Shown: positions 1 through 64,000 of the stretch, in pieces
Position numbering within the stretch: position 1 is the first letter of the stretch
How the letters are laid out: each line of letters starts with the position of its first letter
Assembly: GCF_031157255.1 (NCBI RefSeq)
Contig: NZ_JAVIFX010000001.1
Location: 186,001-250,000 of the forward strand
Source: Bradyrhizobium sp. LHD-71
GTDB lineage: Bacteria; Pseudomonadota; Alphaproteobacteria; Rhizobiales; Xanthobacteraceae
DNA length: 64,000 nucleotides
Reading direction: 5' to 3'
Program-made: the position numbers and the translations under genes
Notes under the pieces: model-generated
The model's input: the letters and a program-made list of their open reading frames with translations, nothing else
Database searches by the model: none
Told to the model about the DNA's origin: nothing

Positions 1-1
1 C

Positions 2-568
2 CTGCCGGAGACCGAGAACCTCGAAACGCTGGCCGAGACCGCTGCGAATATCTCGGCGACCGAGCGGCGTGCGATGAAAGCGGAGCGTGAAACGACGGAT
101 CGGCTGATTGCGCACTTCCTTGCCGACCGTGTTGGTGCGACGTTCGCCGGCCGCATTTCCGGCGTCACCCGCGCCGGCCTGTTCGTCAAACTCGACGACA
201 CCGGTGCCGACGGGCTGATCCCGGTGCGCACGCTGGGGGAAGACTATTACCAGTACGACGAGGCGCGCCATGCGCTCATCGGCAAGCACAGCGGAGCCAT
301 GCACCGACTGGGCGACACGGTAGAGGTTCGTCTGGTAGAAGCGGCGCCAGTCGCCGGCGCCTTGCGGTTCGAGCTCCTGTCTGAAGCGCCCATGGCACCG
401 CGGCGCGGCTGGAAGGAACGACGCCGCGGAGACGACGAGGTGCGAAGCCAACGCGATCGCCAGGAGCGGTCGTTCGTCGCCGGAAAACGCCGCGAAAAGG
501 GTGGCGGCTCGAAGACCCACACGTCGAAACCGAAGGCGAAGCGGAAAGGCAAGCGAGACCGGCGATGA
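2..568 (+). CDS. rnr: Ribonuclease R, C-terminal part (cut by window start)
   Basis: This is the C-terminal end of RNase R, the processive 3'-5' exoribonuclease of RNA turnover. The reading frame is open from base 2, so the catalytic RNB domain lies outside the window. The visible part begins with the helix that follows the RNB domain (ERRAMKAERETTDRL). It continues through an S1 RNA-binding domain (FAGRISGVTRAGLFVKLDDTGADG) and ends in a strongly basic tail rich in Lys and Arg, as is usual for RNase R. The stop codon overlaps the start of the next gene (ATGA at 565-568), so the two are probably translationally coupled. Confidence 0.9.
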   Translation: MPETENLETLAETAANISATERRAMKAERETTDRLIAHFLADRVGATFAGRISGVTRAGLFVKLDDTGADGLIPVRTLGEDYYQYDEARHALIGKHSGAMHRLGDTVEVRLVEAAPVAGALRFELLSEAPMAPRRGWKERRRGDDEVRSQRDRQERSFVAGKRREKGGGSKTHTSKPKAKRKGKRDRR

Positions 569-1017
569 CAGAAGCCAAGCAAGTCTGGACCAACCAAGCC
601 GGCGCCCCGCCGAAGCGCGATCTTTTTGCGGCGATGCTGCGCGGCTTTCATTGCCGCTGCCCGAACTGCGGCGAAGGCAAGCTGTTCCGCGCCTATCTGA
701 AGACGCGCGACAGCTGCAGCGTGTGCGGGCAGGATTTTCATCATCACCGCGCCGATGACCTGCCCGCCTATCTCGTCATCGTCATCGTCGGCCATATCAT
801 CGTGCCGCTGGTGCTGGCCGTTGAGCAGAATTTCCAGCCGTCCTATCTGGTGCACCTTGCGGTATGGCTCCCCCTCACCTTGGGCATGTCGCTGGCATTG
901 CTCCAGCCGATCAAAGGCGCCATTGTCGGTCTGCAATGGGCCTTTCGCATGCACGGATTCGACGAAAACGGTCCCGCCGACCCGCTTGAAGCGGGTTTGA
1001 GAGATAAGAAGACTTGA
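565..1017 (+). CDS. DUF983 family membrane protein
   Basis: This 150-residue protein begins with a zinc-ribbon-like pair of cysteine motifs (CPNC near residue 33 and CSVC near residue 51). Two hydrophobic helices follow, at about 68-90 and 98-120. This matches DUF983, a family of small inner-membrane proteins of unknown biochemical role common in Alphaproteobacteria. It overlaps the rnr stop codon by 4 bases and lies 7 bases before the NUDIX gene, so the three are probably one operon. Confidence 0.85.
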   Translation: MTEAKQVWTNQAGAPPKRDLFAAMLRGFHCRCPNCGEGKLFRAYLKTRDSCSVCGQDFHHHRADDLPAYLVIVIVGHIIVPLVLAVEQNFQPSYLVHLAVWLPLTLGMSLALLQPIKGAIVGLQWAFRMHGFDENGPADPLEAGLRDKKT

Positions 1018-1024
1018 GGGGCGA

Positions 1025-1795
1025 ATGACCGAGACGGCCGAGCAGCGTTCCAACCTGCCCAATCCGGGAAATTACCGGGAAGACACGACGAAGCATCCCT
1101 ACTTCCGTCCGAAGGATGCGGCCACCTTGATCCTGATCGATCGATCGGAGGCCAAACCGAAGGTGCTCGTCGGCAAGCGGCACGACAAGGTGGTGTTCAT
1201 GCCGGGAGCGTTCGTGTTTCCCGGCGGACGTGTCGATCCGAAGGACAACAAGATCCAGGTTGCAGCGCCCATCCCTTCGGCACTCGAAGCACGGCTCCTG
1301 CAGGGCAGTCCGAAGATTTCTGGTGCCCGGGCCCGTGCGCTCGCCAATACGGCGATCCGCGAAGCCTGCGAGGAAACCGGGCTCTGCCTTGGCAAGCCCG
1401 CAAACGGCGAAACGGCAAAATTCGAGGGCAGCTGGAAGCCATTCGGCGAGGCAGGGCTGCTGCCTGACCCCTCCTCGCTCTACCTGATCGCGCGGGCGAT
1501 CACGCCACCCGGGCGGGTCAAACGCTTCGATACGCGCTTCTTCACGGCGGATGCGTCCGCCATCACCCATCGGGTGCCGGGCATTGTTCACGCCGATGCG
1601 GAACTGGTCGAACTGGTGTGGGTCGAAATCGGCTCGAAACCGCTCGCCAACATGCATCCAATGACGGTGAAGGTGCTGGAACAGCTCGAAATCCGGCTGG
1701 CGACGGGGCCGTTGCGCCATGACGCGCCGATTCCGTTCTTCCACTTCTACGGCGGCAAGATGCAGATGGATATGCTGCCCGGAAACGTCGAATAG
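1025..1795 (+). CDS. NUDIX hydrolase
   Basis: The 256-residue protein is a NUDIX-fold hydrolase of nucleoside-diphosphate-linked or CoA-type substrates. The metal-binding box core is REACEETG at residues 112-119, and an FPGGRVDP motif sits at 65-72. The segment between them is longer than in the compact family members, as is common in the large alphaproteobacterial NUDIX proteins. The true substrate cannot be told from sequence. The start at 1025 follows a GAGGGG ribosome-binding site. It is the last gene of the rnr-DUF983-NUDIX series. Confidence 0.85.
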   Translation: MTETAEQRSNLPNPGNYREDTTKHPYFRPKDAATLILIDRSEAKPKVLVGKRHDKVVFMPGAFVFPGGRVDPKDNKIQVAAPIPSALEARLLQGSPKISGARARALANTAIREACEETGLCLGKPANGETAKFEGSWKPFGEAGLLPDPSSLYLIARAITPPGRVKRFDTRFFTADASAITHRVPGIVHADAELVELVWVEIGSKPLANMHPMTVKVLEQLEIRLATGPLRHDAPIPFFHFYGGKMQMDMLPGNVE

Positions 1796-1840
1796 CCCGG
1801 GATCCCTGCAAAAGCGGGCCATTTTCGGCCCCCTAAATCC

Positions 1841-1868
1841 TTGACTTTAGGCCATTCCCGGCTAGGTT
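1841..1868 (+). promoter_or_regulatory. Probable sigma70 promoter of rpmG
   Basis: TTGACT (1841-1846) and TAGGTT (1863-1868) are separated by 16 bases and lie about 60 bases before the rpmG start codon, in a gene-free gap. The spacing and the -35 box fit a housekeeping promoter, but the -10 box is weak. Confidence 0.45.
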
Positions 1869-1929
1869 GCCGGCCAATTGGGCGGGGTTTCCCGCCCTCA
1901 TTGTTTTTGCCGCATTCGAGGTTCGCATC

Positions 1930-2097
1930 ATGGCCAAGGCCGTCACCATCAAGGTCAAGCTCGTCTCGAGCGCCGACACCGGCTTCTATTACGTTGCCAA
2001 GAAGAACTCGCGCACGATGACCGACAAGCTGAAGAAGAAGAAGTACGATCCGGTCGCCAAGAAGCACGTCGAGTTCGTCGAGGCGAAGATCAAGTAG
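1930..2097 (+). CDS. rpmG: 50S ribosomal protein L33
   Basis: This 55-residue basic protein is L33 of the large ribosomal subunit. It begins [20 protein letters not shown] and has the lysine-rich KLKKKKYDP segment typical of the family. It lacks the CxxC pairs of the zinc-binding L33 form, so it is the zinc-independent type. The start is set by similarity: an upstream in-frame ATG at 1867 would add 21 unrelated residues. A strong terminator follows. Confidence 0.96.
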
Positions 2098-2141
2098 CAT
2101 TCGCAGGCGCTCGCACAGTCCGGGCGTTATGGGGTGAAGTG

Positions 2142-2171
2142 CAAAAACGGAGCCGAAAGGCTCCGTTTTTG
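2142..2171 (+). terminator. Rho-independent terminator of rpmG
   Basis: A perfect 13-bp stem (CAAAAACGGAGCC / GGCTCCGTTTTTG) with a GAAA loop ends in a T-run, 45 bases after the rpmG stop. The A-tract pairs with the T-tract, so it could also work on the other strand. Confidence 0.92.
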
Positions 2172-2274
2172 TTTGTCCGCGTGACGACCCCTTTCGAATC
2201 GATCGCGTCCGAAAACGGCCAGACGGCAGCCTTCCGGCCCAATATCTCCGCGGGATGCCACAACGGAGAGAGCC

Positions 2275-2676
2275 ATGGCTACCATCATCAAGGACGTTTC
2301 GATCGACGCCGGTCCGGCCGAGGTCTGGGACGCGCTCGAAGATTTCGGCGCATTGCATCAGCGCCTTGTTCCCGGCTTCGTCACGGCCTGCGAATTCGAC
2401 GGTGAGGCGCGCACGGTCACCTTTTCGAACGGTTCCGTCGCGCGTGAATTTCTGGTGACGAGCGACCGCGAACGACGGCGTCTCGTCTACGCAGTGGTCA
2501 GCGATCACATCAAACAGCACAGCGCGTCCGCACAGGTGTTCGACGACGGCAAGGGTGGCACGCGACTGACGTGGATTACCGACGTGCTGCCGAATGATCT
2601 TGCACCCTATATCAGCGGTCAGATGGACCTTGGCGCAGCCGCCATGCAGAAGGCACTGGCGCGGAAGACGCCGTAG
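2275..2676 (+). CDS. SRPBCC family protein (polyketide cyclase / START-like fold)
   Basis: This 133-residue protein has the pattern of the SRPBCC ligand-binding fold. An N-terminal strand and VWDALEDFGALHQ helix are followed by a glycine- and charge-rich sheet (REFLVTSDRERRRLVYAV), and a C-terminal long helix ends in MQKALARKT. Members bind hydrophobic ligands or act as cyclases or lipid carriers, and no substrate can be inferred here. The start follows a CGGAGAG ribosome-binding site. It stands alone between the rpmG terminator and a repeat element. Confidence 0.78.
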   Translation: MATIIKDVSIDAGPAEVWDALEDFGALHQRLVPGFVTACEFDGEARTVTFSNGSVAREFLVTSDRERRRLVYAVVSDHIKQHSASAQVFDDGKGGTRLTWITDVLPNDLAPYISGQMDLGAAAMQKALARKTP

Positions 2677-2678
2677 CC

Positions 2679-2837
2679 GTCATTGCGAGGCATAGCCGTT
2701 CGAAGAACGGCGTCGGCTTCGCTCGCCTATAGCCGTTCGAAGAACGGCGTCGCTTCGCTCGCCTATGGCGACGAAGCAATCCAGCGCGGCATTCGCGGCA
2801 GAATCAGACTGGATTGCTTCGCTTCGCTCGCAATGAC
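2679..2837 (+). repeat. Palindromic intergenic repeat with internal tandem duplication
   Basis: The element is bounded by GTCATTGCGAG (2679-2689) and its inverted copy CTCGCAATGAC (2827-2837). Inside are a second inverted pair, GAAGCAATCCAG (2773-2784) and CTGGATTGCTTC (2809-2820), and a near-exact direct repeat of about 36 bases (2692-2728 and 2729-2764). Each direct copy contains AGCCGTTCGAAGAACGGC, itself largely palindromic. Elements with these ends are widespread in Bradyrhizobium- and Rhodopseudomonas-type genomes. It sits between the SRPBCC stop and the pleD stop. Confidence 0.85.
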
Positions 2838-2856
2838 GTGCTTATTCGCCCGACTG

Positions 2857-4230
2857 CTAAGCCGCGTCGAGCACGACGCGGTTGCGGCCGTCGCGCTTGG
2901 CGCGATAGAGCGCCTGATCGGCGCGCTTGAGAACGGCCGCAATCGGCTCACCCTTGCGGTCGAGCGTCGCGATGCCGATCGAGATGGTCACGTCGATGCG
3001 CTTTGCACCCTTCTCGATCGTGAACGGTTCTCCCGCGATCGACTTGCGCAAGCGCTCGGCAACCACGCCCGCAACATGCATGTCGGTTTCGGGCATCACA
3101 ATGACGAACTCCTCGCCACCGAAACGGCAGGCGAGATCGATACCGCGGATCGACTTGCGGATGCGCACCGCGAACTCACGCAGAACGTCGTCGCCCGCAT
3201 CGTGGCCGTAGCTGTCGTTGATCGACTTGAAGTAGTCGATGTCGAGCACCATCAGCGCCAGCGGCTTGCCGCGCACGCCGGCCTGTTCGGCAAGCGTCAC
3301 CAGATGGCTTTCCATGTAGCGGCGGTTGTGCAGCCCGGTGAGCGCGTCGGTGATCGCGGCTTCGATCGAGTTCTGCACATTGTCGCGCAGGTGGTCGGTA
3401 TAGCGGCGCTTGCGGACCTGCGTGCGGACTCGCGCCAGCAGTTCGTTCTTGTCCACCGGTCGCAGCAGGTAGTCGTTGACGCCGATCTCCAGCCCGCGCA
3501 GCAGGCGCGAGCTGTTGTCAGCGTCGGCGATCGCAAGAATCGGCACGTGCCGCGTCCGTTCCAGCGAGCGCGCCTGGCTGCACAGCCTGAGGCCGTCATA
3601 ATTCTCCAGGCCGAGCGAGACGATCAAAAGGTCATAGTTGCCGTCGGCGGCATGAAACAACGCCTCGGCCGGATTAGGCTCGACGTCGACGCTGTGTTCT
3701 TCCGTCAGCATGGCCGCAAGCCGCTCGTAGGAGGCCGGCCGGTCGTCGACCAGAAGGATCCGCCCGCCCTTGCCTTGATCGGTGACCGCCTCGCGCTCCG
3801 GGCTCTGGATGCCGATCTCGTGCGAAGTGATCGCGCGCATCCTGAGTTCGTCGGTCATCATCTTCAGCCGCGTAAGCGACCGCACGCGCGCGATCAGCAC
3901 GACATCGGAGACGGGTTTGGTGAGGAAATCGTCGGCGCCTGCTTCCAGCCCACGCACGCGATCGGCGGGCGAGTCCAGCGCAGTGACCATCACCACTGGT
4001 ATGAAATGGGTCGCAGGGTCTGATTTCAGCCGGCGGCAGACCTCGAAGCCGTCCATGTCCGGCATCATCACGTCGAGCAGAACGATATCGCATTCGGCGC
4101 GCAGGGCGATCTCCAGCGCCTGCTTGCCGTTCGAGGCTGTCACGACGTCGAAATACTCGGCTGAGAGCCGCGCTTCCAACAACTTTACGTTGGCAGGAAT
4201 GTCATCGACAACCAGTATGCGCGCGGACAT
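2857..4230 (-). CDS. pleD: PleD-type response regulator with diguanylate cyclase output
   Basis: The 457-residue protein has two receiver domains followed by a GGDEF domain that makes cyclic di-GMP. The first receiver has the acidic pair D9-D10, phosphoacceptor D53 (LLDVMMPD) and K105. The second (about 155-275) has lost the aspartate at the equivalent place (LLIVSLGL) and is a degenerate adaptor receiver. The cyclase signature is GGEEF at 371-375. The product-inhibition site RGID lies at 362-365, five residues upstream. In Caulobacter PleD drives the motile-to-stalked transition. It lies 10 bases after divK and is probably cotranscribed with it. Confidence 0.93.
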   Translation of the reverse strand: MSARILVVDDIPANVKLLEARLSAEYFDVVTASNGKQALEIALRAECDIVLLDVMMPDMDGFEVCRRLKSDPATHFIPVVMVTALDSPADRVRGLEAGADDFLTKPVSDVVLIARVRSLTRLKMMTDELRMRAITSHEIGIQSPEREAVTDQGKGGRILLVDDRPASYERLAAMLTEEHSVDVEPNPAEALFHAADGNYDLLIVSLGLENYDGLRLCSQARSLERTRHVPILAIADADNSSRLLRGLEIGVNDYLLRPVDKNELLARVRTQVRKRRYTDHLRDNVQNSIEAAITDALTGLHNRRYMESHLVTLAEQAGVRGKPLALMVLDIDYFKSINDSYGHDAGDDVLREFAVRIRKSIRGIDLACRFGGEEFVIVMPETDMHVAGVVAERLRKSIAGEPFTIEKGAKRIDVTISIGIATLDRKGEPIAAVLKRADQALYRAKRDGRNRVVLDAA

Positions 4231-4240
4231 TTGCGTCCCC

Positions 4241-4606
4241 CTACCCTATAAAATGTCGAACTGTTTCAATGAACTTGCCGACCGAGATCGGCTTAGACAG
4301 ATATGCTTCACAGCCGCCTTCGCGGATGCGTTCTTCGTCGCCCTTCATTGCAAACGCCGTGACGGCGACGACCGGAATGGAGCGAAGGTTGGGATCGTTC
4401 TTGATCCAGCGCGTCACATCGAGTCCGGAGACCTCCGGCAGCTGGATATCCATCAGGATCAAATCCGGACGGTGACGGCGCACCAGATCGAGCGCCTCGA
4501 TACCCTTGTTGGTGCCAACCGTCTGGTAACCATGCGCCTCGAGGAGGTCGCGAAAGAGCTTCATGTTGAGCTCGTTGTCTTCGACGATAAGGACGGTTTT
4601 TGCCAT
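4241..4606 (-). CDS. divK: Single-domain cell-cycle response regulator DivK
   Basis: This 121-residue protein is a lone receiver domain. It has E9-D10, phosphoacceptor D53 ([13 protein letters not shown]), the conserved threonine in VVAVTAFAM and the lysine in YLSKPISV. DivK transfers phosphoryl signals between the DivJ and PleC kinases that control CtrA. The start at 4606 is chosen because AGGAGG lies 7 bases before it. A longer in-frame version beginning at 4714 has no such site. The divK-pleD order is the usual alphaproteobacterial arrangement. Confidence 0.93.
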
Positions 4607-4752
4607 CCCGTCCTCCTCATTCTCGATGGATTGCCCGCTGTCGGCCTGATTGATTGCCGGCTGTCGGCGCAAAACGGTTCGCCACGCCAAAGCCAGCGTG
4701 GCAAGATAATTCAAAATAGAAAGGATAGGTTACGGAAAGGCAAATTCAACCG

Positions 4753-5052
4753 ATGACAAAGCGGGACTTCACCCCGGGCCAAGTCGCTGAAACACTGGCG
4801 ATTCGGGCCCTTTCCTTCCTTGCCCAGGAACCGGCGCGTCTCGGTCGGTTCTTGGCTGAGACCGGCCTCGGTCCGGAGACGATTCGCACCGCTGCGAAGG
4901 ACAAGGCGTTTCTCGTCGGCGTGCTGGATTTCATTCTTAGCGACGAGGGCCTGATCGACGATTTCGGTGCAGCGAACGGCATCAAGCCACGCCAGCTGAT
5001 CGCCGCACGCGAGGCGCTCGGCGGACCAACCTGGGAGCGCGACGTGCCGTGA
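4753..5052 (+). CDS. DUF3572 family protein
   Basis: This 99-residue, mostly helical soluble protein matches the DUF3572 pattern (ETLAIRALSFLAQEPARLGRFL, GLGPETIR, FLVGVLDFILSDE). No catalytic motif is visible and its role is unknown. Its last codon overlaps the GTG start of dinB (GTGA at 5049-5052), so it is probably translated together with DNA polymerase IV. It is transcribed divergently from divK across a gap of about 150 bases. Confidence 0.82.
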   Translation: MTKRDFTPGQVAETLAIRALSFLAQEPARLGRFLAETGLGPETIRTAAKDKAFLVGVLDFILSDEGLIDDFGAANGIKPRQLIAAREALGGPTWERDVP

Positions 5053-6335
5053 CCGTGACGCCGCCCGCCACCGGCTTCTGCCGCGACTGCCTGACGACGG
5101 TCGACACGCGGACGGCACGGTGCAGGCAGTGCGGCTCGCCGCGCCTGTTGCGCCATCACGCACTTGCCTCGCTGGCGATCGCCCACATCGACTGCGACGC
5201 CTTTTACGCCACCGTCGAGAAGCGCGACAATCCGGAGCTTGCCGACAAGCCGGTCGTGGTCGGCGGTGGCAAGCGTGGAGTGGTGTCGGCGGCCTGCTAC
5301 ATCGCGCGCACATTCGGCGTCCGCTCGGCGATGCCGATGTTCAAGGCACGCGCGTTGTGTCCCGAACTGGTCGTGGTGAAGCCCGACATGGCAAAATATG
5401 TCCGTGTCGGACGCGAGGTGCGTCGCGCGATGCAGGCGCTGACGCCGCTGGTCGAGCCGCTGTCGATCGACGAAGCATTCCTTGACCTGTCCGGCACCGA
5501 ACGCATCCACGGCGCGATCCCGGCGCTGACGCTGGCGCGCTTCGCCCTCAACGTGCAGCGCGAAATCGGCATCACGGTTTCGGTCGGCCTCTCCTGCAAC
5601 AAATTCCTCGCCAAGATCGCGTCCGACCTCGACAAGCCGCGCGGCTTTGCAGTGCTCGATCAGACGGACGGGCAGACGTTACTGGCGGGAAAACCGGTGA
5701 GCTTCATCTATGGCGTCGGACCCGCCACCCAGCAGCGGCTGCAAGCCCATGGCTTTCGCCTGATCTCGGATTTTCAGCGCGCGGATGAAATCGAGCTGAT
5801 GAAGCAGTTCGGCCCCGAAGGGCGACGGTTGTGGCGGCTCGCGCGAGGCATCGACGATCGCAAGGTGGAGCCGGACCGCGACACCAAGGTGGTCTCGGCG
5901 GAAACGACGTTCGAGAACGATCTGCGCGACCTCGCAAGCCTCGAACGCATCCTCTGGCAATTGACCGAGAAAGTGTCGTCGCGGCTGAAATCGGTCGAGC
6001 TGGCCGGCTCCACGATCACGCTGAAGTTGAAGACCGCTGACTTTCGCCAGCGCACACGTGCGCAATCAATTGGCGGGCCGACACAACTGGCCAACCGGAT
6101 CTTTTCGACTGCCCGCGAACTTCTGGCCAAGGAGATCGACGGAACGGCGTTCCGCCTGATTGGAGCTGGCGTCAGCGCCTTGCGGCCGGCGTCCGAAGCG
6201 GAAGATTCCGATCTGCTCGATCGCCGCAGCGCGCACGCTGAGCGGGCGATGGACGAGTTGCGCCAACGTTTCGGCCAAGGGTCGGTAATCCGCGGGATCG
6301 CCTATGAGGGGCCTGCGAAAAACGGCCAGGGATGA
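5049..6335 (+). CDS. dinB: DNA polymerase IV (Y-family, translesion) with N-terminal zinc ribbon
   Basis: The 428-residue protein is a Y-family error-prone polymerase for lesion bypass. Catalytic residues are visible at D48 (HIDCDAFYA) and at D141-E142 (LSIDEAFLDLSG). The helix-hairpin-helix region (FIYGVGPATQQRLQAHGF) and little-finger domain follow. An extra N-terminal ribbon has two CxxC pairs (C11, C14 and C25, C28), absent from the E. coli enzyme but seen in rhizobial DinB proteins. It starts with GTG at 5049, overlapping the DUF3572 stop. It ends without an obvious beta-clamp pentapeptide at the very C-terminus. A hairpin terminator follows. Confidence 0.93.
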   Translation: MTVTPPATGFCRDCLTTVDTRTARCRQCGSPRLLRHHALASLAIAHIDCDAFYATVEKRDNPELADKPVVVGGGKRGVVSAACYIARTFGVRSAMPMFKARALCPELVVVKPDMAKYVRVGREVRRAMQALTPLVEPLSIDEAFLDLSGTERIHGAIPALTLARFALNVQREIGITVSVGLSCNKFLAKIASDLDKPRGFAVLDQTDGQTLLAGKPVSFIYGVGPATQQRLQAHGFRLISDFQRADEIELMKQFGPEGRRLWRLARGIDDRKVEPDRDTKVVSAETTFENDLRDLASLERILWQLTEKVSSRLKSVELAGSTITLKLKTADFRQRTRAQSIGGPTQLANRIFSTARELLAKEIDGTAFRLIGAGVSALRPASEAEDSDLLDRRSAHAERAMDELRQRFGQGSVIRGIAYEGPAKNGQG

Positions 6336-6363
6336 TGCGTCGCGTGGCTCGCCTTGACCCTCA

Positions 6364-6401
6364 CGACCCGGCCTGACGCAAGAACAATGCAGGCCGGGTC
6401 G
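6364..6401. terminator. Hairpin between convergent dinB and EthD genes
   Basis: A perfect 12-bp stem (CGACCCGGCCTG / CAGGCCGGGTCG) with a 14-base loop is followed on the plus strand by CGATTTCGTT. Its place between two convergent genes supports a terminator, although the T-run is poor. Confidence 0.6.
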
Positions 6402-6410
6402 CGATTTCGT

Positions 6411-6722
6411 TCACTTGTCGTCGACGACGACCATGACGGTCGGCTTGCCGCCGGACGAGATTGAGGCGGCGTGAGCCAACGCTTCCTTGCCCTCGTCCGA
6501 CATGGCGCAGGCCTTCAAGCTGTCAACTGATGGAAAGGTGACGTCTGAAATCAGGTGGTATGGCGGCATCGCGTAAGCCGGGCCGACCACACGCTTGGTC
6601 GCGACGCTGGCCGCGCCTTTGAGCCGCGGCCCGGCGTAGGGCAGATGCTGCTCGCGATAGGCGCGGTCGAACTCCTGCGGGTCTTTCGGAGTGGGATAGA
6701 CAATAAGCAGATGAGCGGTCAC
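6411..6722 (-). CDS. EthD family protein
   Basis: This 103-residue protein has the EthD-type dimeric alpha-beta barrel pattern. It starts with HLLIVYPTP, then the short motif FDRAYREQHLPYAGPRLKG that typifies the family, and ends with a hydrophobic strand (VMVVVDD). EthD proteins are found with ether- and aromatic-degradation enzymes and as stand-alone proteins; the reaction here is unknown. The start is taken as GTG at 6722 because GAGGAG lies just upstream. The frame extends to 6749 without another convincing site. Confidence 0.8.
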   Translation of the reverse strand: MTAHLLIVYPTPKDPQEFDRAYREQHLPYAGPRLKGAASVATKRVVGPAYAMPPYHLISDVTFPSVDSLKACAMSDEGKEALAHAASISSGGKPTVMVVVDDK

Positions 6723-6820
6723 AGGTTCTCTCCTCTTCAGGTGTGACAACCTGCGGGGTTATGCGCCCGCCGCGGGCCGCTGTGGGGTACGAATTCCGGA
6801 CTTGTCCGAGGGCGCGCGCG

Positions 6821-7537
6821 TCAGCGATGGCGCTTGTCCGCATGAGCGACCCGGCGACGCTGCAGTTCGCGTGTTTGCAGAGTCGGCGCGACGCGTGCGA
6901 ACTGGTAGCGCGCAAACCAGCCCGGAAACGCGCGCGCAAGCGTCCGCGGGCCCTCGATCGCCAATCCGCCGCGTTGCGCTTCGGCAAAGCTCGTATCGCC
7001 GCGCCACCACGCAACCAGCGCGGCCAGCGGACCACGGATCCGCAGAGGTTCGGGAAAACCCGGGTTTTGCGTACAGACGGACGCTTCCGCTGCCTTCAGC
7101 AACATGAAGCGCGGCTGGCTGCGCTGAAGTTCGAAGCGCACCACCATCGGATCTTTCGGCAGCGCATCGAAGCAAACACGTCGCTGCATATCGACGAGCA
7201 GCGGTTCGAGATCGACGTCCTCACTTGCAGCATGCCGCGGTAACCAACGCTGCCCCCAGGTACCAAGCGCGCTCACGACGCTTGCCAACTCCTCGCCAGC
7301 CTGTGTGAGCGCATATTCAGGACCATGCTCGCCGTCGCTGCGAGCCACCGCTCCGACGAACGTCAATGTCTGCAAGCGTTCCGAAAGCATGGTGCGAGAG
7401 ATCCGCGGAATGCCGCGCCGGATATCGTTGAAACGCCGGCTTCCACAGAGGAGTTCGCGCACGACCAGAAGTGTCCAGCGTCCGCCCAACACCTCGTGCG
7501 CGCGTGCCATGGCGCAGAACTGACCGTAGCTTGCCAT
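6821..7537 (-). CDS. HxlR-type winged-helix transcriptional regulator with C-terminal extension
   Basis: Residues 1-95 form an HxlR winged helix: the CAMARAHEVLGGRWTLLVVREL helix, the GIPRISRTMLSERLQTL recognition region and a wing followed by YALTQAGEEL. HxlR proteins are small DNA-binding repressors or activators of stress and catabolic genes. The protein is 238 residues, about twice the family length. The extra C-terminal domain (about 110-225) resembles the sterol-carrier-like extension found in some regulators of this type, but that assignment is weak. The regulated gene is not evident; the neighbours on both sides are on the same strand. Confidence 0.82.
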   Translation of the reverse strand: MASYGQFCAMARAHEVLGGRWTLLVVRELLCGSRRFNDIRRGIPRISRTMLSERLQTLTFVGAVARSDGEHGPEYALTQAGEELASVVSALGTWGQRWLPRHAASEDVDLEPLLVDMQRRVCFDALPKDPMVVRFELQRSQPRFMLLKAAEASVCTQNPGFPEPLRIRGPLAALVAWWRGDTSFAEAQRGGLAIEGPRTLARAFPGWFARYQFARVAPTLQTRELQRRRVAHADKRHR

Positions 7538-7566
7538 GACGAAAGCTTAGCACGGAGGGGGCGCCA

Positions 7567-7596
7567 CGCCAGGTCCGGATTCCGGACCGCCTGGCG
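7567..7596 (-). terminator. Possible hairpin terminator after eipB
   Basis: The stem pairs CGCCAGG with CCTGGCG and TCCGG with CCGGA, with a 3-base bulge, about 40 bases beyond the eipB stop. No T-run follows on the minus strand, so termination is only suggested by position. Confidence 0.35.
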
Positions 7597-7632
7597 TCTC
7601 GGTTCTAACGTTCGGCTTCGGGAGCCGGCCCG

Positions 7633-8520
7633 TCACTTGCAGGGCTTGGTCGTCTTGACGTCGAACTTGCTCATGGCGCCGGTGATGACGAAGTCGTTGT
7701 AGTCGAGCGTCAGCGCGCGCGACACGCCATTCTCGTAAAGCTCGAACGACATGGCATAGACCGGCGTCTGCTCGCCAGTACCCGACTTCGCTGCGCGGTC
7801 GTAATAGCTCACCGTCACCGGCCAACGCGCCAAGCTCTTGAGCGCCTCATTACCAGAGCCGACATCCGGGTGCGATGGCGCACGCTCACCCGGGATCGGC
7901 TGCCCGATCACCGTCAGCGTGTTGTAGATCTTCTCGCCGTTGTCGGAACCGTCATAGACGGAGAGCTCAAGGATCGATTTGCCGGCGCGCGCCGCGTCCA
8001 GGATGCGATGCACCTGCTCGGTCGGAAATACGGTCGCCTTGTCGATGGTGAAGGTTTTGGTCTGCGGCTGCTTCAGCTTGATGACGATGCCGTTCGCCGT
8101 GCGTTCGGCAGCACCGTCCACGGAGCTGGAGTTTTCGTTGTTCATCCGCGTTTCGATCCTGAACCGAAAACTCGAGCCCTTGCCCTCTTCCCAGCTCGAC
8201 GAGCGCAGGTCGCTTACCACCGTCCGGCCCTCCCCGGTGTTCAGCCGTGAGACCTGGCGGAAGTCGGTCGTATAGCCCTCGCATTCGCTGCCAGAGAAAT
8301 TGTAGACGATGCGCCCCTCGGCGGCCTCGATCGACGGGCTGCGGCGCGAGGTCTTCAATGACAGGTCGTAGGCCGCCTGATGGGCGAGGAATGGCGCCGG
8401 ACCGGCAGCGGTCGCAACTCTTATGTCCACGAGCAACGGGACCGCCAAAACGGCGAGACAAAGGCCGGATCCTAGCCCGGACTTCGCAAAGATGCCGGGA
8501 ACGCGCGCGGACAAAGGCAT
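7633..8520 (-). CDS. eipB: EipB-like cell-envelope integrity protein (DUF1849)
   Basis: The 295-residue protein matches DUF1849 (EipB), a periplasmic beta-spiral protein that maintains the envelope in Brucella. An N-terminal signal peptide (GSGLCLAVLAVPLLVDIRVATA) precedes the domain that starts FLAHQAAYDLSL. Two cysteines, in SGSECEGY near residue 85 and in the final TKPCK, fit the conserved disulfide of the family. The start at 8520 is chosen because GGAGA lies six bases upstream. In-frame ATGs further out, such as 8538, lie upstream of that site. It is divergent from the RidA gene across about 200 bases. Confidence 0.87.
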   Translation of the reverse strand: MPLSARVPGIFAKSGLGSGLCLAVLAVPLLVDIRVATAAGPAPFLAHQAAYDLSLKTSRRSPSIEAAEGRIVYNFSGSECEGYTTDFRQVSRLNTGEGRTVVSDLRSSSWEEGKGSSFRFRIETRMNNENSSSVDGAAERTANGIVIKLKQPQTKTFTIDKATVFPTEQVHRILDAARAGKSILELSVYDGSDNGEKIYNTLTVIGQPIPGERAPSHPDVGSGNEALKSLARWPVTVSYYDRAAKSGTGEQTPVYAMSFELYENGVSRALTLDYNDFVITGAMSKFDVKTTKPCK

Positions 8521-8723
8521 GAAGTCTCCGTTGATCATCGAATCGCGAGAATAGTGAGGCCACAATCGGCCCGCAACAACCGCGCCGGGGTGCAAACTTG
8601 CTGTGAGGTGTCCAAAAATGGGCGGTTTTCGTGGAGGGCACATCGTTCGCACCTTGCTTGCGACCATATGATGGGCAAAAAGAGGCATCAGTCTCAAACG
8701 AGCGTGAACGAAAGGGGTGGCCC

Positions 8724-9191
8724 GTGGCAGGTGCAGTCGAACAGAAGCTCGCAACGCAGGGTATCGTGTTGCATCAGCCCGTATCGCCGGTTGCCAACTA
8801 TGTCGGCTTCGTCCGCACGGGCAACCTCTTGATCTGCTCCGGCCAGATCTGCCTCGGTGCGGACGGCAAGCTGATCGCCAAGGGCAAGCTCGGCAAGGAC
8901 GTCACCGTGGAGCAAGGCGCTGCGGCGGCGCGCGGTTGTGCGATCAACCTCCTGGCGCAGGTCAAGGCGGCGGTGGGCGACCTCGACAAAGTCGCTCGCG
9001 TTGTGCGTCTCGGTGGCTTCGTCAATTCGATGCCGGATTTCCTCGACGGACCCAAGGTGCTGAACGGCGCGTCAGATCTGATGGTGGCGGCGTTTGGAGA
9101 CAAGGGTCGACACGCGCGCACCACGGTCGGCGTCGCGTCCCTTCCTGCTGACGCTGCTGTCGAGGTCGAGGCTATCTTCGAACTCGCCTGA
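8724..9191 (+). CDS. RidA (YjgF/YER057c/UK114) family protein
   Basis: This 155-residue protein belongs to the Rid family, whose founding member hydrolyses reactive enamine/imine intermediates of PLP enzymes. The typical motifs are GNLLICSGQI, a central GGFVNSMPDF, and a C-terminal HARTTVGVASLPADAAVEVEA. The arginine of HART corresponds to the catalytic arginine of RidA. The start is GTG at 8724, set by AAAGGGG upstream. It lies 7 bases before the glycerophosphodiesterase gene, so the two form an operon. Confidence 0.88.
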   Translation: MAGAVEQKLATQGIVLHQPVSPVANYVGFVRTGNLLICSGQICLGADGKLIAKGKLGKDVTVEQGAAAARGCAINLLAQVKAAVGDLDKVARVVRLGGFVNSMPDFLDGPKVLNGASDLMVAAFGDKGRHARTTVGVASLPADAAVEVEAIFELA

Positions 9192-9198
9192 GAAGAGA

Positions 9199-9951
9199 AT
9201 GCGCGCGCCGGACTGGCTGACCGCCCGGCCCGTGGCCCATCGCGGCCTGCACGACCGCGCGCGAGGTATCATCGAGAACATGCCGTCGGCGATCGAGGCT
9301 GCGATCGCCGGCAACTTCTCGATCGAAGTCGACGTTCAGCTTACCGCCGACGGCGAAGCGGTCGTGCATCATGACGATGTCCTGGGACGACTGAATGAGG
9401 GCCGAGCAGCACTGGTCACGCTGACGGCGGCGCAGCTGAAGCAGGTGCCGTTCAAGGATACGACCGAGCGCATGCTCACGCTTGGCGAGCTCGGCGATAT
9501 GGTCGCAGGACGCGTGGCGCTGGTTATCGAGGTGAAGAGCCGTTTCGACGGCGACCGCAAGCTGGTGACACGTGTGGCCCAGGTGTTGGCGTCCTACCGC
9601 GCCCCTGCCGTTGCGATGTCGTTCGATCCGGATCAGGTGATCGCGCTGAGGGAGCTCGCGCCCACCCTCGTGCGCGGAGTTGTCGCCCAGCGCCGCTATC
9701 ACGAGGACGAATGGACCAGGGCCTCGGTCGCGCAACGACACCAGATGACGGCGCTCCGGCACGCTTTTCGCACGCAGCCGCACTTCGTCGCCTATCGTGT
9801 CGATGAGCTGCCTGCGCCCGCCCCTTGGATCGCTCGCAAGTTGTTCGGCTGCCCGCTCCTCACCTGGACGGTGCGCACCCAGGACCAGCGTGCGCGCGCC
9901 GCTCAATACGCCGATCAGATGATTTTCGAAGGGTTTGTGCCGGAGAGTTGA
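9199..9951 (+). CDS. Glycerophosphodiester phosphodiesterase family protein
   Basis: The 250-residue protein has the GDPD TIM-barrel signature: AHRG near residues 13-16, ENMPSAIEAA, then IEVDVQLTADGEAVVHHDD with its metal and catalytic Glu, Asp and His. Later strands include VALVIEVKSRFDGD. These enzymes release glycerol-3-phosphate from deacylated phospholipids. No signal peptide is visible, so it is probably cytoplasmic like UgpQ. The start at 9199 sits 7 bases after the RidA stop. Confidence 0.88.
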   Translation: MRAPDWLTARPVAHRGLHDRARGIIENMPSAIEAAIAGNFSIEVDVQLTADGEAVVHHDDVLGRLNEGRAALVTLTAAQLKQVPFKDTTERMLTLGELGDMVAGRVALVIEVKSRFDGDRKLVTRVAQVLASYRAPAVAMSFDPDQVIALRELAPTLVRGVVAQRRYHEDEWTRASVAQRHQMTALRHAFRTQPHFVAYRVDELPAPAPWIARKLFGCPLLTWTVRTQDQRARAAQYADQMIFEGFVPES

Positions 9952-10206
9952 AGCGAGGGATCATCGGCCATGCTGGTGCGGTGTTTCTGACATTCCGATC
10001 ACTCTTGCCGCAAGCCCGTTCGTCGGAACTCCAGAAGCAAAAACCACACTAGAATCATAAAGTTGCGAGCGTTCTTTGTTGCTCGTTCGCGCGAACGACT
10101 CGCGGCGAAGTGAGCGAGCGATCGGAAACAGGACACTGCCGCCACGTGGCATTCGCGCCCCCTTATCTGCTAATCTTAGGGCATCCGCGGACAATCTCCG
10201 GTCCCT

Positions 10207-11439
10207 ATGCCCCCTTCCCAAATCGAATTTCAGGCGGTTCCCTCGATCGACGACATCCCGGCGGAGGCCTGGGATGCCTGCGCCAATCCGGCGGTCGGCA
10301 CCGATGCGAATATTTCGGCCGGCGGTTCACCCTGCACCGCCAGAGAACGGTACAATCCTTTTGTCCGGCACGCGTTCTATCATGCGCTGGAGGCCTCCCG
10401 CTCGGCCTGTCCGCGCACCGGTTGGGGGCCCCAGCACCTGATCGCCAGACGCGGCAGCGACATCGTCGGCGTGGTGCCGTGCTACCTGAAATCGCATTCG
10501 CGCGGTGAGTATGTGTTCGATCACGGCTGGGCCGACGCGTATGAGCGCGCCGGCGGGCGCTACTATCCGAAGCTGCAGGTCTCCGTGCCGTTCACGCCGG
10601 CGAGTGGCCCTCGCCTGCTCGTCCGCGAGGGTGCTGCCGACACGACCGCGGTCCGCGATCTGCTCGCAAAAGGCCTGATGGCCCTGTGCCGGACCGTGAA
10701 GGCCTCGTCCGTCCACGTCACGTTCACACGAAAGGACGAGTGGGAACTGTTGGCGAAGAACGGCTTCCTGCAACGAACCGACAAGCAATTCCATTGGGAG
10801 AACCAAGGCTATTGCAGCTTTGAGGATTTCCTTGGTGCCCTCAACTCGCGCCATCGTAAGCAGGTCAAGCGCGAGCGGCGCGAAGCCGTCGCGAACGGCA
10901 TCACCATCGAGCATCTGACCGGCAAGGATCTGAACGAAGCCGCCTTCGACGCCTTCTTCAGGTTCTACATGGAGACCGGCTCACGCAAATGGGGCTCGCC
11001 ATATCTCACCCGTGAGTTCTATTCGCGCGTCGCCGAGTCGATGCCTGACGACATTCTGCTGGTGATGGCGAGGCGCAATGGTCGCTGGATTGCAGGTGCA
11101 ATCAACTTCATCGGCTCGGAGACGCTGTTCGGTCGCCATTGGGGCGCGATCGAGCACCACCCGTTCCTGCATTTCGAAGTCTGCTACTATCAGGCCATCG
11201 AGTTTGCGATCCGACGCGGCCTGAAACGCGTCGAGGCCGGTGCCCAGGGCGAGCACAAGCTGGCGCGAGGTTATCTGCCGACGGAGACGTTCTCGGCACA
11301 TTACATCCCCGACCCGGGGTTCCGGCATGCCGTCGCCGGCTATCTCAAGCGCGAGCGGCAATATGTGTCGCATGCGGTGGACGAGCTGACAGAGTATGCG
11401 CCGTTCCGGAAGGCCACCGACAGCAGCGACGAGGCATGA
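10207..11439 (+). CDS. COG3146-type acyltransferase-like protein (tandem GNAT/FemAB fold)
   Basis: The 410-residue protein matches a conserved bacterial family related to GNAT and FemX/FemAB transferases. The order is WDACANP, then a large domain with YVFDHGWADAYERAGGRYYPKL, then SRHRKQVKRERREA, FYMETGSRKWGSPYLT, and a final EAGAQGEHKLARGYLPTETFSAHYI. FemAB-like proteins add amino acids to peptidoglycan, but the substrate of this branch is not established. It is downstream of the RidA-GDPD pair after a gap of 255 bases that holds a 16-bp palindrome at 10083-10098, and it lies 67 bases before the HIT gene. Confidence 0.8.
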   Translation: MPPSQIEFQAVPSIDDIPAEAWDACANPAVGTDANISAGGSPCTARERYNPFVRHAFYHALEASRSACPRTGWGPQHLIARRGSDIVGVVPCYLKSHSRGEYVFDHGWADAYERAGGRYYPKLQVSVPFTPASGPRLLVREGAADTTAVRDLLAKGLMALCRTVKASSVHVTFTRKDEWELLAKNGFLQRTDKQFHWENQGYCSFEDFLGALNSRHRKQVKRERREAVANGITIEHLTGKDLNEAAFDAFFRFYMETGSRKWGSPYLTREFYSRVAESMPDDILLVMARRNGRWIAGAINFIGSETLFGRHWGAIEHHPFLHFEVCYYQAIEFAIRRGLKRVEAGAQGEHKLARGYLPTETFSAHYIPDPGFRHAVAGYLKRERQYVSHAVDELTEYAPFRKATDSSDEA

Positions 11440-11506
11440 CAATCTGCACTGTCACATCCGGCCTGGTAATTGAAAACCTGGCACTCACGGCCACTTCGAG
11501 GACACG

Positions 11507-11932
11507 ATGACCGCTTACGATAACGACAACATCTTCGCCAAGATCCTGCGCGGCGAACTGCCTGCCTTCAAGATTTACGAGGACGACAAGACCTTCGTAT
11601 TTCTCGACATCATGCCGCGCTGCCCAGGCCATGCACTGGTGATTCCGAAGGCGCCGGCGCGAAACATCTTCGACATCACTCCGGATGATTTTGCCGCCGT
11701 CTCCCGCACAGCGCACAAGATCGCAGCGGCCGGCAAGAAGGCGTTTGCCGCCGATGGCGTCACGGTCCAGCAGTTCAACGAACGCGCCGGCGGCCAGGTG
11801 GTCTTCCATCTGCATATGCATGTGATGCCGCGTCACGACGGCGTGGCTCTTTTGCCAGCGGCAAGCCGCAAGGAAGATATGAAGGTGCTGGAGGATCATG
11901 CCACGCGGATGATCGCGGCGCTGAAAAGTTGA
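11507..11932 (+). CDS. HIT family nucleotide-binding hydrolase
   Basis: This 141-residue protein is a histidine-triad hydrolase of the HINT-like branch. The triad HLHMHVM is at residues 101-107 (H101, H103, H105), preceded by GHALVIPK and NERAGGQVVFH. Such proteins cleave phosphoramidate and other nucleotide conjugates. Length and motif spacing are normal. The start at 11507 follows CGAGGACACG. Confidence 0.93.
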   Translation: MTAYDNDNIFAKILRGELPAFKIYEDDKTFVFLDIMPRCPGHALVIPKAPARNIFDITPDDFAAVSRTAHKIAAAGKKAFAADGVTVQQFNERAGGQVVFHLHMHVMPRHDGVALLPAASRKEDMKVLEDHATRMIAALKS

Positions 11933-12187
11933 TGAAAGGCTCTCGGCCCGTCGCCGGTGAGCCTCCTGCCGCCGCATCGACGACCTCGCGCATGAATGCG
12001 CGGAGTGCGACAGCCTCTCGCACCGAGTTGCATCTCAGCCCTTGACTCCAAGTGTTCCAGGACGATGACGGTCTTGCATCATATCGTCATCAAAAACTCA
12101 CATCTGAACCGCTTAACGAGGCTACACCGCGCCAGAGCACGTCTGCCGCTCTGGCGTTTCCGCAAGGTTTTCACGACGGACCCGAAC

Positions 12188-13264
12188 ATGCGAAATGAAT
12201 TGAACAGGAAGCGACTGGTTACGATATCCGTTGTTCAATTCTTCGCCAGCGTCTGCATCATGGTGCGGCACTATTCTTATTTTCTGGAGCCTTACTTCCC
12301 CGACGTCGCGACGGTGTTGGGACGGGTGACATTCAGCGACTATTTTTTCTGCTGCTCGGGCTTCCTGCTGCATTATGTCAACTTGAACAAGGACAGCGTC
12401 GCTGCCGGCCCGTTGGTCAAGAAGAGATTCTGGAAGCTCTATCCGCTCCATTTTGCCACCTGCCTGTTCTACATCGCCATCATCGTGATGACGGAGCGCA
12501 TGGGCGGTCTCGGTGGTACGCGTTCCACATGGGAATGCGTCATCCCGACGGTGACGTTGACCCATGCACTGGGTACGCTCGACCAGCGCTGCATGAATTA
12601 CCCATCGTGGTTCCTGAGCGCGCTGTTCGTCATGTATATCGCCTATGCGCCGCTCCATTTTCTCGTGCGAAAGGCAGGTGCATGGACGCTCGCCGTCATC
12701 ATCATTGCTGCCGTGCTCATCTATGAAGTGGCTTACCGACTGGCCGGCCTTCCGCACTGGACCACGCTCACCTACGATTTGGGTGTCCTGCGCGGCATCC
12801 CGACATTTCTCGCCGGCATGCTGATCGCCGAATGCCTGCCGGCGATCAGGGACCGCGTCACGAGTTTCCTTCCCGCTTATGTGGTGTTCGTTGCGTCGCT
12901 TGCCGGAATGATGATCGGCATGGATCCTTTGATACCCTATGCCGTGCTCCAGGTCGGTCTGGTTGCCCTGCTCGCAGGCGCGGAACTGAACAACGCCAAC
13001 AGCTTCCTGCGCAATCCTACACTCACGCCGGTGGGCGCCTGGTCGTTCCCTCTCTACCTGCTGCACGTACCGGTGGCGGCCGTGGTGATGAACTTCCTGT
13101 TCGTCCGCATCCTCCACGTCCAGGGCGGCATGGTCGTTGTCGCGATGCTGGTAACGGGGTTGGTTGCAGTCACCGCCTCTTATGTCGTCCATAAGCTGCA
13201 GGACGACTGGGGACCGAAATGGTGGACGACGCGGCGCTTCGGCTCGGCCTCGTCGTCACCCTGA
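12188..13264 (+). CDS. Acyltransferase-3 family integral membrane protein
   Basis: The 358-residue protein has about ten hydrophobic segments and the hallmarks of the acyltransferase-3 (OafA/OatA/NolL) family. These are a conserved histidine in the first helix (VQFFASVCIMVRHY) and RFWKLYPLHF after the second. Such proteins transfer acetyl or other acyl groups to exported polysaccharides or lipids. The start at 12188 places the first helix at the usual distance; further in-frame starts at 11996 and 12065 would add an unrelated polar extension. It lies 6 bases from a convergent gene. The glycan substrate is unknown. Confidence 0.82.
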   Translation: MRNELNRKRLVTISVVQFFASVCIMVRHYSYFLEPYFPDVATVLGRVTFSDYFFCCSGFLLHYVNLNKDSVAAGPLVKKRFWKLYPLHFATCLFYIAIIVMTERMGGLGGTRSTWECVIPTVTLTHALGTLDQRCMNYPSWFLSALFVMYIAYAPLHFLVRKAGAWTLAVIIIAAVLIYEVAYRLAGLPHWTTLTYDLGVLRGIPTFLAGMLIAECLPAIRDRVTSFLPAYVVFVASLAGMMIGMDPLIPYAVLQVGLVALLAGAELNNANSFLRNPTLTPVGAWSFPLYLLHVPVAAVVMNFLFVRILHVQGGMVVVAMLVTGLVAVTASYVVHKLQDDWGPKWWTTRRFGSASSSP

Positions 13265-13270
13265 CGCGGT

Positions 13271-13894
13271 CTACGTGTTACTCCAGAGCCGCGTCGTGTA
13301 GCTCGCGGCAACTCTGTCGTCGATCTGCTTTTCAGCTGTCTGGTCGCCATCCATCCTCGGTGCAATCACCTTGCCGAACGAGATGCGTCTGGCCTCTCCC
13401 CACGAGTCTGGTTCCCAGAGCCGCGCCCGCAAGAACGCGCGTGCGCAGTGAAAGAAGCATCTTTCGATGTGGATGCGGATCGCCAGCAGCGCCGGCCGCT
13501 TCTCCGACCCGAGCCGCTGCAGCAGCTCGGTATCATCGAAGACCTCCGCCCGCCCCGAGACGCGCAAGGTTTCTCCGGTGCGCGGGCGCACGAAAATCAG
13601 GCCGACGCTTCCCATGGCAAGGATGTTTTGCAGGCCGAAGGCGAGATTGTTGCCCGCGCGCTCCGGCATCAGCAGCGTCTTGGCGTTCTCGATCTTGACG
13701 AAGCCCGGCTCATCGCCCTTGGGCGACACTTCGACCGCTCCAGCCTTGTCAGCCGTTGCCAGAAACACGAACGGACTGGTTTCAACGAACTCTCTTGCCT
13801 GCTCGTCGAGCTCCGGCAGAATCTTGAGCCTGGTCGTCGCGCGTGGCTCGGGGAGCACTTGCCTCAACTGCTCGACAGTCGTGATGCGCGCCAT
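13271..13894 (-). CDS. Pyridoxamine 5'-phosphate oxidase-like flavoprotein
   Basis: The 207-residue protein has the split-barrel FMN-binding pattern of the PPOX family: FVFLATADKAGAVEVSPKGDEPGF, then LLMPERAGNNLAFGLQNIL and GLIFVRPRTGETLRVSGRA. It resembles the stand-alone FMN-binding type related to mycobacterial MSMEG_1061, not biosynthetic PdxH. Substrate and electron donor are unknown. It is the distal member of a minus-strand series that includes trmO and azlCD. Confidence 0.83.
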   Translation of the reverse strand: MARITTVEQLRQVLPEPRATTRLKILPELDEQAREFVETSPFVFLATADKAGAVEVSPKGDEPGFVKIENAKTLLMPERAGNNLAFGLQNILAMGSVGLIFVRPRTGETLRVSGRAEVFDDTELLQRLGSEKRPALLAIRIHIERCFFHCARAFLRARLWEPDSWGEARRISFGKVIAPRMDGDQTAEKQIDDRVAASYTTRLWSNT

Positions 13895-13958
13895 GTGGGC
13901 CTCCGCGGGCTGGACGGGGTTCCAGCGTAGCCGATATCGGCTGTCCCGTCAGCCGTCG

Positions 13959-14414
13959 TCATCCGGAATGAGGGCAGCGATCCGGCTTGATGTCGATCAA
14001 GGGGGTGCCATCCAGGCAATCGAGCCCGCGGACCGAGACGATATTGCCTTCGATGCCGACCAGTTTGACCTGCGACAGTCCCAGCGGATTGGGGCGTACT
14101 GGCGAGCGTAGCGCGAAGGTGCCTAGCGTCGTTCCATTGCTTCTCGGGCTTTGAGTCACGAGGTCGCGGCGCGACTGATGCAACCAGTAGATCACAAAAA
14201 TTGTCTCAAATGCGTCGAGCCCCTTCAGGGCCGGCGCCCATTTGTCGAACACTTCGATGCGGCAAATGGGGCCGTCATCGCGTCCCTGCCGCGGCGTCTC
14301 GGCGCGGCTGGTCCAGGGCGTGTGCATCCGGCCGATAAACTCCAGGCCGGCGTCACCGGCGGCCGGCGGCGATACCGCGATCTCGCCGGCGCGGATTTCA
14401 TTGATGTCGGCCAT
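13959..14414 (-). CDS. trmO: tRNA (N6-threonylcarbamoyladenosine-37) methyltransferase TrmO
   Basis: This 151-residue protein belongs to the TrmO/TsaA beta-barrel family that methylates t6A37 of tRNA using S-adenosylmethionine. Visible family features are FIGRMHTPW, the central FDKWAPALKGLDAFETIFVIYWLHQSRRD, then FALRSPVRPNPLGLSQVKLVGI and DCLDGTPLIDIKPD. The start at 14414 gives the family length; the open frame continues upstream to 14747 through the azlD region as a shadow. It follows azlD by 20 bases on the same strand. Confidence 0.88.
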   Translation of the reverse strand: MADINEIRAGEIAVSPPAAGDAGLEFIGRMHTPWTSRAETPRQGRDDGPICRIEVFDKWAPALKGLDAFETIFVIYWLHQSRRDLVTQSPRSNGTTLGTFALRSPVRPNPLGLSQVKLVGIEGNIVSVRGLDCLDGTPLIDIKPDRCPHSG

Positions 14415-14434
14415 CGTGCAACTCCTTGCGTCAG

Positions 14435-14779
14435 CTAGGTCAACCACCATTTGCCGCCGAGCAATACCAGTTCCGCACCGATGACGCCGGCGAGCACCGA
14501 GCGACGAACCAGAAGATAGATCACAAAACCGGCGATGAAAGCCGAAAAACGCACCGGTGTCGGCACACTCGCAAGCGCGCCCGGCGGCACGATCAGCACC
14601 TGCATGATGACGCAGCCGATGATCGCAGTCGCAACTGCGCGCACCCAGACCAGGATTTCGGCGCCTTCGTCGATCTTGCGACCGGCAAGGAAACCGAACA
14701 CCCGCCAGATCTCGTTCGGCAAAACGCCGACGATCAACAGCATCCACAACGCATGCCAGTCGCCGATGAAGCTGCTCAC
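14435..14779 (-). CDS. azlD: AzlD branched-chain amino acid exporter subunit
   Basis: The 114-residue protein has four hydrophobic helices and the AzlD-family order (WRVFGFLAGRKID, then AVATAIIGCVIMQVL, then FIAGFVIYLLVRRSVLAGVIGAELVLL). AzlD pairs with AzlC to export branched-chain amino acids or analogues. Its start overlaps the azlC stop by 4 bases (minus-strand ATGA at 14776-14779), so the two are translationally coupled. Confidence 0.88.
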   Translation of the reverse strand: MSSFIGDWHALWMLLIVGVLPNEIWRVFGFLAGRKIDEGAEILVWVRAVATAIIGCVIMQVLIVPPGALASVPTPVRFSAFIAGFVIYLLVRRSVLAGVIGAELVLLGGKWWLT

Positions 14780-15504
14780 CGGCTTGCTCGCAGGCGGTGC
14801 ACCGCGTAGGCGATCGTGCCGGCCGCCACGCCGGCGATCAGCATATCGACACCGGTGTTAAGCAGGGTCGCCAGCGGCAGGAAGACAATGCCAAGCGCAA
14901 GGGCAAGCCGGTCCATCAGCATCCTGCTGTTGCTCGCCGTCGTCAGAAGGAAGCTGATCGGCGTCAGGAACAGCACCGCGGCGCCGAACAGCGGCGGTAG
15001 TATCGCCGCAAGATTGTAACCGACCAATGTCGAGACAGTCGTCGCGCCGAGCACGCCGATGCCGAGCCCATTGACGAAGGCGATCCGACGTTCGCGCGGC
15101 ACCGACGGCACCAGCCGCATGCTCTCCACCCAGACCGTCACCGCGACGAAGTGCGTAGGCAGGATCAGGTGCCAGGACTTCGTGTTCGGACCGCGCAGCA
15201 TCGGCAGCAGCGCCACCACCATCGGCAGCAGCCGGATCGCGCTGAGGGAGACTGCGACAGCGGCCTGCACCGCGGTGCCGCCGCTGCCGAGGGCGGTCAA
15301 AAGGATCATCTGTGCAGGCGCCGCCCACACCAGCGCGGTGGCCAGAATGGCCCAGAGCGGGCTGAAATTCAGGTCATGCGCCAGCGCGCCGACGCCGAGA
15401 TAGGTCGCAAACAGCGTGTAGGTCAGTATCGTTTTGAACGCCGCCAGCACGCCTTTGCCGAAGGCGTGCTGCGAACTCGACCACGGCGATTCGGCTTTAT
15501 CCAT
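14776..15504 (-). CDS. azlC: AzlC family branched-chain amino acid exporter, large subunit
   Basis: The 242-residue inner-membrane protein is AzlC-like, with about seven hydrophobic segments and the family regions FATYLGVGALAHDLNFSPLWA, WAAPAQMILLTAL and ILPTHFVAVTVWVESM. With AzlD it forms the exporter that confers azaleucine resistance in Bacillus. The start at 15504 (MDKAESPW) is preferred over 15606, which would add an arginine-rich leader. It is divergent from the WD40-cytochrome gene across about 200 bases. Confidence 0.88.
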   Translation of the reverse strand: MDKAESPWSSSQHAFGKGVLAAFKTILTYTLFATYLGVGALAHDLNFSPLWAILATALVWAAPAQMILLTALGSGGTAVQAAVAVSLSAIRLLPMVVALLPMLRGPNTKSWHLILPTHFVAVTVWVESMRLVPSVPRERRIAFVNGLGIGVLGATTVSTLVGYNLAAILPPLFGAAVLFLTPISFLLTTASNSRMLMDRLALALGIVFLPLATLLNTGVDMLIAGVAAGTIAYAVHRLRASR

Positions 15505-15705
15505 ATGCGTCACATCGGCATGACGCAGGCGGAACCGCCCGCCGTCAAGATCGAGCCGATGCAGATTGCGACATGCAGCTCTTCTCGGACTGCAATAGGC
15601 CGCCACCTACAGAAACGTTATCGCGGTTCGCATGCCGCGGCGCTTTAACGGCGGCCGCGTTCATGCTTCGATGGAGGCCGACGGCAAGGGTAATGGAGCC
15701 TGGCG

Positions 15706-17016
15706 GTGTTGCATGCTGGTCCGCGCAGCTGGGATCTCTGCAGTCTGCCGGCTCTTGCAGCCTTGGCGCTGTGGCTCGGGACCAATGCTGCGCCGGCCCA
15801 GCTTCGCGGCCACGGCGGCCCGGTCCGGGCGCTGACAATTTCCAAGGATGGGACGACGCTGCTGTCCGGCAGCTTCGACGGCAGCGCGATCCGCTGGTCG
15901 CTCACGCGCGAGGCCGCCGAGCAGGTGCTCCGCTTTCACGACGATGCGGTGAATGCCACCGCCCTGTTCAAGGACGGACGCGCCGCAACCGCCGGCGCGG
16001 ACGGTCGGATCGCCATCTGGAGCCCCGGCAGGGCGCAGCCTGACAAGGTGCTGGAAGGCCACACCGCGCCGGTCGCCGCGATCGCGCTCTCGCCCGACGG
16101 CGCGACACTGGCCTCTGCGTCATGGGATCATACCGTGCGGCTGTGGCCGGTCGCCGGCGGCGCGCCGCGCGTGCTTGAAGGGCATACGCAGAACGTCAAC
16201 GGCATAGCCTTCACCGCCGAAGGTGGCGCACTGGTCACGGCAAGCTACGATCTGACGGTCCGCATCTGGCCGCTTGACGGACGCGCGCCGTCCATCGTCA
16301 CGCTGCCGGCGCCGCTCAACGCCGTGACCGTTGCCGATGACGGCGAGATTGCAGCCGCAGGCGCCGACGGAAAGGTCCATTTCCTGACGCGCGCGGGCGA
16401 AGTGAATGGCGAGGTTGCACTTGGGCCGGCCCCCGTGGTGACGATCGCATTGTCGCATGATGGCGCGATGATCGCTGCCGCCGATATTCGTGGATCCGTG
16501 GCAATCGTCGAGCGCAAGTCGCGCACCCTGGCGCGCAGGCTGGTCGGCGCGGATCGTCCGCTCTGGTCGCTTGCATTCCTGCCCGACAACGTGACGCTGC
16601 TCACCGGAGGCACCGACGCATTGATCCGCCGCTGGAATGCGCTCACCGGTGAACCGCTTGGCGCAACCGTTCAGCAAGGTTCGGCCGATCCGCTCGCGGC
16701 GCATGCGGGCGATCGGGGCGCAGAAATCTTCCGCGCCTGCATCGCCTGTCACACGCTGGCACCCGACCAGGGCAACAGGGCCGGTCCGACGCTTGCCGGC
16801 GTTTTCGGACGGCGGATCGCGACCTTACCTGGCTACAACTTCTCTGAGCCGCTCAAGAAGCTCGACATCATCTGGACGCCGGAAACGGTGTCGAAGCTGT
16901 TCGAGGTGGGGCCTTCGACCTACACGCCCGGAACCAAGATGCCTGAGCAGGTGATCTCCTCTGCGGAGGACCGCAGAGCGTTGGTTGAATTTCTTCAACG
17001 CGTGACGAAGCGCTGA
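15706..17016 (+). CDS. Secreted WD40-repeat protein fused to cytochrome c
   Basis: The 436-residue protein starts with GTG (GGAG lies 8 bases before) and a signal peptide (LPALAALALWLGTNAAPA). Residues 33-315 form about seven WD40 blades with repeats of the LEGHT...ALSPDGATLASASWDHTVRLW type. A class I cytochrome c domain follows (335-436). Its heme-attachment motif is CIACH at 345-349, and its probable methionine ligand lies in GTKMPEQ. The protein should be periplasmic, with the propeller as docking platform or sensor and the heme for electron transfer. WD40-cytochrome fusions are known, but the partner is not evident here. It stands alone, divergent from azlC. Confidence 0.88.
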   Translation: MLHAGPRSWDLCSLPALAALALWLGTNAAPAQLRGHGGPVRALTISKDGTTLLSGSFDGSAIRWSLTREAAEQVLRFHDDAVNATALFKDGRAATAGADGRIAIWSPGRAQPDKVLEGHTAPVAAIALSPDGATLASASWDHTVRLWPVAGGAPRVLEGHTQNVNGIAFTAEGGALVTASYDLTVRIWPLDGRAPSIVTLPAPLNAVTVADDGEIAAAGADGKVHFLTRAGEVNGEVALGPAPVVTIALSHDGAMIAAADIRGSVAIVERKSRTLARRLVGADRPLWSLAFLPDNVTLLTGGTDALIRRWNALTGEPLGATVQQGSADPLAAHAGDRGAEIFRACIACHTLAPDQGNRAGPTLAGVFGRRIATLPGYNFSEPLKKLDIIWTPETVSKLFEVGPSTYTPGTKMPEQVISSAEDRRALVEFLQRVTKR

Positions 17017-17106
17017 GTTCACACGATGGCGCGGCTACATCGCGCACAGCCGCGCAGGAAAAATCGAGGTGTCGGACTCGACGCGTGATTGACGGTTACG
17101 TCGCCC

Positions 17107-17925
17107 TCAAGATGCGATCCAAGGCGGGATGCCGCGCCTGAGCGGCTGTGCGGGATGCGCAGCGATCGCGTCAGCCTCTCGCTGCTCGTCGTCACTCAGC
17201 TGCTGATGCCGAGCAACAGCATCGCGCCAGGTATCCCAGTCTGATACCTCGGCCCCGTTCAGGGCATAGTGATCGCGTATGACATTGACGCGAACGAACC
17301 ACAGGCCGCCGATTGTCCCGTGGCCGAACATGTTCGGGTCGTCCTGCCCCAAACGGCACCGGCGCCACGCTTCGCCGGCGCTGATGAACATGTCTTCCGC
17401 AATATCCGTCACGTCGAAATCGATCTGCAGATGCTTGGTCAATACATCGTCCAGTTGCGCGTCGATCCTTCGCCAGCGGCGCTCCCTCGGCATCCAAGCT
17501 TGGCAGATCCAGTGGTCCTCCCAGCGCCTCTCGTAGAAATAGGCGGCAAATCCGCAGCGCACGCGGGCCAGAATGCCTTTGTGCCGGAGCAGACCGCAGA
17601 GCATCACCGCAAAGTCACGGCAGGTGCCCGGCAAGCGTGCCTTCGGCGATCGCTGGCGCCCGAGCGGTTCCGAGGCGGTGGCTGCGAGCCGACGCAGACG
17701 GTCTGAAAGCGGCAGCGTTTGTCGAGATGCGCTGGCAAGGTCGCTCTGCGTCAAATCGTAAGCCGATATCCATGACGTATGGATAAGGGCACCCTGGACG
17801 ACCCTGCAAAGCCCGGCGATGTCATCCGGCAGCCCGTCAAGCGAAGAGGCTCCGCTGCCTGGATCGGTCATCGCCGTCTGGCGCAGCCATCGTTCTCGGT
17901 CCGGCAACGATCCGTCAGGCGTCAC
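17107..17925 (-). CDS. Transglutaminase-like cysteine protease family protein
   Basis: This protein of about 272 residues has a transglutaminase-like core with a complete Cys-His-Asp triad: the cysteine in GTCRDFAVMLCGLLR, the histidine in EDHWICQAW and the aspartate in RRIDAQLD. Bacterial members are usually peptidases or amidases, and the substrate is unknown. No signal peptide is seen. The start is taken as GTG at 17925, preceded by GGTGGAAG and 19 bases after the M20 stop. The frame stays open to 18186 inside the M20 gene, but that part is arginine-rich shadow sequence. It is probably cotranscribed with the M20 gene. Confidence 0.8.
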   Translation of the reverse strand: MTPDGSLPDRERWLRQTAMTDPGSGASSLDGLPDDIAGLCRVVQGALIHTSWISAYDLTQSDLASASRQTLPLSDRLRRLAATASEPLGRQRSPKARLPGTCRDFAVMLCGLLRHKGILARVRCGFAAYFYERRWEDHWICQAWMPRERRWRRIDAQLDDVLTKHLQIDFDVTDIAEDMFISAGEAWRRCRLGQDDPNMFGHGTIGGLWFVRVNVIRDHYALNGAEVSDWDTWRDAVARHQQLSDDEQREADAIAAHPAQPLRRGIPPWIAS

Positions 17926-17944
17926 TGAAACTTCCACCGTTCGA

Positions 17945-19366
17945 TTACTCCGCCGCCTGGTGCAGAACCGGAGGCTTGGTTTCGCCCGGCAACGGCGATT
18001 TATAAGCGAATGTTTTCGTCCGCTGGATGAAATCGGCTTTCGCCTCCGACAGCAGCGCCGGATCGCGCAGGCAGTCCAGCGCGGTCGCGGCCATCGCCTT
18101 CGCGGCATGCGCCATGCCTTTGTGCGCGGCCGCAGCCTTGCCCTGCGCGGCCATCTGCCACGAATGCGGCGGCGTGCCGATGGCATAGGTCGAGCCGTAG
18201 GCCTGCACGGTCGGCACCACCCAGCTCACGTCGCCAACGTCGGTGGAACCGCGAAGCTGTGCGCGCGGGGAATCTGCCGGCACCACCTGCTCGCCGAGCA
18301 CCGCGTCGGACGGCTGCACCCCGAAGCGTCTGTGGGCGGTGGCGATATCCTCGTCCTGGAACGTCGCCCGCATCTGTTTGGCGAATGCGCGGTCCTTGTC
18401 GTCGAACGACACCGGCCCGAGATGCTGCAGGTTCGCCTGCATCGCCTTCTCCAGCGGCGAATTGCCGAGCAGGTTGCTCATCGCGCTGACAACCTCAGAC
18501 GTCACCGTCGTCTCGGTCATCAGCGCGGCGCCCTCGGCAACCTTCTTCACCCGCTCAAAAATGTTCCACATGGTCGGCAGCTCGATCGCCCGCATCATGT
18601 GACGGACTTTGGCGCGCGCCTGTACGACATTCGGCGCGATGCCGCCGGAATCCATGATGGCATAGTGAATGCGCGCGTCGCTCGGCACATGCTCGCGCAT
18701 GTAGTTGACACCGATATTCATCAGTTCCACGGCATCGAGCGCGCTGCGGCCGAGATGCGGTGCCGCCGCCGCATGCGACGAACGGCCGACGAAGGTGAAA
18801 TCGGCCTGGATCATCGACAGGGAGTTCGCGACATTCAGCGCCATGAACGGCGCCGGGTGCCAGGAAATCGCGATATCGACGTCGTCGAACGCACCCTCGC
18901 GCACCATGAACGCCTTGCCGGAGCCGCCCTCTTCTGCCGGACAGCCATAGTACCGCACGCGGCCCTTGAGGCCGTTCTTGGCGAGGTAGTCCTTGATGGC
19001 AGTCGCGGCCAGCATTGCACCGGCACCGAGCAGGTTGTGCCCACAGCCGTGGCCCGCGCCACCCGACTCGATCTCCCGCCGCTCGGCGACGCCGGCTTCC
19101 TGGCTGAGCCCGGGCAACGCGTCGAATTCGCCAAGAATGGCGATCACCGGGCCGCCTTCCCCCGCTTCGCCCATCACCGCTGTCGGCAGACCGCCGCAAT
19201 TCTGAGTGACGCGAAAGCCCTCGCGCTCCAGCGCCTGCTTGTGCAGGGCCACCGACTTGAACTCGCCAAAGCATGTCTCGGGCACCGCCCAGACATCGTC
19301 GGCGAGCTTCTCGAAAGCCGTCTTCTTCGTGTCGACGAACGACCAGATCTCTTCAGTATTGCGCAT
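17945..19366 (-). CDS. M20 family metallopeptidase / amidohydrolase (AbgB-like)
   Basis: The 473-residue protein is an M20 zinc-dependent aminoacylase or peptidase. The metal-binding motifs are HGCGHN at 106-111 and EEGGSGK at 145-151, with a dimerization domain between about 185 and 300 (FVGRSSHAAAAPHLGRSALDAVELM). It most resembles the p-aminobenzoyl-glutamate hydrolase branch (AbgB). The start at 19366 follows AGGAAA. It faces the ABC importer operon across 507 bases, so the two could share regulation, with the importer supplying an amide that this enzyme or the amidohydrolase cleaves. That link is inference. Confidence 0.87.
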   Translation of the reverse strand: MRNTEEIWSFVDTKKTAFEKLADDVWAVPETCFGEFKSVALHKQALEREGFRVTQNCGGLPTAVMGEAGEGGPVIAILGEFDALPGLSQEAGVAERREIESGGAGHGCGHNLLGAGAMLAATAIKDYLAKNGLKGRVRYYGCPAEEGGSGKAFMVREGAFDDVDIAISWHPAPFMALNVANSLSMIQADFTFVGRSSHAAAAPHLGRSALDAVELMNIGVNYMREHVPSDARIHYAIMDSGGIAPNVVQARAKVRHMMRAIELPTMWNIFERVKKVAEGAALMTETTVTSEVVSAMSNLLGNSPLEKAMQANLQHLGPVSFDDKDRAFAKQMRATFQDEDIATAHRRFGVQPSDAVLGEQVVPADSPRAQLRGSTDVGDVSWVVPTVQAYGSTYAIGTPPHSWQMAAQGKAAAAHKGMAHAAKAMAATALDCLRDPALLSEAKADFIQRTKTFAYKSPLPGETKPPVLHQAAE

Positions 19367-19873
19367 GGCGTTTCCTGACTTCCCAAGTGCAAGTGCAGCT
19401 TGTTCTTTCGGCACATCACGCAAACAAAACGGCAGGCCGTCAAGCCGACAGGCGGCCATACCCGTCATGCTGGCTTTGAAGCCGGGCGGCTGTGCTTGCG
19501 GCATCGCCTGGCATCCACGTCATTTCACGAGCCGCGCAAGCCTTCGAAGGTTCGGGTGGCATGGGCCTTGCTTGAGATTTTCTCAGCGCAGCATCGCTCG
19601 TGCGATCGCTTCTGGTTGGCGTGCCGTTCAGCCGTTGGGGGATTGCGATGATCCCGATCATCAGCGGCACCGGCGTGGCTGCGTCGGTGCGAAGATCAAG
19701 TTCGTGTGGCGCTCGCTTTGCGGGACCTCGGCGTCTTGTGCGCACGATTTCGGCTGAGTGCTTTTCATTATCGCAGTCGCGTCCAGCCGCAAGCCGCCAG
19801 CCACTACCGGTGATGCGCGCTGCGGACGCCCTCACCCCATGGCCACCCCGTCGCAACCAGGGAGACAACCGAC
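19367..19873. promoter_or_regulatory. Divergent intergenic region with an operator-like palindrome
   Basis: No gene is convincing in this 507-base gap between the M20 gene and the ABC importer. A 16-base inverted repeat at 19647-19662 (GATGATC, CC, GATCATC) is perfect in its arms and could be an operator. The ribosome-binding site of the importer gene (GGGAGA) lies just before 19874. No regulator gene is adjacent. Confidence 0.4.
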
Positions 19874-20932
19874 ATGTGTGATCGTCACGGATGCATGCAT
19901 CTGCCAAATTTTAAGGCGCTGGATTTCACGAAGCGCCGTTTCCTGAGGGCGGCCGGCGCAGCCGCGCTCACCGTCGCCGTCGGCCCGGCATTGCTGGGGT
20001 CGCCCGCCATGGCGGCGAGCGGCTTGAAGTCGACGCATGGCACTGGCTTCTGCAACATGAACATTTTCTTGGCGCACGCGATGCAGTTCTCGAAGGAGGA
20101 CGGCGTCGAGTTGCAGTTCATCAATACGCCGACCTTCGCCGAGCAGGTCACCTTTCTCGGCATCGGCCAGGTCGATGTCGGCTTGATGCCCTATACGAGC
20201 TTCATGGCGCTCTTCAATGCCGGCGCGCCGGTGAAGATCGTGGCCGGCGGCGGCATCGAAGGTTGCGTCATCGTTTCCCAGCCGGGCCTGGATTCCCCTG
20301 AGAAGCTGAAGGGCAAGACGCTGGCGACCTTCCAGCTCGATACCCTGGAAGTGATGCCCTACGACTGGTTGAAAAAGCACGGCGTCGCTTTCAAGGATGT
20401 CACGGTGCGCTATATGGGCTCGACGCCAGAGGCGGTGGAGGCGTTCAAGGCCGGCGCGGTCGACTGGATCTGCACCATCGAACCCTACGGCACCGCATTG
20501 CTGAACGACGTCAAGGGCTCCCACAAGCTCTCCGACGGTCGCGACATCTACGGCGCGGGCTACACCGACTGCGTCCTCGCCTGCCGTTCGAACCTGATTC
20601 AGGACAACCCCGCCGGTCTCAAGGCGCTCATCAAGGGCATGATGAAGGCCCAGCTCATGGGCGAGACCCAGCAGGAAGAGACGCTGAAGAAGGTTGTTGG
20701 CACCTACTACAAGACTTCGATGGAAAACGCGGCCCTCGCCATGGGCAAGCAGCCGGCCGTGGTCGATGCCCGCAGCCAGACCGACTTCATCCTCGAACGC
20801 ACCGAGAGCCTGGTCGAGATGGGCTACATCACCAAGAAGCCGACGCGGGACGCCATCGATTGGAGCCTGCTCGAACAGGTCATTGCCGAGAACAAGGAGC
20901 TTCACGGCAAGCTCAAGCGCAAGGCGGCGTGA
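19874..20932 (+). CDS. NitT/TauT-type ABC transporter substrate-binding protein
   Basis: The 352-residue protein is a periplasmic solute receptor of the NMT1/THI5-like (NitT/TauT) class. It has a twin-arginine-like signal of the KR variant (TKRRFLRAAGAAAL) with cleavage near SPAMA. Mature motifs include FAEQVTFLGIGQVDVGLMPY and YMGSTPEAVEAFKAGAVDWI. Ligands of this class include taurine, nitrate, pyrimidines and aromatic acids, and none can be assigned here. It is the first gene of an importer operon ending in an amidohydrolase, which suggests a nitrogen-containing ring or amide substrate. Confidence 0.86.
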   Translation: MCDRHGCMHLPNFKALDFTKRRFLRAAGAAALTVAVGPALLGSPAMAASGLKSTHGTGFCNMNIFLAHAMQFSKEDGVELQFINTPTFAEQVTFLGIGQVDVGLMPYTSFMALFNAGAPVKIVAGGGIEGCVIVSQPGLDSPEKLKGKTLATFQLDTLEVMPYDWLKKHGVAFKDVTVRYMGSTPEAVEAFKAGAVDWICTIEPYGTALLNDVKGSHKLSDGRDIYGAGYTDCVLACRSNLIQDNPAGLKALIKGMMKAQLMGETQQEETLKKVVGTYYKTSMENAALAMGKQPAVVDARSQTDFILERTESLVEMGYITKKPTRDAIDWSLLEQVIAENKELHGKLKRKAA

Positions 20933-20933
20933 G

Positions 20934-21878
20934 ATGACGATCGTCGTCTCTTCGTCGGACACGCGAAGCCTTGCGAAAGGCACGGCCAGCGGTCTGCGGC
21001 CGCCGGCGCCACGCCGCTCCGCGCGCATGCGGGCTCTCGCGCCAATCCTGTCACGCATTGGCTGGGCGATGGCTTCGATCGGTCTCTTCGCCGGGCTGTG
21101 GGAGCTGCTCTGGCTGGTCGGTTTGGCCGATCCGAAACTCCTGCCGCCACCCCATGTCTTCCTCGGCAACTTCGCCGACCAGGCCAAGTTCTTCAACACG
21201 GCGACGCGCTGGCAGATCGGCGTCGCTGCGAATGCCGGACCTTCGCCCTTCCAGGCGGTGATGATCACGGTCGGCGCCACCGGGGGCCGCGTCATCGCGG
21301 GGCTGATCATCGCCTCGGTGCTCGCAATCACGCTCGGCGTGCTGGTGCGCTATTTCGCGCTGGTGGAAAAGCTCGTCCTGCCCACAGTGACGCTGCTGTC
21401 ACCGGTCTCTCCGATCGCCTGGCTGCCGGTGGCGATCTTCGTCTTCGGCATCGGTAATGCGCCGGCGATCTTCATGGTGGTCGTCGCACTCTTCTTCCAC
21501 ATGGTGCTCTCGACCATCACCCAGATCGACGGCGTCAACCGCAACCTTATCAACGTGGCGCGCACCATGGGCGCCACCAAATGGCAGATCTACAAGCGCG
21601 TGATCGTGCCGGCCATTCTGCCTGGCCTGCTGATGGTGCTGAGGCTCAACATGTTCGGCGCCTGGATGGTCGTTCTGATCGCGGAATCCACCGGCGTCGG
21701 TTTTGGGCTCGGCCAGGTCATCACCATGGCGCGCAACACCTTCAACCCCTCGCTCGTCTTCTTCACGATCGCCCTGATCGGCCTGCTCGGCTTCCTGTCC
21801 GACTGGCTGCTGCGGCTGGTGCAGAAACGGCTTCTCTACTGGGTGCCGCAAGCGACTGGAGGATTGCGTGGTCTCTGA
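20934..21878 (+). CDS. ABC transporter permease (NitT/TauT type)
   Basis: The 314-residue protein has six hydrophobic segments and the cytoplasmic coupling loop ARTMGATKWQIYKRVIVPAIL that docks on the ATPase. The N-terminal 50 residues are polar and arginine-rich. The start at 20934 lies one base after the stop of the receptor gene. The end overlaps the ATPase gene by 11 bases. The frame reads open upstream to 20694 inside the receptor gene, but that is a shadow. Confidence 0.88.
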   Translation: MTIVVSSSDTRSLAKGTASGLRPPAPRRSARMRALAPILSRIGWAMASIGLFAGLWELLWLVGLADPKLLPPPHVFLGNFADQAKFFNTATRWQIGVAANAGPSPFQAVMITVGATGGRVIAGLIIASVLAITLGVLVRYFALVEKLVLPTVTLLSPVSPIAWLPVAIFVFGIGNAPAIFMVVVALFFHMVLSTITQIDGVNRNLINVARTMGATKWQIYKRVIVPAILPGLLMVLRLNMFGAWMVVLIAESTGVGFGLGQVITMARNTFNPSLVFFTIALIGLLGFLSDWLLRLVQKRLLYWVPQATGGLRGL

Positions 21879-22710
21879 TATCAAACCTCATTCTTCCGCG
21901 GATTTTCATTCCTCCAACCACGCCGTCGCCTGCCGTGGCGTGTCCAAGGTCTGGAACGAAGACACGCCACGTGCCCATGAGGCGTTGCGCGACATCGATC
22001 TCGACATCAGGCCGGGCGAATTCGTTGCCTTCCTCGGCCCTTCCGGTTGCGGCAAGAGCACCCTGCTCTACCTGATCGCCGGACTGGAGGACACGACCGG
22101 CGGCGAAATCCGCTCGTTCGACGAGCGGGTTTCGACACCTTCGCCTGACCGCAGCCTCATCTTCCAGGAAACCTCGCTGTTTCCCTGGCTGACGGTCTGG
22201 CAGAACGTCAGCTTCGGCCTTTCCATCCGCGGCATGGGCGCGGACGAGCGCAAGGATATCGCCCGCAAGGCCTTGCAGCGCGTTGGCCTCGCCGAGGCCA
22301 TGGACAAGCGTCCCGACGAGCTGTCCGGCGGCATGCGCCAGCGCGTCGCCGTCGCCCGCGCGCTGACCATGCGGCCGAAAGTGCTGCTGATGGATGAGCC
22401 CTTTGCAGCGCTCGACGTGCAGACACGCCAGAAGATGCAGGATTTCCTGCTCGACGTCTGGCAGGACAGCGGCGCCTCGGTTCTGTTCGTCACGCATCAT
22501 ATCGACGAAGCGGTCGCCCTGGCCGACCGGGTGGTCGTCTTCACGGCGCGGCCCGGGCGGATCAAGACCATCGTCCAGAATGACCTGCCGCGGCCACGCG
22601 ACCTGTTCTCGCGCGAGGCGGAAGGTTTGCGCAGGCAGCTCACCGAGCTTCTGCGCGACGAGGTTGACCGCGCCTTCGCCGAGCAGGAGGCTCTGCGAGA
22701 GACGGCCTGA
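21868..22710 (+). CDS. ABC transporter ATP-binding protein (NitT/TauT type)
   Basis: The 280-residue ATPase has Walker A GPSGCGKST (57-65), Q-loop FQETSLFPW, signature LSGGMRQR (152-159), Walker B LLMDEPFAALD (173-183) and the switch histidine in FVTHHIDEAVAL. It powers the importer formed with the two preceding genes. It starts with GTG at 21868 inside the permease gene, with TGGAGGAT upstream, so translation is coupled. Confidence 0.93.
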   Translation: MVSDIKPHSSADFHSSNHAVACRGVSKVWNEDTPRAHEALRDIDLDIRPGEFVAFLGPSGCGKSTLLYLIAGLEDTTGGEIRSFDERVSTPSPDRSLIFQETSLFPWLTVWQNVSFGLSIRGMGADERKDIARKALQRVGLAEAMDKRPDELSGGMRQRVAVARALTMRPKVLLMDEPFAALDVQTRQKMQDFLLDVWQDSGASVLFVTHHIDEAVALADRVVVFTARPGRIKTIVQNDLPRPRDLFSREAEGLRRQLTELLRDEVDRAFAEQEALRETA

Positions 22711-22783
22711 GCTTCAGATCGATAGCAACCACTTCGGTCGGATTCCCGATCCGACCATAACCCTTCACGAGGAACGCCAGCGC

Positions 22784-24325
22784 ATGTCCACGACACTCGT
22801 CCGCAGCAAGACCATGATCACCGGAGTCGACGGCCGCACCGCCTGGGACCAGATCGACGACGGCGCGCTCCTGCAGGAAGACGGCATCATCGTCGCCATC
22901 GGCACCTATGATGACCTGAAGCGCAAATATCCGACCGCGCCGGTCGTCGGCACCGGCAACGAAATCGTCGTTCCGGGTTTCGTCAACGGCCATCATCATA
23001 TCGGGCTGACGCCGGTCCAGCTCGGCTCACCCGACATGCCGCTCGAGCTCTGGTTCATCACCCGGCTCGTGATCCGCAGCCTCGACCTCTATCTCGATAC
23101 GCTCTATTCCGCCTTCGAGATGATCGGCTCGGGCATCACCACGGTCCAGCATATCCATGGCTGGATGCCCGGCACGCTGGCCGACATCGAAGCCAAATCC
23201 AACGAGGTGATCCGCGCCTACGAGGATATCGGCATGCGCGTCTCCTACTGCTACGCGGTGCGAGACCAGAACCGCCTCGTCTACCAGGCCGACGAGGATT
23301 TCGTCGCCAGTCTGCCCAAGGAGCTGCAGGAGCCGATGAAGCGCTATTTCGGGCGCTTCAAGACCAATCTCGAAGAGAGCATGGCCCTCTTCACCTCCCT
23401 CCATGGTCGCCACCAGAACAAGTCGCGGGTCAAGATCCAGCTCGCTCCCGCCAATCTGCACTGGTGTTCGGACAAGGCGCTCGCCGCGCTGTCCGAGACC
23501 TCGAAGAAATACAACGTGCCGCTGCACATGCATCTGCTCGAGACGGCCTACCAGAAGGAATATGCGAAGCGGCGCGGCGGCGGCACCGCAGTCGACTATA
23601 TCGAGCGCTTCGATCTGCTGAGCCCACGCCTGACGCTCGGCCACGGCGTCTGGCTCAACGAGAACGACATCGACAAGATGGCTGCGGCCGGCGCCTGCGT
23701 CTGTCACAATTGCTCGTCGAACTTCCGCCTGCGTTCGGGCGTGGCCGCGCTCAACCGCTTCGAGGCCAAGGGCATCAACACCGCCATCGGGCTCGACGAA
23801 GCCGGCCTCAACGACGATCGCGACATGCTGCAGGAGATGCGGCTCGTGCTGCGCGCCCACCGCGTGCCGGGCATGGACGATCTCGACGTTCCGACCATGG
23901 CCCAGGTGCTCCGCATGGCGACAGTTGGCGGCGCCAGAACGACCCCCTACGGCGGTTCGATCGGCACGCTCGAAGTCGGCAAGGCCGCCGATCTCTCGCT
24001 GCACGACTGGAAGCAGATCTCATACCCCTATCTCGACGAGGAGACGCCGCTGCTCGACGCCGTCATTCAGCGCGCCAAGAGCTCCGGCGTCACCGCCGTG
24101 ATGTGCGATGGGGAGGTCATCTATGCCGACGGCAAGTTCACCAAAATCGACCGCGACAGCGCACTCAAGGCGCTGCACGACGACCTTTCCAAGGCCTTGG
24201 CCGATGACGAGGTCGAGCGGCGCAACCTCTCCAAGGCGCTGCTGCCGCATGTGCGCAAATTCTACGCCGACTATATCGACCCCCGCACACACGAGCCCTT
24301 CTACCGGCCGAGCTCGATGGTCTGA
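22784..24325 (+). CDS. Metal-dependent amidohydrolase (chlorohydrolase/deaminase superfamily)
   Basis: The 513-residue protein belongs to the amidohydrolase superfamily near SsnA, TrzN and adenosine-type deaminases. Metal ligands are visible in GFVNGHHHIG (65-74), in HMHLLET (H248, H250, E253), at H287 (LGHGVW) and at D338 (GLDEAG). The C-terminal small barrel has GTLEVGKAADLSL. These enzymes deaminate or dechlorinate N-heterocycles. It begins 73 bases after the ATPase and probably acts on what the importer brings in. The exact substrate is not readable; the GLDEAGLNDD segment replaces the usual TDG-type motif. Confidence 0.85.
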   Translation: MSTTLVRSKTMITGVDGRTAWDQIDDGALLQEDGIIVAIGTYDDLKRKYPTAPVVGTGNEIVVPGFVNGHHHIGLTPVQLGSPDMPLELWFITRLVIRSLDLYLDTLYSAFEMIGSGITTVQHIHGWMPGTLADIEAKSNEVIRAYEDIGMRVSYCYAVRDQNRLVYQADEDFVASLPKELQEPMKRYFGRFKTNLEESMALFTSLHGRHQNKSRVKIQLAPANLHWCSDKALAALSETSKKYNVPLHMHLLETAYQKEYAKRRGGGTAVDYIERFDLLSPRLTLGHGVWLNENDIDKMAAAGACVCHNCSSNFRLRSGVAALNRFEAKGINTAIGLDEAGLNDDRDMLQEMRLVLRAHRVPGMDDLDVPTMAQVLRMATVGGARTTPYGGSIGTLEVGKAADLSLHDWKQISYPYLDEETPLLDAVIQRAKSSGVTAVMCDGEVIYADGKFTKIDRDSALKALHDDLSKALADDEVERRNLSKALLPHVRKFYADYIDPRTHEPFYRPSSMV

Positions 24326-24404
24326 GCGGATCGGGCCCGTCGCCCAGCCAATCGCTGATCGCTATCGATAGGATCGTGAGCGCGACCTTCCCCGCGCTCG
24401 ATAC

Positions 24405-24785
24405 GTGCAGCCACGTTCCCGAGCCTTTGAACCTTGCCGAAAGGACATTCGCTGGTTATATTACTGGATATATCAGGAGGCAGCCATCAGCAAAGCTCAG
24501 CGACGCGCTATCGAGAACTACCGATCTCGTCTCGGCAAGCGCGGGCTGGCGCGCTTTGAGGTTTTAGGCCGCAACGCTGATCGCGATCTGATCCGATCCC
24601 TGGCAAGGCGACTGGCGGAAGACACGCCTGAGGCATCGGAGCTACGTGCCACTGTCAGGAAGTCGATTGCCCGCGAGCCTCCCCGCAAAGGTGGCATTCT
24701 CGCCGCGCTTCGACGTTCTCCGCTTGTCGGCGCCGATCTCGACCTGAAACGCCCACATGAAGAAGGGCGCAAGGTCGACATCTGA
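24405..24785 (+). CDS. Antitoxin-like protein paired with VapC (start codon uncertain)
   Basis: The conserved-looking part starts ISKAQRRAIENYRSRLGKRGLARFEVL and ends HEEGRKVDI, about 100 residues that fit the small antitoxin partner of a PIN-domain toxin. An AGGAGG site at 24475-24480 points to translation starting at about 24486, yet the codon there is ATC, and no ATG, GTG or TTG occurs in frame nearby. The only canonical in-frame start upstream is GTG at 24405, which has no ribosome-binding site. The stop overlaps the VapC start by one base. It should bind and neutralise the toxin and repress the pair. Confidence 0.7.
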   Translation: MQPRSRAFEPCRKDIRWLYYWIYQEAAISKAQRRAIENYRSRLGKRGLARFEVLGRNADRDLIRSLARRLAEDTPEASELRATVRKSIAREPPRKGGILAALRRSPLVGADLDLKRPHEEGRKVDI

Positions 24786-25213
24786 TGCGCCTCCTGCTCG
24801 ATACGAACATCATCAGCAACGTCACCAAGCCGACACCCTCCGCGGCGCTTCTGGCGTGGATGGCTGAGCAGACGGACCAGGACCTTTACATTTCCTCACT
24901 GACCGTGGCGGAGATTTGCCGCGGCGTGCTTGAAAAGCCGGCCGGCAAGCGCCGGCGCGAGCTCGAAGCATGGTTTTCCGGCCCCGAAGGTCCGCAAGCG
25001 CTGTTTGCGGGCCGTGTGCTTCCCTTCGATGAGAAAGCCGGCCTCGCATGGGCCAAGCTGATGGCCGACGGTACAGCGCGTGGACGTCCCCGCAGCGCCC
25101 TCGATACCATCATCGCCGCAATCGCCGAGGCAAATGACTGCGTTGTCGTTACCGCCAACGAAAAGGATTTCGAGGGCATCGAAGTCATCAATCCGCTCAG
25201 GGCGACCAGCTAG
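24785..25213 (+). CDS. vapC: VapC-like PIN-domain ribonuclease toxin
   Basis: This 142-residue PIN-domain protein has the acidic active-site residues: D6 in LLLDTNIIS, the glutamate in LTVAEICRGV, the aspartate in RSALDTIIAAIA and the C-terminal VVTANEKDFEGI. VapC toxins cut RNA, often initiator tRNA or rRNA. Its start overlaps the antitoxin stop by one base, the usual toxin-antitoxin layout. It lies between a catabolic importer operon and the conserved clpA gene and may mark the edge of an accessory segment. Confidence 0.9.
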   Translation: MRLLLDTNIISNVTKPTPSAALLAWMAEQTDQDLYISSLTVAEICRGVLEKPAGKRRRELEAWFSGPEGPQALFAGRVLPFDEKAGLAWAKLMADGTARGRPRSALDTIIAAIAEANDCVVVTANEKDFEGIEVINPLRATS

Positions 25214-25293
25214 CCACGGCAGCCCAATCTCTGCTGCCGCACCCGGTCGCACGAGCCCTGCCGGCCGAGCCCGATAGTCTGAGCCGCAAACGA

Positions 25294-25326
25294 AACGGCC
25301 GGCAGTCGCGCAGACTGCCGGCCGTT
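25294..25326. terminator. Bidirectional terminator between vapC and clpA
   Basis: A perfect 14-bp stem (AACGGCCGGCAGTC / GACTGCCGGCCGTT) with a 5-base loop lies between two convergent genes. On the minus strand it is followed by TCGTTTGCGG, a weak T-tract. Confidence 0.75.
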
Positions 25327-25351
25327 ACGGTATAAGCAATACTAGAGAGCG

Positions 25352-27748
25352 TCAGGCCTTCACCAGCGGTCCCTTCGTGCCTCCCGATGGGCCATCGCCC
25401 TTCGGCTTCTTCGGTGCGGCGCGCTTTCTTGCGCCGGGCAGCTTCTCGGGCTTCGGCGTCACCGGGCCCTCGACGAACTCGAAGCCGAGCTTGTCCTCGT
25501 TCTTCTCTTCGTCCTTGACCACGACGACGCGCACGTGTCCGCCGCCCTTCAGCTTGCCGAACAGCACCTCGTCGGCGAGCGGCTTCTTGACGTATTCCTG
25601 GATCACCCGGGCCATCGGCCGCGCGCCCATCTGCTGGTCGTAACCGCGGTCGATCAGCCAGGCCTTGGCCGGTTCCGACAGCTCGATGGTCACGTCGCGG
25701 TCGGCGAGCTGCGCCTCGAGTTGCAGCACGAACTTCTCCACCACCATGCCGATCACGTCGGTGTTGAGGTGGGCGAACGAGACAATCGCGTCGAGCCGGT
25801 TACGGAACTCCGGCGCGAACTGCCGGCTGATCGCCTCCGCGTCGTCGCCTTCCCGCTTGTTGCGAGTGAAGCCAAACGCCTGCCGCGCCAGGTCGGCGGC
25901 GCCCGCATTGGTCGTCATGATCAGGATGACGTTTCGGAAGTTCACCTGCTTGCCGTTGTGGTCGGTGAGCTTGCCGTGATCCATGATCTGCAGCAGCACG
26001 TTGTACAGGTCAGGGTGCGCCTTCTCGATCTCGTCGAGCAGCACCACGCAGTGCGGATGCTGGTCCACGCCATCGGTCAGAAGGCCGCCCTGATCGAAGC
26101 CGACATAGCCCGGAGGTGCGCCGATCAGCCGCGATACCGTGTGCCGCTCCATGTATTCCGACATGTCGAAACGCAGGAGCTCGACACCGAGCGAGCTCGC
26201 CAGTTGCTTGGCGACTTCGGTCTTGCCGACGCCGGTCGGTCCGGAGAACAGATAGCAGCCGATCGGCTTCTCCGGCTCACGAAGGCCCGCGCGGGCCAAC
26301 TTGATCGACGCGGACAGCGCCTCGATCGCCTTGTCCTGGCCGAACACCGCGCGCTTCAAGGTCTGCTCCAGGTGCTTCAGCACCTCGGCGTCATTCTTCG
26401 AAACGCTCTTCGGCGGAATTCGCGCCATCGTCGCGATGGTGGTCTCGATCTCCTTGATGCCGATGGTCTTCTTGCGCTTGTTCTCCGGCAACAGCATCTG
26501 CGCCGCGCCGGACTCGTCGATCACGTCGATCGCCTTGTCGGGCAGCTTGCGGTCATGGATGTAGCGCGAGGAGAGCTGCACCGCCGCCTCCACCGCCTCG
26601 TTGGTGTATTTCAGCTTGTGGTAATCCTCGAAGTAGGGCTTCAGCCCCTTCAGGATGGCGATCGCATCCTCGACCGTCGGCTCATTGACGTCGATCTTCT
26701 GGAACCGGCGCACCAGTGCGCGGTCCTTCTCGAAGTGCTGGCGATACTCCTTATAGGTCGTCGAGCCCATGCAGCGGATCGAGCCTGAGGCGAGCGCGGG
26801 CTTGAGCAGGTTCGAGGCGTCCATCGCCCCGCCCGAGGTCGCACCTGCGCCGATCACCGTGTGGATCTCGTCGATGAACAGGATCGCATTCGGATGCGCT
26901 TCCAGTTCCTTGATCACCTGCTTCAGCCGCTCCTCGAAGTCGCCGCGATAGCGGGTGCCCGCCAGCAGCGTGCCCATGTCGAGCGAGAACACCGTGGCTG
27001 CGGAGAGCACATCCGGCACTTCCGAATCGACGATGCGCTTGGCGATGCCTTCGGCGATCGCGGTCTTGCCGACGCCGGCGTCGCCGACGAACAGCGGATT
27101 GTTCTTCTGCCGGCGGCAGAGGATCTGGATCGCGCGGTTGATCTCGGCGTTGCGGCCGATCACCGGGTCGATCTTGCCCTCGCGCGCCTTCTTGTTGAGG
27201 TTGATGCAATAAGCTTCGAGCGCGTCGCCCTTCTTCTTGGCGTCCTCGCCCGGCTTGCTTTCGTTCTCTTCCTCGGTGCCGCGCACGGGGCGTGCTTCAG
27301 ACGCGCCCGGCCGCTTGGCAATGCCGTGGCTGATATAGTTGACCGCGTCGTAACGGGTCATGTCCTGCTCCTGCAGGAAGTAGGCCGCATGGCTCTCGCG
27401 CTCGGCGAAGATCGCCACCAGCACGTTGGCGCCGGTCACCTCCTCGCGGCCGGAGGATTGCACGTGGATTACTGCGCGCTGGATCACGCGCTGAAAGCCG
27501 GCGGTCGGCTTCGAGTCCTCGCCACCGTCGACGACCAGGTTTTCGAATTCGGTCTCAAGATAGTTGACCAGGCTCCCGCGCAGCTTGTCGAGATCGACAT
27601 TGCAGGCGCGCATCACGGCCGCAGCGTCACTGTCGTCGAGCAACGACAGCAGGAGGTGTTCCAGCGTGGCATACTGGTGATGACGTTCGTTGGCGATCGC
27701 CAGCGCACGGTGCAGGGATTGTTCTAGGCTCTGGGAGAAAGTCGGCAT
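25352..27748 (-). CDS. clpA: ATP-dependent Clp protease ATP-binding subunit ClpA
   Basis: The 798-residue AAA+ unfoldase feeds substrates to ClpP. An N-terminal Clp-N domain (1-145) binds ClpS. Walker A motifs are GDAGVGKT (222-229) and GPTGVGKT (503-510). The first module has the Walker [13 protein letters not shown] and the second [13 protein letters not shown]. It ends in a lysine- and proline-rich tail ([14 protein letters not shown]) longer than in E. coli ClpA, as in related Alphaproteobacteria. The clpS gene lies 99 bases upstream on the same strand. Confidence 0.97.
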
Positions 27749-27847
27749 TCGAGTCCCTTTTGGCCCCCGCCAATTTCAAGTGTGACATGGCCCCAGAGGT
27801 TCCATGCGCTGATTGAAACAAAACGCTTTTCGGCGTCGTGCTTCAGG

Positions 27848-28180
27848 CTACTTCTTTTCCATAACGCATTGCAAAGGATGTTGATGCTTGCGCGCAAAAT
27901 CCATGACCTGCGTCACTTTGGTCTCGGCGACCTCGTATGTAAAAATACCGCACTCGCCGATCCCGTGCTGATGGACGTGGAGCATAATCTTGGTCGCCGT
28001 CTCCACATCCTTGTGGAAGAACCGCTCGATGACATGAACGACGAACTCCATCGGCGTGTAGTCGTCGTTCAGGATAAGGACGCGGTACAGGCTCGGCCGT
28101 TTCGTCTTCGGCTTGACCTTGGTGATGACGGACGTTCCCGGACCGCCCGGCGTGCCGGGCCGGCCCTCGTCGTTGCTCAT
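27848..28180 (-). CDS. clpS: ATP-dependent Clp protease adaptor ClpS
   Basis: The 110-residue adaptor delivers N-degron substrates to ClpA. The family core is clear: [25 protein letters not shown], then [27 protein letters not shown]. The flexible proline-rich N-terminus ([10 protein letters not shown]) is typical. Start choice: ATG at 28180 has GGAA at a plausible distance, and ATG at 28189 is an alternative three residues longer. The frame is open much further upstream but without similarity. It is upstream of clpA on the same strand. Confidence 0.94.
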
Positions 28181-28682
28181 CTGGGGCATTTCCGCCGATG
28201 AGATCTTGGGTTTTGCAGAACGGAGCGAGGCGAACGTCTGGACCATGGCAGAAAAGCGAAGCATCCCCTTGACGAGCAGTTGCGACGAACCCAATGAGGC
28301 CCATCCCCTGGCCATCATAAAGTCCGTACACCCCGGATTCCAGAGCGAGAGTGGCCTTTGGCAGTGTAAGGAGGGGCCCCCTCGCGGTTGAAATCCTCTA
28401 ATTTTCCATATGGGTTCGCGGCGGGCCGGCCGCAACGGGCCATCTCTGCCGGCCGATCGCCCTGTTTTTGCGCTCGGGCAATCGCAATCCTCAGTTAATG
28501 GAAACGGGACGCCGGGCCACAAAAGGGTCGGCCCCCGTTCAGGATCCGTTGGCGATATTCATTGAAGATTGCATTCGAGCCAAAAAACACGTCGCCATTT
28601 ACTCAATTCGGCTATCGGATTTACCACCCCTTCACGCCTGAAACCTACCGATCGGTTCCATTGCCGACGACTAGGTGCAGCT
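28181..28682. other. Divergent intergenic region between clpS and the TadG-like gene
   Basis: This stretch of about 500 bases must hold the promoters for clpS (minus) and the TadG-like gene (plus). No convincing gene, strong hairpin or consensus promoter was recognised. The ribosome-binding site of the plus-strand gene (AGGTG) lies at its end. Confidence 0.4.
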
Positions 28683-30050
28683 ATGACGCTCCAGCGGATT
28701 GTGAATGGTTTGGGGGGCGTTTGCGCCCGTTTTGTCCGCAGTGAGCGGGGCAATGTGGCGATGATGTTCGCTGTCACGCTGCCGGTTCTGCTGACCGCCG
28801 TCGGCGCGGCGATCGATTACAGCCGGGCGGTCAATGCTCGCTCGGCGATGCAGGCGGCGGTCGACGCCACGGCGCTGATGATCTCCAAGGAGGCGTCGAG
28901 CCTCAACCCGGAGGAGATCACCACCAAGGCGCATGCCTACTTCAACGCACTCTATACGCATTCCGAAGTCGCTGACGTCAGCTTCAACGCCACCTACACC
29001 CCCAACGCAGGCAACGGCGCCAGCGTCGAGGTGATCGCGTCGGGCTCGGTGCAGACCGACTTCATGAAGTTTGCCAGTATAACCGACATGCCGATCAATG
29101 TCGCCTCCACCACCAAGTGGGGTAACATCCGCTATCGCATCGCTCTGGCGCTCGACAACACCGGCTCGATGTCCAGCGCCAGCAAGATGGAGGAACTGAA
29201 GAAGGCCGCCAACAAGCTGATCGGCGACTTCTACGACATGGCGACCACAAACGAGGACGTCTACATCTCGATCGTGCCGTTCGCTAGAGATGTGAACATC
29301 GGCACTGACAAGAAGGATGCGAACTGGATCCGCTGGACCGAATGGGACAACGACAACAAGAAGAAAGTCTGCACCAAGTCGCAATACACGACGAAGCGGA
29401 AGTGTGAGGACAACGGGGGAACTTGGAATACGGTCACTGCTCCTCACACCGATTGGAATGGTTGCGTGATGGATCGCGACCAGGATTTCGACACCACCAA
29501 CACGCCGCCGGATCCTGCAGTCACAGCCACCATGATCCCCGCTTGGCAGTCCGAGGCCTGTCCGACTGCCATGATCGGCATGACTTCGGTGAAAGCCTCG
29601 AAACAGACGCTGCTCGACAAGATCAGCGCCATGCGGCCGAACGGCAGCACCAATCAGGGGATCGGCATGTTCTGGGCGTGGCTCACCCACGCAAACGCGG
29701 GCCCATTCCCGACACCTTCCAAGGATTCGACCTACGTGTATCAGGACGTGATCATCCTGCTTACCGACGGTCTGAACACCGAGAACCGCTACGATGGCGA
29801 CGGACGAAATCATTCGACACGGGTCGACGCTCGGCAAGCGCTTCTTTGCACCAACGCGCGCGCGCAAGGCATCAAGATCTTTGCGATCCAGGTCGCAACC
29901 GATCGCGATCCCGTATCGACAGTGACGAAGAACTGTGCCAGCGAGCCAGACAATCCGAACTACTTCAGCCACATCACCCAGGCGTCGCAGATGACAGTGA
30001 AGTTCCAGAACATCTTCAAGGAGCTTGCGAAGCTACGCGTCGCAAAGTGA
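28683..30050 (+). CDS. TadG-like pilus assembly protein with von Willebrand A domain
   Basis: The 455-residue protein has an N-terminal TadE/TadG anchor (RSERGNVAMMFAVTLPVLLTAVGAAIDYSRAV, membrane helix about 25-46). A periplasmic vWA domain starts near residue 150. Its metal site is of the DxTxS type (D158, T160, S162 in LDNTGSM), with LLTDGLN further on. An insertion with paired cysteines (CTKSQYTTKRKC) separates the blades. Tad pili mediate surface attachment. No other tad genes are near, so this is an orphan tadG, as is common in Bradyrhizobium-type genomes. The start at 28683 is chosen from AGGTG upstream. Confidence 0.85.
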   Translation: MTLQRIVNGLGGVCARFVRSERGNVAMMFAVTLPVLLTAVGAAIDYSRAVNARSAMQAAVDATALMISKEASSLNPEEITTKAHAYFNALYTHSEVADVSFNATYTPNAGNGASVEVIASGSVQTDFMKFASITDMPINVASTTKWGNIRYRIALALDNTGSMSSASKMEELKKAANKLIGDFYDMATTNEDVYISIVPFARDVNIGTDKKDANWIRWTEWDNDNKKKVCTKSQYTTKRKCEDNGGTWNTVTAPHTDWNGCVMDRDQDFDTTNTPPDPAVTATMIPAWQSEACPTAMIGMTSVKASKQTLLDKISAMRPNGSTNQGIGMFWAWLTHANAGPFPTPSKDSTYVYQDVIILLTDGLNTENRYDGDGRNHSTRVDARQALLCTNARAQGIKIFAIQVATDRDPVSTVTKNCASEPDNPNYFSHITQASQMTVKFQNIFKELAKLRVAK

Positions 30051-30443
30051 CGACGTGAAGCAATCAAGCGATACCGGCTCCTCCGTGGAGCCGAGACCTG
30101 GCATTCCCGGGCTTCTCTTGCCGCCCGAAATGCGAGCGCCGCACGGTCCACGCACACCCGCACAACCCACCGCAAATATACGACCGTATACCGTCCTTAT
30201 GCTGCAGCAGCTTTGACCGCCCCGCTGCGAATGTGAACAGTGAGCGCGGCTCGTCGCCGTAGTAGCTAGCCTGAAGCTGTTCAGATGACGGCCCCGGCTC
30301 TGACGCACTGGCGGCAGGCCGGGGGCAGCGGAATGTAATCGGTCTGGGGATGGCGCCGCTCGCCGTGCGACAGGCTCGCAACAGGTTTGTTATGATCATC
30401 GGATATCGGCGCCGATAGACCGCGCTTGGGGATGTGGCATCGG
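30051..30443. other. Intergenic region before the fusion porin
   Basis: This 393-base gap holds a short hairpin after the TadG-like gene (GGCTCC 30076-30081 / GGAGCC 30087-30092, no T-run) and the palindrome at 30177-30190. No gene is convincing. The porin promoter should lie here. Confidence 0.4.
30177..30190. promoter_or_regulatory. Operator-like palindrome, copy 1 (TATACG-AC-CGTATA)
   Basis: A 14-base inverted repeat with 6-base arms lies about 255 bases before the porin start. The same arms recur at 33016-33029, and a looser copy occurs at 38591-38604. The sites are all intergenic, which suggests binding by one regulator. The FixJ-type protein at 33119-33766 is the obvious candidate. Confidence 0.5.
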
Positions 30444-32420
30444 ATGAAGAACGCAGTGTCCGAAATCGGGATCAAATGCTTGATCCTGAGCGCCTTGGGA
30501 ACAGGCCCCGCGCTTGCCGCCGACGCCATGAGAGCCCCCTCGCCCAGCTTTGGATGGCAGGGCCTTTATCTTGGCGGGCACGTCGGCTACGGCGCGGGCA
30601 CCTTCGGTCGCGACACACAGCCGCTGCCCAGCCAGGGCGTCTTTTTTCCGCACAGCCTCACCGGCATGATCGGCGGCTATCAGGCCGGCTACAACTGGCA
30701 GCTCTCGAGCAATGTCATCTTTGGGCTCGAGGCCGATATCTCGTTCACGAGCCCGCTCGACCGTCCTCCGCTGCAGCCGGCGCCATTCAATACGACATTC
30801 GATTATTTCGGCACGGCGCGCGGCCGGATCGGCTACGCGTTCGGGACGCTGCTTCCTTACATCACCGGCGGGCTTGCGTTCGCCGGGACACATGTCGACC
30901 TCAACGATGCCACGGGCGAACCGCTCGTGAGGCGCAGCCGCACACATCTCGGTTGGGCCGTCGGCACCGGCGTCGAGGTCGCGCTGCGAGATGGCTGGTC
31001 GGCCAAGCTCGAATACACCTATTTGAATTTCGGGGTGCAGACCTATGGGCTGGCCGACCTCGCTCTGCCGGACGTGCGCGTCGCACCTGACATCCACACC
31101 GTTCGCCTCGGGCTGAACTACAAGATCTGGGATGCGCGCGCCGCGGACGGTCAGACGATACGCCCGCTGACATTGCCCGAGGGAGGTGACTGGAACGTCC
31201 ACGGCCAGACGACGCTGATCGCTCAAGGGTACCCGTCGTTCCGCTCCCCCTATCAGGGGCCCAACAGCCTGCCCGGCGGAGGACGCGGCCGCGAGACCTG
31301 GACCGTCGGCGCATTCCTCGGATGGCGCCTGTGGGAAGGTGGCGAACTCTATTTCGGACCCGAGCTTGCGCAAGGGTTCGGCATCGGCAACTCGCTGGGC
31401 CTCGCCGGCTTCTCCAACGGCGAAGCGCAGAAGGGCGGCGCGGAGTATCCGAAGTTCAGACCTCAGCGCTATTTCTTTCGGCAGACGTTCGGCCTTGGCG
31501 GCGAGCAGGAAACGGTCGCAGATGCCATCAATCAGCTGCCGGGAAAGCGCGACGTCGATCGCATCACCATCAACATCGGGCGCTTTGCCGTGGGCGATTT
31601 CTTCGACGGCAATTCTTACGCCAAAGACCCACGCGTCGATTTTCTCAACTGGTCGATGTGGGCTGCGGCGGGATGGGATTTTCCGGCCGACCTGCCGGGC
31701 ATGACGAGAGGCGCCGTCATCGAGCTCAATCGCAAGGACTGGGCCATTCGGGCTGGCGCGTTCCAGGTGCCATCAGCGCCGAACAGCGACGTGCTCACCT
31801 TCGACACGGGAGGCGTCGTCGTCGAGTTTGAGGAACGCCACACGATCTTCGGCCAACCGGGCAAGCTGCGCGTCGGCGTATTCGCAAACCGCGGCAATAC
31901 GGCGAATTACCGCGAAACGGTGGCGCTTGCCGCCATCGAACCCGAACTCGACATCGACGACATCAAAGTCGCCAACCGGCGCGACCGCTCCAAGTACGGC
32001 GTCTACGCCAACCTCGAACAGCAGATCATAACTGACGTCGGTTTGTTCGCCCGTGCGAGCTGGAACGACGGCCGCAACGAGATCCTGTCGTTCACCGACA
32101 TCGACCGCAGCATTTCAGGCGGCCTGTCGATCAAGGGAAGCCATTGGGGCCGTCCGATGGATACGTGGGGTATCGGCGGCGCCGTGAACGGGCTTTCGCA
32201 AGCCCACCGCGAGTTCCTGGCGGCGGGCGCCACAGGCCTCCTGATCGGCGACGGCCGGCTGAACTACGCTCATGAGCGCATCTTCGAGACCTTTTACTCG
32301 ATCGGGCTGTGGACCGGGGCCGCGTTGACCGCCGACTACCAGTTCATCACAAACCCGGCCTACAACGCCGATCGTGGCCCAGTTTCCATTTTTACGGGAC
32401 GCTTCCACGCGGAGTTTTGA
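30444..32420 (+). CDS. Double-barrel outer-membrane protein: Omp25-like barrel fused to OprB-type carbohydrate porin
   Basis: The 658-residue protein has a signal peptide (CLILSALGTGPALA). Residues about 35-225 are an 8-strand barrel like rhizobial RopB/Omp25 (WQGLYLGGHVGYGAG, GGYQAGYNWQ, ARGRIGYAFG, KLEYTYLNFG, HTVRLGLNYKI). After a linker, residues about 245-658 match OprB carbohydrate-selective porins (GRETWTVGAFLGWRLWEGGELYF, FNINIGRFAV-like IGRFAVGDFFDGN, AGWDFPADLPG, and a C-terminal barrel strand ending in Phe, GRFHAEF). Each half is close to full length for its own family. The start at 30444 follows GGGGAT; TTG at 30426 is an alternative. A role in sugar or small-solute uptake is inferred. 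Confidence 0.85.
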   Translation: MKNAVSEIGIKCLILSALGTGPALAADAMRAPSPSFGWQGLYLGGHVGYGAGTFGRDTQPLPSQGVFFPHSLTGMIGGYQAGYNWQLSSNVIFGLEADISFTSPLDRPPLQPAPFNTTFDYFGTARGRIGYAFGTLLPYITGGLAFAGTHVDLNDATGEPLVRRSRTHLGWAVGTGVEVALRDGWSAKLEYTYLNFGVQTYGLADLALPDVRVAPDIHTVRLGLNYKIWDARAADGQTIRPLTLPEGGDWNVHGQTTLIAQGYPSFRSPYQGPNSLPGGGRGRETWTVGAFLGWRLWEGGELYFGPELAQGFGIGNSLGLAGFSNGEAQKGGAEYPKFRPQRYFFRQTFGLGGEQETVADAINQLPGKRDVDRITINIGRFAVGDFFDGNSYAKDPRVDFLNWSMWAAAGWDFPADLPGMTRGAVIELNRKDWAIRAGAFQVPSAPNSDVLTFDTGGVVVEFEERHTIFGQPGKLRVGVFANRGNTANYRETVALAAIEPELDIDDIKVANRRDRSKYGVYANLEQQIITDVGLFARASWNDGRNEILSFTDIDRSISGGLSIKGSHWGRPMDTWGIGGAVNGLSQAHREFLAAGATGLLIGDGRLNYAHERIFETFYSIGLWTGAALTADYQFITNPAYNADRGPVSIFTGRFHAEF

Positions 32421-32492
32421 CTTAACGCATCATCCACTCCGACCGGGATCATGGCTCGAAACGGGATGCCTTGCCTGGATCCACACTGCGCG

Positions 32493-32512
32493 CCAGCGCT
32501 TCGCTGGTTGTT
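32493..32512 (+). terminator. Possible terminator after the fusion porin
   Basis: CCAGCG, a 3-base loop and CGCTGG are followed by TTGTT, about 75 bases beyond the porin stop and ahead of a convergent gene. The stem is short. Confidence 0.4.
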
Positions 32513-32539
32513 GAAACGACAGCAGCGCTAACGACAGTG

Positions 32540-32914
32540 CTAAAGAGCGACTTCAAGCGCGGCATCGATACGGCTGATCAGATCCTCCTCGCTGAACGGC
32601 TTCGTCAGATAGGCAATCAATCCAGACTTCAGTGCCTGCGCTTTGACTCCCTCGTCCGGATAAGCGGTGATCAGGATCATTGGAATGGCGTGGCCGGATG
32701 CAATCAGGCGCGCGTAGAGTTCGAGGCCACCGATGCCAGGCATTTGAACGTCGGCAATCAAGCATCTTGTGCTCCGGAGCGCGTCGGATTTAAGAAATGT
32801 CTCTCCGTCTGGAAATGCTTCGACGCCGAAACCGAGCGAATTCATGAGATCGACGGTCGCTTCGCGTACCGATTGATCGTCGTCGACGATAGAGATGACC
32901 GCTTGCGTTGGCAT
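32540..32914 (-). CDS. Receiver-only response regulator
   Basis: The 124-residue protein is a bare receiver domain close to the FixJ receiver. It has the acidic pocket D11-D13, phosphoacceptor D55 (CLIADVQMPGIGG), T83 in ILITAY and K105 in YLTKPF. It has no output domain, so it may act as a phosphate sink or an adaptor for the histidine kinase encoded upstream. It is separated from the FixJ-type gene by about 200 bases that contain a perfect palindrome, so it probably has its own promoter. Confidence 0.88.
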   Translation of the reverse strand: MPTQAVISIVDDDQSVREATVDLMNSLGFGVEAFPDGETFLKSDALRSTRCLIADVQMPGIGGLELYARLIASGHAIPMILITAYPDEGVKAQALKSGLIAYLTKPFSEEDLISRIDAALEVAL

Positions 32915-33015
32915 CTTGCCCTGCCATGATCAATGTCGACCCACTCGCCGCGCCTTGCTGGCAACCAATACTCCTGGACGCGCTGAAGGTCAGGAGCGCA
33001 AGGGGATAGCGACGC

Positions 33016-33029
33016 TATACGGCCGTATA
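33016..33029. promoter_or_regulatory. Operator-like palindrome, copy 2 (TATACGGCCGTATA)
   Basis: This is a perfect 14-base palindrome about 100 bases before the receiver-only gene, in the gap after the FixJ-type gene. It shares both 6-base arms with the copy at 30177-30190. Confidence 0.55.
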
Positions 33030-33118
33030 TCACTAGCCGCGCTTACCGACTCCGTTCGAAGTCGCCTGCATCCCGGCCGCGACGAGCTCTCGACCATCCG
33101 CATCCCGACAGGTGCTGG

Positions 33119-33766
33119 CTAACCAGTCCTGACGACGCTCTTGAGCCTATCGGCCAGTCGGACAAGTTCAGCCAAGGATTTCGCCCGCATCTTCCGCATA
33201 ATGCGACCGCGTCTGACCTTCACCGTAATCTCGCTCAAGCCAAGTTCCGCCGCGATCTGCTTGTTGAGAAGACCAGTGACGACAAGCGCCATGACCTTTC
33301 GTTCACCCTCCGTCAGCTCAGCAGATCGCAGCCGAAGATCGGCCATGGCCGCCGCTTCCTGGCGTCTGACGCGGTCATGTTCGATTCCAAGCTGGATCGC
33401 ATCGAGCAACTCTTGATCGCGAAACGGCTTGGTCAGGAACTCGATCGCGCCACCCTTCATCGCTCGCACGGTCATCGGAATATCGCCATGGGCGGTAATG
33501 AAGACGATCGGTATATCGATGTTCAGTCTGGCCAACTCGCGTTGAAGGTCGAGGCCGCTCATACCCGGCATCCGGATATCGAGGACAAGGCACGCCGGGA
33601 CGTCGGGACGCTCGCCCTGCAAGAAGTCGTCAGTCGAAGCAAAGGATCGTCCCTCCAGTCCAACCGACGCGAGGAGGTCTTCCAGGGCGTCGCGTACGGA
33701 GGGATCGTCATCAATGACGAACACCAGCGGCCGCTCACCCTGGGCAATGGCAGCTCCCTGGTTCAT
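33119..33766 (-). CDS. FixJ/NodW-family response regulator with LuxR-type HTH
   Basis: The 215-residue protein has a receiver domain (D19-D21, phosphoacceptor D63 in LVLDIRMPG, FITAHGD, FLTKPF). A LuxR/FixJ helix-turn-helix follows (about 150-205: TEGERKVMALVVTGLLNKQIAAELGLSEITVKVRRGRIMRKM). It is the DNA-binding partner of the kinase whose stop codon it overlaps by 4 bases (minus-strand ATGA, 33763-33766). Its targets could be the TATAC-N4-GTATA sites in this region; that is inference. Confidence 0.92.
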   Translation of the reverse strand: MNQGAAIAQGERPLVFVIDDDPSVRDALEDLLASVGLEGRSFASTDDFLQGERPDVPACLVLDIRMPGMSGLDLQRELARLNIDIPIVFITAHGDIPMTVRAMKGGAIEFLTKPFRDQELLDAIQLGIEHDRVRRQEAAAMADLRLRSAELTEGERKVMALVVTGLLNKQIAAELGLSEITVKVRRGRIMRKMRAKSLAELVRLADRLKSVVRTG

Positions 33767-34830
33767 GCCACTGTCTTTCCTTCAATCGGAAGCGTGAACT
33801 GAAAGACGGCACCGCGCGGGGTCCCTGTTTCCGCCCACAATCGTCCGCCATGCATTTCGACAATCGAACGGCTGATCGTTAATCCAAGACCCATGCCCTC
33901 TCGCTTGGTCGTGTAAAAGGCATCGAAAAGTCGTGCAATTTTTCCTGCTTCCAGCCCGCCACCGGAGTCGTGAATCGCTACGATGGCACTGCCGGTCCCG
34001 TCCCTCACGGTTCTGATCAACAATTGTCGCGGCCCGTCGGCACTCATGGCTTCGATGGCATTGATGGTCAAATTCAGGATCACTTGCTGCAGTTGAATGC
34101 GATCTGCCAACGCCAACGGTATATCCTCTGCAAGCTGCATTTGCAGCGAAATGCCGCTCTTTTCGATTTCGCTGCGCGTCAGGGCGAGCGTCTCCAGTAT
34201 CACGTCATTTATACTGAGCCATTTTCGCTCCTCCGGTGGCGCTCTCTTCGCGAGACCGCGAATCCGGCCGATAATGTCGCTCGCTCGATTTGCGTCCCTG
34301 AGCATTCGTTCGACGGCCTGCTTGGCCTTTTCGAGATTGGGAGGCTGAGCCGACAGCCAGCGCAAACAGGCGTTGCCGCTGGTGACGACACCGGTGATCG
34401 GTTGATTGACCTCATGGCCTATGGATGCCGTCAGTTCGCCCAGAGTCGTCACGCGAGCGACGTGCGCTAGCTGCGCGCGAGCTTCGTGCACCGCGGCCTT
34501 CGCTGATTCGATTTTCAGAGCCAGATAGGTCGTGGCCCCGATAGCTGAAATGCTGATGATGCAGTTGATCAACCCGGACTGTAGCGAACCGGTGCGCGTC
34601 AGAGCGAAGCTCAGGACCGTTAGCGCCACGCATCCCGCAAAGACCAGCCAAACACCGCGTGTGCGACAGAAATTCAAGGATAGCAGCACGACAGCGACAT
34701 AGAAGACAGCAACGGCGATCTCCAGATCGGTCGCAGTATCCGCAACGAAGATCGCCGCAGCCAGTAAGGCCGTGGTGATCGGCGGGATCATCGACGGAGA
34801 CGTCGCCCAGAAATGCCGGCTGGATCGCAC
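33763..34830 (-). CDS. Membrane sensor histidine kinase
   Basis: The 355-residue kinase has about four N-terminal membrane helices (15-105) with almost no periplasmic loop. This suggests it senses through the membrane or through a partner. The phosphoacceptor is H139 in GHEVNQPITG, of the FixL/NodV-type HEVNQP box. ATPase motifs are NLTINAIEAM (N), DSGGGLEAGKIARLFDAFYTTK (G1/F) and GMGLGLTISRSIVEMHGG (G2). It starts with GTG at 34830 behind GGAGGTGA, only 26 bases after the ABC ATPase gene. The two-component system is therefore probably cotranscribed with the transporter. Confidence 0.92.
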   Translation of the reverse strand: MRSSRHFWATSPSMIPPITTALLAAAIFVADTATDLEIAVAVFYVAVVLLSLNFCRTRGVWLVFAGCVALTVLSFALTRTGSLQSGLINCIISISAIGATTYLALKIESAKAAVHEARAQLAHVARVTTLGELTASIGHEVNQPITGVVTSGNACLRWLSAQPPNLEKAKQAVERMLRDANRASDIIGRIRGLAKRAPPEERKWLSINDVILETLALTRSEIEKSGISLQMQLAEDIPLALADRIQLQQVILNLTINAIEAMSADGPRQLLIRTVRDGTGSAIVAIHDSGGGLEAGKIARLFDAFYTTKREGMGLGLTISRSIVEMHGGRLWAETGTPRGAVFQFTLPIEGKTVA

Positions 34831-34856
34831 GTGATCTCACCTCCCCTTAGGTCGCA

Positions 34857-36170
34857 TCAAGCCGGGTTCTCAAGCGTGAATACGTCGGCCTCTTCGTCAT
34901 AGGCGAAGTACTCGGCATAGCGTGCCCAGCTGGTGACGGCCTTCACGGTCTCGGCTGCGTAGTCTTCCGACATATGGTCCTCGAGTTCATCCCGAAAACG
35001 CCGCGCCGGGGCCTGATGACTCGACCGCTCGTCGAGAACACGGCGGATGTGCGCGGCAAGCGGAACATAGGTTGCCAGTTGCTGGGCAAACAGGCGCTTG
35101 CGTTCGTCGACATCGCTCGTTGCAAAGCGCATACCGGCGGCCGTCAGGCGGATATCGCCCTCCTCCAGCTCTGCAAATCGCAGGAGCTGCAAAGTCTCTG
35201 CGATCGGAAAGAGGTCGTCGACCTCGAGCTGCAGACCTGCTGCGAGCGGCGGCAGATCGGCGTGTCCGCGGTAGGGTTCAGCCGCCACGGTTTCGATCAG
35301 CCCGGCAAGCCGGTTGGACGACACGCGCGGCAGAACCATGGCGATGCCCGTGCCGGGAAAGAAACCATCGCGCGCCGGCGTACCCGATTTCATCGTCATC
35401 CGCGCATAGACGTCGTCCACAAGTTTTCGAAACGCAGGGTCGAGGCGATTGCGCGGCTGCGGCAGCTCGATCCGGATTTCGGCGACGACACGCCCAGGGT
35501 TGGATCCAAAGATGAGAATGCGATCGCACATCAACACCGCCTCTTCGATGTTGTGGGTGACCATCAGGATCGACTGCATCGGCATGCGTCCTTCCGCCCA
35601 CAGGTCGAGCAGATCGGTGCGCAAGGTCTCGGCCGTCAGGACGTCCAGGGCCGAGAACGGCTCGTCCATCAGCAGGACCTTGGGATGCACGACCAGCGCC
35701 CGCGCCAGCCCGACCCGCTGACGCATGCCGCCGGAGAGCTCCTTGGGATAGGCACTCTCGTAACCATCGAGGCCGATCAGGTCGATCGCAGCCAACGCCG
35801 GCCGGCGGCGTTCGGCGGGTGCGAGCCCGCGAGCTTCTAGCCCCAGCTCGACGTTCTGCAGAACGGTCAGCCAGGGGAAGAGCGCAAAGCTTTGGAACAC
35901 CAGCGCCATGCCGGCGGGCGGGCCCGTCACCGGCGCGCCCTCGAACGCAATCCTGCCATCGCTCGGCCGAATGAGACCCGCGATCGCGCGCAGGAGCGTC
36001 GACTTGCCGCTTCCCGAGCGGCCAAGCAAACCGACGATTTCGCCCGGCCGAAGAGTCAGGTCGACGTTATCGAGAACGACGAGCCGACCCGAAGCTCCCT
36101 TGTCGTAGGTTTGACATACGCCTTGCACCGAGATGAGAGGCACATCGTTGACAGAGCGGGCGGCGTCCAT
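34857..36170 (-). CDS. ABC transporter ATPase with AAA-associated C-terminal domain
   Basis: This protein of about 437 residues begins with an ABC ATPase of the nitrate/sulfonate class: Walker A GRSGSGKST (50-58), FQSFALFPW, LSGGMRQR (145-152) and VLLMDEPFSALD. After residue about 275 it carries a 160-residue extension ending in WARYAEYFAYDEEADVFTL. This matches the AAA-associated C-terminal domain found in a distinct set of ABC ATPases. The start at 36170 follows GGAGGAA. It lies 21 bases after the permease gene. Confidence 0.88.
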   Translation of the reverse strand: MDAARSVNDVPLISVQGVCQTYDKGASGRLVVLDNVDLTLRPGEIVGLLGRSGSGKSTLLRAIAGLIRPSDGRIAFEGAPVTGPPAGMALVFQSFALFPWLTVLQNVELGLEARGLAPAERRRPALAAIDLIGLDGYESAYPKELSGGMRQRVGLARALVVHPKVLLMDEPFSALDVLTAETLRTDLLDLWAEGRMPMQSILMVTHNIEEAVLMCDRILIFGSNPGRVVAEIRIELPQPRNRLDPAFRKLVDDVYARMTMKSGTPARDGFFPGTGIAMVLPRVSSNRLAGLIETVAAEPYRGHADLPPLAAGLQLEVDDLFPIAETLQLLRFAELEEGDIRLTAAGMRFATSDVDERKRLFAQQLATYVPLAAHIRRVLDERSSHQAPARRFRDELEDHMSEDYAAETVKAVTSWARYAEYFAYDEEADVFTLENPA

Positions 36171-36191
36171 GGCATTCCTCCGCATGGTTGG

Positions 36192-37946
36192 TCAGTTCAG
36201 ACGCAGGCGGCGCTCGGCGAACACATAGAGCGGACGCCAGAGCATGCGGTTGAACAGCGTGACGAACAGCGACATGACGCCAATGCCCAGCACGACGCGC
36301 GGAAAGTCTCCGGCTGCGGTCGCCTTGGCGATGTAGGCGCCGAGGCCATAGGCTTGGAGCCTGGTGTCACCCCAGCTTGCGACCTCCGCCACGATGCTGG
36401 CGTTCCAGGAGCCGCCGGAGGCAGTCAGCGCGCCCGTGACATAGTAGGGAAAGATGCCCGGCAGAATGACTTTGCGCCACCAGGTCCAGGACCGCAGGTG
36501 ATAGATCGCCGCCGCCTCCCGAAGGTCGCTCGGAAACGCACTCGCGCCCGCGATGACGTTGAAGAGGATGTACCACTGCGTCCCGAGCACCATGAGCGGC
36601 GAGAGCCAGATGTTGGGATCGACGCCCGTTGCGACGATCCCCATCACCGCGAAGGGAAACAGCACATTGGCCGGGAAAGCAGCGAGGAACTGCGCCAGCG
36701 GCTGAACACGCTCGGCGACAACCGGCCTCAGTCCGATCCACACTCCGATGGGAACCCAGATCAGGCTCGCGACCGCGATCAGAATCACGACGCGTGAAAG
36801 CGTGGCCAAGCCGCCTCCGAAGGCCTCGAACGCGTCACGCCATGACAACGTCTGGCGCACATAGTCGATGACAAGCCAGGCCCCACACGCCGTTACAGCG
36901 ACGACGACTGCGAGCCAGAGATAATCAACGGACGATGACGTGCGCCTGCTCCGCGCCGTTGCCAACCTGGGCATGCGTGCGCCAAGCCGCAACATCAGGA
37001 GGCGTTGCCAGATCCAGCCGAACGGCGCCAGCAGGTGCTTCACTAGCGAGGTCCGCCGGATGAGACCGTACATCCAGGACCGCGGCTTTTGCTGACTGGC
37101 GGTCTGCTCGGCGCGAAACTTGTCCGCCCACGCCACGACCGGCCGGAACAGGAGCTGATCGTAGAGAAGGATGACAAACGCCATCGCCAGGACAGCCCAC
37201 CCCACGGCGGCGAAATCCTGCTGGTCGATGGCAAGGGCGAGATAGGAGCCGATCCCGGGAAGCTGGACTGTCGTGCTGCCGACCGTGATGGCCTCGGAAG
37301 CGACAACGAAGAACCAGCCGCCCGACATCGACATCATCGTGTTCCAGATGAGTCCCGGTGCAGCAAACGGTGCCTCCAACCGCCAGAACCGTTGCCAAGC
37401 CGAAAGCCCGAAGCTGCGGCTCGCCTCATCGAGATCGCGCGGCACAGTTTTCAGCGACTGGTAGAACGAGAAGGCCATGTTCCATGCCTGACTCGTGAAG
37501 ATTGCGAAGATCGACGCGCATTCAGCGCCGAGTTCACTTCCTGGAAAAAGTCCCATGAAGAAGGTGACGGTAAAGGTGAGGAAGCCGAGCACCGGCACCG
37601 ACTGCAGGATGTCAAGCGCAGGGATGATGATCAGTTCGGCACGACGGCTCTTGGCTGCGAGCGCCGCCACGACGAAAGTGAACAACAGTGAGGCGAAGAT
37701 CGCCGCGAACATGCGCAATGTCGTGCGCAGCGCATATTCGGGAAGCCCGGCAACGTCCAGCGAGACAGGTTCGCGCGACAACGCGTCGAGCGAGTCACCC
37801 ATGCCGGCCGCCCCGTGCGCGGCAAGGATGACCAGGGCCGCAATGAGGGAGAACGCGGCCAGGTCATAGACATTCGGTCGCATGCGAGCGCGCACGAGCG
37901 CGGCGACGGCGCCGAGCGCCGGACGATCGTCAGGAAGAAAGACCAT
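36192..37946 (-). CDS. Double-length ABC transporter permease (two permease domains in one chain)
   Basis: The 584-residue protein contains two tandem permease units. Each has about five or six helices and its own ATPase-coupling loop: EASRSFGLSAWQRFWRLEAP (174-193) and EAAAIYHLRSWTWWRKVILP (477-496). One chain therefore replaces a permease dimer. It resembles the nitrate/sulfonate/bicarbonate class and pairs with the extended ATPase downstream. No substrate-binding protein gene is present nearby. The start at 37946 (MVFLPDD) is preferred; the frame stays open to 38399 through the small gene upstream but is shadow there. Confidence 0.85.
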   Translation of the reverse strand: MVFLPDDRPALGAVAALVRARMRPNVYDLAAFSLIAALVILAAHGAAGMGDSLDALSREPVSLDVAGLPEYALRTTLRMFAAIFASLLFTFVVAALAAKSRRAELIIIPALDILQSVPVLGFLTFTVTFFMGLFPGSELGAECASIFAIFTSQAWNMAFSFYQSLKTVPRDLDEASRSFGLSAWQRFWRLEAPFAAPGLIWNTMMSMSGGWFFVVASEAITVGSTTVQLPGIGSYLALAIDQQDFAAVGWAVLAMAFVILLYDQLLFRPVVAWADKFRAEQTASQQKPRSWMYGLIRRTSLVKHLLAPFGWIWQRLLMLRLGARMPRLATARSRRTSSSVDYLWLAVVVAVTACGAWLVIDYVRQTLSWRDAFEAFGGGLATLSRVVILIAVASLIWVPIGVWIGLRPVVAERVQPLAQFLAAFPANVLFPFAVMGIVATGVDPNIWLSPLMVLGTQWYILFNVIAGASAFPSDLREAAAIYHLRSWTWWRKVILPGIFPYYVTGALTASGGSWNASIVAEVASWGDTRLQAYGLGAYIAKATAAGDFPRVVLGIGVMSLFVTLFNRMLWRPLYVFAERRLRLN

Positions 37947-38053
37947 GGCAAGCCTCGCGGCAATCGAGACCGATACTCGCCCTGCCCGGCGACATGAGCC
38001 GTGCGCGCTTGCGCCCTGCGGATACCTGCAAGCGCAACATCGGTTGAGCTGGG

Positions 38054-38296
38054 TTACGCGGCGCGGCGCAAACTGTCGCCATCGTCGGTTGCCGCGGCTT
38101 CGGTCCAACGGCACTCGAGCCGTCCGCTTGTCGGGTTCGTGTGCCAGCCGGCAACGAGCGCGCGGCGTACCGGCGCTCGCGGTCGCCCCTCCATGGGGAG
38201 AACGGCGGTAGTTCTTGTTTTGAAGGTGTTCGCCCGCTCGGAACGTGACGCGGGCGCCGCGACATTCTCGCGAAGAAAGACGATGTTCTTGTTCAT
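38054..38296 (-). CDS. Small uncharacterised protein, 80 residues
   Basis: The protein begins MNKNIVFLRENVAAPASRSE, has an arginine-rich middle and ends in a short ALVAGWHTNPTSGRLECRW segment with paired aromatic residues. The start is strongly supported by GGGAGGTAAGCC directly before the ATG. No membrane helix or signal peptide is seen. It is the first gene upstream of the double permease, with a 107-base gap, and is probably in the same transcription unit. Function is unknown; it could be a small regulator or accessory protein of the transporter. Confidence 0.7.
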   Translation of the reverse strand: MNKNIVFLRENVAAPASRSERANTFKTRTTAVLPMEGRPRAPVRRALVAGWHTNPTSGRLECRWTEAAATDDGDSLRRAA

Positions 38297-38590
38297 GGCT
38301 TACCTCCCGGAAATGTCCCCTGCAGGACCCGGGAGGCGAAGCGGACAGACCTTTATCTGGCCCAGCCGGCACTCGCCCGGCGGGTGATGCCGGGAGCAAT
38401 CCTGGTTGACGGGTTGAGTGTCCGACAGAAGTTTCGCGTCTCTGCCGGACAGCGACTAGGGTAGCTGTCCATTACCTGCTTCGTTTGATCGAGAAATGGC
38501 TCCGGAACCGGAAGGCCGCGCGGGGAATGCGCCCCAAAATCGAACGTGTCAAGCGACCAATGCGCCTCTACGGGCGGACATTCCGAAAAT

Positions 38591-38604
38591 TATACTCATG
38601 TATA
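38591..38604. promoter_or_regulatory. Operator-like palindrome, copy 3 (TATAC-TCAT-GTATA), in the 38297-38645 gap
   Basis: An inverted repeat with 5-base arms lies 41 bases before the DUF1194 gene, in the 349-base divergent gap that also leads to the small protein and transporter genes. It is the weakest of three related sites. Nothing else was recognised in the gap. Confidence 0.4.
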
Positions 38605-38645
38605 TGCAATCAGAATTGTGATCGTCGGGTCGGCCGGGGATCGCT

Positions 38646-39725
38646 ATGCTTTTCCTCGAAACCGGCAGCGGAGTTCGCAAGTTGGTTCGAGCTGTTCGAT
38701 CTGCATTGATCGCACTTGTTCTTGCGATGGCGGTCCACCTGTCGTCGGCGAAAGCCGGCGAGCCGGTCGATATGCTGCTGGTGCTGGCAGCGGATGTTTC
38801 GCGCAGCGTCGACCAGCAGAAGTTCCAGCTTCAGCGCGAGGGCTACGCTGCCGCGATCTCGAATCCGAACGTGTTAAATGCCATCGTTTCCGGCACTCAC
38901 CAGCGGATTGCATTGGCCTTTGTCGAATGGTCCGGTGCGGATTCACAGAAGGTCGTGATCGACTGGACGCTTATCAGCGACAAGGCGTCTGCACGCCGCT
39001 TCGGCGACCAGCTCCTGGAAGCGCCCCGCTCCTTCGCGGACCGCACGTCCATCAGCGGCGCAATCGATTTCGCAGCAACCCGCTTCGATAATGCCCCTTT
39101 TGAATCCAATCGGCGAACGATCGACGTATCTGGCGATGGCAACAACAATTCCGGCCGCGACGTGACCGTCGCCCGCGATGCGGCACTGGCCAAGGGTATC
39201 ACGATCAACGGGCTCGTCATCCTGACAGAGAACCCACAGCTATGGGATTCCGACCACACCAATCCCCCTGGCGGGCTGGAAGCCTACTATCGCGACAACG
39301 TCATCGGCGGGCCCGGTGCCTTCGTGATCGCTGCGAAGAACTTCGAGTCGTTTGGTGAGGCCATCACCAAAAAGCTGGTCGCAGAAATCGCCCAAGGACC
39401 CGATCTGCAAGACGCGCCGGAGCGCAGTGCTCAGCCGCGCCCTTCATCGATCGTAAGAGCCGCGATGCCATTGCAAATCCTCGGGCGCGAGCCAAGCGAA
39501 GGAGTAGTTCGAAGTGAAGATCGCTGCGATGACCCTGATCGCATTGTTGTTCACAATGCCGCTGTTCGCCATGCATCTTTATGCGAGGGCTTACGTGCAG
39601 CCTGTTATCGAGCAGCCGAACGATTGCAAGGATCCCAGTTCGCGACCCGGATCGAGAGCGGACGTGTCAGTCCCACCGCGCTTCTTTGGGACGCTCGCCT
39701 GAGCCCTGACCGCGCAAGGCGCTGA
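38646..39725 (+). CDS. Secreted DUF1194 von Willebrand A protein with a doubtful C-terminal tail
   Basis: The 359-residue protein has a signal peptide (SALIALVLAMAVHLSSAKA) and a DUF1194-type vWA domain (about 40-250). It keeps a full metal site: DVSRS (D50, S52, S54), T134 in RTSISGAI and D164 in VSGDGNNNSG. The family domain ends at AITKKLVAEIAQ (about 250). The remaining 109 residues are arginine-, serine- and proline-rich and overlap another reading frame with better coding features, so a frameshift that removed the normal stop is likely. It is divergent from the ABC/two-component operon and convergent, 2 bases apart, with the OprB-type gene. Confidence 0.82.
   Translation: MLFLETGSGVRKLVRAVRSALIALVLAMAVHLSSAKAGEPVDMLLVLAADVSRSVDQQKFQLQREGYAAAISNPNVLNAIVSGTHQRIALAFVEWSGADSQKVVIDWTLISDKASARRFGDQLLEAPRSFADRTSISGAIDFAATRFDNAPFESNRRTIDVSGDGNNNSGRDVTVARDAALAKGITINGLVILTENPQLWDSDHTNPPGGLEAYYRDNVIGGPGAFVIAAKNFESFGEAITKKLVAEIAQGPDLQDAPERSAQPRPSSIVRAAMPLQILGREPSEGVVRSEDRCDDPDRIVVHNAAVRHASLCEGLRAACYRAAERLQGSQFATRIESGRVSPTALLWDARLSPDRARR
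39514..39702 (+). CDS. Possible small exported protein overlapping the DUF1194 tail
   Basis: A 62-codon frame starts with GTG at 39514, nine bases after AAGGAG. Its N-terminus (MTLIALLFTMPLFAMHLYA after a short lead) looks like a signal peptide or membrane helix. It lies wholly inside the DUF1194 frame. In the third frame a TGA (39515-39517) overlaps this GTG as GTGA, the coupling pattern expected if the DUF1194 gene really ended there. It could be a real small gene or chance. Confidence 0.4.
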   Translation: MKIAAMTLIALLFTMPLFAMHLYARAYVQPVIEQPNDCKDPSSRPGSRADVSVPPRFFGTLA

Positions 39726-39727
39726 CT

Positions 39728-41155
39728 TCAATAGCGCATGGTTGAGCGTATCCCGACGATCACGGCGTTCCTGACAGGCTCGGTGGGTGACGCGTCGCCG
39801 GCAACGTGCCCGCCGGGATGGAACACGAACTGCAGGTTTGGCTGCACGGTCCAGCCCGGCGCGATGCTCGCGGAATAGGACAGATCGAACGACAGCTCGT
39901 AGTCGCGCAGTGGCGTCGGCAAGCCGGTGAAAAGTCGCGCGTCGTGATCGAACGCGCGCGCATGCTTTGAAACATGCGCGTAGAGAAACGATGCGCCGAA
40001 CGCGTCGGCGGGACGCTGCGGGATCAGGCCTGCGAAGATGATGCCGCCATCGAGATAGAAATCGACGAGGTTGCGATCCGGCGGGCTCCAGGCGGCGCGC
40101 GCGAACAGCAAGACGCCTGAATTGGCGTCGCCGCCCGGCGGCCGGTAGAGCTGCTGATCGAGCACTGCATAAATCCCGTCATTGCCGTGCACGCGACGCG
40201 CAATGCCGACGCTGAGCGGGCTTGCGAGCGAAAACCCGTTGATGTCGAAGCGCAGGTGATCGAACCGGTCGAAGTGGTGCCAGCCGCCGAAGCGGATGCC
40301 GCCGGCGAGGCCTTTCGCCGTCGGCTCCTGGTTATAGCGATACTGCAGTTCGCCGATCACGAACGGCGGATCGTTGACGCGAAAGTTCAGGCCGTGGCGG
40401 TTGCATTGCTCGGGTTCGAACCCGCACGCGCCGGCTGGATCGCCGTTGAATACGGCGAGCAGCGCGGTGGTCTGCGGCGTCGGGTCTAGCTTCAGCCGCA
40501 CGCCCGGCGTCGATAGCGGGTATGCCGGCCCAGCACTCGGAATGCCGGCTTTCGGGTTGGTTGGCCAATCGCTTGAGATGAAGAAGCCGAAATACTGGCT
40601 GAACAGGAATTCGGTGTCGACCACCAGCTGGCCGGCGCGCAGGCTCGCCATGCCGCCGAACAGCTGCTGTTCGAGCCAGAGCTCCGAGAGCCGCGTCGCC
40701 GGCAGCGCCTCGATGTTGCTGACCGTGTTCAAGCCGCCGATCAGGTTGCGATTTGGGCCCTTGCTGCCGTGAAGCTGAAAGGCGTTGGCGTAGAAGCTCA
40801 AGCCGTCGAGCCCTGCGAGCCGGCCGAGATCAACGCCGATCATGGCTTCGAGCTTCCCATCGAAGATGGTGCGGCGCCGGACCCCGCCTGCGACGTTCGA
40901 CAAGACCTCGGTGGTGTGGATTAGGCCGAAGGTGATGCCGCGCTCTGCAAGCCAGCGCCGCGCACCGAACGGGTCGCCATCCTCTGGCAGGCTGGTCGCG
41001 ATCGTCGGCTGCGGAGACACGCCCGGCGGCGGATCGCCCTGCCCGAAGGCGGACGACGTCAGCACAAGGACGGTTGCGGTCGAAACGAGCGCCCGGCGCA
41101 AAGCCGGCGGCAGACCATTGACGTTTCCCACATCGACAACAGTCAGCCCACGCAT
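39728..41155 (-). CDS. OprB-type carbohydrate-selective porin
   Basis: The protein of about 475 residues has a long N-region and signal peptide (RRALVSTATVLVLTSSAFG). An OprB-type barrel follows: GVDLGRLAGLDGLSFYANAFQLHG, WLEQQLFGGMASLRAGQLVVDTEF, AGGIRFGGWHHFDRF, and a C-terminal TVQPNLQFVFHPGG then VIVGIRSTMRY. It ends in an aromatic residue as outer-membrane proteins do. The start at 41155 is chosen; GTG at 41185 is also possible. An iron-box-like sequence lies about 90 bases upstream, so iron or manganese control is possible. Confidence 0.86.
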   Translation of the reverse strand: MRGLTVVDVGNVNGLPPALRRALVSTATVLVLTSSAFGQGDPPPGVSPQPTIATSLPEDGDPFGARRWLAERGITFGLIHTTEVLSNVAGGVRRRTIFDGKLEAMIGVDLGRLAGLDGLSFYANAFQLHGSKGPNRNLIGGLNTVSNIEALPATRLSELWLEQQLFGGMASLRAGQLVVDTEFLFSQYFGFFISSDWPTNPKAGIPSAGPAYPLSTPGVRLKLDPTPQTTALLAVFNGDPAGACGFEPEQCNRHGLNFRVNDPPFVIGELQYRYNQEPTAKGLAGGIRFGGWHHFDRFDHLRFDINGFSLASPLSVGIARRVHGNDGIYAVLDQQLYRPPGGDANSGVLLFARAAWSPPDRNLVDFYLDGGIIFAGLIPQRPADAFGASFLYAHVSKHARAFDHDARLFTGLPTPLRDYELSFDLSYSASIAPGWTVQPNLQFVFHPGGHVAGDASPTEPVRNAVIVGIRSTMRY

Positions 41156-41244
41156 CGACAGCGATCCCCAACACCGGCCGCTCACGCGACGGTCCCCGCA
41201 GCCGGCGACCCCAATGATCCAAGCCCGGCCAGTTCGCGAAGATT

Positions 41245-41270
41245 GATAATGATAATGAGAAGCATTCGCA
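41245..41270. promoter_or_regulatory. Fur-box-like sequence upstream of the OprB-type porin
   Basis: The 19 bases from 41245 (GATAATGATAATGAGAAGC) match 15 of 19 positions of the classical Fur box. The overlapping 15-mer TGAGAAGCATTCGCA (41256-41270) keeps the partial 7-1-7 symmetry of an iron box. It lies 60-115 bases before the porin start. Confidence 0.5.
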
Positions 41271-41394
41271 ACTAGAATTTTGACTGCCGCCGCGACCCGC
41301 TATGAATTCCAGGCAACGCCAGAACAAAACTCGAACACTTTTTCAACGACTCACGTAGGATACTCGGCCCTGAATTCCTGATGGGTGGGGCAAG

Positions 41395-41817
41395 ATGTCT
41401 GAAATCGCTCGTGATTTTTCCGCAGTCGTGCGGCTCTGCGAATATTGCCGCGAGTTGGAGCGGCTGCACCTGTGGGGCGATGACGACGAGATCGATCGCG
41501 AATTCAACGCCGTCTGCCGCGCCATGTGGGCCTATACGTGCGACGACTTCCACGACGACTCGCTCTCGGTGGAGGACCACGCCTTCCTCGACAACCTGAC
41601 AAAGAAGACCGCGTACGAATTCGCGCTGGAGAACGGCTACGACCTCGCCGACTACAACAACGGCGGCTATGTGTCCGACTGGTGGGGGTTTGCCTGGATG
41701 ATCCTCGCCGAGAAGCGCGGCCTGTTCACGCCCGAGCAACGCACAGCCGCCTGGGCCAAGCACGACGCGAAGCTCTTGGCCGAGACCAAGGTGATCGGCG
41801 TGATCCGGGGACTATGA
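41395..41817 (+). CDS. Uncharacterised acidic protein, 140 residues
   Basis: The soluble protein is acidic and rich in aromatic residues (WGDDDEIDREFNAVCRAMWAYTCDDFHDD, NGYDLADYNNGGYVSDWWGFAWMIL). It has three cysteines in the first half and no signal peptide or membrane helix. No family is recognised with confidence. A GGTGGGG ribosome-binding site supports the start. It lies about 95 bases before the glutathione S-transferase gene on the same strand. Confidence 0.7.
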   Translation: MSEIARDFSAVVRLCEYCRELERLHLWGDDDEIDREFNAVCRAMWAYTCDDFHDDSLSVEDHAFLDNLTKKTAYEFALENGYDLADYNNGGYVSDWWGFAWMILAEKRGLFTPEQRTAAWAKHDAKLLAETKVIGVIRGL

Positions 41818-41912
41818 ACGGAGACAATTTTGCGAACGTGGAGGCCCGCGACAAGCACGGGCGTGACGCGTAAGATTAGGCCGCCCTTCCCTCGATCAAG
41901 ATCAGGCCCGTC

Positions 41913-42539
41913 ATGCTCAAGTTCTATTTCGCTCCGCAGACCTGCGCACTCGCCTCCCATATCGCCCTGATCGACGCGGGCGCCGTCCACGAAGCGGTGT
42001 TCGTCAGCTTCGAGAAGGAAGAGCAGCGCAAGCCGGAATACCTCGCCATCAATCCGAAGGCGCGCGTGCCCTCGCTGGTCACTGACCGTGGCGTGCTGAC
42101 CGAGACGCCGGCGATCCTGGCTTTCATCGCCCAGAGCTGGCCGCAGGCAAAGCTTGCGCCGACCGATCCCTATCAATTCGCGCAGGCGCAGGCATTCAAC
42201 AGCTACCTCTGTTCGACGCTGCATGTTGCGCACGCCCACCGTCGGCGCGGCTATCGCTGGGCCGACGAGCCGTCGTCCTTCGCCGACATGGAGCGCAAGG
42301 TGCCACAGACAGTCGGCGACTGCTTCTCGCTCGTGGAGCAGATTATGTTCAAAGGCCCGTGGGTGCTGGGCGAAAGCTACTCGATCTGCGATCCCTATCT
42401 CTTCACCGTCGCACGGTGGATTGAAGGCGATGGCATCGACCCGGCGAAATTCCCCAAGGTCGCCGAGCATCGCCGCCGCATGAGCGAGCGCGCATCGGTG
42501 CGCGAGGCGCTCGCGGTCCAAGAGCCGCGCCGGAGCTAG
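41913..42539 (+). CDS. Glutathione S-transferase family protein
   Basis: The 208-residue protein has a thioredoxin-like N-terminal domain of the beta-class type: MLKFYFAPQTCALASHIAL, with the catalytic-type cysteine at residue 10, INPKARVPSLVTDRGVLTETPAIL. A helical C-terminal domain follows (WVLGESYSICDPYLF). It may conjugate glutathione to electrophiles or bind ligands. Its stop codon lies inside the first arm of a palindromic repeat (42536-42611), so the last codons border an inserted element. Confidence 0.88.
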   Translation: MLKFYFAPQTCALASHIALIDAGAVHEAVFVSFEKEEQRKPEYLAINPKARVPSLVTDRGVLTETPAILAFIAQSWPQAKLAPTDPYQFAQAQAFNSYLCSTLHVAHAHRRRGYRWADEPSSFADMERKVPQTVGDCFSLVEQIMFKGPWVLGESYSICDPYLFTVARWIEGDGIDPAKFPKVAEHRRRMSERASVREALAVQEPRRS

Positions 42540-42611
42540 TGTCCCGAATCCGAGGTTCGCCATACTTTGCAGCGAGCTCAGAGCGAACTTCGGATTCGAT
42601 CAGGACACTAG
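42536..42611. repeat. Palindromic repeat A (CTAGTGTCC ends)
   Basis: The 76-base element begins CTAGTGTCC and ends GGACACTAG. Internal inverted arms include GAATCCGAGGTTCGC and GCGAACTTCGGATTC. It can fold as one long hairpin. The GST stop codon TAG (42537-42539) is part of its left end. Confidence 0.85.
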
Positions 42612-42624
42612 CAAGCTTACGATT

Positions 42625-42703
42625 CTAGTGTCGTTTATGGATCAGAAATTCGCACGATGGACTCGCGGCAATGATGGTGCGAATTTCTGATCCACGACAC
42701 TAG
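42625..42703. repeat. Palindromic repeat B (CTAGTGTCG ends)
   Basis: The 79-base element begins CTAGTGTCG and ends CGACACTAG, with internal arms GGATCAGAAATTCGCAC and GTGCGAATTTCTGATCC. It shares its ends with repeat A, 13 bases away, but has a different core, so the two are subtypes of one element family. Confidence 0.85.
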
Positions 42704-42786
42704 GACTGCCCCCGATGCGGTCAGGGAAGCTTTCCTGCGAACTGCCTTTTGCTTCACGTACGACCGGCGGCGTGATCGGGGTTACA

Positions 42787-43144
42787 ATGAACCGCGATAA
42801 GCTCTTCCTGCTCCATCCCGGCGGTTCTACTGATGGCATTGCGCGCTCATCGAAGGTGTCCTGACCCTGTTCCCCGAACTCAGCCGAGACCTTGATGTGG
42901 TGCGGGTCGCATGGGCCGCCCGAGACAGGAGGTCATTGATCTCGTCGGAGAGGAGAGCCAGTCCCTGCCCTTGCTGGTCCTGGTGTCAGGCGCGACATCT
43001 GCACATCAGACAAACACGTACAAAGGCCGAGCTTTCATCTCGGACAAGGACAGGATTCTTGCTGCACTCTCAGAACGCCATGGCTTTCCTGAGCCTCATC
43101 CGCAGAGGCCGTCTGGATTGCTGACGTCATTGCCGGCACATTGA
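42787..43144 (+). pseudogene. DUF3088 protein pseudogene
   Basis: Three reading frames in succession give pieces of one DUF3088-like protein: MNRDKLFLLHPGG (frame from 42787), then FY-stop-WHCALIEGVLTLFPELSRDLDVVRVAW (frame from 42825, stop TGA at 42831-42833), then RPRQEVIDLVGEESQSLPLLVL through FISDKDRILAALSERHGFPEPHP (frame from 42911). Intact members read FYCWHCALIEG, so the stop is a TGC-to-TGA change. Part of the N-terminal segment is deleted and at least two frameshifts are present. It lies just downstream of the tandem palindromic repeats. Confidence 0.78.
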
Positions 43145-43166
43145 CACCAGACGAGGAGACGCGCCC

Positions 43167-43583
43167 TTAGCTGTCCCGGCGCATGGCCGCGTCGACGCTC
43201 CAGGGACCGGGCCCTGCGAACACGAAGTAGAAGAAGACGAAGCAGTACAGCACCGCAAGTTCGCCGCTATTGACGATCGGAAAGAAGCCTCGGGTGGCAT
43301 GCGCGATGAAATAGGCGGCCGCCAGCAGGCCCGACAGGACGAACGCGACAGGCCGTGTGAACAGACCGATCGTAAACAGCGCCCCGCCGATCAATTCCAG
43401 CACACCGGCCATGCCCGACAACGACGTCACCGACGCATTCGCGAGCGCCGGCACGACCGGGAAGCCGAGGAACTTCGCGGTGCCGTGTTGCATCAGTTCG
43501 AGACCTGTCACGATGCGCAGCACGCTCAGAACACGCGGCGCCCAGGAGTTCAATGTCGCATTCAATGTCGCTTCAGTAGCCAT
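43167..43583 (-). CDS. DoxX family membrane protein
   Basis: The 138-residue protein has four membrane helices and the DoxX pattern: RIVTGLELMQHGTAKFLGF, GVLELIGGALFTIGLFTRPVAFVLSGLLAAAYFIAH, VLYCFVFFYFVFAGPGPWSVD. DoxX-like proteins are small inner-membrane subunits linked to redox or stress functions. No partner gene is adjacent. It is divergent from the NIPSNAP-like gene. Confidence 0.88.
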   Translation of the reverse strand: MATEATLNATLNSWAPRVLSVLRIVTGLELMQHGTAKFLGFPVVPALANASVTSLSGMAGVLELIGGALFTIGLFTRPVAFVLSGLLAAAYFIAHATRGFFPIVNSGELAVLYCFVFFYFVFAGPGPWSVDAAMRRDS

Positions 43584-43736
43584 TGGCTGTCCCCTTGACC
43601 CGCAATCCCCTGCGGCAGCCGATCAACCCGCGCGGCGCCCCGCGGGTTCCCGCGGCATACAGTTCTTAAGCCGGCTCGCTTGCGAAGACAAATGTAGCTG
43701 TGCAAGGTCTGCTGCGACGAACTTTCGAGACGAGGC

Positions 43737-44396
43737 ATGACAACGGTCCGCACCCACTATCTGCACCATCGCATCGACTGCGAGCCAATGGCATGGAATG
43801 CCGTCGGCAAGGCACTGGTCGCCAAGGCGCCGGCGATCGAGGCCGCGGACGGCCTGCTTTACGGCATCTGGCGAAGCCAGATCGGCCAACCGCGCGACAC
43901 CCTCAACGCCATCACCGTGTGGGGCGAAGCCGGCGCTGGCCAGGCCGCCTTTATGGATCTGCTCGGACCGACGAACAGCGTTCGCACCCAGGACGTCACG
44001 GCGATGACGCCGACGCTGCGCCCCCTCAGCGACACACCGCCCAGACGACAAGGAAATTTCGCTTTTCGCTGGTTCGAGACGCCGAGGCAGAACTGGCAGG
44101 AGTTTCTCGATCTCTGCGCGCAAGCGTGGCCCGGCTTCGAATCGTCCTACGACTCGCAAGTGATCGGCCTCTGGAAGGTCGAGGATGTCTCCCAGCCCGA
44201 CGTCGTGCGCAGCCTGTTGCTGACGCGCCGGCCTGACCTTGCCATGTGGGAGCGCTCGAAGATCCCCCAAGGCGAAAAGGAACAAGCCGTGCGCGACGCG
44301 CTGAGCCGCCGCTACGACCTCTGCTCGTCGACCTACGTCTACACCACGACGCTGATGACGGCCGAGGACCGCGAAGACCGGGAGCGCTGGACCTGA
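43737..44396 (+). CDS. NIPSNAP-like dimeric alpha-beta barrel protein
   Basis: The 219-residue protein looks like two ferredoxin-like halves: MTTVRTHYLHHRIDCEPMAWNAVGKAL in the first and FAFRWFETPRQNWQEFLDLCAQAWPGFE in the second, ending with STYVYTTTLMTAEDREDRERW. The SSYDSQVIGLWKVED strand is typical of NIPSNAP proteins. Function is unknown. It precedes the TRAP transporter on the same strand by about 210 bases. Confidence 0.65.
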   Translation: MTTVRTHYLHHRIDCEPMAWNAVGKALVAKAPAIEAADGLLYGIWRSQIGQPRDTLNAITVWGEAGAGQAAFMDLLGPTNSVRTQDVTAMTPTLRPLSDTPPRRQGNFAFRWFETPRQNWQEFLDLCAQAWPGFESSYDSQVIGLWKVEDVSQPDVVRSLLLTRRPDLAMWERSKIPQGEKEQAVRDALSRRYDLCSSTYVYTTTLMTAEDREDRERWT

Positions 44397-44448
44397 AGCG
44401 GAGCTTGCGCCCGCCGCCCTCAAATCGGCCACGTCAAGCCCAACATTA

Positions 44449-44469
44449 ATTGAGCGAATTTCGCGCAAT
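44449..44469. promoter_or_regulatory. Operator-like 21-bp palindrome upstream of the TRAP genes
   Basis: Nine of ten base pairs match around a central T at 44459 (ATTG and CAAT outer arms, GCGAA and TTCGC inner arms). It lies about 140 bases before the permease start and fits a dimeric repressor. No regulator gene is adjacent. Confidence 0.5.
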
Positions 44470-44608
44470 AAATGCTTGCCATCGCTCGATAAATCCGTCT
44501 CGATACGCCGCGCTGAAACGAGCCGCCAGGGCACTTTCCGGCAACGAGCGAAACCGCTGCCTGAAGGCCCGAGAACAACGCGGCCGCTGCAGCCCCCGGG
44601 GGACACGC

Positions 44609-46642
44609 ATGTCATCAAACGATACGCCGGCGAAGGACGTGCCGGCGCAAGACGAGATTGTTACAGTTTCGGACGACGCGCTGCGCAAGGCGGAGCAGTT
44701 TGTCGAGGCGGAGGAAGGCGCGACAAATCGCCTGTCCGGCTGGGCCGGAACGGCGGTGACCGCCATTGCCGTGGCGATGACCCTCTTCCACCTTTATGCC
44801 GCCTACGCGATCGTGCCAACGCAGGAGCTGCGCTACACCCACGTCGCCTTTACCCTGGTGTTAAGCTTCCTCCTGTTCCCGCTGGCCGCACGCTTCCGCA
44901 ACCGCGTACGGTGGTGGGATATCATCCCGGGTCTCCTTGCAGTCGCCACCATCGCCTATGCGCTATGGGGCGGCGAGGACTTCACCGATCGCGCGGCTGT
45001 TCCCGAGCGCTGGGATATCGCCGTCGGCGTCGTTTTCATCGTGCTATTGCTGGAAGCCACACGGCGCACCACCGGCCCGATCATGCCCGTGGTCGCCATC
45101 GTGTTCATCGCCTATGCGATGTTGGGACCCTACCTTCCTGCGCCCTGGACGCATCGTGGCTACGACCTTGCGCGCCTGGTCGGACACCTGTTCATCACCC
45201 TCGAAGGAGTTTTCGGCGTCGCGGTCGACGTGTCGGCGACCCTGATCATTCTGTTCACGATCTATGGCGCGTTCCTGCACCAGTCGGGTGCGGGAAAGTT
45301 CTTCATCGATTTCTCGCTGGCGCTCATGGGCGGCAAGCCGAACAGCGCCGGACGCACTGTTGTGCTGTCGTCGTTCCTGCTGGGCGGCCCATCCGGTTCG
45401 GGCGTCGCCACCACGGTAATGATCGGCACCGTCGCCTATCCGATGCTGGAAAAGGCGGGCTTCGAGAAGAACGCTGCCGGCGGACTCCTTGCCGCCGGCG
45501 GGCTCGGCGCGATCCTGTCTCCGCCCGTGCTGGGTGCCGCAGCCTTCCTGATCGCCGAGTTTTTGAAGATCGGCTATCTCGAAGTGATTCAGATGGCGAT
45601 CATTCCGACCTGCCTCTACTACCTGTCGCTGCTCATCATGGTGGAGCTCGATGCGCGGCGGTTCGGCGCGCACGACGTGTCGCTCCACCTCGACATGACG
45701 CTCGGCCAGATGACGCGGCGCTATGGCTTCCACTTCGTCTCGCTGCTCGCCGTCGTCATCTTCATGCTGTTCGGATATTCCGCGTCGCTGTCGGTGTTCT
45801 ACGCCACACTTACGACTTTCGCGCTGAGCTTCCTTCGCCCCGAAACCGCGCTGGTACCGAAGAAGCTGGTGCGCGCGATGGCCGACGGCTCGATTGGCGC
45901 GTTGAACGCGGCGACGACGTGCGCCTGCGCCGGCATCGTCGTCGGCGTCGTCACTCTGACCGGTCTCGGGCTGAAATTTTCGTCGATCGTCATCACCTAT
46001 GCCGGAGGCAGCCTGCTGCTGACGGCCGCCTACACGGCGCTGATCGTCTGGATCATCGGGCTCGCGGTCCCGGTGACGGCCTCCTACATCATCTGCGCGG
46101 TGATCGCAGCGCCTGCGCTGACCAAGCTCGGCGTTCCGGATTTCGCTGCGCACATGTTCATTTTCTACTATGCTGTGCTGTCCGAGGTGTCGCCGCCGAC
46201 GGCGCTCTCGCCGTTCGCAGCCGCTGCGATCACCGGCGGCGATCCCTACAGGACCACGCTGCAATCCTGGAAATACACCCTTCCCGCCTTCCTCGTGCCG
46301 TTCGTGTTCGTGGTCGATCCGCAAGGCGTCGGCCTGCTGCTGAAGATTCCGAAGGACGGATCCTGGATCGACATCCTGCTCATCACCGCCAAGACGACAC
46401 TCGGCCTGCTGGCATTGGCTGCCGCCGCACAGAACTGGGTGCTGCGAAAAAATACCACGCTTGAACGCGCGCTGCTTGTGCTATCGGGGCTGCTGCTGGT
46501 GTTTCCCGCATTGATCGAGGCGATCATCGAACTCATCGTCGGGCGCGACATCAGTTATACTTTTGTACCAGGCGTCCTGATCGGGCTCGGCGTGGTACTG
46601 TGGCAAGCAAGAACGCCGACACAGCCGGCGGTCACGACGTAA
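44609..46642 (+). CDS. TRAP transporter permease, fused small (4TM) and large (12TM) subunits
   Basis: The 677-residue protein has about 16-18 membrane helices and combines the DctQ-like and DctM-like subunits of a TRAP importer. Such 4TM/12TM fusions pair with TAXI-type receptors. The DctM part has FLLGGPSGSGVATTVMIGTVAYPML, AGGLGAILSPPVLGAAAFLIAEFL and EVSPPTALSPFAAAAITGG. Uptake is driven by ion gradients. The start at 44609 follows GGGGGA. It lies 12 bases before the receptor gene. Confidence 0.92.
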   Translation: MSSNDTPAKDVPAQDEIVTVSDDALRKAEQFVEAEEGATNRLSGWAGTAVTAIAVAMTLFHLYAAYAIVPTQELRYTHVAFTLVLSFLLFPLAARFRNRVRWWDIIPGLLAVATIAYALWGGEDFTDRAAVPERWDIAVGVVFIVLLLEATRRTTGPIMPVVAIVFIAYAMLGPYLPAPWTHRGYDLARLVGHLFITLEGVFGVAVDVSATLIILFTIYGAFLHQSGAGKFFIDFSLALMGGKPNSAGRTVVLSSFLLGGPSGSGVATTVMIGTVAYPMLEKAGFEKNAAGGLLAAGGLGAILSPPVLGAAAFLIAEFLKIGYLEVIQMAIIPTCLYYLSLLIMVELDARRFGAHDVSLHLDMTLGQMTRRYGFHFVSLLAVVIFMLFGYSASLSVFYATLTTFALSFLRPETALVPKKLVRAMADGSIGALNAATTCACAGIVVGVVTLTGLGLKFSSIVITYAGGSLLLTAAYTALIVWIIGLAVPVTASYIICAVIAAPALTKLGVPDFAAHMFIFYYAVLSEVSPPTALSPFAAAAITGGDPYRTTLQSWKYTLPAFLVPFVFVVDPQGVGLLLKIPKDGSWIDILLITAKTTLGLLALAAAAQNWVLRKNTTLERALLVLSGLLLVFPALIEAIIELIVGRDISYTFVPGVLIGLGVVLWQARTPTQPAVTT

Positions 46643-46654
46643 TGGGAGTGAACG

Positions 46655-47632
46655 ATGTCGAACAGAGTTTTTAGAACCGCAGCTGCGCTGACGGTGGTTG
46701 CCGCGGCCGGCCTTGCCTGCGCCGGCATCGTGCATGCGCAGCAAAAGACGATAGCGATCGGCACCGGCGGCACCGGTGGCGTCTACTATCCGCTCGGCGG
46801 CGCGGTCGCCAACGTGCTGTCGAAGAACCTGCCGAACGTGCAGGCTACCGCCGAGGTGACCGGCGGCTCGGTCGACAATCTCAAGCTGATCGGCGCTGGT
46901 CGGAGTGAACTCGGCTTCACCATGGCCGATGCCGCGCTCGATGCGCTGAAGGGGGAGGACAAGTTCAAAGGCGGCAAGGTACCGTTGCAGACGCTTCTGG
47001 TTGTCTATCCAAACCGCATGCATGTGGTGACGGTCGAAGGGAGCGGCATCGAGAAGATGTCCGACCTGAAAGGCAAGCGCGTGTCGACCGGCTCGCCGGG
47101 CAGCGCCACCGAGGTCATGGCTTTCCGCGTGATCGAGGCCGCCGGCCTCGACAAGGACAAAGACATGAAGCGTGAGCGGCTCGGTGTGGCCGAGTCTGTG
47201 AACGCGGTGAAGGACAAGAAGATCGATGCGTTCTTCTGGGTCGGCGGCATTCCGACGGCTGCAGTGACGGACCTCGCCGCGACGCCCGGCGTCAAGATCA
47301 AGATGATCGATCACGCGGACGCTGTCGCAAAGATGAATGCGAAGTATGGCGATCTCTATGCGATGGGCACGATCCCGAAGGGATCCTATCCGGGCTATGA
47401 CAAGGACAACGCGATCGCCGAAGTCTGGAACATCATCGTCACCGGCGACAAGATGAGCAACGACGAGGCCTACAACATCGTCAAGACGCTGGTGGAGAAG
47501 AAGGCCGATCTGGTCGCCGTGCACAAGGAAGCGGAGAGCTTCTCCCTTGACAACCAGAAGCAGTCGAAGTCGCCGATCCCGTTCCATCCCGGCGCGCTGA
47601 AGTACTTTAAGGAAAAGGGCATCACGAACTGA
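46655..47632 (+). CDS. TAXI-family TRAP transporter solute-binding protein
   Basis: The 325-residue periplasmic receptor has a signal peptide (AAALTVVAAAGLACAGIVHA). The TAXI pattern follows: IGTGGTGGVYYPLGGAVANVLSK, TGGSVDNLKLIGAGRSELGFTMADAA, GKRVSTGSPGSATEVMAFRVIEAAG and FFWVGGIPTAAVTDLA. Ligands of the family are often glutamate-like or other organic acids; none is assigned here. It forms an operon with the fused permease. Confidence 0.92.
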   Translation: MSNRVFRTAAALTVVAAAGLACAGIVHAQQKTIAIGTGGTGGVYYPLGGAVANVLSKNLPNVQATAEVTGGSVDNLKLIGAGRSELGFTMADAALDALKGEDKFKGGKVPLQTLLVVYPNRMHVVTVEGSGIEKMSDLKGKRVSTGSPGSATEVMAFRVIEAAGLDKDKDMKRERLGVAESVNAVKDKKIDAFFWVGGIPTAAVTDLAATPGVKIKMIDHADAVAKMNAKYGDLYAMGTIPKGSYPGYDKDNAIAEVWNIIVTGDKMSNDEAYNIVKTLVEKKADLVAVHKEAESFSLDNQKQSKSPIPFHPGALKYFKEKGITN

Positions 47633-47642
47633 CGCCCTTTTC
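47612..47642 (+). terminator. Terminator-like hairpin overlapping the TAXI stop
   Basis: GAAAAGGGC (47612-47620) pairs with GCCCTTTTC (47634-47642), with the stop codon in the loop. The 9-bp stem ends in four T residues. Confidence 0.45.
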
Positions 47643-47685
47643 ACGACCTGGAAATCAGGTTGGTCTCGTCGCAATCACAGTCTCG

Positions 47686-47785
47686 GTGTCGCCCCCGCGG
47701 AGGCGGGGGCCGATATTCCAGAGCGTCCGAGGCTAGATCACTGTCGCTCTGGAATATGGATCCCCGCCTCCGCGAGGAGGACGCC
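47686..47785. repeat. Palindromic intergenic repeat (GGAGGCGGGG type)
   Basis: The arms CGGAGGCGGGGGCCGATATT...CCAGAGCG (47698-47725) and CGCTCTGGAATATGGATCCCC...GCCTCCG (47745-47772) are inverted copies with a few mismatches. They lie between two convergent genes and could fold as one hairpin. This is a third type of repeat in the window, typical of Bradyrhizobium-type genomes. Confidence 0.75.
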
Positions 47786-47859
47786 GAGCGTTTTGTCGTA
47801 TCGGCGTTCAACCTAAACTCATCACGCCTTCAGCAACGGCAAGTCGGGACCTGATTGCG

Positions 47860-48372
47860 CTAAGGCGCGAACCGCGTGAAGACGTAGTCGTGTCCTTTCA
47901 CCCGCGCCTCGTGGCACGCAAAGCAGGTTTGATGCTGCGCCTCGTCGACGGGCTTGCCGTCGACAAATCTGCCGAACCCCCAGCCGCCGGTGGCCGCATA
48001 TTTCTTCGAATCCTTGACCATGATCTGGATGGTCGTGGCCGCACCTGGAACAGAGGCAGGTTCGAATTCAGGCGATTGCACATGTTTCCAGGCAAGCTTT
48101 GCGAGAACGGTTCCATCCGGAAACGGCAGCGTCCCCTCACGATAGGCTTTGATCGCTGTGGCGTTTCCGAGGACGGCGCGGAGCTCGTTCAGCGGCTCCG
48201 CTTCCTGGGCCACTCCAATCAACTCCCATTGGCGATATCCCTCCGGGATTGTGACTCCATAGATCGGCGACGCCGCTTCAGCGCTTGCCTTGCTTTCGGC
48301 GACAACCATCATGGCCAACGCGGCCGAGACCCCGGCGGCTGCAGACAGCAGGAGATAGAGCGATCTCATCAT
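47860..48372 (-). CDS. Cytochrome P460 family protein
   Basis: The 170-residue protein has a signal peptide (LLLSAAAGVSAALAMMVVAESKASA) and a cytochrome P460-type domain, with its heme-binding motif CFACH at 150-154 near the C-terminus followed by EARVKGHDYVFTRFAP. P460 proteins of ammonia oxidisers oxidise hydroxylamine, but many homologues have unknown roles. The start at 48372 follows GGAGGAA; a second ATG is at 48369. It lies 20 bases after the alpha/beta hydrolase gene, so the two form an operon. Confidence 0.88.
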   Translation of the reverse strand: MMRSLYLLLSAAAGVSAALAMMVVAESKASAEAASPIYGVTIPEGYRQWELIGVAQEAEPLNELRAVLGNATAIKAYREGTLPFPDGTVLAKLAWKHVQSPEFEPASVPGAATTIQIMVKDSKKYAATGGWGFGRFVDGKPVDEAQHQTCFACHEARVKGHDYVFTRFAP

Positions 48373-48392
48373 CGAGTTCCTCCGGCTCTTGA

Positions 48393-49460
48393 TCAAAAGC
48401 GATCAGCATCGATGACGGCCTGAGCGAACTCGCGCGGCGCTTCCTGAGGCAGATTGTGCCCGATACCGCCCTTGATGACGCGGTGTGCATACTTGCCCGA
48501 GAATTTCTTGGCGTAGACACTGGCGTCCGGGTGCGGCGCACCGTTGGCATCGCCTTCAAGGGTGATGGTGGGCACCGAGATGACCGGCCCCTGAGCAAGC
48601 CGCTTTTCCAGATCGTCGAATTTCGGCTCGCCCTCAGCCAGGCTGAGCCGCCAGCGATAATTATGGATCACGATGTCGACGTGATCAGGATTATCGAAAG
48701 CCTTTGCGCTACGGTCGAACGTGGCATCGTCAAAATGCCACTTTGGCGAAGCCAGCCGCCAGATGAGTTTCGAAAAATCATGTCGGTATTTGTCATAGCC
48801 AGCGCGGCCGCGCTCGGTGGCGAAGTAGTACTGGTACCACCATTCGAGCTCCGCCTTCGGCGGCAGCGGCACCTTGTTGCCTTCCTGGCTGCCGATCAGA
48901 TAGCCGCTCACGGACACCAAGGCCTTGCAGCGCTCCGGCCAGAGCGCCGCGATGATGTCGGCTGTCCGCGCGCCCCAGTCATAACCGGCGATGGTTGCCT
49001 TCTCGATCCTGAGAGCATCCATCAGCGCGACGATGTCAGTCGCGAGCGCCGCCTGCTGGCCGTTTCGGGGTGTCGCATTTGAAAGGAAGCGCGTCGTGCC
49101 GTAGCCGCGCAAATACGGGATGATCACCCGGTATCCAGCGGAAGCCAGCAGCGGAGCGACGTCGACATAGCTATAGATGTCGTAAGGCCAGCCGTGCAGC
49201 AGGATGACGGCAGGCCCGTCAGCAGGACCGACTTCAGCGTACCCGACGTTCAGGACGCCGGCATCGACCTGCTTCAGTGTGCTGAAGGACGTATGCGTTC
49301 CCGGTCGGACGGCGGGCAGCTTCGGCGCGGACGTGCTGGCGGCCTGCGCACTGGTCGACCTGATCACTCCGAGTTGCGCGAGAGCGAAGGTCGCGGCGGC
49401 AATGCCGAAAAAGCGACGTCGACGATGATTGATTTGCTCTGACATTGCGCTCGCATCCAT
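48393..49460 (-). CDS. Exported alpha/beta hydrolase (epoxide hydrolase / dehalogenase-like)
   Basis: The 355-residue protein has a twin-arginine-type signal (NHRRRRFFGIAAATFALAQLG, cleavage near TSAQA). The alpha/beta core has the oxyanion region LLHGWPYD and an aspartate nucleophile D161 in GYDWGA. The catalytic histidine lies in GGIGHNLPQE. An aspartate rather than a serine nucleophile places it with epoxide hydrolases and haloalkane dehalogenases. It is probably periplasmic. The start at 49460 follows AGGAGAG. It is operonic with the P460 gene. Confidence 0.87.
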   Translation of the reverse strand: MDASAMSEQINHRRRRFFGIAAATFALAQLGVIRSTSAQAASTSAPKLPAVRPGTHTSFSTLKQVDAGVLNVGYAEVGPADGPAVILLHGWPYDIYSYVDVAPLLASAGYRVIIPYLRGYGTTRFLSNATPRNGQQAALATDIVALMDALRIEKATIAGYDWGARTADIIAALWPERCKALVSVSGYLIGSQEGNKVPLPPKAELEWWYQYYFATERGRAGYDKYRHDFSKLIWRLASPKWHFDDATFDRSAKAFDNPDHVDIVIHNYRWRLSLAEGEPKFDDLEKRLAQGPVISVPTITLEGDANGAPHPDASVYAKKFSGKYAHRVIKGGIGHNLPQEAPREFAQAVIDADRF

Positions 49461-49882
49461 CGGTGGCTCTCCTTGATTCGAATGCATTGGACTCGGCTCC
49501 ACTCAGGCAGGATTGATTGCGATATCGACGTTGTCGCGCGTGGCCTTGGCGTGCGGCCGGGTTCGGTACGTCGCGCGCATCACCATTCTCCTCGGTGAAT
49601 GCGGACTTGGTGCCTCGACACCTAGGCGAAGATGGCTGCAAACGCCCGTTATGAGTTGTTAGGTGCTGTTAGCGGGCACGCGCAGCGGCCAACCCTGGAC
49701 CCGGCGCGAAATAGCGGATCTGGTTACAGAATCCTTCAAGTCACGGACGGATTGGTGCGTCAGCTCACAGGCAAGCTCGCGGCGAGGTCCAGCGCTCGTT
49801 CCGCATCGCCGAGCTATCTGGCGGGCGGATATCCGGGCTGCGGGCGATCTCACCCACCATGACTGCCCCGGATCGTTGGGTG
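49461..49882. other. Gene-free stretch
   Basis: This 422-base stretch lies between the alpha/beta hydrolase start and the GNAT stop. Short open frames are present but lack ribosome-binding sites or similarity. No repeat or strong hairpin was seen. It must hold the promoter of the hydrolase operon. Confidence 0.35.
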
Positions 49883-50422
49883 CTAAAGCACCGCCTCGCG
49901 CTCGAGCATCCATTGCGTCACCGGCTGACGGAAATTCATCAGCCCGGGCGTCGTCTCGTACGTCTTGATGTATTTGAATCCTGCGGCCTGCAGCGTCCTG
50001 TTCGGCGCGACGTTGAGCGCATAAGGTTCGCAGAATAGCCGCTTGAGCTTCAACGTCTCGAGATAGATTTTTGCCGTCTGGCGCACGAAAGCCGTGCCGT
50101 TACCGCGGAGCCTGCGTTCGGGGTTGAAGATGTGCAGGTGCATATGCGCCTCCTCGCCGAACCTGATCTTGTCCGACGACGAGAAGCCGACAGGCTTGTC
50201 ATCCAGTTCCCATAGCACCAGCAGGACTTTTCGTTCCTCGACCGGCAAAGCAAACTGCTGCTCGAAGCGTGCGATCCACAGCGCCCGTTCCGGTACGAGC
50301 TTCGGATCGACACCGAGACTGTTCAGATATTCCGGCGTCGCGTTCAGAAAGTAATCGATCACGAGAGCGGTTTCGAAGAGTTGCATCGGCCGTGCGATGC
50401 GGATCGAGGACGCGTCGTTCAT
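49883..50422 (-). CDS. GNAT family N-acetyltransferase
   Basis: This protein of about 179 residues has a GNAT-type core: VLLVLWELDDKPVGFSSSDKIRF, then the acetyl-CoA loop region RRLRGNGTAFVRQTAKIYLETL, and LFCEPYALNVAPNRTLQAAGFKYIKTYET. The substrate is unknown. The start is taken as ATG at 50422; the upstream in-frame TTG at 50437 is less likely. It is followed by a gene-free stretch. Confidence 0.8.
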   Translation of the reverse strand: MNDASSIRIARPMQLFETALVIDYFLNATPEYLNSLGVDPKLVPERALWIARFEQQFALPVEERKVLLVLWELDDKPVGFSSSDKIRFGEEAHMHLHIFNPERRLRGNGTAFVRQTAKIYLETLKLKRLFCEPYALNVAPNRTLQAAGFKYIKTYETTPGLMNFRQPVTQWMLEREAVL

Positions 50423-50532
50423 TGGCAGCACTCGCAAGATCAGTCGCCGTTTTCACCTTCTGGCTTTTGTTGCGACCTAGCTTCGCTTGGTCTCGAAGTG
50501 ATCAGTCTCCCCCTCGCACGCCGTCAAGACAA

Positions 50533-50559
50533 CAAAAAAAGCCCGGCTCACGCCGGGCT
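50533..50559 (-). terminator. Rho-independent terminator of the phasin gene
   Basis: On the minus strand an 8-bp stem (AGCCCGGC / GCCGGGCT) with a GTGA loop is followed by seven T residues, 44 bases after the phasin stop. Confidence 0.93.
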
Positions 50560-50602
50560 CAGCAACCTTATTGGAGCGTCCGGAATCCGGAACTGGGCTC
50601 CG

Positions 50603-50935
50603 TCATGCCGCCTTTTGCGGCTTTCCGAACGTCTCGAACGGCTTGTAAGTTTCCTTGGCAAGATCCTTGTACAGATCGCCGATCTTGGTGCTTTCGGCGA
50701 CGAAGGTCTCGTACGCGGTCCTCGCATAGTCGGTCTGCACTTCGATCACCTTATCCAACGAACGAACGCCAGCGAGCTTTTCCAGGAAGGCACTGCCCTC
50801 CTCAAACGACTTCTTCGCATAATCGGTGTAGGCGGCGGCGATCGCCTGCAGGTTCTTGGTGCACGTCCCCGCAGAGGCAACAGCGGCATCGAATTGCTCT
50901 TTGCCGTAGTTCTGGAACTCTTCAACCTTGAACAT
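50603..50935 (-). CDS. Phasin family protein
   Basis: The 110-residue helical protein is a phasin, a polyhydroxybutyrate-granule coat protein: VEEFQNYGKEQFDAAVASAGTCTKNLQAIAAAYTDYAKKSFEEGSAFLEKLAGVRSLDKVIEVQTDYARTAYETFV. It ends in the PFETFGKPQKAA tail usual in Bradyrhizobium phasins. AAGGA precedes the start. A consensus promoter with an overlapping operator lies about 100 bases upstream and a strong terminator follows, so it is a single-gene unit regulated by a PhaR-like repressor (inferred). Confidence 0.92.
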   Translation of the reverse strand: MFKVEEFQNYGKEQFDAAVASAGTCTKNLQAIAAAYTDYAKKSFEEGSAFLEKLAGVRSLDKVIEVQTDYARTAYETFVAESTKIGDLYKDLAKETYKPFETFGKPQKAA

Positions 50936-51031
50936 TTGTGATTCCTTTTCCCTGAGCTGTTAACAAAAAATGTGACGCCCAAAGCCGCCTTGATCCGGCG
51001 GCGCAGGCCCGACCTCCCCATCAATGATCTC

Positions 51032-51059
51032 ATTATAGTGCAGTGCACAAAATTGTCAA
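51032..51059 (-). promoter_or_regulatory. Phasin promoter with operator inside the spacer
   Basis: On the minus strand TTGACA (51059-51054) and TATAAT (51037-51032) are perfect sigma70 boxes, 16 bases apart. The spacer contains the inverted repeat GTGCA-G-TGCAC (51038-51048), next to the -10 box. A repressor bound there would block RNA polymerase. The TGC/GCA arms resemble known PhaR targets. Confidence 0.8.
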
Positions 51060-51062
51060 TGA

Positions 51063-51083
51063 ATGTTGTGCGACGCACAACAT
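51063..51083. promoter_or_regulatory. Second PhaR-like operator: perfect 21-bp palindrome
   Basis: Ten-base arms around a central A at 51073 (core TTGTGCG-A-CGCACAA) are fully symmetrical. It lies directly upstream of the phasin -35 box and shares the GTGC/GCAC arms with the spacer operator. It could serve the phasin gene and possibly the divergent carboxypeptidase gene. Confidence 0.7.
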
Positions 51084-51347
51084 AAACCTTACATCAAAGG
51101 TCTGATTCGGGTGCAAGGTCCGGTTAACCCTTTGGCAATCCCGTCCCCCTACCGTGATGCCGTACGTTTTTGTGCGGCCAAAAGCCGGAAAATCGAGCCA
51201 GGACAGCTCGTTAGGCGGAACCCATCAACCGGGTGTTCACCTGACGTCCACCCCCTGGCCGATGGACACAAAATGGCCTTTCGAATGCTGCTCAACGAGG
51301 GTCACGGTGCCGTGAGCGGCAGGGAAAAACTAGGGGACGGGAAGTTC

Positions 51348-53120
51348 ATGTTCCGCGCAATCGCCGCGTCCTCTCGCGGTCGTCGTCTTTTCGTGCTTGG
51401 CCTGATCACTGCGGTGTCGGCCACAATGTTTACCAGCGACTTTGCTGAAGCCAAGCGCAAGCGCGGCGGCAAGCGCACGCACGTCGCGCGCGTCGCCTAC
51501 GCGCCGCCCTTTTCCACGATCGTGGTCGACGCGAATTCCGGCGCGACGCTGCAGGCGAACAACGCTGACGCCCAGCGTTTTCCCGCTTCGTTGACCAAGG
51601 TCATGACACTTTATCTACTGTTCGAGCAGATCGAGTCCGGCAGGATGAAGCTCGACACGATGATGCCTGTCTCGGAGCATGCGGCCGTTCAGGCGCCGAC
51701 CAAGCTCGGCTTGCGCGAAGGCGAGCAGCTGAAGGTCGAGGACGCGATCAAGGGCCTCGTCACGCGCTCGGCCAACGACGCAGCTGTCGTGATTGCCGAG
51801 GCAGTCGCTGGCAGTGAGGAAGAATTCGCCAGACAGATGACGCGCAAGGCGCGCGCGCTTGGCATGAACCGAACCACCTATCGCAACGCGAACGGCCTGC
51901 CCGATGAGGACCAGGTCACGACGGCACGCGATCAGGCGCTGCTCGGCCGCGCGATCCAGGACCGCTTCCCGCGCTACTATCGCTATTTCGCGACGAACAG
52001 CTTCTATTATCGCGGCAAGGCGATCCGCAATCACAACAAGCTGCTTGGTCGGGTCGAAGGCGTTGACGGGATCAAGACGGGCTTTACCCGCGCGTCCGGG
52101 TTCAACCTCGTCACCTCGATCAAGCGCGGCAACCGCTATCTCGTTGCGGTCGTGCTCGGCGGCCGTTCCGGCGGTTCGCGCGACTCCATCATGCGCAACC
52201 TGATCGCCGAGAATCTGGAGCGTGGCGCAACCAAGCGTACCGTCGCCGCGATTACGGAGAATGGGCCCTCCGCCACTGCTGTTGCACAGCCGAGCGGTAC
52301 GTCCGCCCGATCTGAGATCAGGTCGGCAGATAGAAAGACCGTTGAGCTGAAACCGAATGCTGCAAGCGACTTCGATGGCGAAGGCAACCCCGCCCGCCGC
52401 GACTTCGCGCCAGTTCAGGTCGCAGCCGCCGGCAGCGCCGAACCAATCGCAGCAACGACCCCCGCCACGCGGCAGCAGCGGATGGCGCCGCTCACCAACG
52501 GCGTCGTGGCCGCCCAGGCGCTGGCGCCAATCCCTGGCTCGACCGAGCCAATGACACCGGTGCGTGTGAGGACCCTGCAGGTGAAGGCCGGCACGTTGAA
52601 GGTCGCAAGCGCCGGCGCGACGCAGATCGTCCCGCAGCCCTCGCCGTCGCAGGTCGCCAGCGCGGTCGAACCCCCGCAGAGCAACGCCGTTGCAAAATCC
52701 GACCTTGCTCCACTCGCGCCGCATCACGGCAAGGGTCAGGGCATCCTGGGCACGCTACCCGCCAGTGCCATGGCTTATGCCGAGCCGGCCGCACGGGCCG
52801 GAACGACGGTGGCCGCCGTCGCAGCAGCACCTGCGCAATCGCAGATCGACGCGCACAAGCCCTCCATTCGCCCCGGAAGCTGGATCATTCAGGTCGGCGC
52901 GCTCGAAAGCGAAGCCGAAGCGAAGAGTCGCTTGAGCGAAGCCCGCGACCACGCCCGCACCATCCTCGGCAAGGCTGAGCCCTTTACCGAAGCCGTCGCC
53001 AAGGGCGACAAGCAGTTCTATCGCGCCCGCTTCGCTGGCTTCGTCGACAAGGACAAGGCGGAAGCGGCCTGCAAGACGTTGAAGCGGTCGGATTTACCTT
53101 GTTTCGCAATGAAATACTAA
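51348..53120 (+). CDS. D-alanyl-D-alanine carboxypeptidase with C-terminal SPOR domain
   Basis: The 590-residue protein trims peptidoglycan stem peptides in the periplasm. After a signal anchor (RRLFVLGLITAVSATMFTSDFAEA) comes the penicillin-binding domain with S81LTK84, S141AN143 and K243TG245. A low-complexity alanine/proline linker (about 300-500) leads to a SPOR domain (about 510-590: SWIIQVGALESEAEAKSRLSEA) that binds denuded glycan at the septum. This domain order is usual for Rhizobiales class-C carboxypeptidases. The start at 51348 is preferred; the frame is open to 51063. It is divergent from the phasin gene. Confidence 0.93.
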   Translation: MFRAIAASSRGRRLFVLGLITAVSATMFTSDFAEAKRKRGGKRTHVARVAYAPPFSTIVVDANSGATLQANNADAQRFPASLTKVMTLYLLFEQIESGRMKLDTMMPVSEHAAVQAPTKLGLREGEQLKVEDAIKGLVTRSANDAAVVIAEAVAGSEEEFARQMTRKARALGMNRTTYRNANGLPDEDQVTTARDQALLGRAIQDRFPRYYRYFATNSFYYRGKAIRNHNKLLGRVEGVDGIKTGFTRASGFNLVTSIKRGNRYLVAVVLGGRSGGSRDSIMRNLIAENLERGATKRTVAAITENGPSATAVAQPSGTSARSEIRSADRKTVELKPNAASDFDGEGNPARRDFAPVQVAAAGSAEPIAATTPATRQQRMAPLTNGVVAAQALAPIPGSTEPMTPVRVRTLQVKAGTLKVASAGATQIVPQPSPSQVASAVEPPQSNAVAKSDLAPLAPHHGKGQGILGTLPASAMAYAEPAARAGTTVAAVAAAPAQSQIDAHKPSIRPGSWIIQVGALESEAEAKSRLSEARDHARTILGKAEPFTEAVAKGDKQFYRARFAGFVDKDKAEAACKTLKRSDLPCFAMKY

Positions 53121-53246
53121 CCATCGCTGTCTAACGTTGGAGCCATCGAGCCCGGAAACCGGGCCGTATGAGACCCGGAACGAGGTCACAGGCGCGTCAA
53201 GACAGGGCACAGGATCGCTCGCGTAGCGTTGCTTATGCGTGCGGAG

Positions 53247-53969
53247 TTAGTTGCGATGGCGTCGAAGAAGGGTGTCCTTGGCCTCGTTTACCCGCGAGGC
53301 GAGGTACGTCGAGCCCCCTTGGTCGGGATGGAGTTTCTTCATGAGGGAGCGGTGCGCCCGGCCGATGTCGTCCGCCGACGCCCCCGCCTGCAGGCCAAGG
53401 ATCTGATAGGCCTCCTGCTCCGTCATTTTCCCGGACGCCGCACTGCCGACATTGCCGCGCTGCCCCCCTGCCCGTTCGCCTTGCGCGTTCTCACGCCAGG
53501 CGGGAAACCGGCGGTCAAGATAGCTTTCCAGAAGCGCCAGGCTTTCGGCGTCGAACGCCGAGCCGATCGCAACTAGCTGACGCAGGTCGAATTCGTCGAG
53601 CGAATGCCCGGCGTGCTCACCGGCGATGATCTGGCCGCGCAGGTTGCCGCTATCGTGATCGAGCGTCATGTCGAGGAAGGCCGAGCGCACACGCGACGTC
53701 TGGCCGCGCGAACGCTGAGACCCCCAACCCGGAATACTGAATCCGCCGGTCCCGAACGGCGTCCAGCCAAGCAGGCCGGCGCCGAAAATGCCGAGCGGAA
53801 TCGCAACCGCAAGTTCACCGCGTATGCCGATGAACGCTGCGATGGCGAGCGAGACGATACCCCCGCCGATCTTCATGCCTCGCGCCAGCACCGCCGGATT
53901 GGCGGTGCGCAGCACCTGCAACAACAGGTACAGGGTGACGACGGCAACAATGCCTGCGATGAGAGCCAT
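53247..53969 (-). CDS. DnaJ-domain membrane protein
   Basis: The 240-residue protein has two N-terminal hydrophobic helices (about 3-20 and 34-66), a middle domain and a C-terminal J domain with HPD at 214-216 (SLMKKLHPDQGGS). The topology is that of Tim14/DjlA-like co-chaperones, which recruit Hsp70 at a membrane. It lies about 110 bases after a vWA gene on the same strand. Confidence 0.87.
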   Translation of the reverse strand: MALIAGIVAVVTLYLLLQVLRTANPAVLARGMKIGGGIVSLAIAAFIGIRGELAVAIPLGIFGAGLLGWTPFGTGGFSIPGWGSQRSRGQTSRVRSAFLDMTLDHDSGNLRGQIIAGEHAGHSLDEFDLRQLVAIGSAFDAESLALLESYLDRRFPAWRENAQGERAGGQRGNVGSAASGKMTEQEAYQILGLQAGASADDIGRAHRSLMKKLHPDQGGSTYLASRVNEAKDTLLRRHRN

Positions 53970-54079
53970 GCCGCGAATGTAAGCGCAGAGTTAAGGCGAA
54001 GGTAGTGGCCGGCGCGCATGAAGCGCGGCCGGCGACATTCGAATTTTTCCTCGCTGCAGCGGCGCGCGGACACGTGGCC

Positions 54080-54808
54080 CTACCGCATCTGCCCCAGCAG
54101 CAGCGATGCGCCCGGAGATGCCGACGAAAGCTGCTTCAGCGCCTCACGGCCGCCGGCGGCGTAGGCCGCCGCGGCTCGCAACAGTTCGCGCAATTGCGCG
54201 GCCGAGCCGGGATCGAAGCGACACCATGCGCCGCCGGTCAACCGCGCGATCTCGCGGAAAGCACGCTCCGCATCTGCATCGTGGCCCTCCTGGAACATGA
54301 AGCAAGGCACTTTCAGGAGGCCCAGTTCACCAGCTCGGGCGCAGAGATCGTCGATATCTTCTTCCATTGCGTCGCCGACGAACACCAGTGCGCGCACACC
54401 GGACGCCGACGCCTCCCGCCGGGCGTCGGCGAGAATCCGGCCGATCTGCGTCTTGCCGCCGACACACGCAATGCGGCCCATCAGTGCTGCGAGCTGCGCC
54501 GTATCGGTGATCCAGCCGGTCGCTCGGCATTCGTTGAACCCGCGGTAATAGATCAGCCGCATCGCCAGCTTGCCGACGCGGCCTGCCTCCTTGAACATGT
54601 CCGCCTGCAGGCTCAAGGCCATATCCCAGGTGGGCTGACGGCTCAGCGTCGCATCCAGCGCAAAGATCAGCTTGCCCGATGCGCCGTTGCCTGCGGGACC
54701 GAGAGCTTTCACCTGCGACAGGAAGTTCGAGATATCTGCGGACGACGACTGCACCGTCGGCGCCTTGTCCGGCGCCGACGCAGGCGTCTTCCGGTCATCG
54801 CGCGTCAT
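54080..54808 (-). CDS. Von Willebrand A domain protein
   Basis: The protein of about 242 residues has a polar N-terminus (30 residues) and a vWA-like domain starting KLIFALDATLSRQPTWD. The DxTxS metal site is D52, T54, S56, with GWITDTAQLAALMGRI and VRALVFVGDAMEEDIDDL further on. No signal peptide is seen, so it is cytoplasmic. Such proteins often pair with chaperones, and here a J-domain protein is encoded next to it. The start at 54808 follows CGGAAG; GTG at 54814 is in frame. Confidence 0.82.
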   Translation of the reverse strand: MTRDDRKTPASAPDKAPTVQSSSADISNFLSQVKALGPAGNGASGKLIFALDATLSRQPTWDMALSLQADMFKEAGRVGKLAMRLIYYRGFNECRATGWITDTAQLAALMGRIACVGGKTQIGRILADARREASASGVRALVFVGDAMEEDIDDLCARAGELGLLKVPCFMFQEGHDADAERAFREIARLTGGAWCRFDPGSAAQLRELLRAAAAYAAGGREALKQLSSASPGASLLLGQMR

Positions 54809-54913
54809 GGGCACACTTCCGTTTCACGCATATGTGGGAGCGCTGTCCCGACAGCTGCGGCACCTTAAGATGGGCATTCCCGGTCCGCGCCGCCAGCGCG
54901 ACATACCAAGAGC

Positions 54914-57232
54914 TCAAGCAAACAGGAACTTGTCAGGCGTCAGTGGCAACTCCCGGACACGCTTGCCGGTGGCGTTGAACGCTGCATTGGCTATCGCGGC
55001 TGCGACCCCGGTGATGCCGATTTCGCCGATGCCGCGCGCGCCCATGGGGGTTCGGGGATCAGGAATGTCGGTCCACAGGATGTCGATATCCGGCACGTCG
55101 AGATGCGCCGGCACATGGTAGTCCGCAATCGAGGCGCTCATGACCCGCCCGGTGCGCTCATCGAACAAGGCCTCCTCGGTCAAAGCCATACCGATTCCCA
55201 TGATCATGCCGCCCCGGAATTGGCTCGCAGCGGTCTTGGGGTTGAGAATGCGGCCGCAATCAAAACAACCGACAAGGCGGTCGACGCGGACCTCGCCGGT
55301 CACATCGCTGACGAGGAGCTCGCAAAAGATCGCCGATCTGCTGTGCATCGAGAATTTGAGCATCTCGAGCGGCGCGCTGCTCACGCCGGTCACGCTGATC
55401 TGGTCGCGTGCCGCGCGCTTCAGGATCGACACGAAGCTTTCGTACCGTGACGGCTCGCCGATCTTTCGCAGGCCGCCGTTGACGAATTCGATCTCGGCCG
55501 GCCTCAAACCGGCAAGAGGCGTATCGTTGCCGGCGAGGCGCAACAGTTCGACGGCCAGTTTCCCGCTCGCCGCGTTGATGGCCGCCCCGAGCGAAGCGGT
55601 CTGCGACGAACCGCCGGCGAAACTGCCGAAGGGCAGACTGGTATCCCCGATCGTGACTGTGACACTCTCAAGCGGAAGGCCGAGGCGATCCGCCGTATGC
55701 TGTCGCTGCACCGTCGCGGTCCCCATTCCCATTTCGTGAGCGGCGCTGGACACGGTCGCATGACCGCTGCCGTCGAGGGTGATCCGGACCGTCATGCCGG
55801 GCATCCGCGCGTACGGGAACGAGCCGGTCGCACAGCCCATGCCAATGAGCCATTCGCCCTCCCGACGCGAGCGCGGTGCTGCTGCACGCCGATCCCATCC
55901 GAACCGCTTCGCGCCGAGGTCGTAGGCGAGCATCACATCGCTTTGAGAGTGCGGCGCGCCGCTGACCGGATTGCGATCGGGCACGTTGCGTCGCCTGAGC
56001 TCGATCGGATCCATTCCGAGCTCATGCGCCAGCTCGTCCATCGCACTTTCGAGTGCAAAGGTGCCTGGCGCCTCTCCGGGAGCGCGCATGAACGTGTTCG
56101 CCAGCACGTCGAGATCGATTGTATGCTGGACGACATCGAAGCTCTCCGACGCGTAGAGCGATCGGCTCGTGAGAGTGAAGGCCTCGTCGCAGGCGCTGTG
56201 CGGTGGCTTCACCGAAAAACCATGGTGCAGCAGCCCCTTGAGCCGGCCGTCCGCGGCAGCGGCGAGAGCAACACGTTGTTCGGTTGGCGAACGGCCGCCG
56301 ATCAGGCGGACCATGCTCGCTCTCGACAGCGCGATACGCACCGGCCGGCCAGCGAGCTTGGCTGCGGCGGCCCCCAGAATCTGATGATCCCAGAGCGCCT
56401 TGCCGCCGAACCCGCCGCCGACGAAGGGCGAGCTGACATATACCTGCGATTCCTTGATGCCGAAGACCTTGGCGAGTGAGCCAGCGGTGCCATTCAGCAT
56501 CTGTGTCGCATCGTGAACGGTCAGCCGATCGCCCTTCCAGGCAATCGTCGCAGCGTTGGGCTCGATCGGTGTGTGATTATGCCAGGGTGTACGATAGATG
56601 GCATCGACACTGCGCGCTGCGGCCTGCAATGCCACCGCAACGTCGCCTTTCTTCAGACGGTTCTTCTCGATCATCAGCGAGTCGGGCGTGCGAGCATCGG
56701 CTTTGGCCTTCTCGAACCGCGTGCGTGCGACTGCTGCTTCGTAGCCTACCTTGATCAACGACGCCGCAAGGTCGGCCTGCTCCTGTGTTTCGGCGAGCAC
56801 GACCGCGACCGTCTGCCCGTTCCAGCGGATTTCTGCGTCCTGCATCACTGGCAGGATATTGTTGCCTGCGGCCTTGAGATTAGTCAGGCCGATCGGCGGC
56901 GGCACCGCCATTTTCGGCGCGTTGCGATGTGTCATGACAAGGGCAACACCAGGCGCTGTCTCGGCAGCAGCAACGTCCAGCTCCGTGATCCTGCCACGCG
57001 GAATCGTCGAATGGACGCAGGCCGCGTAGAGCAATCCCTCCATCGGCACCTCGGCGGCGAAGTGCGCGGCACCTCGAACCTTGTCCGGCCCGTCGACGCG
57101 CGACTGCTGTGTGCCGAGGGTGACGCGCCTTTCGATCAGCGGATCCGGCGTCCCACCGGGCAGCCAGTTGCCGGGGACATAGCCCATCGCGGTGCGGACA
57201 CCGCCGACGATAGCGTTCTGCAGCTTGCTCAT
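54914..57232 (-). CDS. Molybdopterin-binding subunit of a PaoC-like aldehyde oxidoreductase
   Basis: The 772-residue subunit carries the molybdenum cofactor of a xanthine-oxidase-family enzyme. Visible are FVGGGFGGKALWDHQI, RAPGEAPGTFALESAMDELAHELGMDPIELR and GARGIGEIGITGVAAAIANA, whose glutamate is the catalytic base. It is closest to the YagR/PaoC branch, whose E. coli member oxidises aromatic aldehydes. It overlaps the FAD subunit gene by 4 bases. Its full length suggests a working enzyme. Confidence 0.92.
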   Translation of the reverse strand: MSKLQNAIVGGVRTAMGYVPGNWLPGGTPDPLIERRVTLGTQQSRVDGPDKVRGAAHFAAEVPMEGLLYAACVHSTIPRGRITELDVAAAETAPGVALVMTHRNAPKMAVPPPIGLTNLKAAGNNILPVMQDAEIRWNGQTVAVVLAETQEQADLAASLIKVGYEAAVARTRFEKAKADARTPDSLMIEKNRLKKGDVAVALQAAARSVDAIYRTPWHNHTPIEPNAATIAWKGDRLTVHDATQMLNGTAGSLAKVFGIKESQVYVSSPFVGGGFGGKALWDHQILGAAAAKLAGRPVRIALSRASMVRLIGGRSPTEQRVALAAAADGRLKGLLHHGFSVKPPHSACDEAFTLTSRSLYASESFDVVQHTIDLDVLANTFMRAPGEAPGTFALESAMDELAHELGMDPIELRRRNVPDRNPVSGAPHSQSDVMLAYDLGAKRFGWDRRAAAPRSRREGEWLIGMGCATGSFPYARMPGMTVRITLDGSGHATVSSAAHEMGMGTATVQRQHTADRLGLPLESVTVTIGDTSLPFGSFAGGSSQTASLGAAINAASGKLAVELLRLAGNDTPLAGLRPAEIEFVNGGLRKIGEPSRYESFVSILKRAARDQISVTGVSSAPLEMLKFSMHSRSAIFCELLVSDVTGEVRVDRLVGCFDCGRILNPKTAASQFRGGMIMGIGMALTEEALFDERTGRVMSASIADYHVPAHLDVPDIDILWTDIPDPRTPMGARGIGEIGITGVAAAIANAAFNATGKRVRELPLTPDKFLFA

Positions 57233-58211
57233 GCGTCCGCTCCGGTGAGTTCGCCGAGCACAGCGGCGACGGTTCTTTTCGCCAGTTCGACCTTGAAGGC
57301 GTTGCCGTGGAAAGACTTTGCCGCGGCAAGTTCGGCATCAGCGGCTTCAAGGAAACGCGCCCGCGTCGGAGCCTGGCCCCGCAGAAGGCCCTCGGCTCGC
57401 ACGGCACGCCACGGCTTTGCCGCGACGCCGCCCAGAGCAATCCGCACGTCTTCGATCCTCCCCCCGACGACCTCGAGCCCCGCAGCGACCGAGACCAGCG
57501 CAAAAGCGTAGCTCGAGCGGTCACGGACCTTGCGGTACCGGGAATTCGCCGCCGCCGCGCTCGGATCGAGTTCGATCGCAGTGATAAGCTCGCCCGGACG
57601 CAACACCGTCTCGATCTCCGGATGCTCGCCCGGCAATCGGTGGAAATCGAGCAGCCGCACTTCGCGTTCGCCGCCGGGACCGAGGAGATGAACCGTAGCG
57701 TCGAGCGCTGCGAGCGCCACGCACATGTCCGACGGGTGCGTGGCGATGCACCGCTCAGACGCTCCGAAGATCGCATGATAGCGATTGTGACCATCTATGG
57801 CGTCGCAGCCGGCGCCCGGTTCGCGCTTGTTACAGCGCGATCCGGCGACGTCGTAGAAATACGCGCAGCGGGTTCGCTGAAGAATGTTGCCGCCGATGGT
57901 CGCCATGTTGCGGATTTGCGCCGAAGCACCTGCCAGCAAGGCACGCGACAGCATCGGGTACTGCGTCCGTACGGCAGGATGCACGGCAACGACGCTGTTG
58001 CTGACGGCTGCGCCGATGATCAAGCCGCCGGTCGGCGTCTCCTCGATACTGTCGGGCAGACGGGACACATCGACCAGCGCAGCAGGCGCTTCGATATTCT
58101 GCCGCATCAGGTCTACCAGATTAGTGCCGCCACCAAGATAGCGAGCCCTTCCCTCGCCGGCGATAGACAAGGCTTCGGTCCGATCCGCAGCACGCCGATA
58201 GTCGAAGGACC

Positions 58212-58215
<4 letters not shown>
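57229..58215 (-). CDS. FAD-binding subunit of a PaoB-like aldehyde oxidoreductase, with an extra [4Fe-4S] loop
   Basis: The 328-residue subunit has the FAD-binding motifs RYLGGGTNLVDLMRQN (26-41) and ATIGGNILQ (105-113). It also has an insertion with cysteines at 117, 128, 137 and 156 (RCAYFYDVAG, RCNKREPGAGCDAIDGHNR, SERCIATHPSD). That pattern is the [4Fe-4S]-carrying loop of PaoB (YagS). It overlaps both neighbouring genes by 4 bases, so the three subunits are coupled. Confidence 0.91.
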
Positions 58216-58721
<506 letters not shown>

Positions 58722-58773
58722 CGTGCCTCCGTGTAGAAGCGGCCCCCGAACGAGAGCCAAGGAAGGCCATCAA

Positions 58774-58796
58774 AATAGTACGAACTTCGTAGTATT
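58774..58796. promoter_or_regulatory. MarR-type operator before the oxidoreductase operon
   Basis: The core TACGAA-C-TTCGTA (58779-58791) is a perfect 13-base palindrome, and the outer arms AATA and TATT extend it to 23 bases with one mismatch pair. It lies 53 bases before the [2Fe-2S] gene, directly after the MarR gene. Confidence 0.7.
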
Positions 58797-58800
58797 CAAT

Positions 58801-59229
58801 TCACGAGCCAGCGATCTTTTCCGTGAGCCGGATCAGTTCGGCTTGTTCGCGCGGATCGAGAGAACGAAGCATGACGCGGCACAACTCGCGATAGGCCGCG
58901 ATGTGATCGTCGATGGCCTGACGGCCTTTGTCGGTCACTGTCAGCGCCAGCGACCGGCGATCGTCCTCAGTCCGGCGACGCTCGATCAGCCTCCTCCGCG
59001 TCAGCCGGTCAACGGCGGAGGACATGGTCGTCATGGCGACGTTGAGGTATCTCGCGACTTCGCCGACGCCGCAGCCGGGATTGTCGCCGACAAAAACTAA
59101 GGCCTCAGCGTCGAGCGCGTTGAGCGCGTTGTCGGCGGCCGCAGCCGATTCGGCCACCTTGAATCGGCGCGTGAACCGTTCGAAGGCCCGCGTGAGCTGG
59201 TCGACTTGTTCGTGGGTCGGCTCCGTCAT
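58801..59229 (-). CDS. MarR family transcriptional regulator
   Basis: The 142-residue protein has the MarR winged helix: NPGCGVGEVARYLNVAMTTMSSAVDRLTRRRLIERRRTEDDRRSLALTVTDKGRQAI. Terminal helices give dimerization. MarR proteins release DNA on binding aromatic ligands, which fits a downstream aromatic-aldehyde type oxidoreductase. It is cooriented with that operon, and the palindrome at 58774-58796 is its likely binding site. Confidence 0.9.
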   Translation of the reverse strand: MTEPTHEQVDQLTRAFERFTRRFKVAESAAAADNALNALDAEALVFVGDNPGCGVGEVARYLNVAMTTMSSAVDRLTRRRLIERRRTEDDRRSLALTVTDKGRQAIDDHIAAYRELCRVMLRSLDPREQAELIRLTEKIAGS

Positions 59230-59288
59230 GCAGGGACCAAATCATGTTCGTTCTGTCTGTGCCAGCAATCGGTGCGCCCGGGCCGCCG

Positions 59289-59846
59289 TCAATCCCCGCC
59301 AAGCGCGCGGGGTAACATCCGCTGCATCACGCGATCCCTGCTGCCGATGTAGTGCTGGAAGGCGGCGGCGATGTGTATGGCGGCAAGACCTGCAATCACG
59401 AAGCCGACGATGCGGTGCACGGCAAACACCTGGTCGGCGAAGCCCTTGTTCTCGGCCATCAGATTCGGCAGGTGGTACAGGCCGAAGAATGGCGTCGGTG
59501 CGCCGTAGGCGGAATTCGCCAGCCAGCCGCCGAGCGCCTGCAAGATCAACAGGACATACAGGAGCCCGTGCGTCGCCGACGATGCCACCCGCTGCCAGGG
59601 CGCCAGCCCGGGTTCGGGCGCAGGCGCCCCGGCCACGATGCGATTGATCAGCCGGGCAACCATCAGCCCGAGCACGAGAATGCCGAATGACTTGTGCAGC
59701 GTGTAGAGCGTGTTTTGCAATGGCCCCTCTCCCACACGCACCATCGCAATGGCGATCGGGATCATCGTCAGCACGCTGCCGGCAACGAGCCAGTGCAGCC
59801 ATTTGGAGGCGGGCGGATAAGCGCCGGATCGACTGCCGTAGGTCAT
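59289..59846 (-). CDS. Cytochrome b561 family membrane protein
   Basis: The 185-residue protein has four membrane helices and heme-ligating histidines in SKWLHWLVAG, TLHKSFGIL, AVHRIVGFVIA and IHIAAAFQHY. It matches the bacterial cytochrome b561 family, which moves electrons between quinones and periplasmic partners. It lies upstream of marR on the same strand by about 60 bases. A link to the oxidoreductase is not established. Confidence 0.9.
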   Translation of the reverse strand: MTYGSRSGAYPPASKWLHWLVAGSVLTMIPIAIAMVRVGEGPLQNTLYTLHKSFGILVLGLMVARLINRIVAGAPAPEPGLAPWQRVASSATHGLLYVLLILQALGGWLANSAYGAPTPFFGLYHLPNLMAENKGFADQVFAVHRIVGFVIAGLAAIHIAAAFQHYIGSRDRVMQRMLPRALGGD

Positions 59847-59975
59847 GGATCAGGCCTCATTCGTAGTGTGGAACCTGAAAAATCAATTGCGGCCGGCGAT
59901 TGGTCAACCCAGATAAGAGTTCATGAAGCGGTTGGCGTATAAAATTCTTACATAAACGATGTGGGAGCACATCAC

Positions 59976-60230
59976 ATGGCCTCGTCACGAAAGGCGCGCG
60001 GGCCGCGACGGTCAATCCAGCAGCCTGGATGGTTGATCCTCGAAGGCAACTTCGCTGCGCGGCCATGCACGGTGCACGACCTGTCGGACAACGGCGCGAA
60101 GATCACCGCAAGCGAGCCTGGCACGGTAAGCGCGCGGTTTCGCCTCGCGCTCTCGCGCGACGTCAGAACCGGACGCCCCTGTGAAATCATCTGGCAGCGC
60201 GGCAAAACGTTCGGCGTGAAATTCATCTGA
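59976..60230 (+). CDS. PilZ domain protein
   Basis: The 84-residue protein is a minimal PilZ-like domain. It has the basic c-di-GMP-binding stretch at the N-terminus (RKARGPRRSIQQ) and the DLSDNGAKI form of the DxSxxG motif. It ends with strand VKFI. PilZ proteins bind c-di-GMP, here possibly made by PleD. The start at 59976 follows GGGAG; an in-frame start at 59961 would add five residues. Confidence 0.85.
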   Translation: MASSRKARGPRRSIQQPGWLILEGNFAARPCTVHDLSDNGAKITASEPGTVSARFRLALSRDVRTGRPCEIIWQRGKTFGVKFI

Positions 60231-60341
60231 TCGCGCCGGTCCGTCGGGGCGGCCCCCGCACTGTTCACGGTTGGTCCTTTGCGTGAGCCGGTTTGAATTC
60301 AATCCGGCAATTCAGCATCCGCATAAGGCTCTGGTCTCGGC

Positions 60342-61190
60342 TCAGCGCCACGATAGACGTTCGCTCCAAATCGAATTGGCGGTGGGGTCGCGCCCGTGCC
60401 GAGCGCCGATGCCTGCGGCGAACCAGGCCGCGGCCGCCCCAAGCAGCGCGGCAGCGCCAGCCATGAAGGCGACGATGACGGCGCTCCGCCGCGCGCGACG
60501 GATGTTGTCACGCGCGCGCTCGATGGTTGCGTCGACGCGGCGTTCGGCCTCCGGTGCCGCCAACCCTGTTTGCGCCGACACCAGCCGGATCAGATATTGT
60601 CGGTCCTCACTGCTGACACCCGAATGCCCCGACGCGGTCAACAGGATCCGCCCCGCTTCGCTTCGCACGCGCGCGACGTCGCCCTGCGGAGCACGGCCGT
60701 CAGCGCGAAACAGCCGGTCGACATCGTAGGCGATAAGATTTTCGCTGCCGGCCGAGACGCCGGGACCCGTGTTACCGCCCGAGGGCGCCGCGAGCTGCGA
60801 GGCCGCGAGAACGGTGGCGCCGATCATCAATAGTGTGATCAGCGTTGCCAGCGCCCAGACGAGCAGACCGTGTATGCCATTGGTCGTATCCGCGGCATCG
60901 CCGTCATCGACGCTCGACCAGGAACGGATCCAACCCGCGACATAGCCGCCAAGGCCATAGGAGCCGAGTGCAACCAGCACGAGATAGATGCCGGACAAGA
61001 TCCAGAGTGCAGTGGAGCCGTCGCGCCAGGTCGGCGCCGTGGAGCTGACGGCAAGCCCGATCGCCGCGGCGAAGCTGTGCAGCACTACGGCGAGCGCGGC
61101 GGCCGCAAGTGCGCCCGCGAAGACCGCAGCCCATTGGACGGCCGGACGGGTCACCGTGCGCGTGCGAGCATCGTCCATTGCGGCGCTCAT
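60342..61190 (-). CDS. Uncharacterised membrane protein, 282 residues
   Basis: The protein has four hydrophobic segments (about 18-48, 60-87, 107-130 and 238-265) with a large polar loop between the third and fourth. The loop contains SSEDRQYLIRLVSAQTGLAAPEAERRVDATIERARDN. GGAGGCCGGCC supports the start at 61190. No function can be assigned. It lies 12 bases after a 24-residue membrane peptide gene and is probably cotranscribed with it. Confidence 0.75.
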   Translation of the reverse strand: MSAAMDDARTRTVTRPAVQWAAVFAGALAAAALAVVLHSFAAAIGLAVSSTAPTWRDGSTALWILSGIYLVLVALGSYGLGGYVAGWIRSWSSVDDGDAADTTNGIHGLLVWALATLITLLMIGATVLAASQLAAPSGGNTGPGVSAGSENLIAYDVDRLFRADGRAPQGDVARVRSEAGRILLTASGHSGVSSEDRQYLIRLVSAQTGLAAPEAERRVDATIERARDNIRRARRSAVIVAFMAGAAALLGAAAAWFAAGIGARHGRDPTANSIWSERLSWR

Positions 61191-61202
61191 GGCCGGCCTC
61201 CG

Positions 61203-61277
61203 CTAACGGAGACCGAAGAAGGAAAGGATGGCCATGATCACGACGATCAGACCGATGAGATAAATGATGCCGTGCAT
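61203..61277 (-). CDS. 24-residue single-helix membrane peptide
   Basis: The peptide MHGIIYLIGLIVVIMAILSF plus FGLR is one membrane helix. GGAGGAAACA directly precedes its ATG at 61277. It ends 12 bases before the start of the 282-residue membrane protein on the same strand. Its small size, strong ribosome-binding site and clean helix make it a real micro-gene, of unknown function. Confidence 0.75.
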   Translation of the reverse strand: MHGIIYLIGLIVVIMAILSFFGLR

Positions 61278-61568
61278 TGTTTCCTCCGGTTCGTTGCGCG
61301 TTCGCTTTCGACGTTGCGGCGCGCAGGCGCCTCGTCGCGCGAACTTCAAAAGCAAATCGAACTCGCACGCCCTTCCCGACACGGGAGTTCAGCGGCCGCG
61401 CGTAACGTGGCGAAAACAGTGAAAATTCGGTGAAGTTCCTCAACGGCCGAAAATATAAATATAACGGCTCCAGCCGCGTTCAGGTTGAGGAACAAAGTCA
61501 ATCGCTCGAGAACCAAGCTCGGCTAGAGGCCTGGTAAGCCGTTCGATGCGGGTACCCGATCGGTCGCT

Positions 61569-62492
61569 TCAATTTTCGACGATGTCGTGGGTCTCGAGCG
61601 GCTTGCCGGCCTGCGCAAACCATTCGGCACGGGCAACAGCGCGGCGGCGGCCGCGCTCGTCCAGCGGCAACTTGAGGTGACGCAACAGGCTCGTCACCTC
61701 CTCGCGCGCGGTCACGTGCGCCATGTTCGGTCGCGTGCCCAGCGTCTCGGAAGTCAAATCGTCCAGCGCGGTCAGTCCGCGCGGAAACAGCTCTCGATAG
61801 ACGACTCGCTCCGCGAGGCCGTCCACGGCGCGGAAGCCCACTATCGAGGCGAGCCCGTTCAAACCCTCGGCGATCAATTGCTTGTTGCGCGAGGAGACGG
61901 ACGAGAGGCGATTGCGCACGACGATCCAGTCGGTCGAGGCGCCATCGACCTGACGGCGATGGCGGCGCGCGTCGCGCACCATCCTGGCGTAATGGCTCTC
62001 ACCAGTTACGCGGTAGGTCGCAGGGTCGACGGTGCCGAGCACGTCGAAATCGACGAAGCTGTCGTTGATCGGGGTAACCAGCGTGTCGGCCATCGAGTGC
62101 GCAAGCCGCATCAGATAGCTGTCGGTGCCGGGCGTGTCGATGACGATGAAATCGAAGGCGCGCTCCACCGCTGTGATCGCCTGGGAAAACTGCTCGAACT
62201 CCGCGACCTCGTTCTCATCGATGTGCATGCTGGTGCCGAGCGCAATATGGATGTGGTGCGGCAATTCAAGCGCGAGGCCGGTCCGGCGCGCCCATGCGAT
62301 GCGGTTGTCGACGTAATGCGTGAGGCTCTTCTGCCGGGCGTCGAGATCGACTGTGGCAACGCGCTGACCGGCCTTCAATAGCGCAATGACGATATGGAAG
62401 GCCGTCGTGGATTTTCCAGAACCGCCCTTTTCGTTCCCCAGCACGATGACATGCGCGGAGCCGGACTGGCCCGGACTAGCCTGTGCCAACAT
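61569..62492 (-). CDS. mipZ: Division-plane positioning ATPase MipZ
   Basis: This protein of about 307 residues is MipZ, a ParA-like ATPase that forms a polar gradient and blocks FtsZ assembly away from midcell. The deviant Walker A is NEKGGSGKSTT (20-30). Other family motifs are VATVDLDARQKSLTHYVDNR, the Walker B FDFIVIDTPGTDSYLMR and VVRNRLSSVSSRNK. The start at 62492 is chosen because GAGGG lies 8 bases upstream; in-frame ATGs at 62519 and 62543 lack such sites. It is divergent from panC. Confidence 0.92.
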   Translation of the reverse strand: MLAQASPGQSGSAHVIVLGNEKGGSGKSTTAFHIVIALLKAGQRVATVDLDARQKSLTHYVDNRIAWARRTGLALELPHHIHIALGTSMHIDENEVAEFEQFSQAITAVERAFDFIVIDTPGTDSYLMRLAHSMADTLVTPINDSFVDFDVLGTVDPATYRVTGESHYARMVRDARRHRRQVDGASTDWIVVRNRLSSVSSRNKQLIAEGLNGLASIVGFRAVDGLAERVVYRELFPRGLTALDDLTSETLGTRPNMAHVTAREEVTSLLRHLKLPLDERGRRRAVARAEWFAQAGKPLETHDIVEN

Positions 62493-62731
62493 CTTCGAAG
62501 CCCTCTGCCTTCTCATCATCAAATCGGGGCCGTTGCCGGTCAAGCGAAATGCGAACTCGCCCGACGTTAATCCCAGGTCGCGAATCCCAAGGTCGCGCCG
62601 GAGCTTGTGACAGCGGCAGCGAAGCGCCCTTCATTTTTCGCAGACGCGGATGATTGGCGGCGCAGCCTCGCCTTTGATAGGTTCCGCGCGCCGCTTCCAG
62701 GCCGAAGCTTCCGACGAACTCAAGGTCCGTG

Positions 62732-63583
62732 ATGCCCAAACGTCCTCCCGTCGCCCGCACCCTCCCCGCGCTGCACCGCGCGATCGACCAGCTGCGCGCG
62801 CGCAAAGCGAAGGTTGCGATCGTCCCGACGATGGGAGCGCTGCATGACGGGCATCTGACGCTGGTTCGCAATGCAAAGCGGCGCGGTCTGAAGGTTGTGG
62901 TCTCGATCTTTGTTAACCCGACGCAGTTTGCCCCACACGAGGATTTCGCATCCTACCCGCGCACAATGAATACCGATCTCGACAAGCTCGCAACGCTTGC
63001 CGCGGACCTGGTCTGGGCACCCACCGCCGCGGTGATGTATCCGGAGGACTATGCCTCGCGCATCGCTGTCGATGGCCCGGCCGTCGCCGGACTCGAAGAC
63101 AAGTATCGCCCCCACTTCTTCAGCGGGGTCGCGACCGTGGTCGGCAAACTGTTCAACCAGTGCCGACCGGATTTTGCGATCTTTGGCGAGAAGGACTATC
63201 AGCAGCTGAAGGTGGTCACCCGCATGTCGCGGGATCTGGACATGCGCGTCAAGGTGATCGGCGTTCCGACCGTACGCGAAAAGGACGGTCTCGCGATGTC
63301 ATCCCGCAACGTCTACCTGTCAGCCGACGAACGCCGCACGGCTCCGATTTTGCACCGGACGATGAAGGAGATATCGGCACAACTTCGTGCCGGTGCTGAA
63401 GTCGAGACGGCGCTGGTACAGGGACGCACAGCAATCACCGAGGCCGGATTTGCGATCGACTACCTCGAGGCGCGGCATGCGGAGGCCCTGATGCCGATCT
63501 CGTCGATGAAAGACGGCCCGGTTCGGCTGCTGGTCGCAGCCAAGATCGGCCGAACGCGGTTGATCGACAACATGCGCGCCTGA
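62732..63583 (+). CDS. panC: Pantothenate synthetase
   Basis: The 283-residue enzyme joins pantoate and beta-alanine using ATP, the last step of vitamin B5 synthesis. The class I synthetase motif is HDGH at 38-41 ([15 protein letters not shown]), followed by [17 protein letters not shown] and the KMSKS-like AMSSRN. AAGGT precedes the ATG at 62732; GTG at 62729 is in frame. It stands alone and is divergent from mipZ. No panB or panD lies in the window. Confidence 0.95.
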
Positions 63584-63590
63584 TCGAAGG

Positions 63591-64000
63591 CTATAGCAGC
63601 CCCAGCTCGCGCAGTTCGCGGCGCATCGGTTCGGGCATGGCGGCAAGGCCTTTGCCGGATTTGCCAAGATCGGGCGGCGCATCGTTCGCCGCCAGGTAGC
63701 GCCAGCCCTGAAACGCCCGCATCGGCCGGGGTGTGACCGGCACGACCTTCGGCTCCATGACGATTCGGCAACGGCCGATGCCGGCCTTGTCGCGGAAAGG
63801 CTCGATACCAACCAGCCGCTCGCGCGCCGAGATCTGGCCCTTGATCACCCAGTAAAGCGAGCCGCCGCCGAGGAGCTCCTCATCGCGCTTCGGCGTCATC
63901 CGCGTGATATGGATGTGGCGACGGGGCAACCCCTGCGCCTTCGCCTGACGCATCCGCTCGCGCACCCAATCCTGCAGGTCCTTGACCGAGTCGCAGCCGA
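63591..64000 (-). CDS. DUF1489 family protein (5' end cut by window)
   Basis: The C-terminal 136 residues of a DUF1489 protein are visible. They begin with GCDSVKDLQDWVRERMR, close to the family N-terminus, so about ten residues are missing. Other features are HIHITRMTPKRDEELLGGGSLYWVIKG and FQGWRYLAANDAPPDLG. Function is unknown. Its stop lies 7 bases from the convergent panC stop. Confidence 0.86.
   Translation of the reverse strand, partial: GCDSVKDLQDWVRERMRQAKAQGLPRRHIHITRMTPKRDEELLGGGSLYWVIKGQISARERLVGIEPFRDKAGIGRCRIVMEPKVVPVTPRPMRAFQGWRYLAANDAPPDLGKSGKGLAAMPEPMRRELRELGLL

Follow-up and report, generated by a model that had tools for sequence, protein, structure and literature searches.

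The tandem permease and PF09821-bearing ATPase of Ca. Liberibacter asiaticus (CLIBASIA_02415/02420) were presented in 2012 as "a possible novel ABC system", Nrt/Ssu/Tau-like and without a binding protein, and the passages describing them propose no substrate (Li et al., 2012; PMC3688454). The orthologue of this permease belongs to the essential set of Liberibacter crescens, according to the passage that names it (PMC4837290). In the parts of the literature searched, I found no work naming a substrate for the PF09821 ABC pair. The NrtBCD, CmpBCD, SsuABC and TauABC importers share their type of ATPase and permease, and the importer fold, with the locus described here, but NitT/TauT importers have binding proteins and single-TMD permeases and lack PF09821, as far as the passages on them go (PMC3688454). 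Two further systems resemble the surrounding genes: MnoP, a Bradyrhizobium outer-membrane Mn2+ channel for which the passage describing it mentions no ABC partner (PMC9334652), and the FixL/FixJ two-component system.

Here I analysed a locus within a stretch of 64,000 nucleotides (the window). Its ABC pair has all three features of the Li et al. (2012) system, namely a tandem-TMD permease, a fused PF09821 domain and no adjacent binding protein; thus the pair is not undescribed, as the initial annotation of the window had supposed. The passages on CLIBASIA_02415/02420 mention no porin, two-component system or metal link, and here the window locus differs (PMC3688454).

Layout of the locus and its ABC pair

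Every open reading frame of the initial annotation was found where it had been placed. On the minus strand, an 80-residue protein (38054-38296), presumed to be the operon's first gene, is followed by the double-length permease (36192-37946; two BPD_transp_1 stretches), the ABC ATPase with its C-terminal PF09821 domain (34857-36185; ABC_tran and AAA_assoc_C), a short membrane sensor kinase (33763-34830; HisKA and HATPase_c), a FixJ-type response regulator (33119-33766; receiver and GerE) and a receiver-only protein (32540-32914; a receiver domain alone), all domains being Pfam matches. The gaps first noted of 107 bases between the small ORF and the permease, 26 between ATPase and kinase and -4 between kinase and regulator are correct, and the roughly 200 bases from regulator to receiver-only protein are 204; the permease-ATPase gap is 6 bases and not 21, because a later ATPase start had been taken. 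On the plus strand lie the outer-membrane porin (30426-32420), a fusion as proposed, with an N-terminal OMP_b-brl and a C-terminal OprB domain (Pfam), and a secreted DUF1194 (VWA-like) protein (38646-39725; Pfam PF06707).

The small protein has no match in Pfam or NCBIfam. A homologue (36%, E 2e-6) stands directly before the permease in another genome (G291, locus L069), and because it holds the same place the small ORF is probably a real gene. Upstream of it, at 38447-38470 on the minus strand, is a candidate operator, the dyad GGACAGC-N10-GCTGTCC, which is conserved between the window and L069; its exact 6-base-arm form occurs once in the window and in one of 248 loci, namely L069. Rfam at gathering cut-offs gave no match in the window, and upstream of the small gene a chance-level match alone.

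The ATPase has intact Walker A, LSGG, DEPF and H-loop motifs, and its PF09821 domain is matched by Pfam at E 2.4e-44 (151.2 bits against a cut-off of 27.6). For both proteins of the pair the best-scoring models are of the NitT/TauT type. The AlphaFold2 model of the permease (pLDDT 78.5) has two repeated halves and an importer fold, with Foldseek matches to FbpBC, CmpBCD and NrtBCD; the solved permeases nearest by sequence, CmpB and NrtB, carry bicarbonate and nitrate, and those nearest by fold carry ferric ion, bicarbonate and nitrate. The C-terminal domain of the ATPase is modelled (pLDDT 90.6) as a winged-helix type, but in a fold search its winged-helix matches stand at Z 8 or less, level with unrelated proteins, and therefore no function was read from them.

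For comparison, loci were fetched at 98 of 105 places besides the window's own (G075, G251 twice, G256, G282 and the weak copies in G026 and G204 were omitted); the counts exclude L128, whose weak copy contains an in-frame stop. The permease accompanies the ATPase at 93 of 97 family loci and at all 20 class loci, and the four family loci without it are L091 and three contig ends. By the record titles of the best 80 of 593 matches, the PF09821 pair is present in Alpha-, Beta- and Gammaproteobacteria, Cyanobacteria, Bacillota, Actinomycetota, Acidobacteria, Chloroflexi and archaea, and it is retained in a genome of about 0.9 Mb (G560).

Absence of an adjacent binding protein

As first noticed, the locus shows no substrate-binding protein: Pfam found none among the ten ORFs scanned in the 30444-39725 stretch. 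It thus departs from the canonical NitT/TauT arrangement, in which an NMT1/NrtA-type binding protein is encoded with the transporter. Proximity was measured in the fetched loci, and an adjacent co-directional NMT1-type binding protein (-4.2 to +2.4 kb) was present in 0 of 181 pair loci. An NMT1-type protein anywhere in the stretch was found in 32 of these 181 loci versus 15 of 16 ABC loci lacking the PF09821 part (L233-L248), which served as the positive control. Receptor absence is a general trait of the PF09821 ABC type. The initial annotation had named, as evidence against its reading, homologous clusters that have a normal receptor gene and lack the kinase, porin or DUF1194 gene; most pairs do lack such genes, but an adjacent normal receptor is absent.

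Two kinds of NMT1-type protein were not counted as receptors. Those in many loci of genus g25 lie 6-9 kb off on the opposite strand and have, in the loci mapped, their own ATPase and single permease alongside, and one in L139 lies at +2.9 kb on the same strand, past an opposite gene and with its own permease and ATPase behind it.

Porin, shared box and metal-gene neighbours

The proposed link to the porin recurs outside the window. OprB recurs beside the ABC pair in 29 of 117 loci (-6.5 to +5 kb), and the OprB part was found in 0 of 20 control stretches, two of which weakly matched the N-terminal barrel part. At 18 loci a porin homologue is the next gene upstream of the permease, on the same strand and with a gap below 350 bases, and in 13 of them the gap is 4-31 bases. 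OprB also adjoins the pair in a Sphingomonas MAG (L173) and in Noviherbaspirillum (L195). This recurrence of an OprB porin by the ABC pair, often in one operon, is new here; most ABC pairs have neither porin nor short kinase alongside.

The DUF1194 protein keeps the DxSxS of its metal site, as had been observed, but the suggestion that it acts as a periplasmic partner did not survive comparison: it is near the pair in just 2 of 117 loci, which have closely similar surroundings with DUF1194 on the pair's other side, and 12 of 15 genomes searched have it at another place. On these counts it is unsupported as a member of the system and is probably a neighbour rather than a part.

The box TGCNAMTNAKTNGCA, with at most one mismatch, occurs in 15 of 21 porin-upstream regions (loci with the porin start placed by rule) versus 0.65% of random stretches. 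In 11 of 12 genomes the loci of one Nramp group hold it too, about 30 bases ahead of the first ATG in the two such loci measured, and the 15 exact copies in 3.71 Mb comprise 11 in mntH loci and four before the porin. The box-bearing porin-permease-ATPase operon belongs to one relative genus (g25, probably Bradyrhizobium). A box common to mntH and this operon is new here and is a candidate Fur/Mur-type operator. Its likeness to the box before mntH suggests that the relatives' operon handles manganese or a similar metal. Compared by description, MnoP and the porin are both outer-membrane channels, likely of the same genus, and the g25 porin operon shares the mntH box, whereas the window's own operon and porin have none. 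The box was found at none of the five kinase loci, the window included, and the mntH of the window's genome has only a two-mismatch form such as 2.6% of random stretches hold. Four of 19 porin loci without the kinase likewise lack the box.

Divalent-metal genes are enriched directly beside the pair, which is also new here: they make up 22 of 203 direct neighbours versus 16 of 1151 other genes (Fisher p 6e-10), 7 of 112 versus 3 of 499 in independent genomes (Fisher p 4e-4) and 0 of 339 control genes, the metal families having been chosen after the neighbours were seen. With set-1 families alone, the independent set gives 3 of 112 versus 0 of 499 (p 0.006). The neighbours are MgtC, CNNM, NikR, VIT1, rubrerythrin-VIT1, cation efflux, Metal_resist, MgtE, P-type cation ATPase and Trns_repr_metal; the P-type ATPase and Trns_repr_metal families include members that are not metal-specific. 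When neighbours were clustered (38 clusters; removal of two porin clusters and a permease fragment left 35, of which 28 were annotated), 7 of 28 were metal-type versus 0 of 20 control genes annotated out of 21 chosen (Fisher p 0.016); this frame was set after the metal lead had been noticed and is therefore systematic, not blind, and one annotated entry is a meaningless 20-residue filler. Genes were called with a simple program based on codon usage, whose calls may err in detail and which skipped nine loci; in the five of these whose neighbours were inspected by eye no metal gene was seen. Some neighbours point in other directions (APS-kinase/CysN-like, PiT phosphate and CrcB).

Could the pair instead import an oxoanion or small organic anion (nitrate, sulfonate or bicarbonate, as annotated), with receptors encoded elsewhere? 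The NitT/TauT-type scores, the closeness of CmpB and NrtB in sequence and the sulfate-activation gene beside the pair at L129 (APS_kinase and GTP_EFTU) would fit such an importer, and NMT1-type proteins are plentiful in the genomes, with at least 38 matches in G000 (PF09084 profile search, 30 genomes). However, the lack of any adjacent co-directional receptor at the 181 loci, the enrichment of metal-type neighbours and a box held in common with mntH, which is unexpected for anion uptake, make this explanation unlikely.

Kinase, regulator and the proposed uptake route

The kinase had been described as having almost no periplasmic loop. Its hydrophobic segments all fall within residues 12-105, and it therefore has little periplasmic part; Pfam found no domain beyond HisKA and HATPase_c, neither PAS nor periplasmic. 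The grouping of the pair with kinase and regulator is likewise supported, and new here is that the same short kinase and FixJ-type regulator lie by the ABC pair at four other loci (L069, L049, L061 and L177), where the kinases are 48-55% identical to that of the window and the regulators 60-63%, or 47% at L061. The regulator is FixJ-type and the kinase core resembles FixL, but Pfam found no PAS (haem) domain in the window kinase, and both proteins score under the curated cut-offs (205.7 bits against 255 for FixJ in the case of the regulator).

PAS-containing FixL-like kinases at L125 and L127 (L068 is incomplete; PAS recognised by eye) and other kinases at L085, L067, L131 and L135 were not counted among the kinases, their input parts being different. 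Double-receiver proteins adjoining the pair, mostly in genus g35 and PleD-like by eye, were set aside. Taken as a class, kinases show no enrichment around the pair (18 HK domains in 2041 kb versus 7 in 400 kb of controls), and, to judge from the surveys made, 13 of the 23 short kinases are close to neither the pair nor the porin. The receiver-only protein is the weakest member of the system: L061 has a 49% match between regulator and porin, and the best match at L049 and L069 falls on the regulator's place. No motif common to all five kinase loci stood above shuffles.

In six genomes (G041, G179, G197, G200, G377 and G381) the kinase lies about 0.9 kb from the porin on the same strand without the ABC pair, which is elsewhere (G179) or was not found. 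These genomes, and the many ABC pairs without a porin, would suit a module of porin, kinase and regulator for another solute, with an unrelated ABC pair often beside the porin. Such a module is hard to square with the short porin-permease gaps on one strand, mostly with the box before the porin, or with OprB by the pair in Sphingomonas and Noviherbaspirillum as well, and I regard it as improbable. It is more doubtful still that the pair transports nothing and is instead a complex for sensing or regulation, in which the winged-helix tail and the membrane kinase read membrane or metal state: passages of Li et al. (2012; PMC3688454) doubt a transporter role, PF09821 models as a winged-helix type and no input domain of the kinase lies outside the membrane, but the ATPase motifs are intact, the permease model has an importer fold and the operon is shared with an outer-membrane channel.

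With moderate confidence, I favour reading the locus as a module that spans the envelope and takes up a small inorganic ion, with Mn2+ or a similar divalent metal the likeliest. Through the OprB-type porin the ion would pass the outer membrane, and the tandem permease and PF09821 ATPase would carry it inward as a type I ABC importer that needs no periplasmic receptor of its own, probably gated by the cytoplasmic winged-helix domain of the ATPase as it senses state or ligand. Where this kinase is absent from the locus, in the related genus that is probably Bradyrhizobium, the operon carries the putative Fur/Mur-type box that also precedes mntH; in the window's lineage the box is missing, and the short membrane kinase and FixJ-type regulator are probably in control instead. 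More tentatively, the PF09821 receptor-less importers of many phyla may move manganese or similar divalent metals, part of the Alphaproteobacteria having their own OprB-type channel (possibly MnoP) as a trans-envelope route, with Mur control in Bradyrhizobium and the kinase and FixJ-type regulator replacing the Mur operator in the window's lineage.

The proposed divalent-metal link, the mntH-type box and the linked outer-membrane channel together make the function of the pair testable in a tractable soil bacterium. If a Fur-type operator and a two-component system have indeed changed places here, that would be a clear case of regulatory replacement.

Gene layout and the ABC core

Sequence and domain scans of the window found every gene named in the initial annotation, with positions and domains as stated there. 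On the minus strand lie, in order, a small protein (38054-38296), a tandem permease (36192-37946), a PF09821 ATPase (34857-36185), a short membrane kinase (33763-34830), a FixJ-type regulator (33119-33766) and a receiver-only protein. Computed on the window, the successive gaps are 107, 6, 26, -4 and 204 bases, so that 107, 26 and -4 stand as first given and the 21 between permease and ATPase becomes 6. The fusion porin (OMP_b-brl and OprB; 30426-32420, plus strand) is convergent with these genes, and the DUF1194 gene (38646-39725, plus strand) diverges from the small gene. This small ORF is likely to be a genuine gene, since a homologue (36%, E 2e-6) occupies the equivalent position before the permease in G291 (locus L069). 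Just 5' of the porin gene, a plus-strand gene (28569-30050) encodes a protein with a Tad/TadE-like N-terminus and a VWA-like region. A second OprB-type porin gene (39728-41185, minus strand) follows DUF1194; its sole match among 97 family loci is weak (29%, in L091).

The system had been proposed as undescribed, but its ABC core was reported in Ca. Liberibacter asiaticus by Li et al., 2012 (PMC3688454). The available text of that paper describes a two-gene system of the window's type, with tandem TMDs and a C-terminal PF09821 predicted winged helix but without a binding protein, relates it to Nrt/Ssu/Tau and leaves the substrate unnamed. The L. crescens permease orthologue is listed as essential in a Tn5 study, among genes with in planta-upregulated relatives (PMC4837290, available portion). 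Literature searches by domain, COG and locus names yielded no substrate assignment for the permease-ATPase pair. The catalytic motifs are intact in the window ATPase and conserved across an alignment of 14. The permease model has a type I importer fold, with FbpBC, CmpBCD and NrtBCD as best Foldseek matches, and the ATPase C-terminal domain, modelled with good confidence, matches proteins of the winged-helix type, none of them a specific relative.

Within the family, 38 of 149 genomes contain PF09821, and within the class 23 of 289; the C-terminal domain has matches in 100 of 391 family genomes, three of them weak. Judging by record titles of the best 80 of 593 matches, the pair spans many phyla. 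A permease match accompanies the ATPase in 93/97 family loci (the misses being three contig ends and L091) and in 20/20 class loci. At L091 (G352) the ATPase (about 9802-11115) comes straight after the porin: the tandem permease gene is missing, and the arrangement is otherwise intact. Two archaeal MAG loci (L225, Bathyarchaeota; L230, Euryarchaeota) apparently encode a PF09821-type domain on its own, in a gene immediately downstream of a short ATPase, which looks like a split version of the fusion. In genus g26, the weak C-terminal-domain matches of G026, G204 and G261 (L128) contain one in-frame TAG. The pair is retained at L145 (locus GC 0.34) in G560, a genome of ~0.9 Mb given as 100% complete, and this retention suggests an important role.

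The missing receptor is borne out: profiles from three NMT1-type binding proteins found no adjacent (-4.2 to +2.4 kb) same-strand protein of this type in any of 181 loci with the pair. As regards NMT1-type receptors, the lack of an adjacent one is general for the family. Such proteins occur anywhere in the stretch in 32/181 pair loci versus 15/16 ABC loci that lack the PF09821 part (L233-L248). L091 has one adjacent on the opposite strand, beside its own ATPase and single permease. Some g25 loci (e.g. L058, L076, L119) also contain a complete ABC system that includes an NMT1-type binding protein, together with a creatininase-like gene, both 5-9 kb upstream of the pair; the families were assigned by eye and the binding protein by profile.

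Recurrence of the porin and the short kinase

An OprB-type porin recurs with the pair: 29 of 117 loci have one between -6.5 and +5 kb from the ATPase (a fragment in the case of L084). None of the 20 control stretches, taken from the same contigs at a distance of 100 kb, has one; two of these controls weakly matched the N-terminal barrel part. By my own count genus g25, which I infer to be Bradyrhizobium, holds 23 of the 29. In 18 loci the porin gene immediately precedes the permease gene on the same strand, with a gap of 4-31 bases in 13 of them. A Sphingomonas MAG and Noviherbaspirillum also have OprB porins next to the pair. The gene content of this unit and its recurrence can be read directly from these loci. 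DUF1194, suggested as a periplasmic partner, I leave out of the system as unsupported: it is near the pair in 2/117 loci, both of them g25 loci that closely resemble each other in their surroundings and have it convergent on the opposite side of the pair, and it lies away from the pair in 12 of 15 genomes. The available text of one paper connects DUF1194 with type 11 secretion loci and gives no function (PMC12282271).

A short kinase with a membrane-only input region adjoins the pair in the window, G291 (L069), G094 (L049), G087 (L061) and a Rhizobiaceae MAG (L177). It is downstream of the ATPase in the window and L069 (where an opposite-strand gene intervenes), upstream of the porin in L049 and L061, and divergent from the permease in L177. 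G087 has the window's six genes (kinase, regulator, receiver-only, porin, permease, ATPase) in a different order. Open frames of 355 to 396 aa gave 23 such kinases in 391 family genomes: 4 beside the pair, 6 about 0.9 kb from a fusion porin without the pair there, and 13 near neither as far as the data show, many contigs being short. Recurrence of kinase and regulator with the pair holds for this kinase type, at four further loci, and fails for kinases at large. Because HK domains overall are not enriched near the pair (0.88 per 100 kb versus 1.75 in controls), its link is to the window-type kinase and not to the class. Receivers number 2.21 per 100 kb near the pair versus 0.75 in controls.

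A candidate operator box shared with mntH

A conserved palindrome, which I take to be a Fur/Mur-type box, precedes the porin in g25. Exact matches to TGCNAATNAWTNGCA occur in 9/248 loci, all g25 with the porin; where they could be placed, they precede the called porin start by roughly 70-220 bases. Allowing up to one mismatch, TGCNAMTNAKTNGCA is found in 15/21 placeable porin-upstream regions versus 0.65% of random stretches. A box of this kind also occurs with one mntH-like group of Nramp genes, at whose loci 11 of 12 genomes carry it; in the two cases measured, some 30 bases separate it from the first ATG. None of the 8 other Nramp loci read has it. Across 3.71 Mb of fetched loci there are 15 exact copies of the box, 11 of them at mntH loci and the other 4 upstream of the porin. 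In Bradyrhizobium, Mur controls both mntH and mnoP. MnoP is a Bradyrhizobium outer-membrane protein mediating Mn import (PMC9334652, a review, available portion).

The box is absent from all five kinase loci, two of them without a porin nearby, and present at 15/19 other porin loci. At mntH of the window genome, a version with two mismatches stands about 15 bases ahead of the first ATG and may be chance, and a two-mismatch box-like site (41256-41270), ~70 bases before the second porin, is no more than the window's chance level. The window and L069 have in common a strict dyad 5' of the small gene, a candidate site for the regulator; a search for a motif common to all five kinase loci found none.

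Metal-type neighbours and the proposed uptake unit

Among operon-type neighbours (same strand, gap under 350), 7 of the 28 Pfam-annotated clusters, out of 35, belong to metal-type families (MgtC, CNNM/CorC, NikR, VIT1, rubrerythrin-VIT1, cation efflux and Metal_resist) versus 0/20 control genes. Searching with representatives of these seven, a ZIP-like gene and families noticed later, a list drawn up after neighbours had been looked at, gave matches in 22/203 direct neighbours versus 16/1151 other genes of the same loci (12/198 versus 2/853 by homology cluster) and in 0/339 control genes. In independent genomes, drawn from the best 80 of 593 matches, the counts are 7/112 versus 3/499: MgtE, P-type ATPase twice and a metal-sensing-repressor family by Pfam, with MgtC and cation efflux twice by phmmer only. 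With set-1 families only, they are 3/112 versus 0/499 (p 0.006). L083, L104, L108 and L111 have a metal-sensing-repressor-type gene and a cation-efflux gene upstream of the pair, in the manner of dmeRF, and in L111 MgtC lies between these and the permease. In cyanobacterial L197 (by eye) and L200 (Pfam), a CrcB-like gene is close to the ATPase.

Two lines of evidence suggest manganese, or a divalent metal like it, as the substrate: the metal neighbourhoods, which occur in several phyla, and the sharing of the box with mntH. Against this, solved relatives transport anions, the window itself lacks the box, and some loci have other kinds of neighbours, those that do not fit including APS-kinase/CysN-like, PiT, CrcB and many housekeeping genes. 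On the metal-uptake reading, the porin, tandem permease and PF09821 ATPase would form an uptake unit spanning the envelope. The kinase's target I infer from linkage, and control appears to have passed from the Fur-type operator to a two-component system in the lineage of the window.
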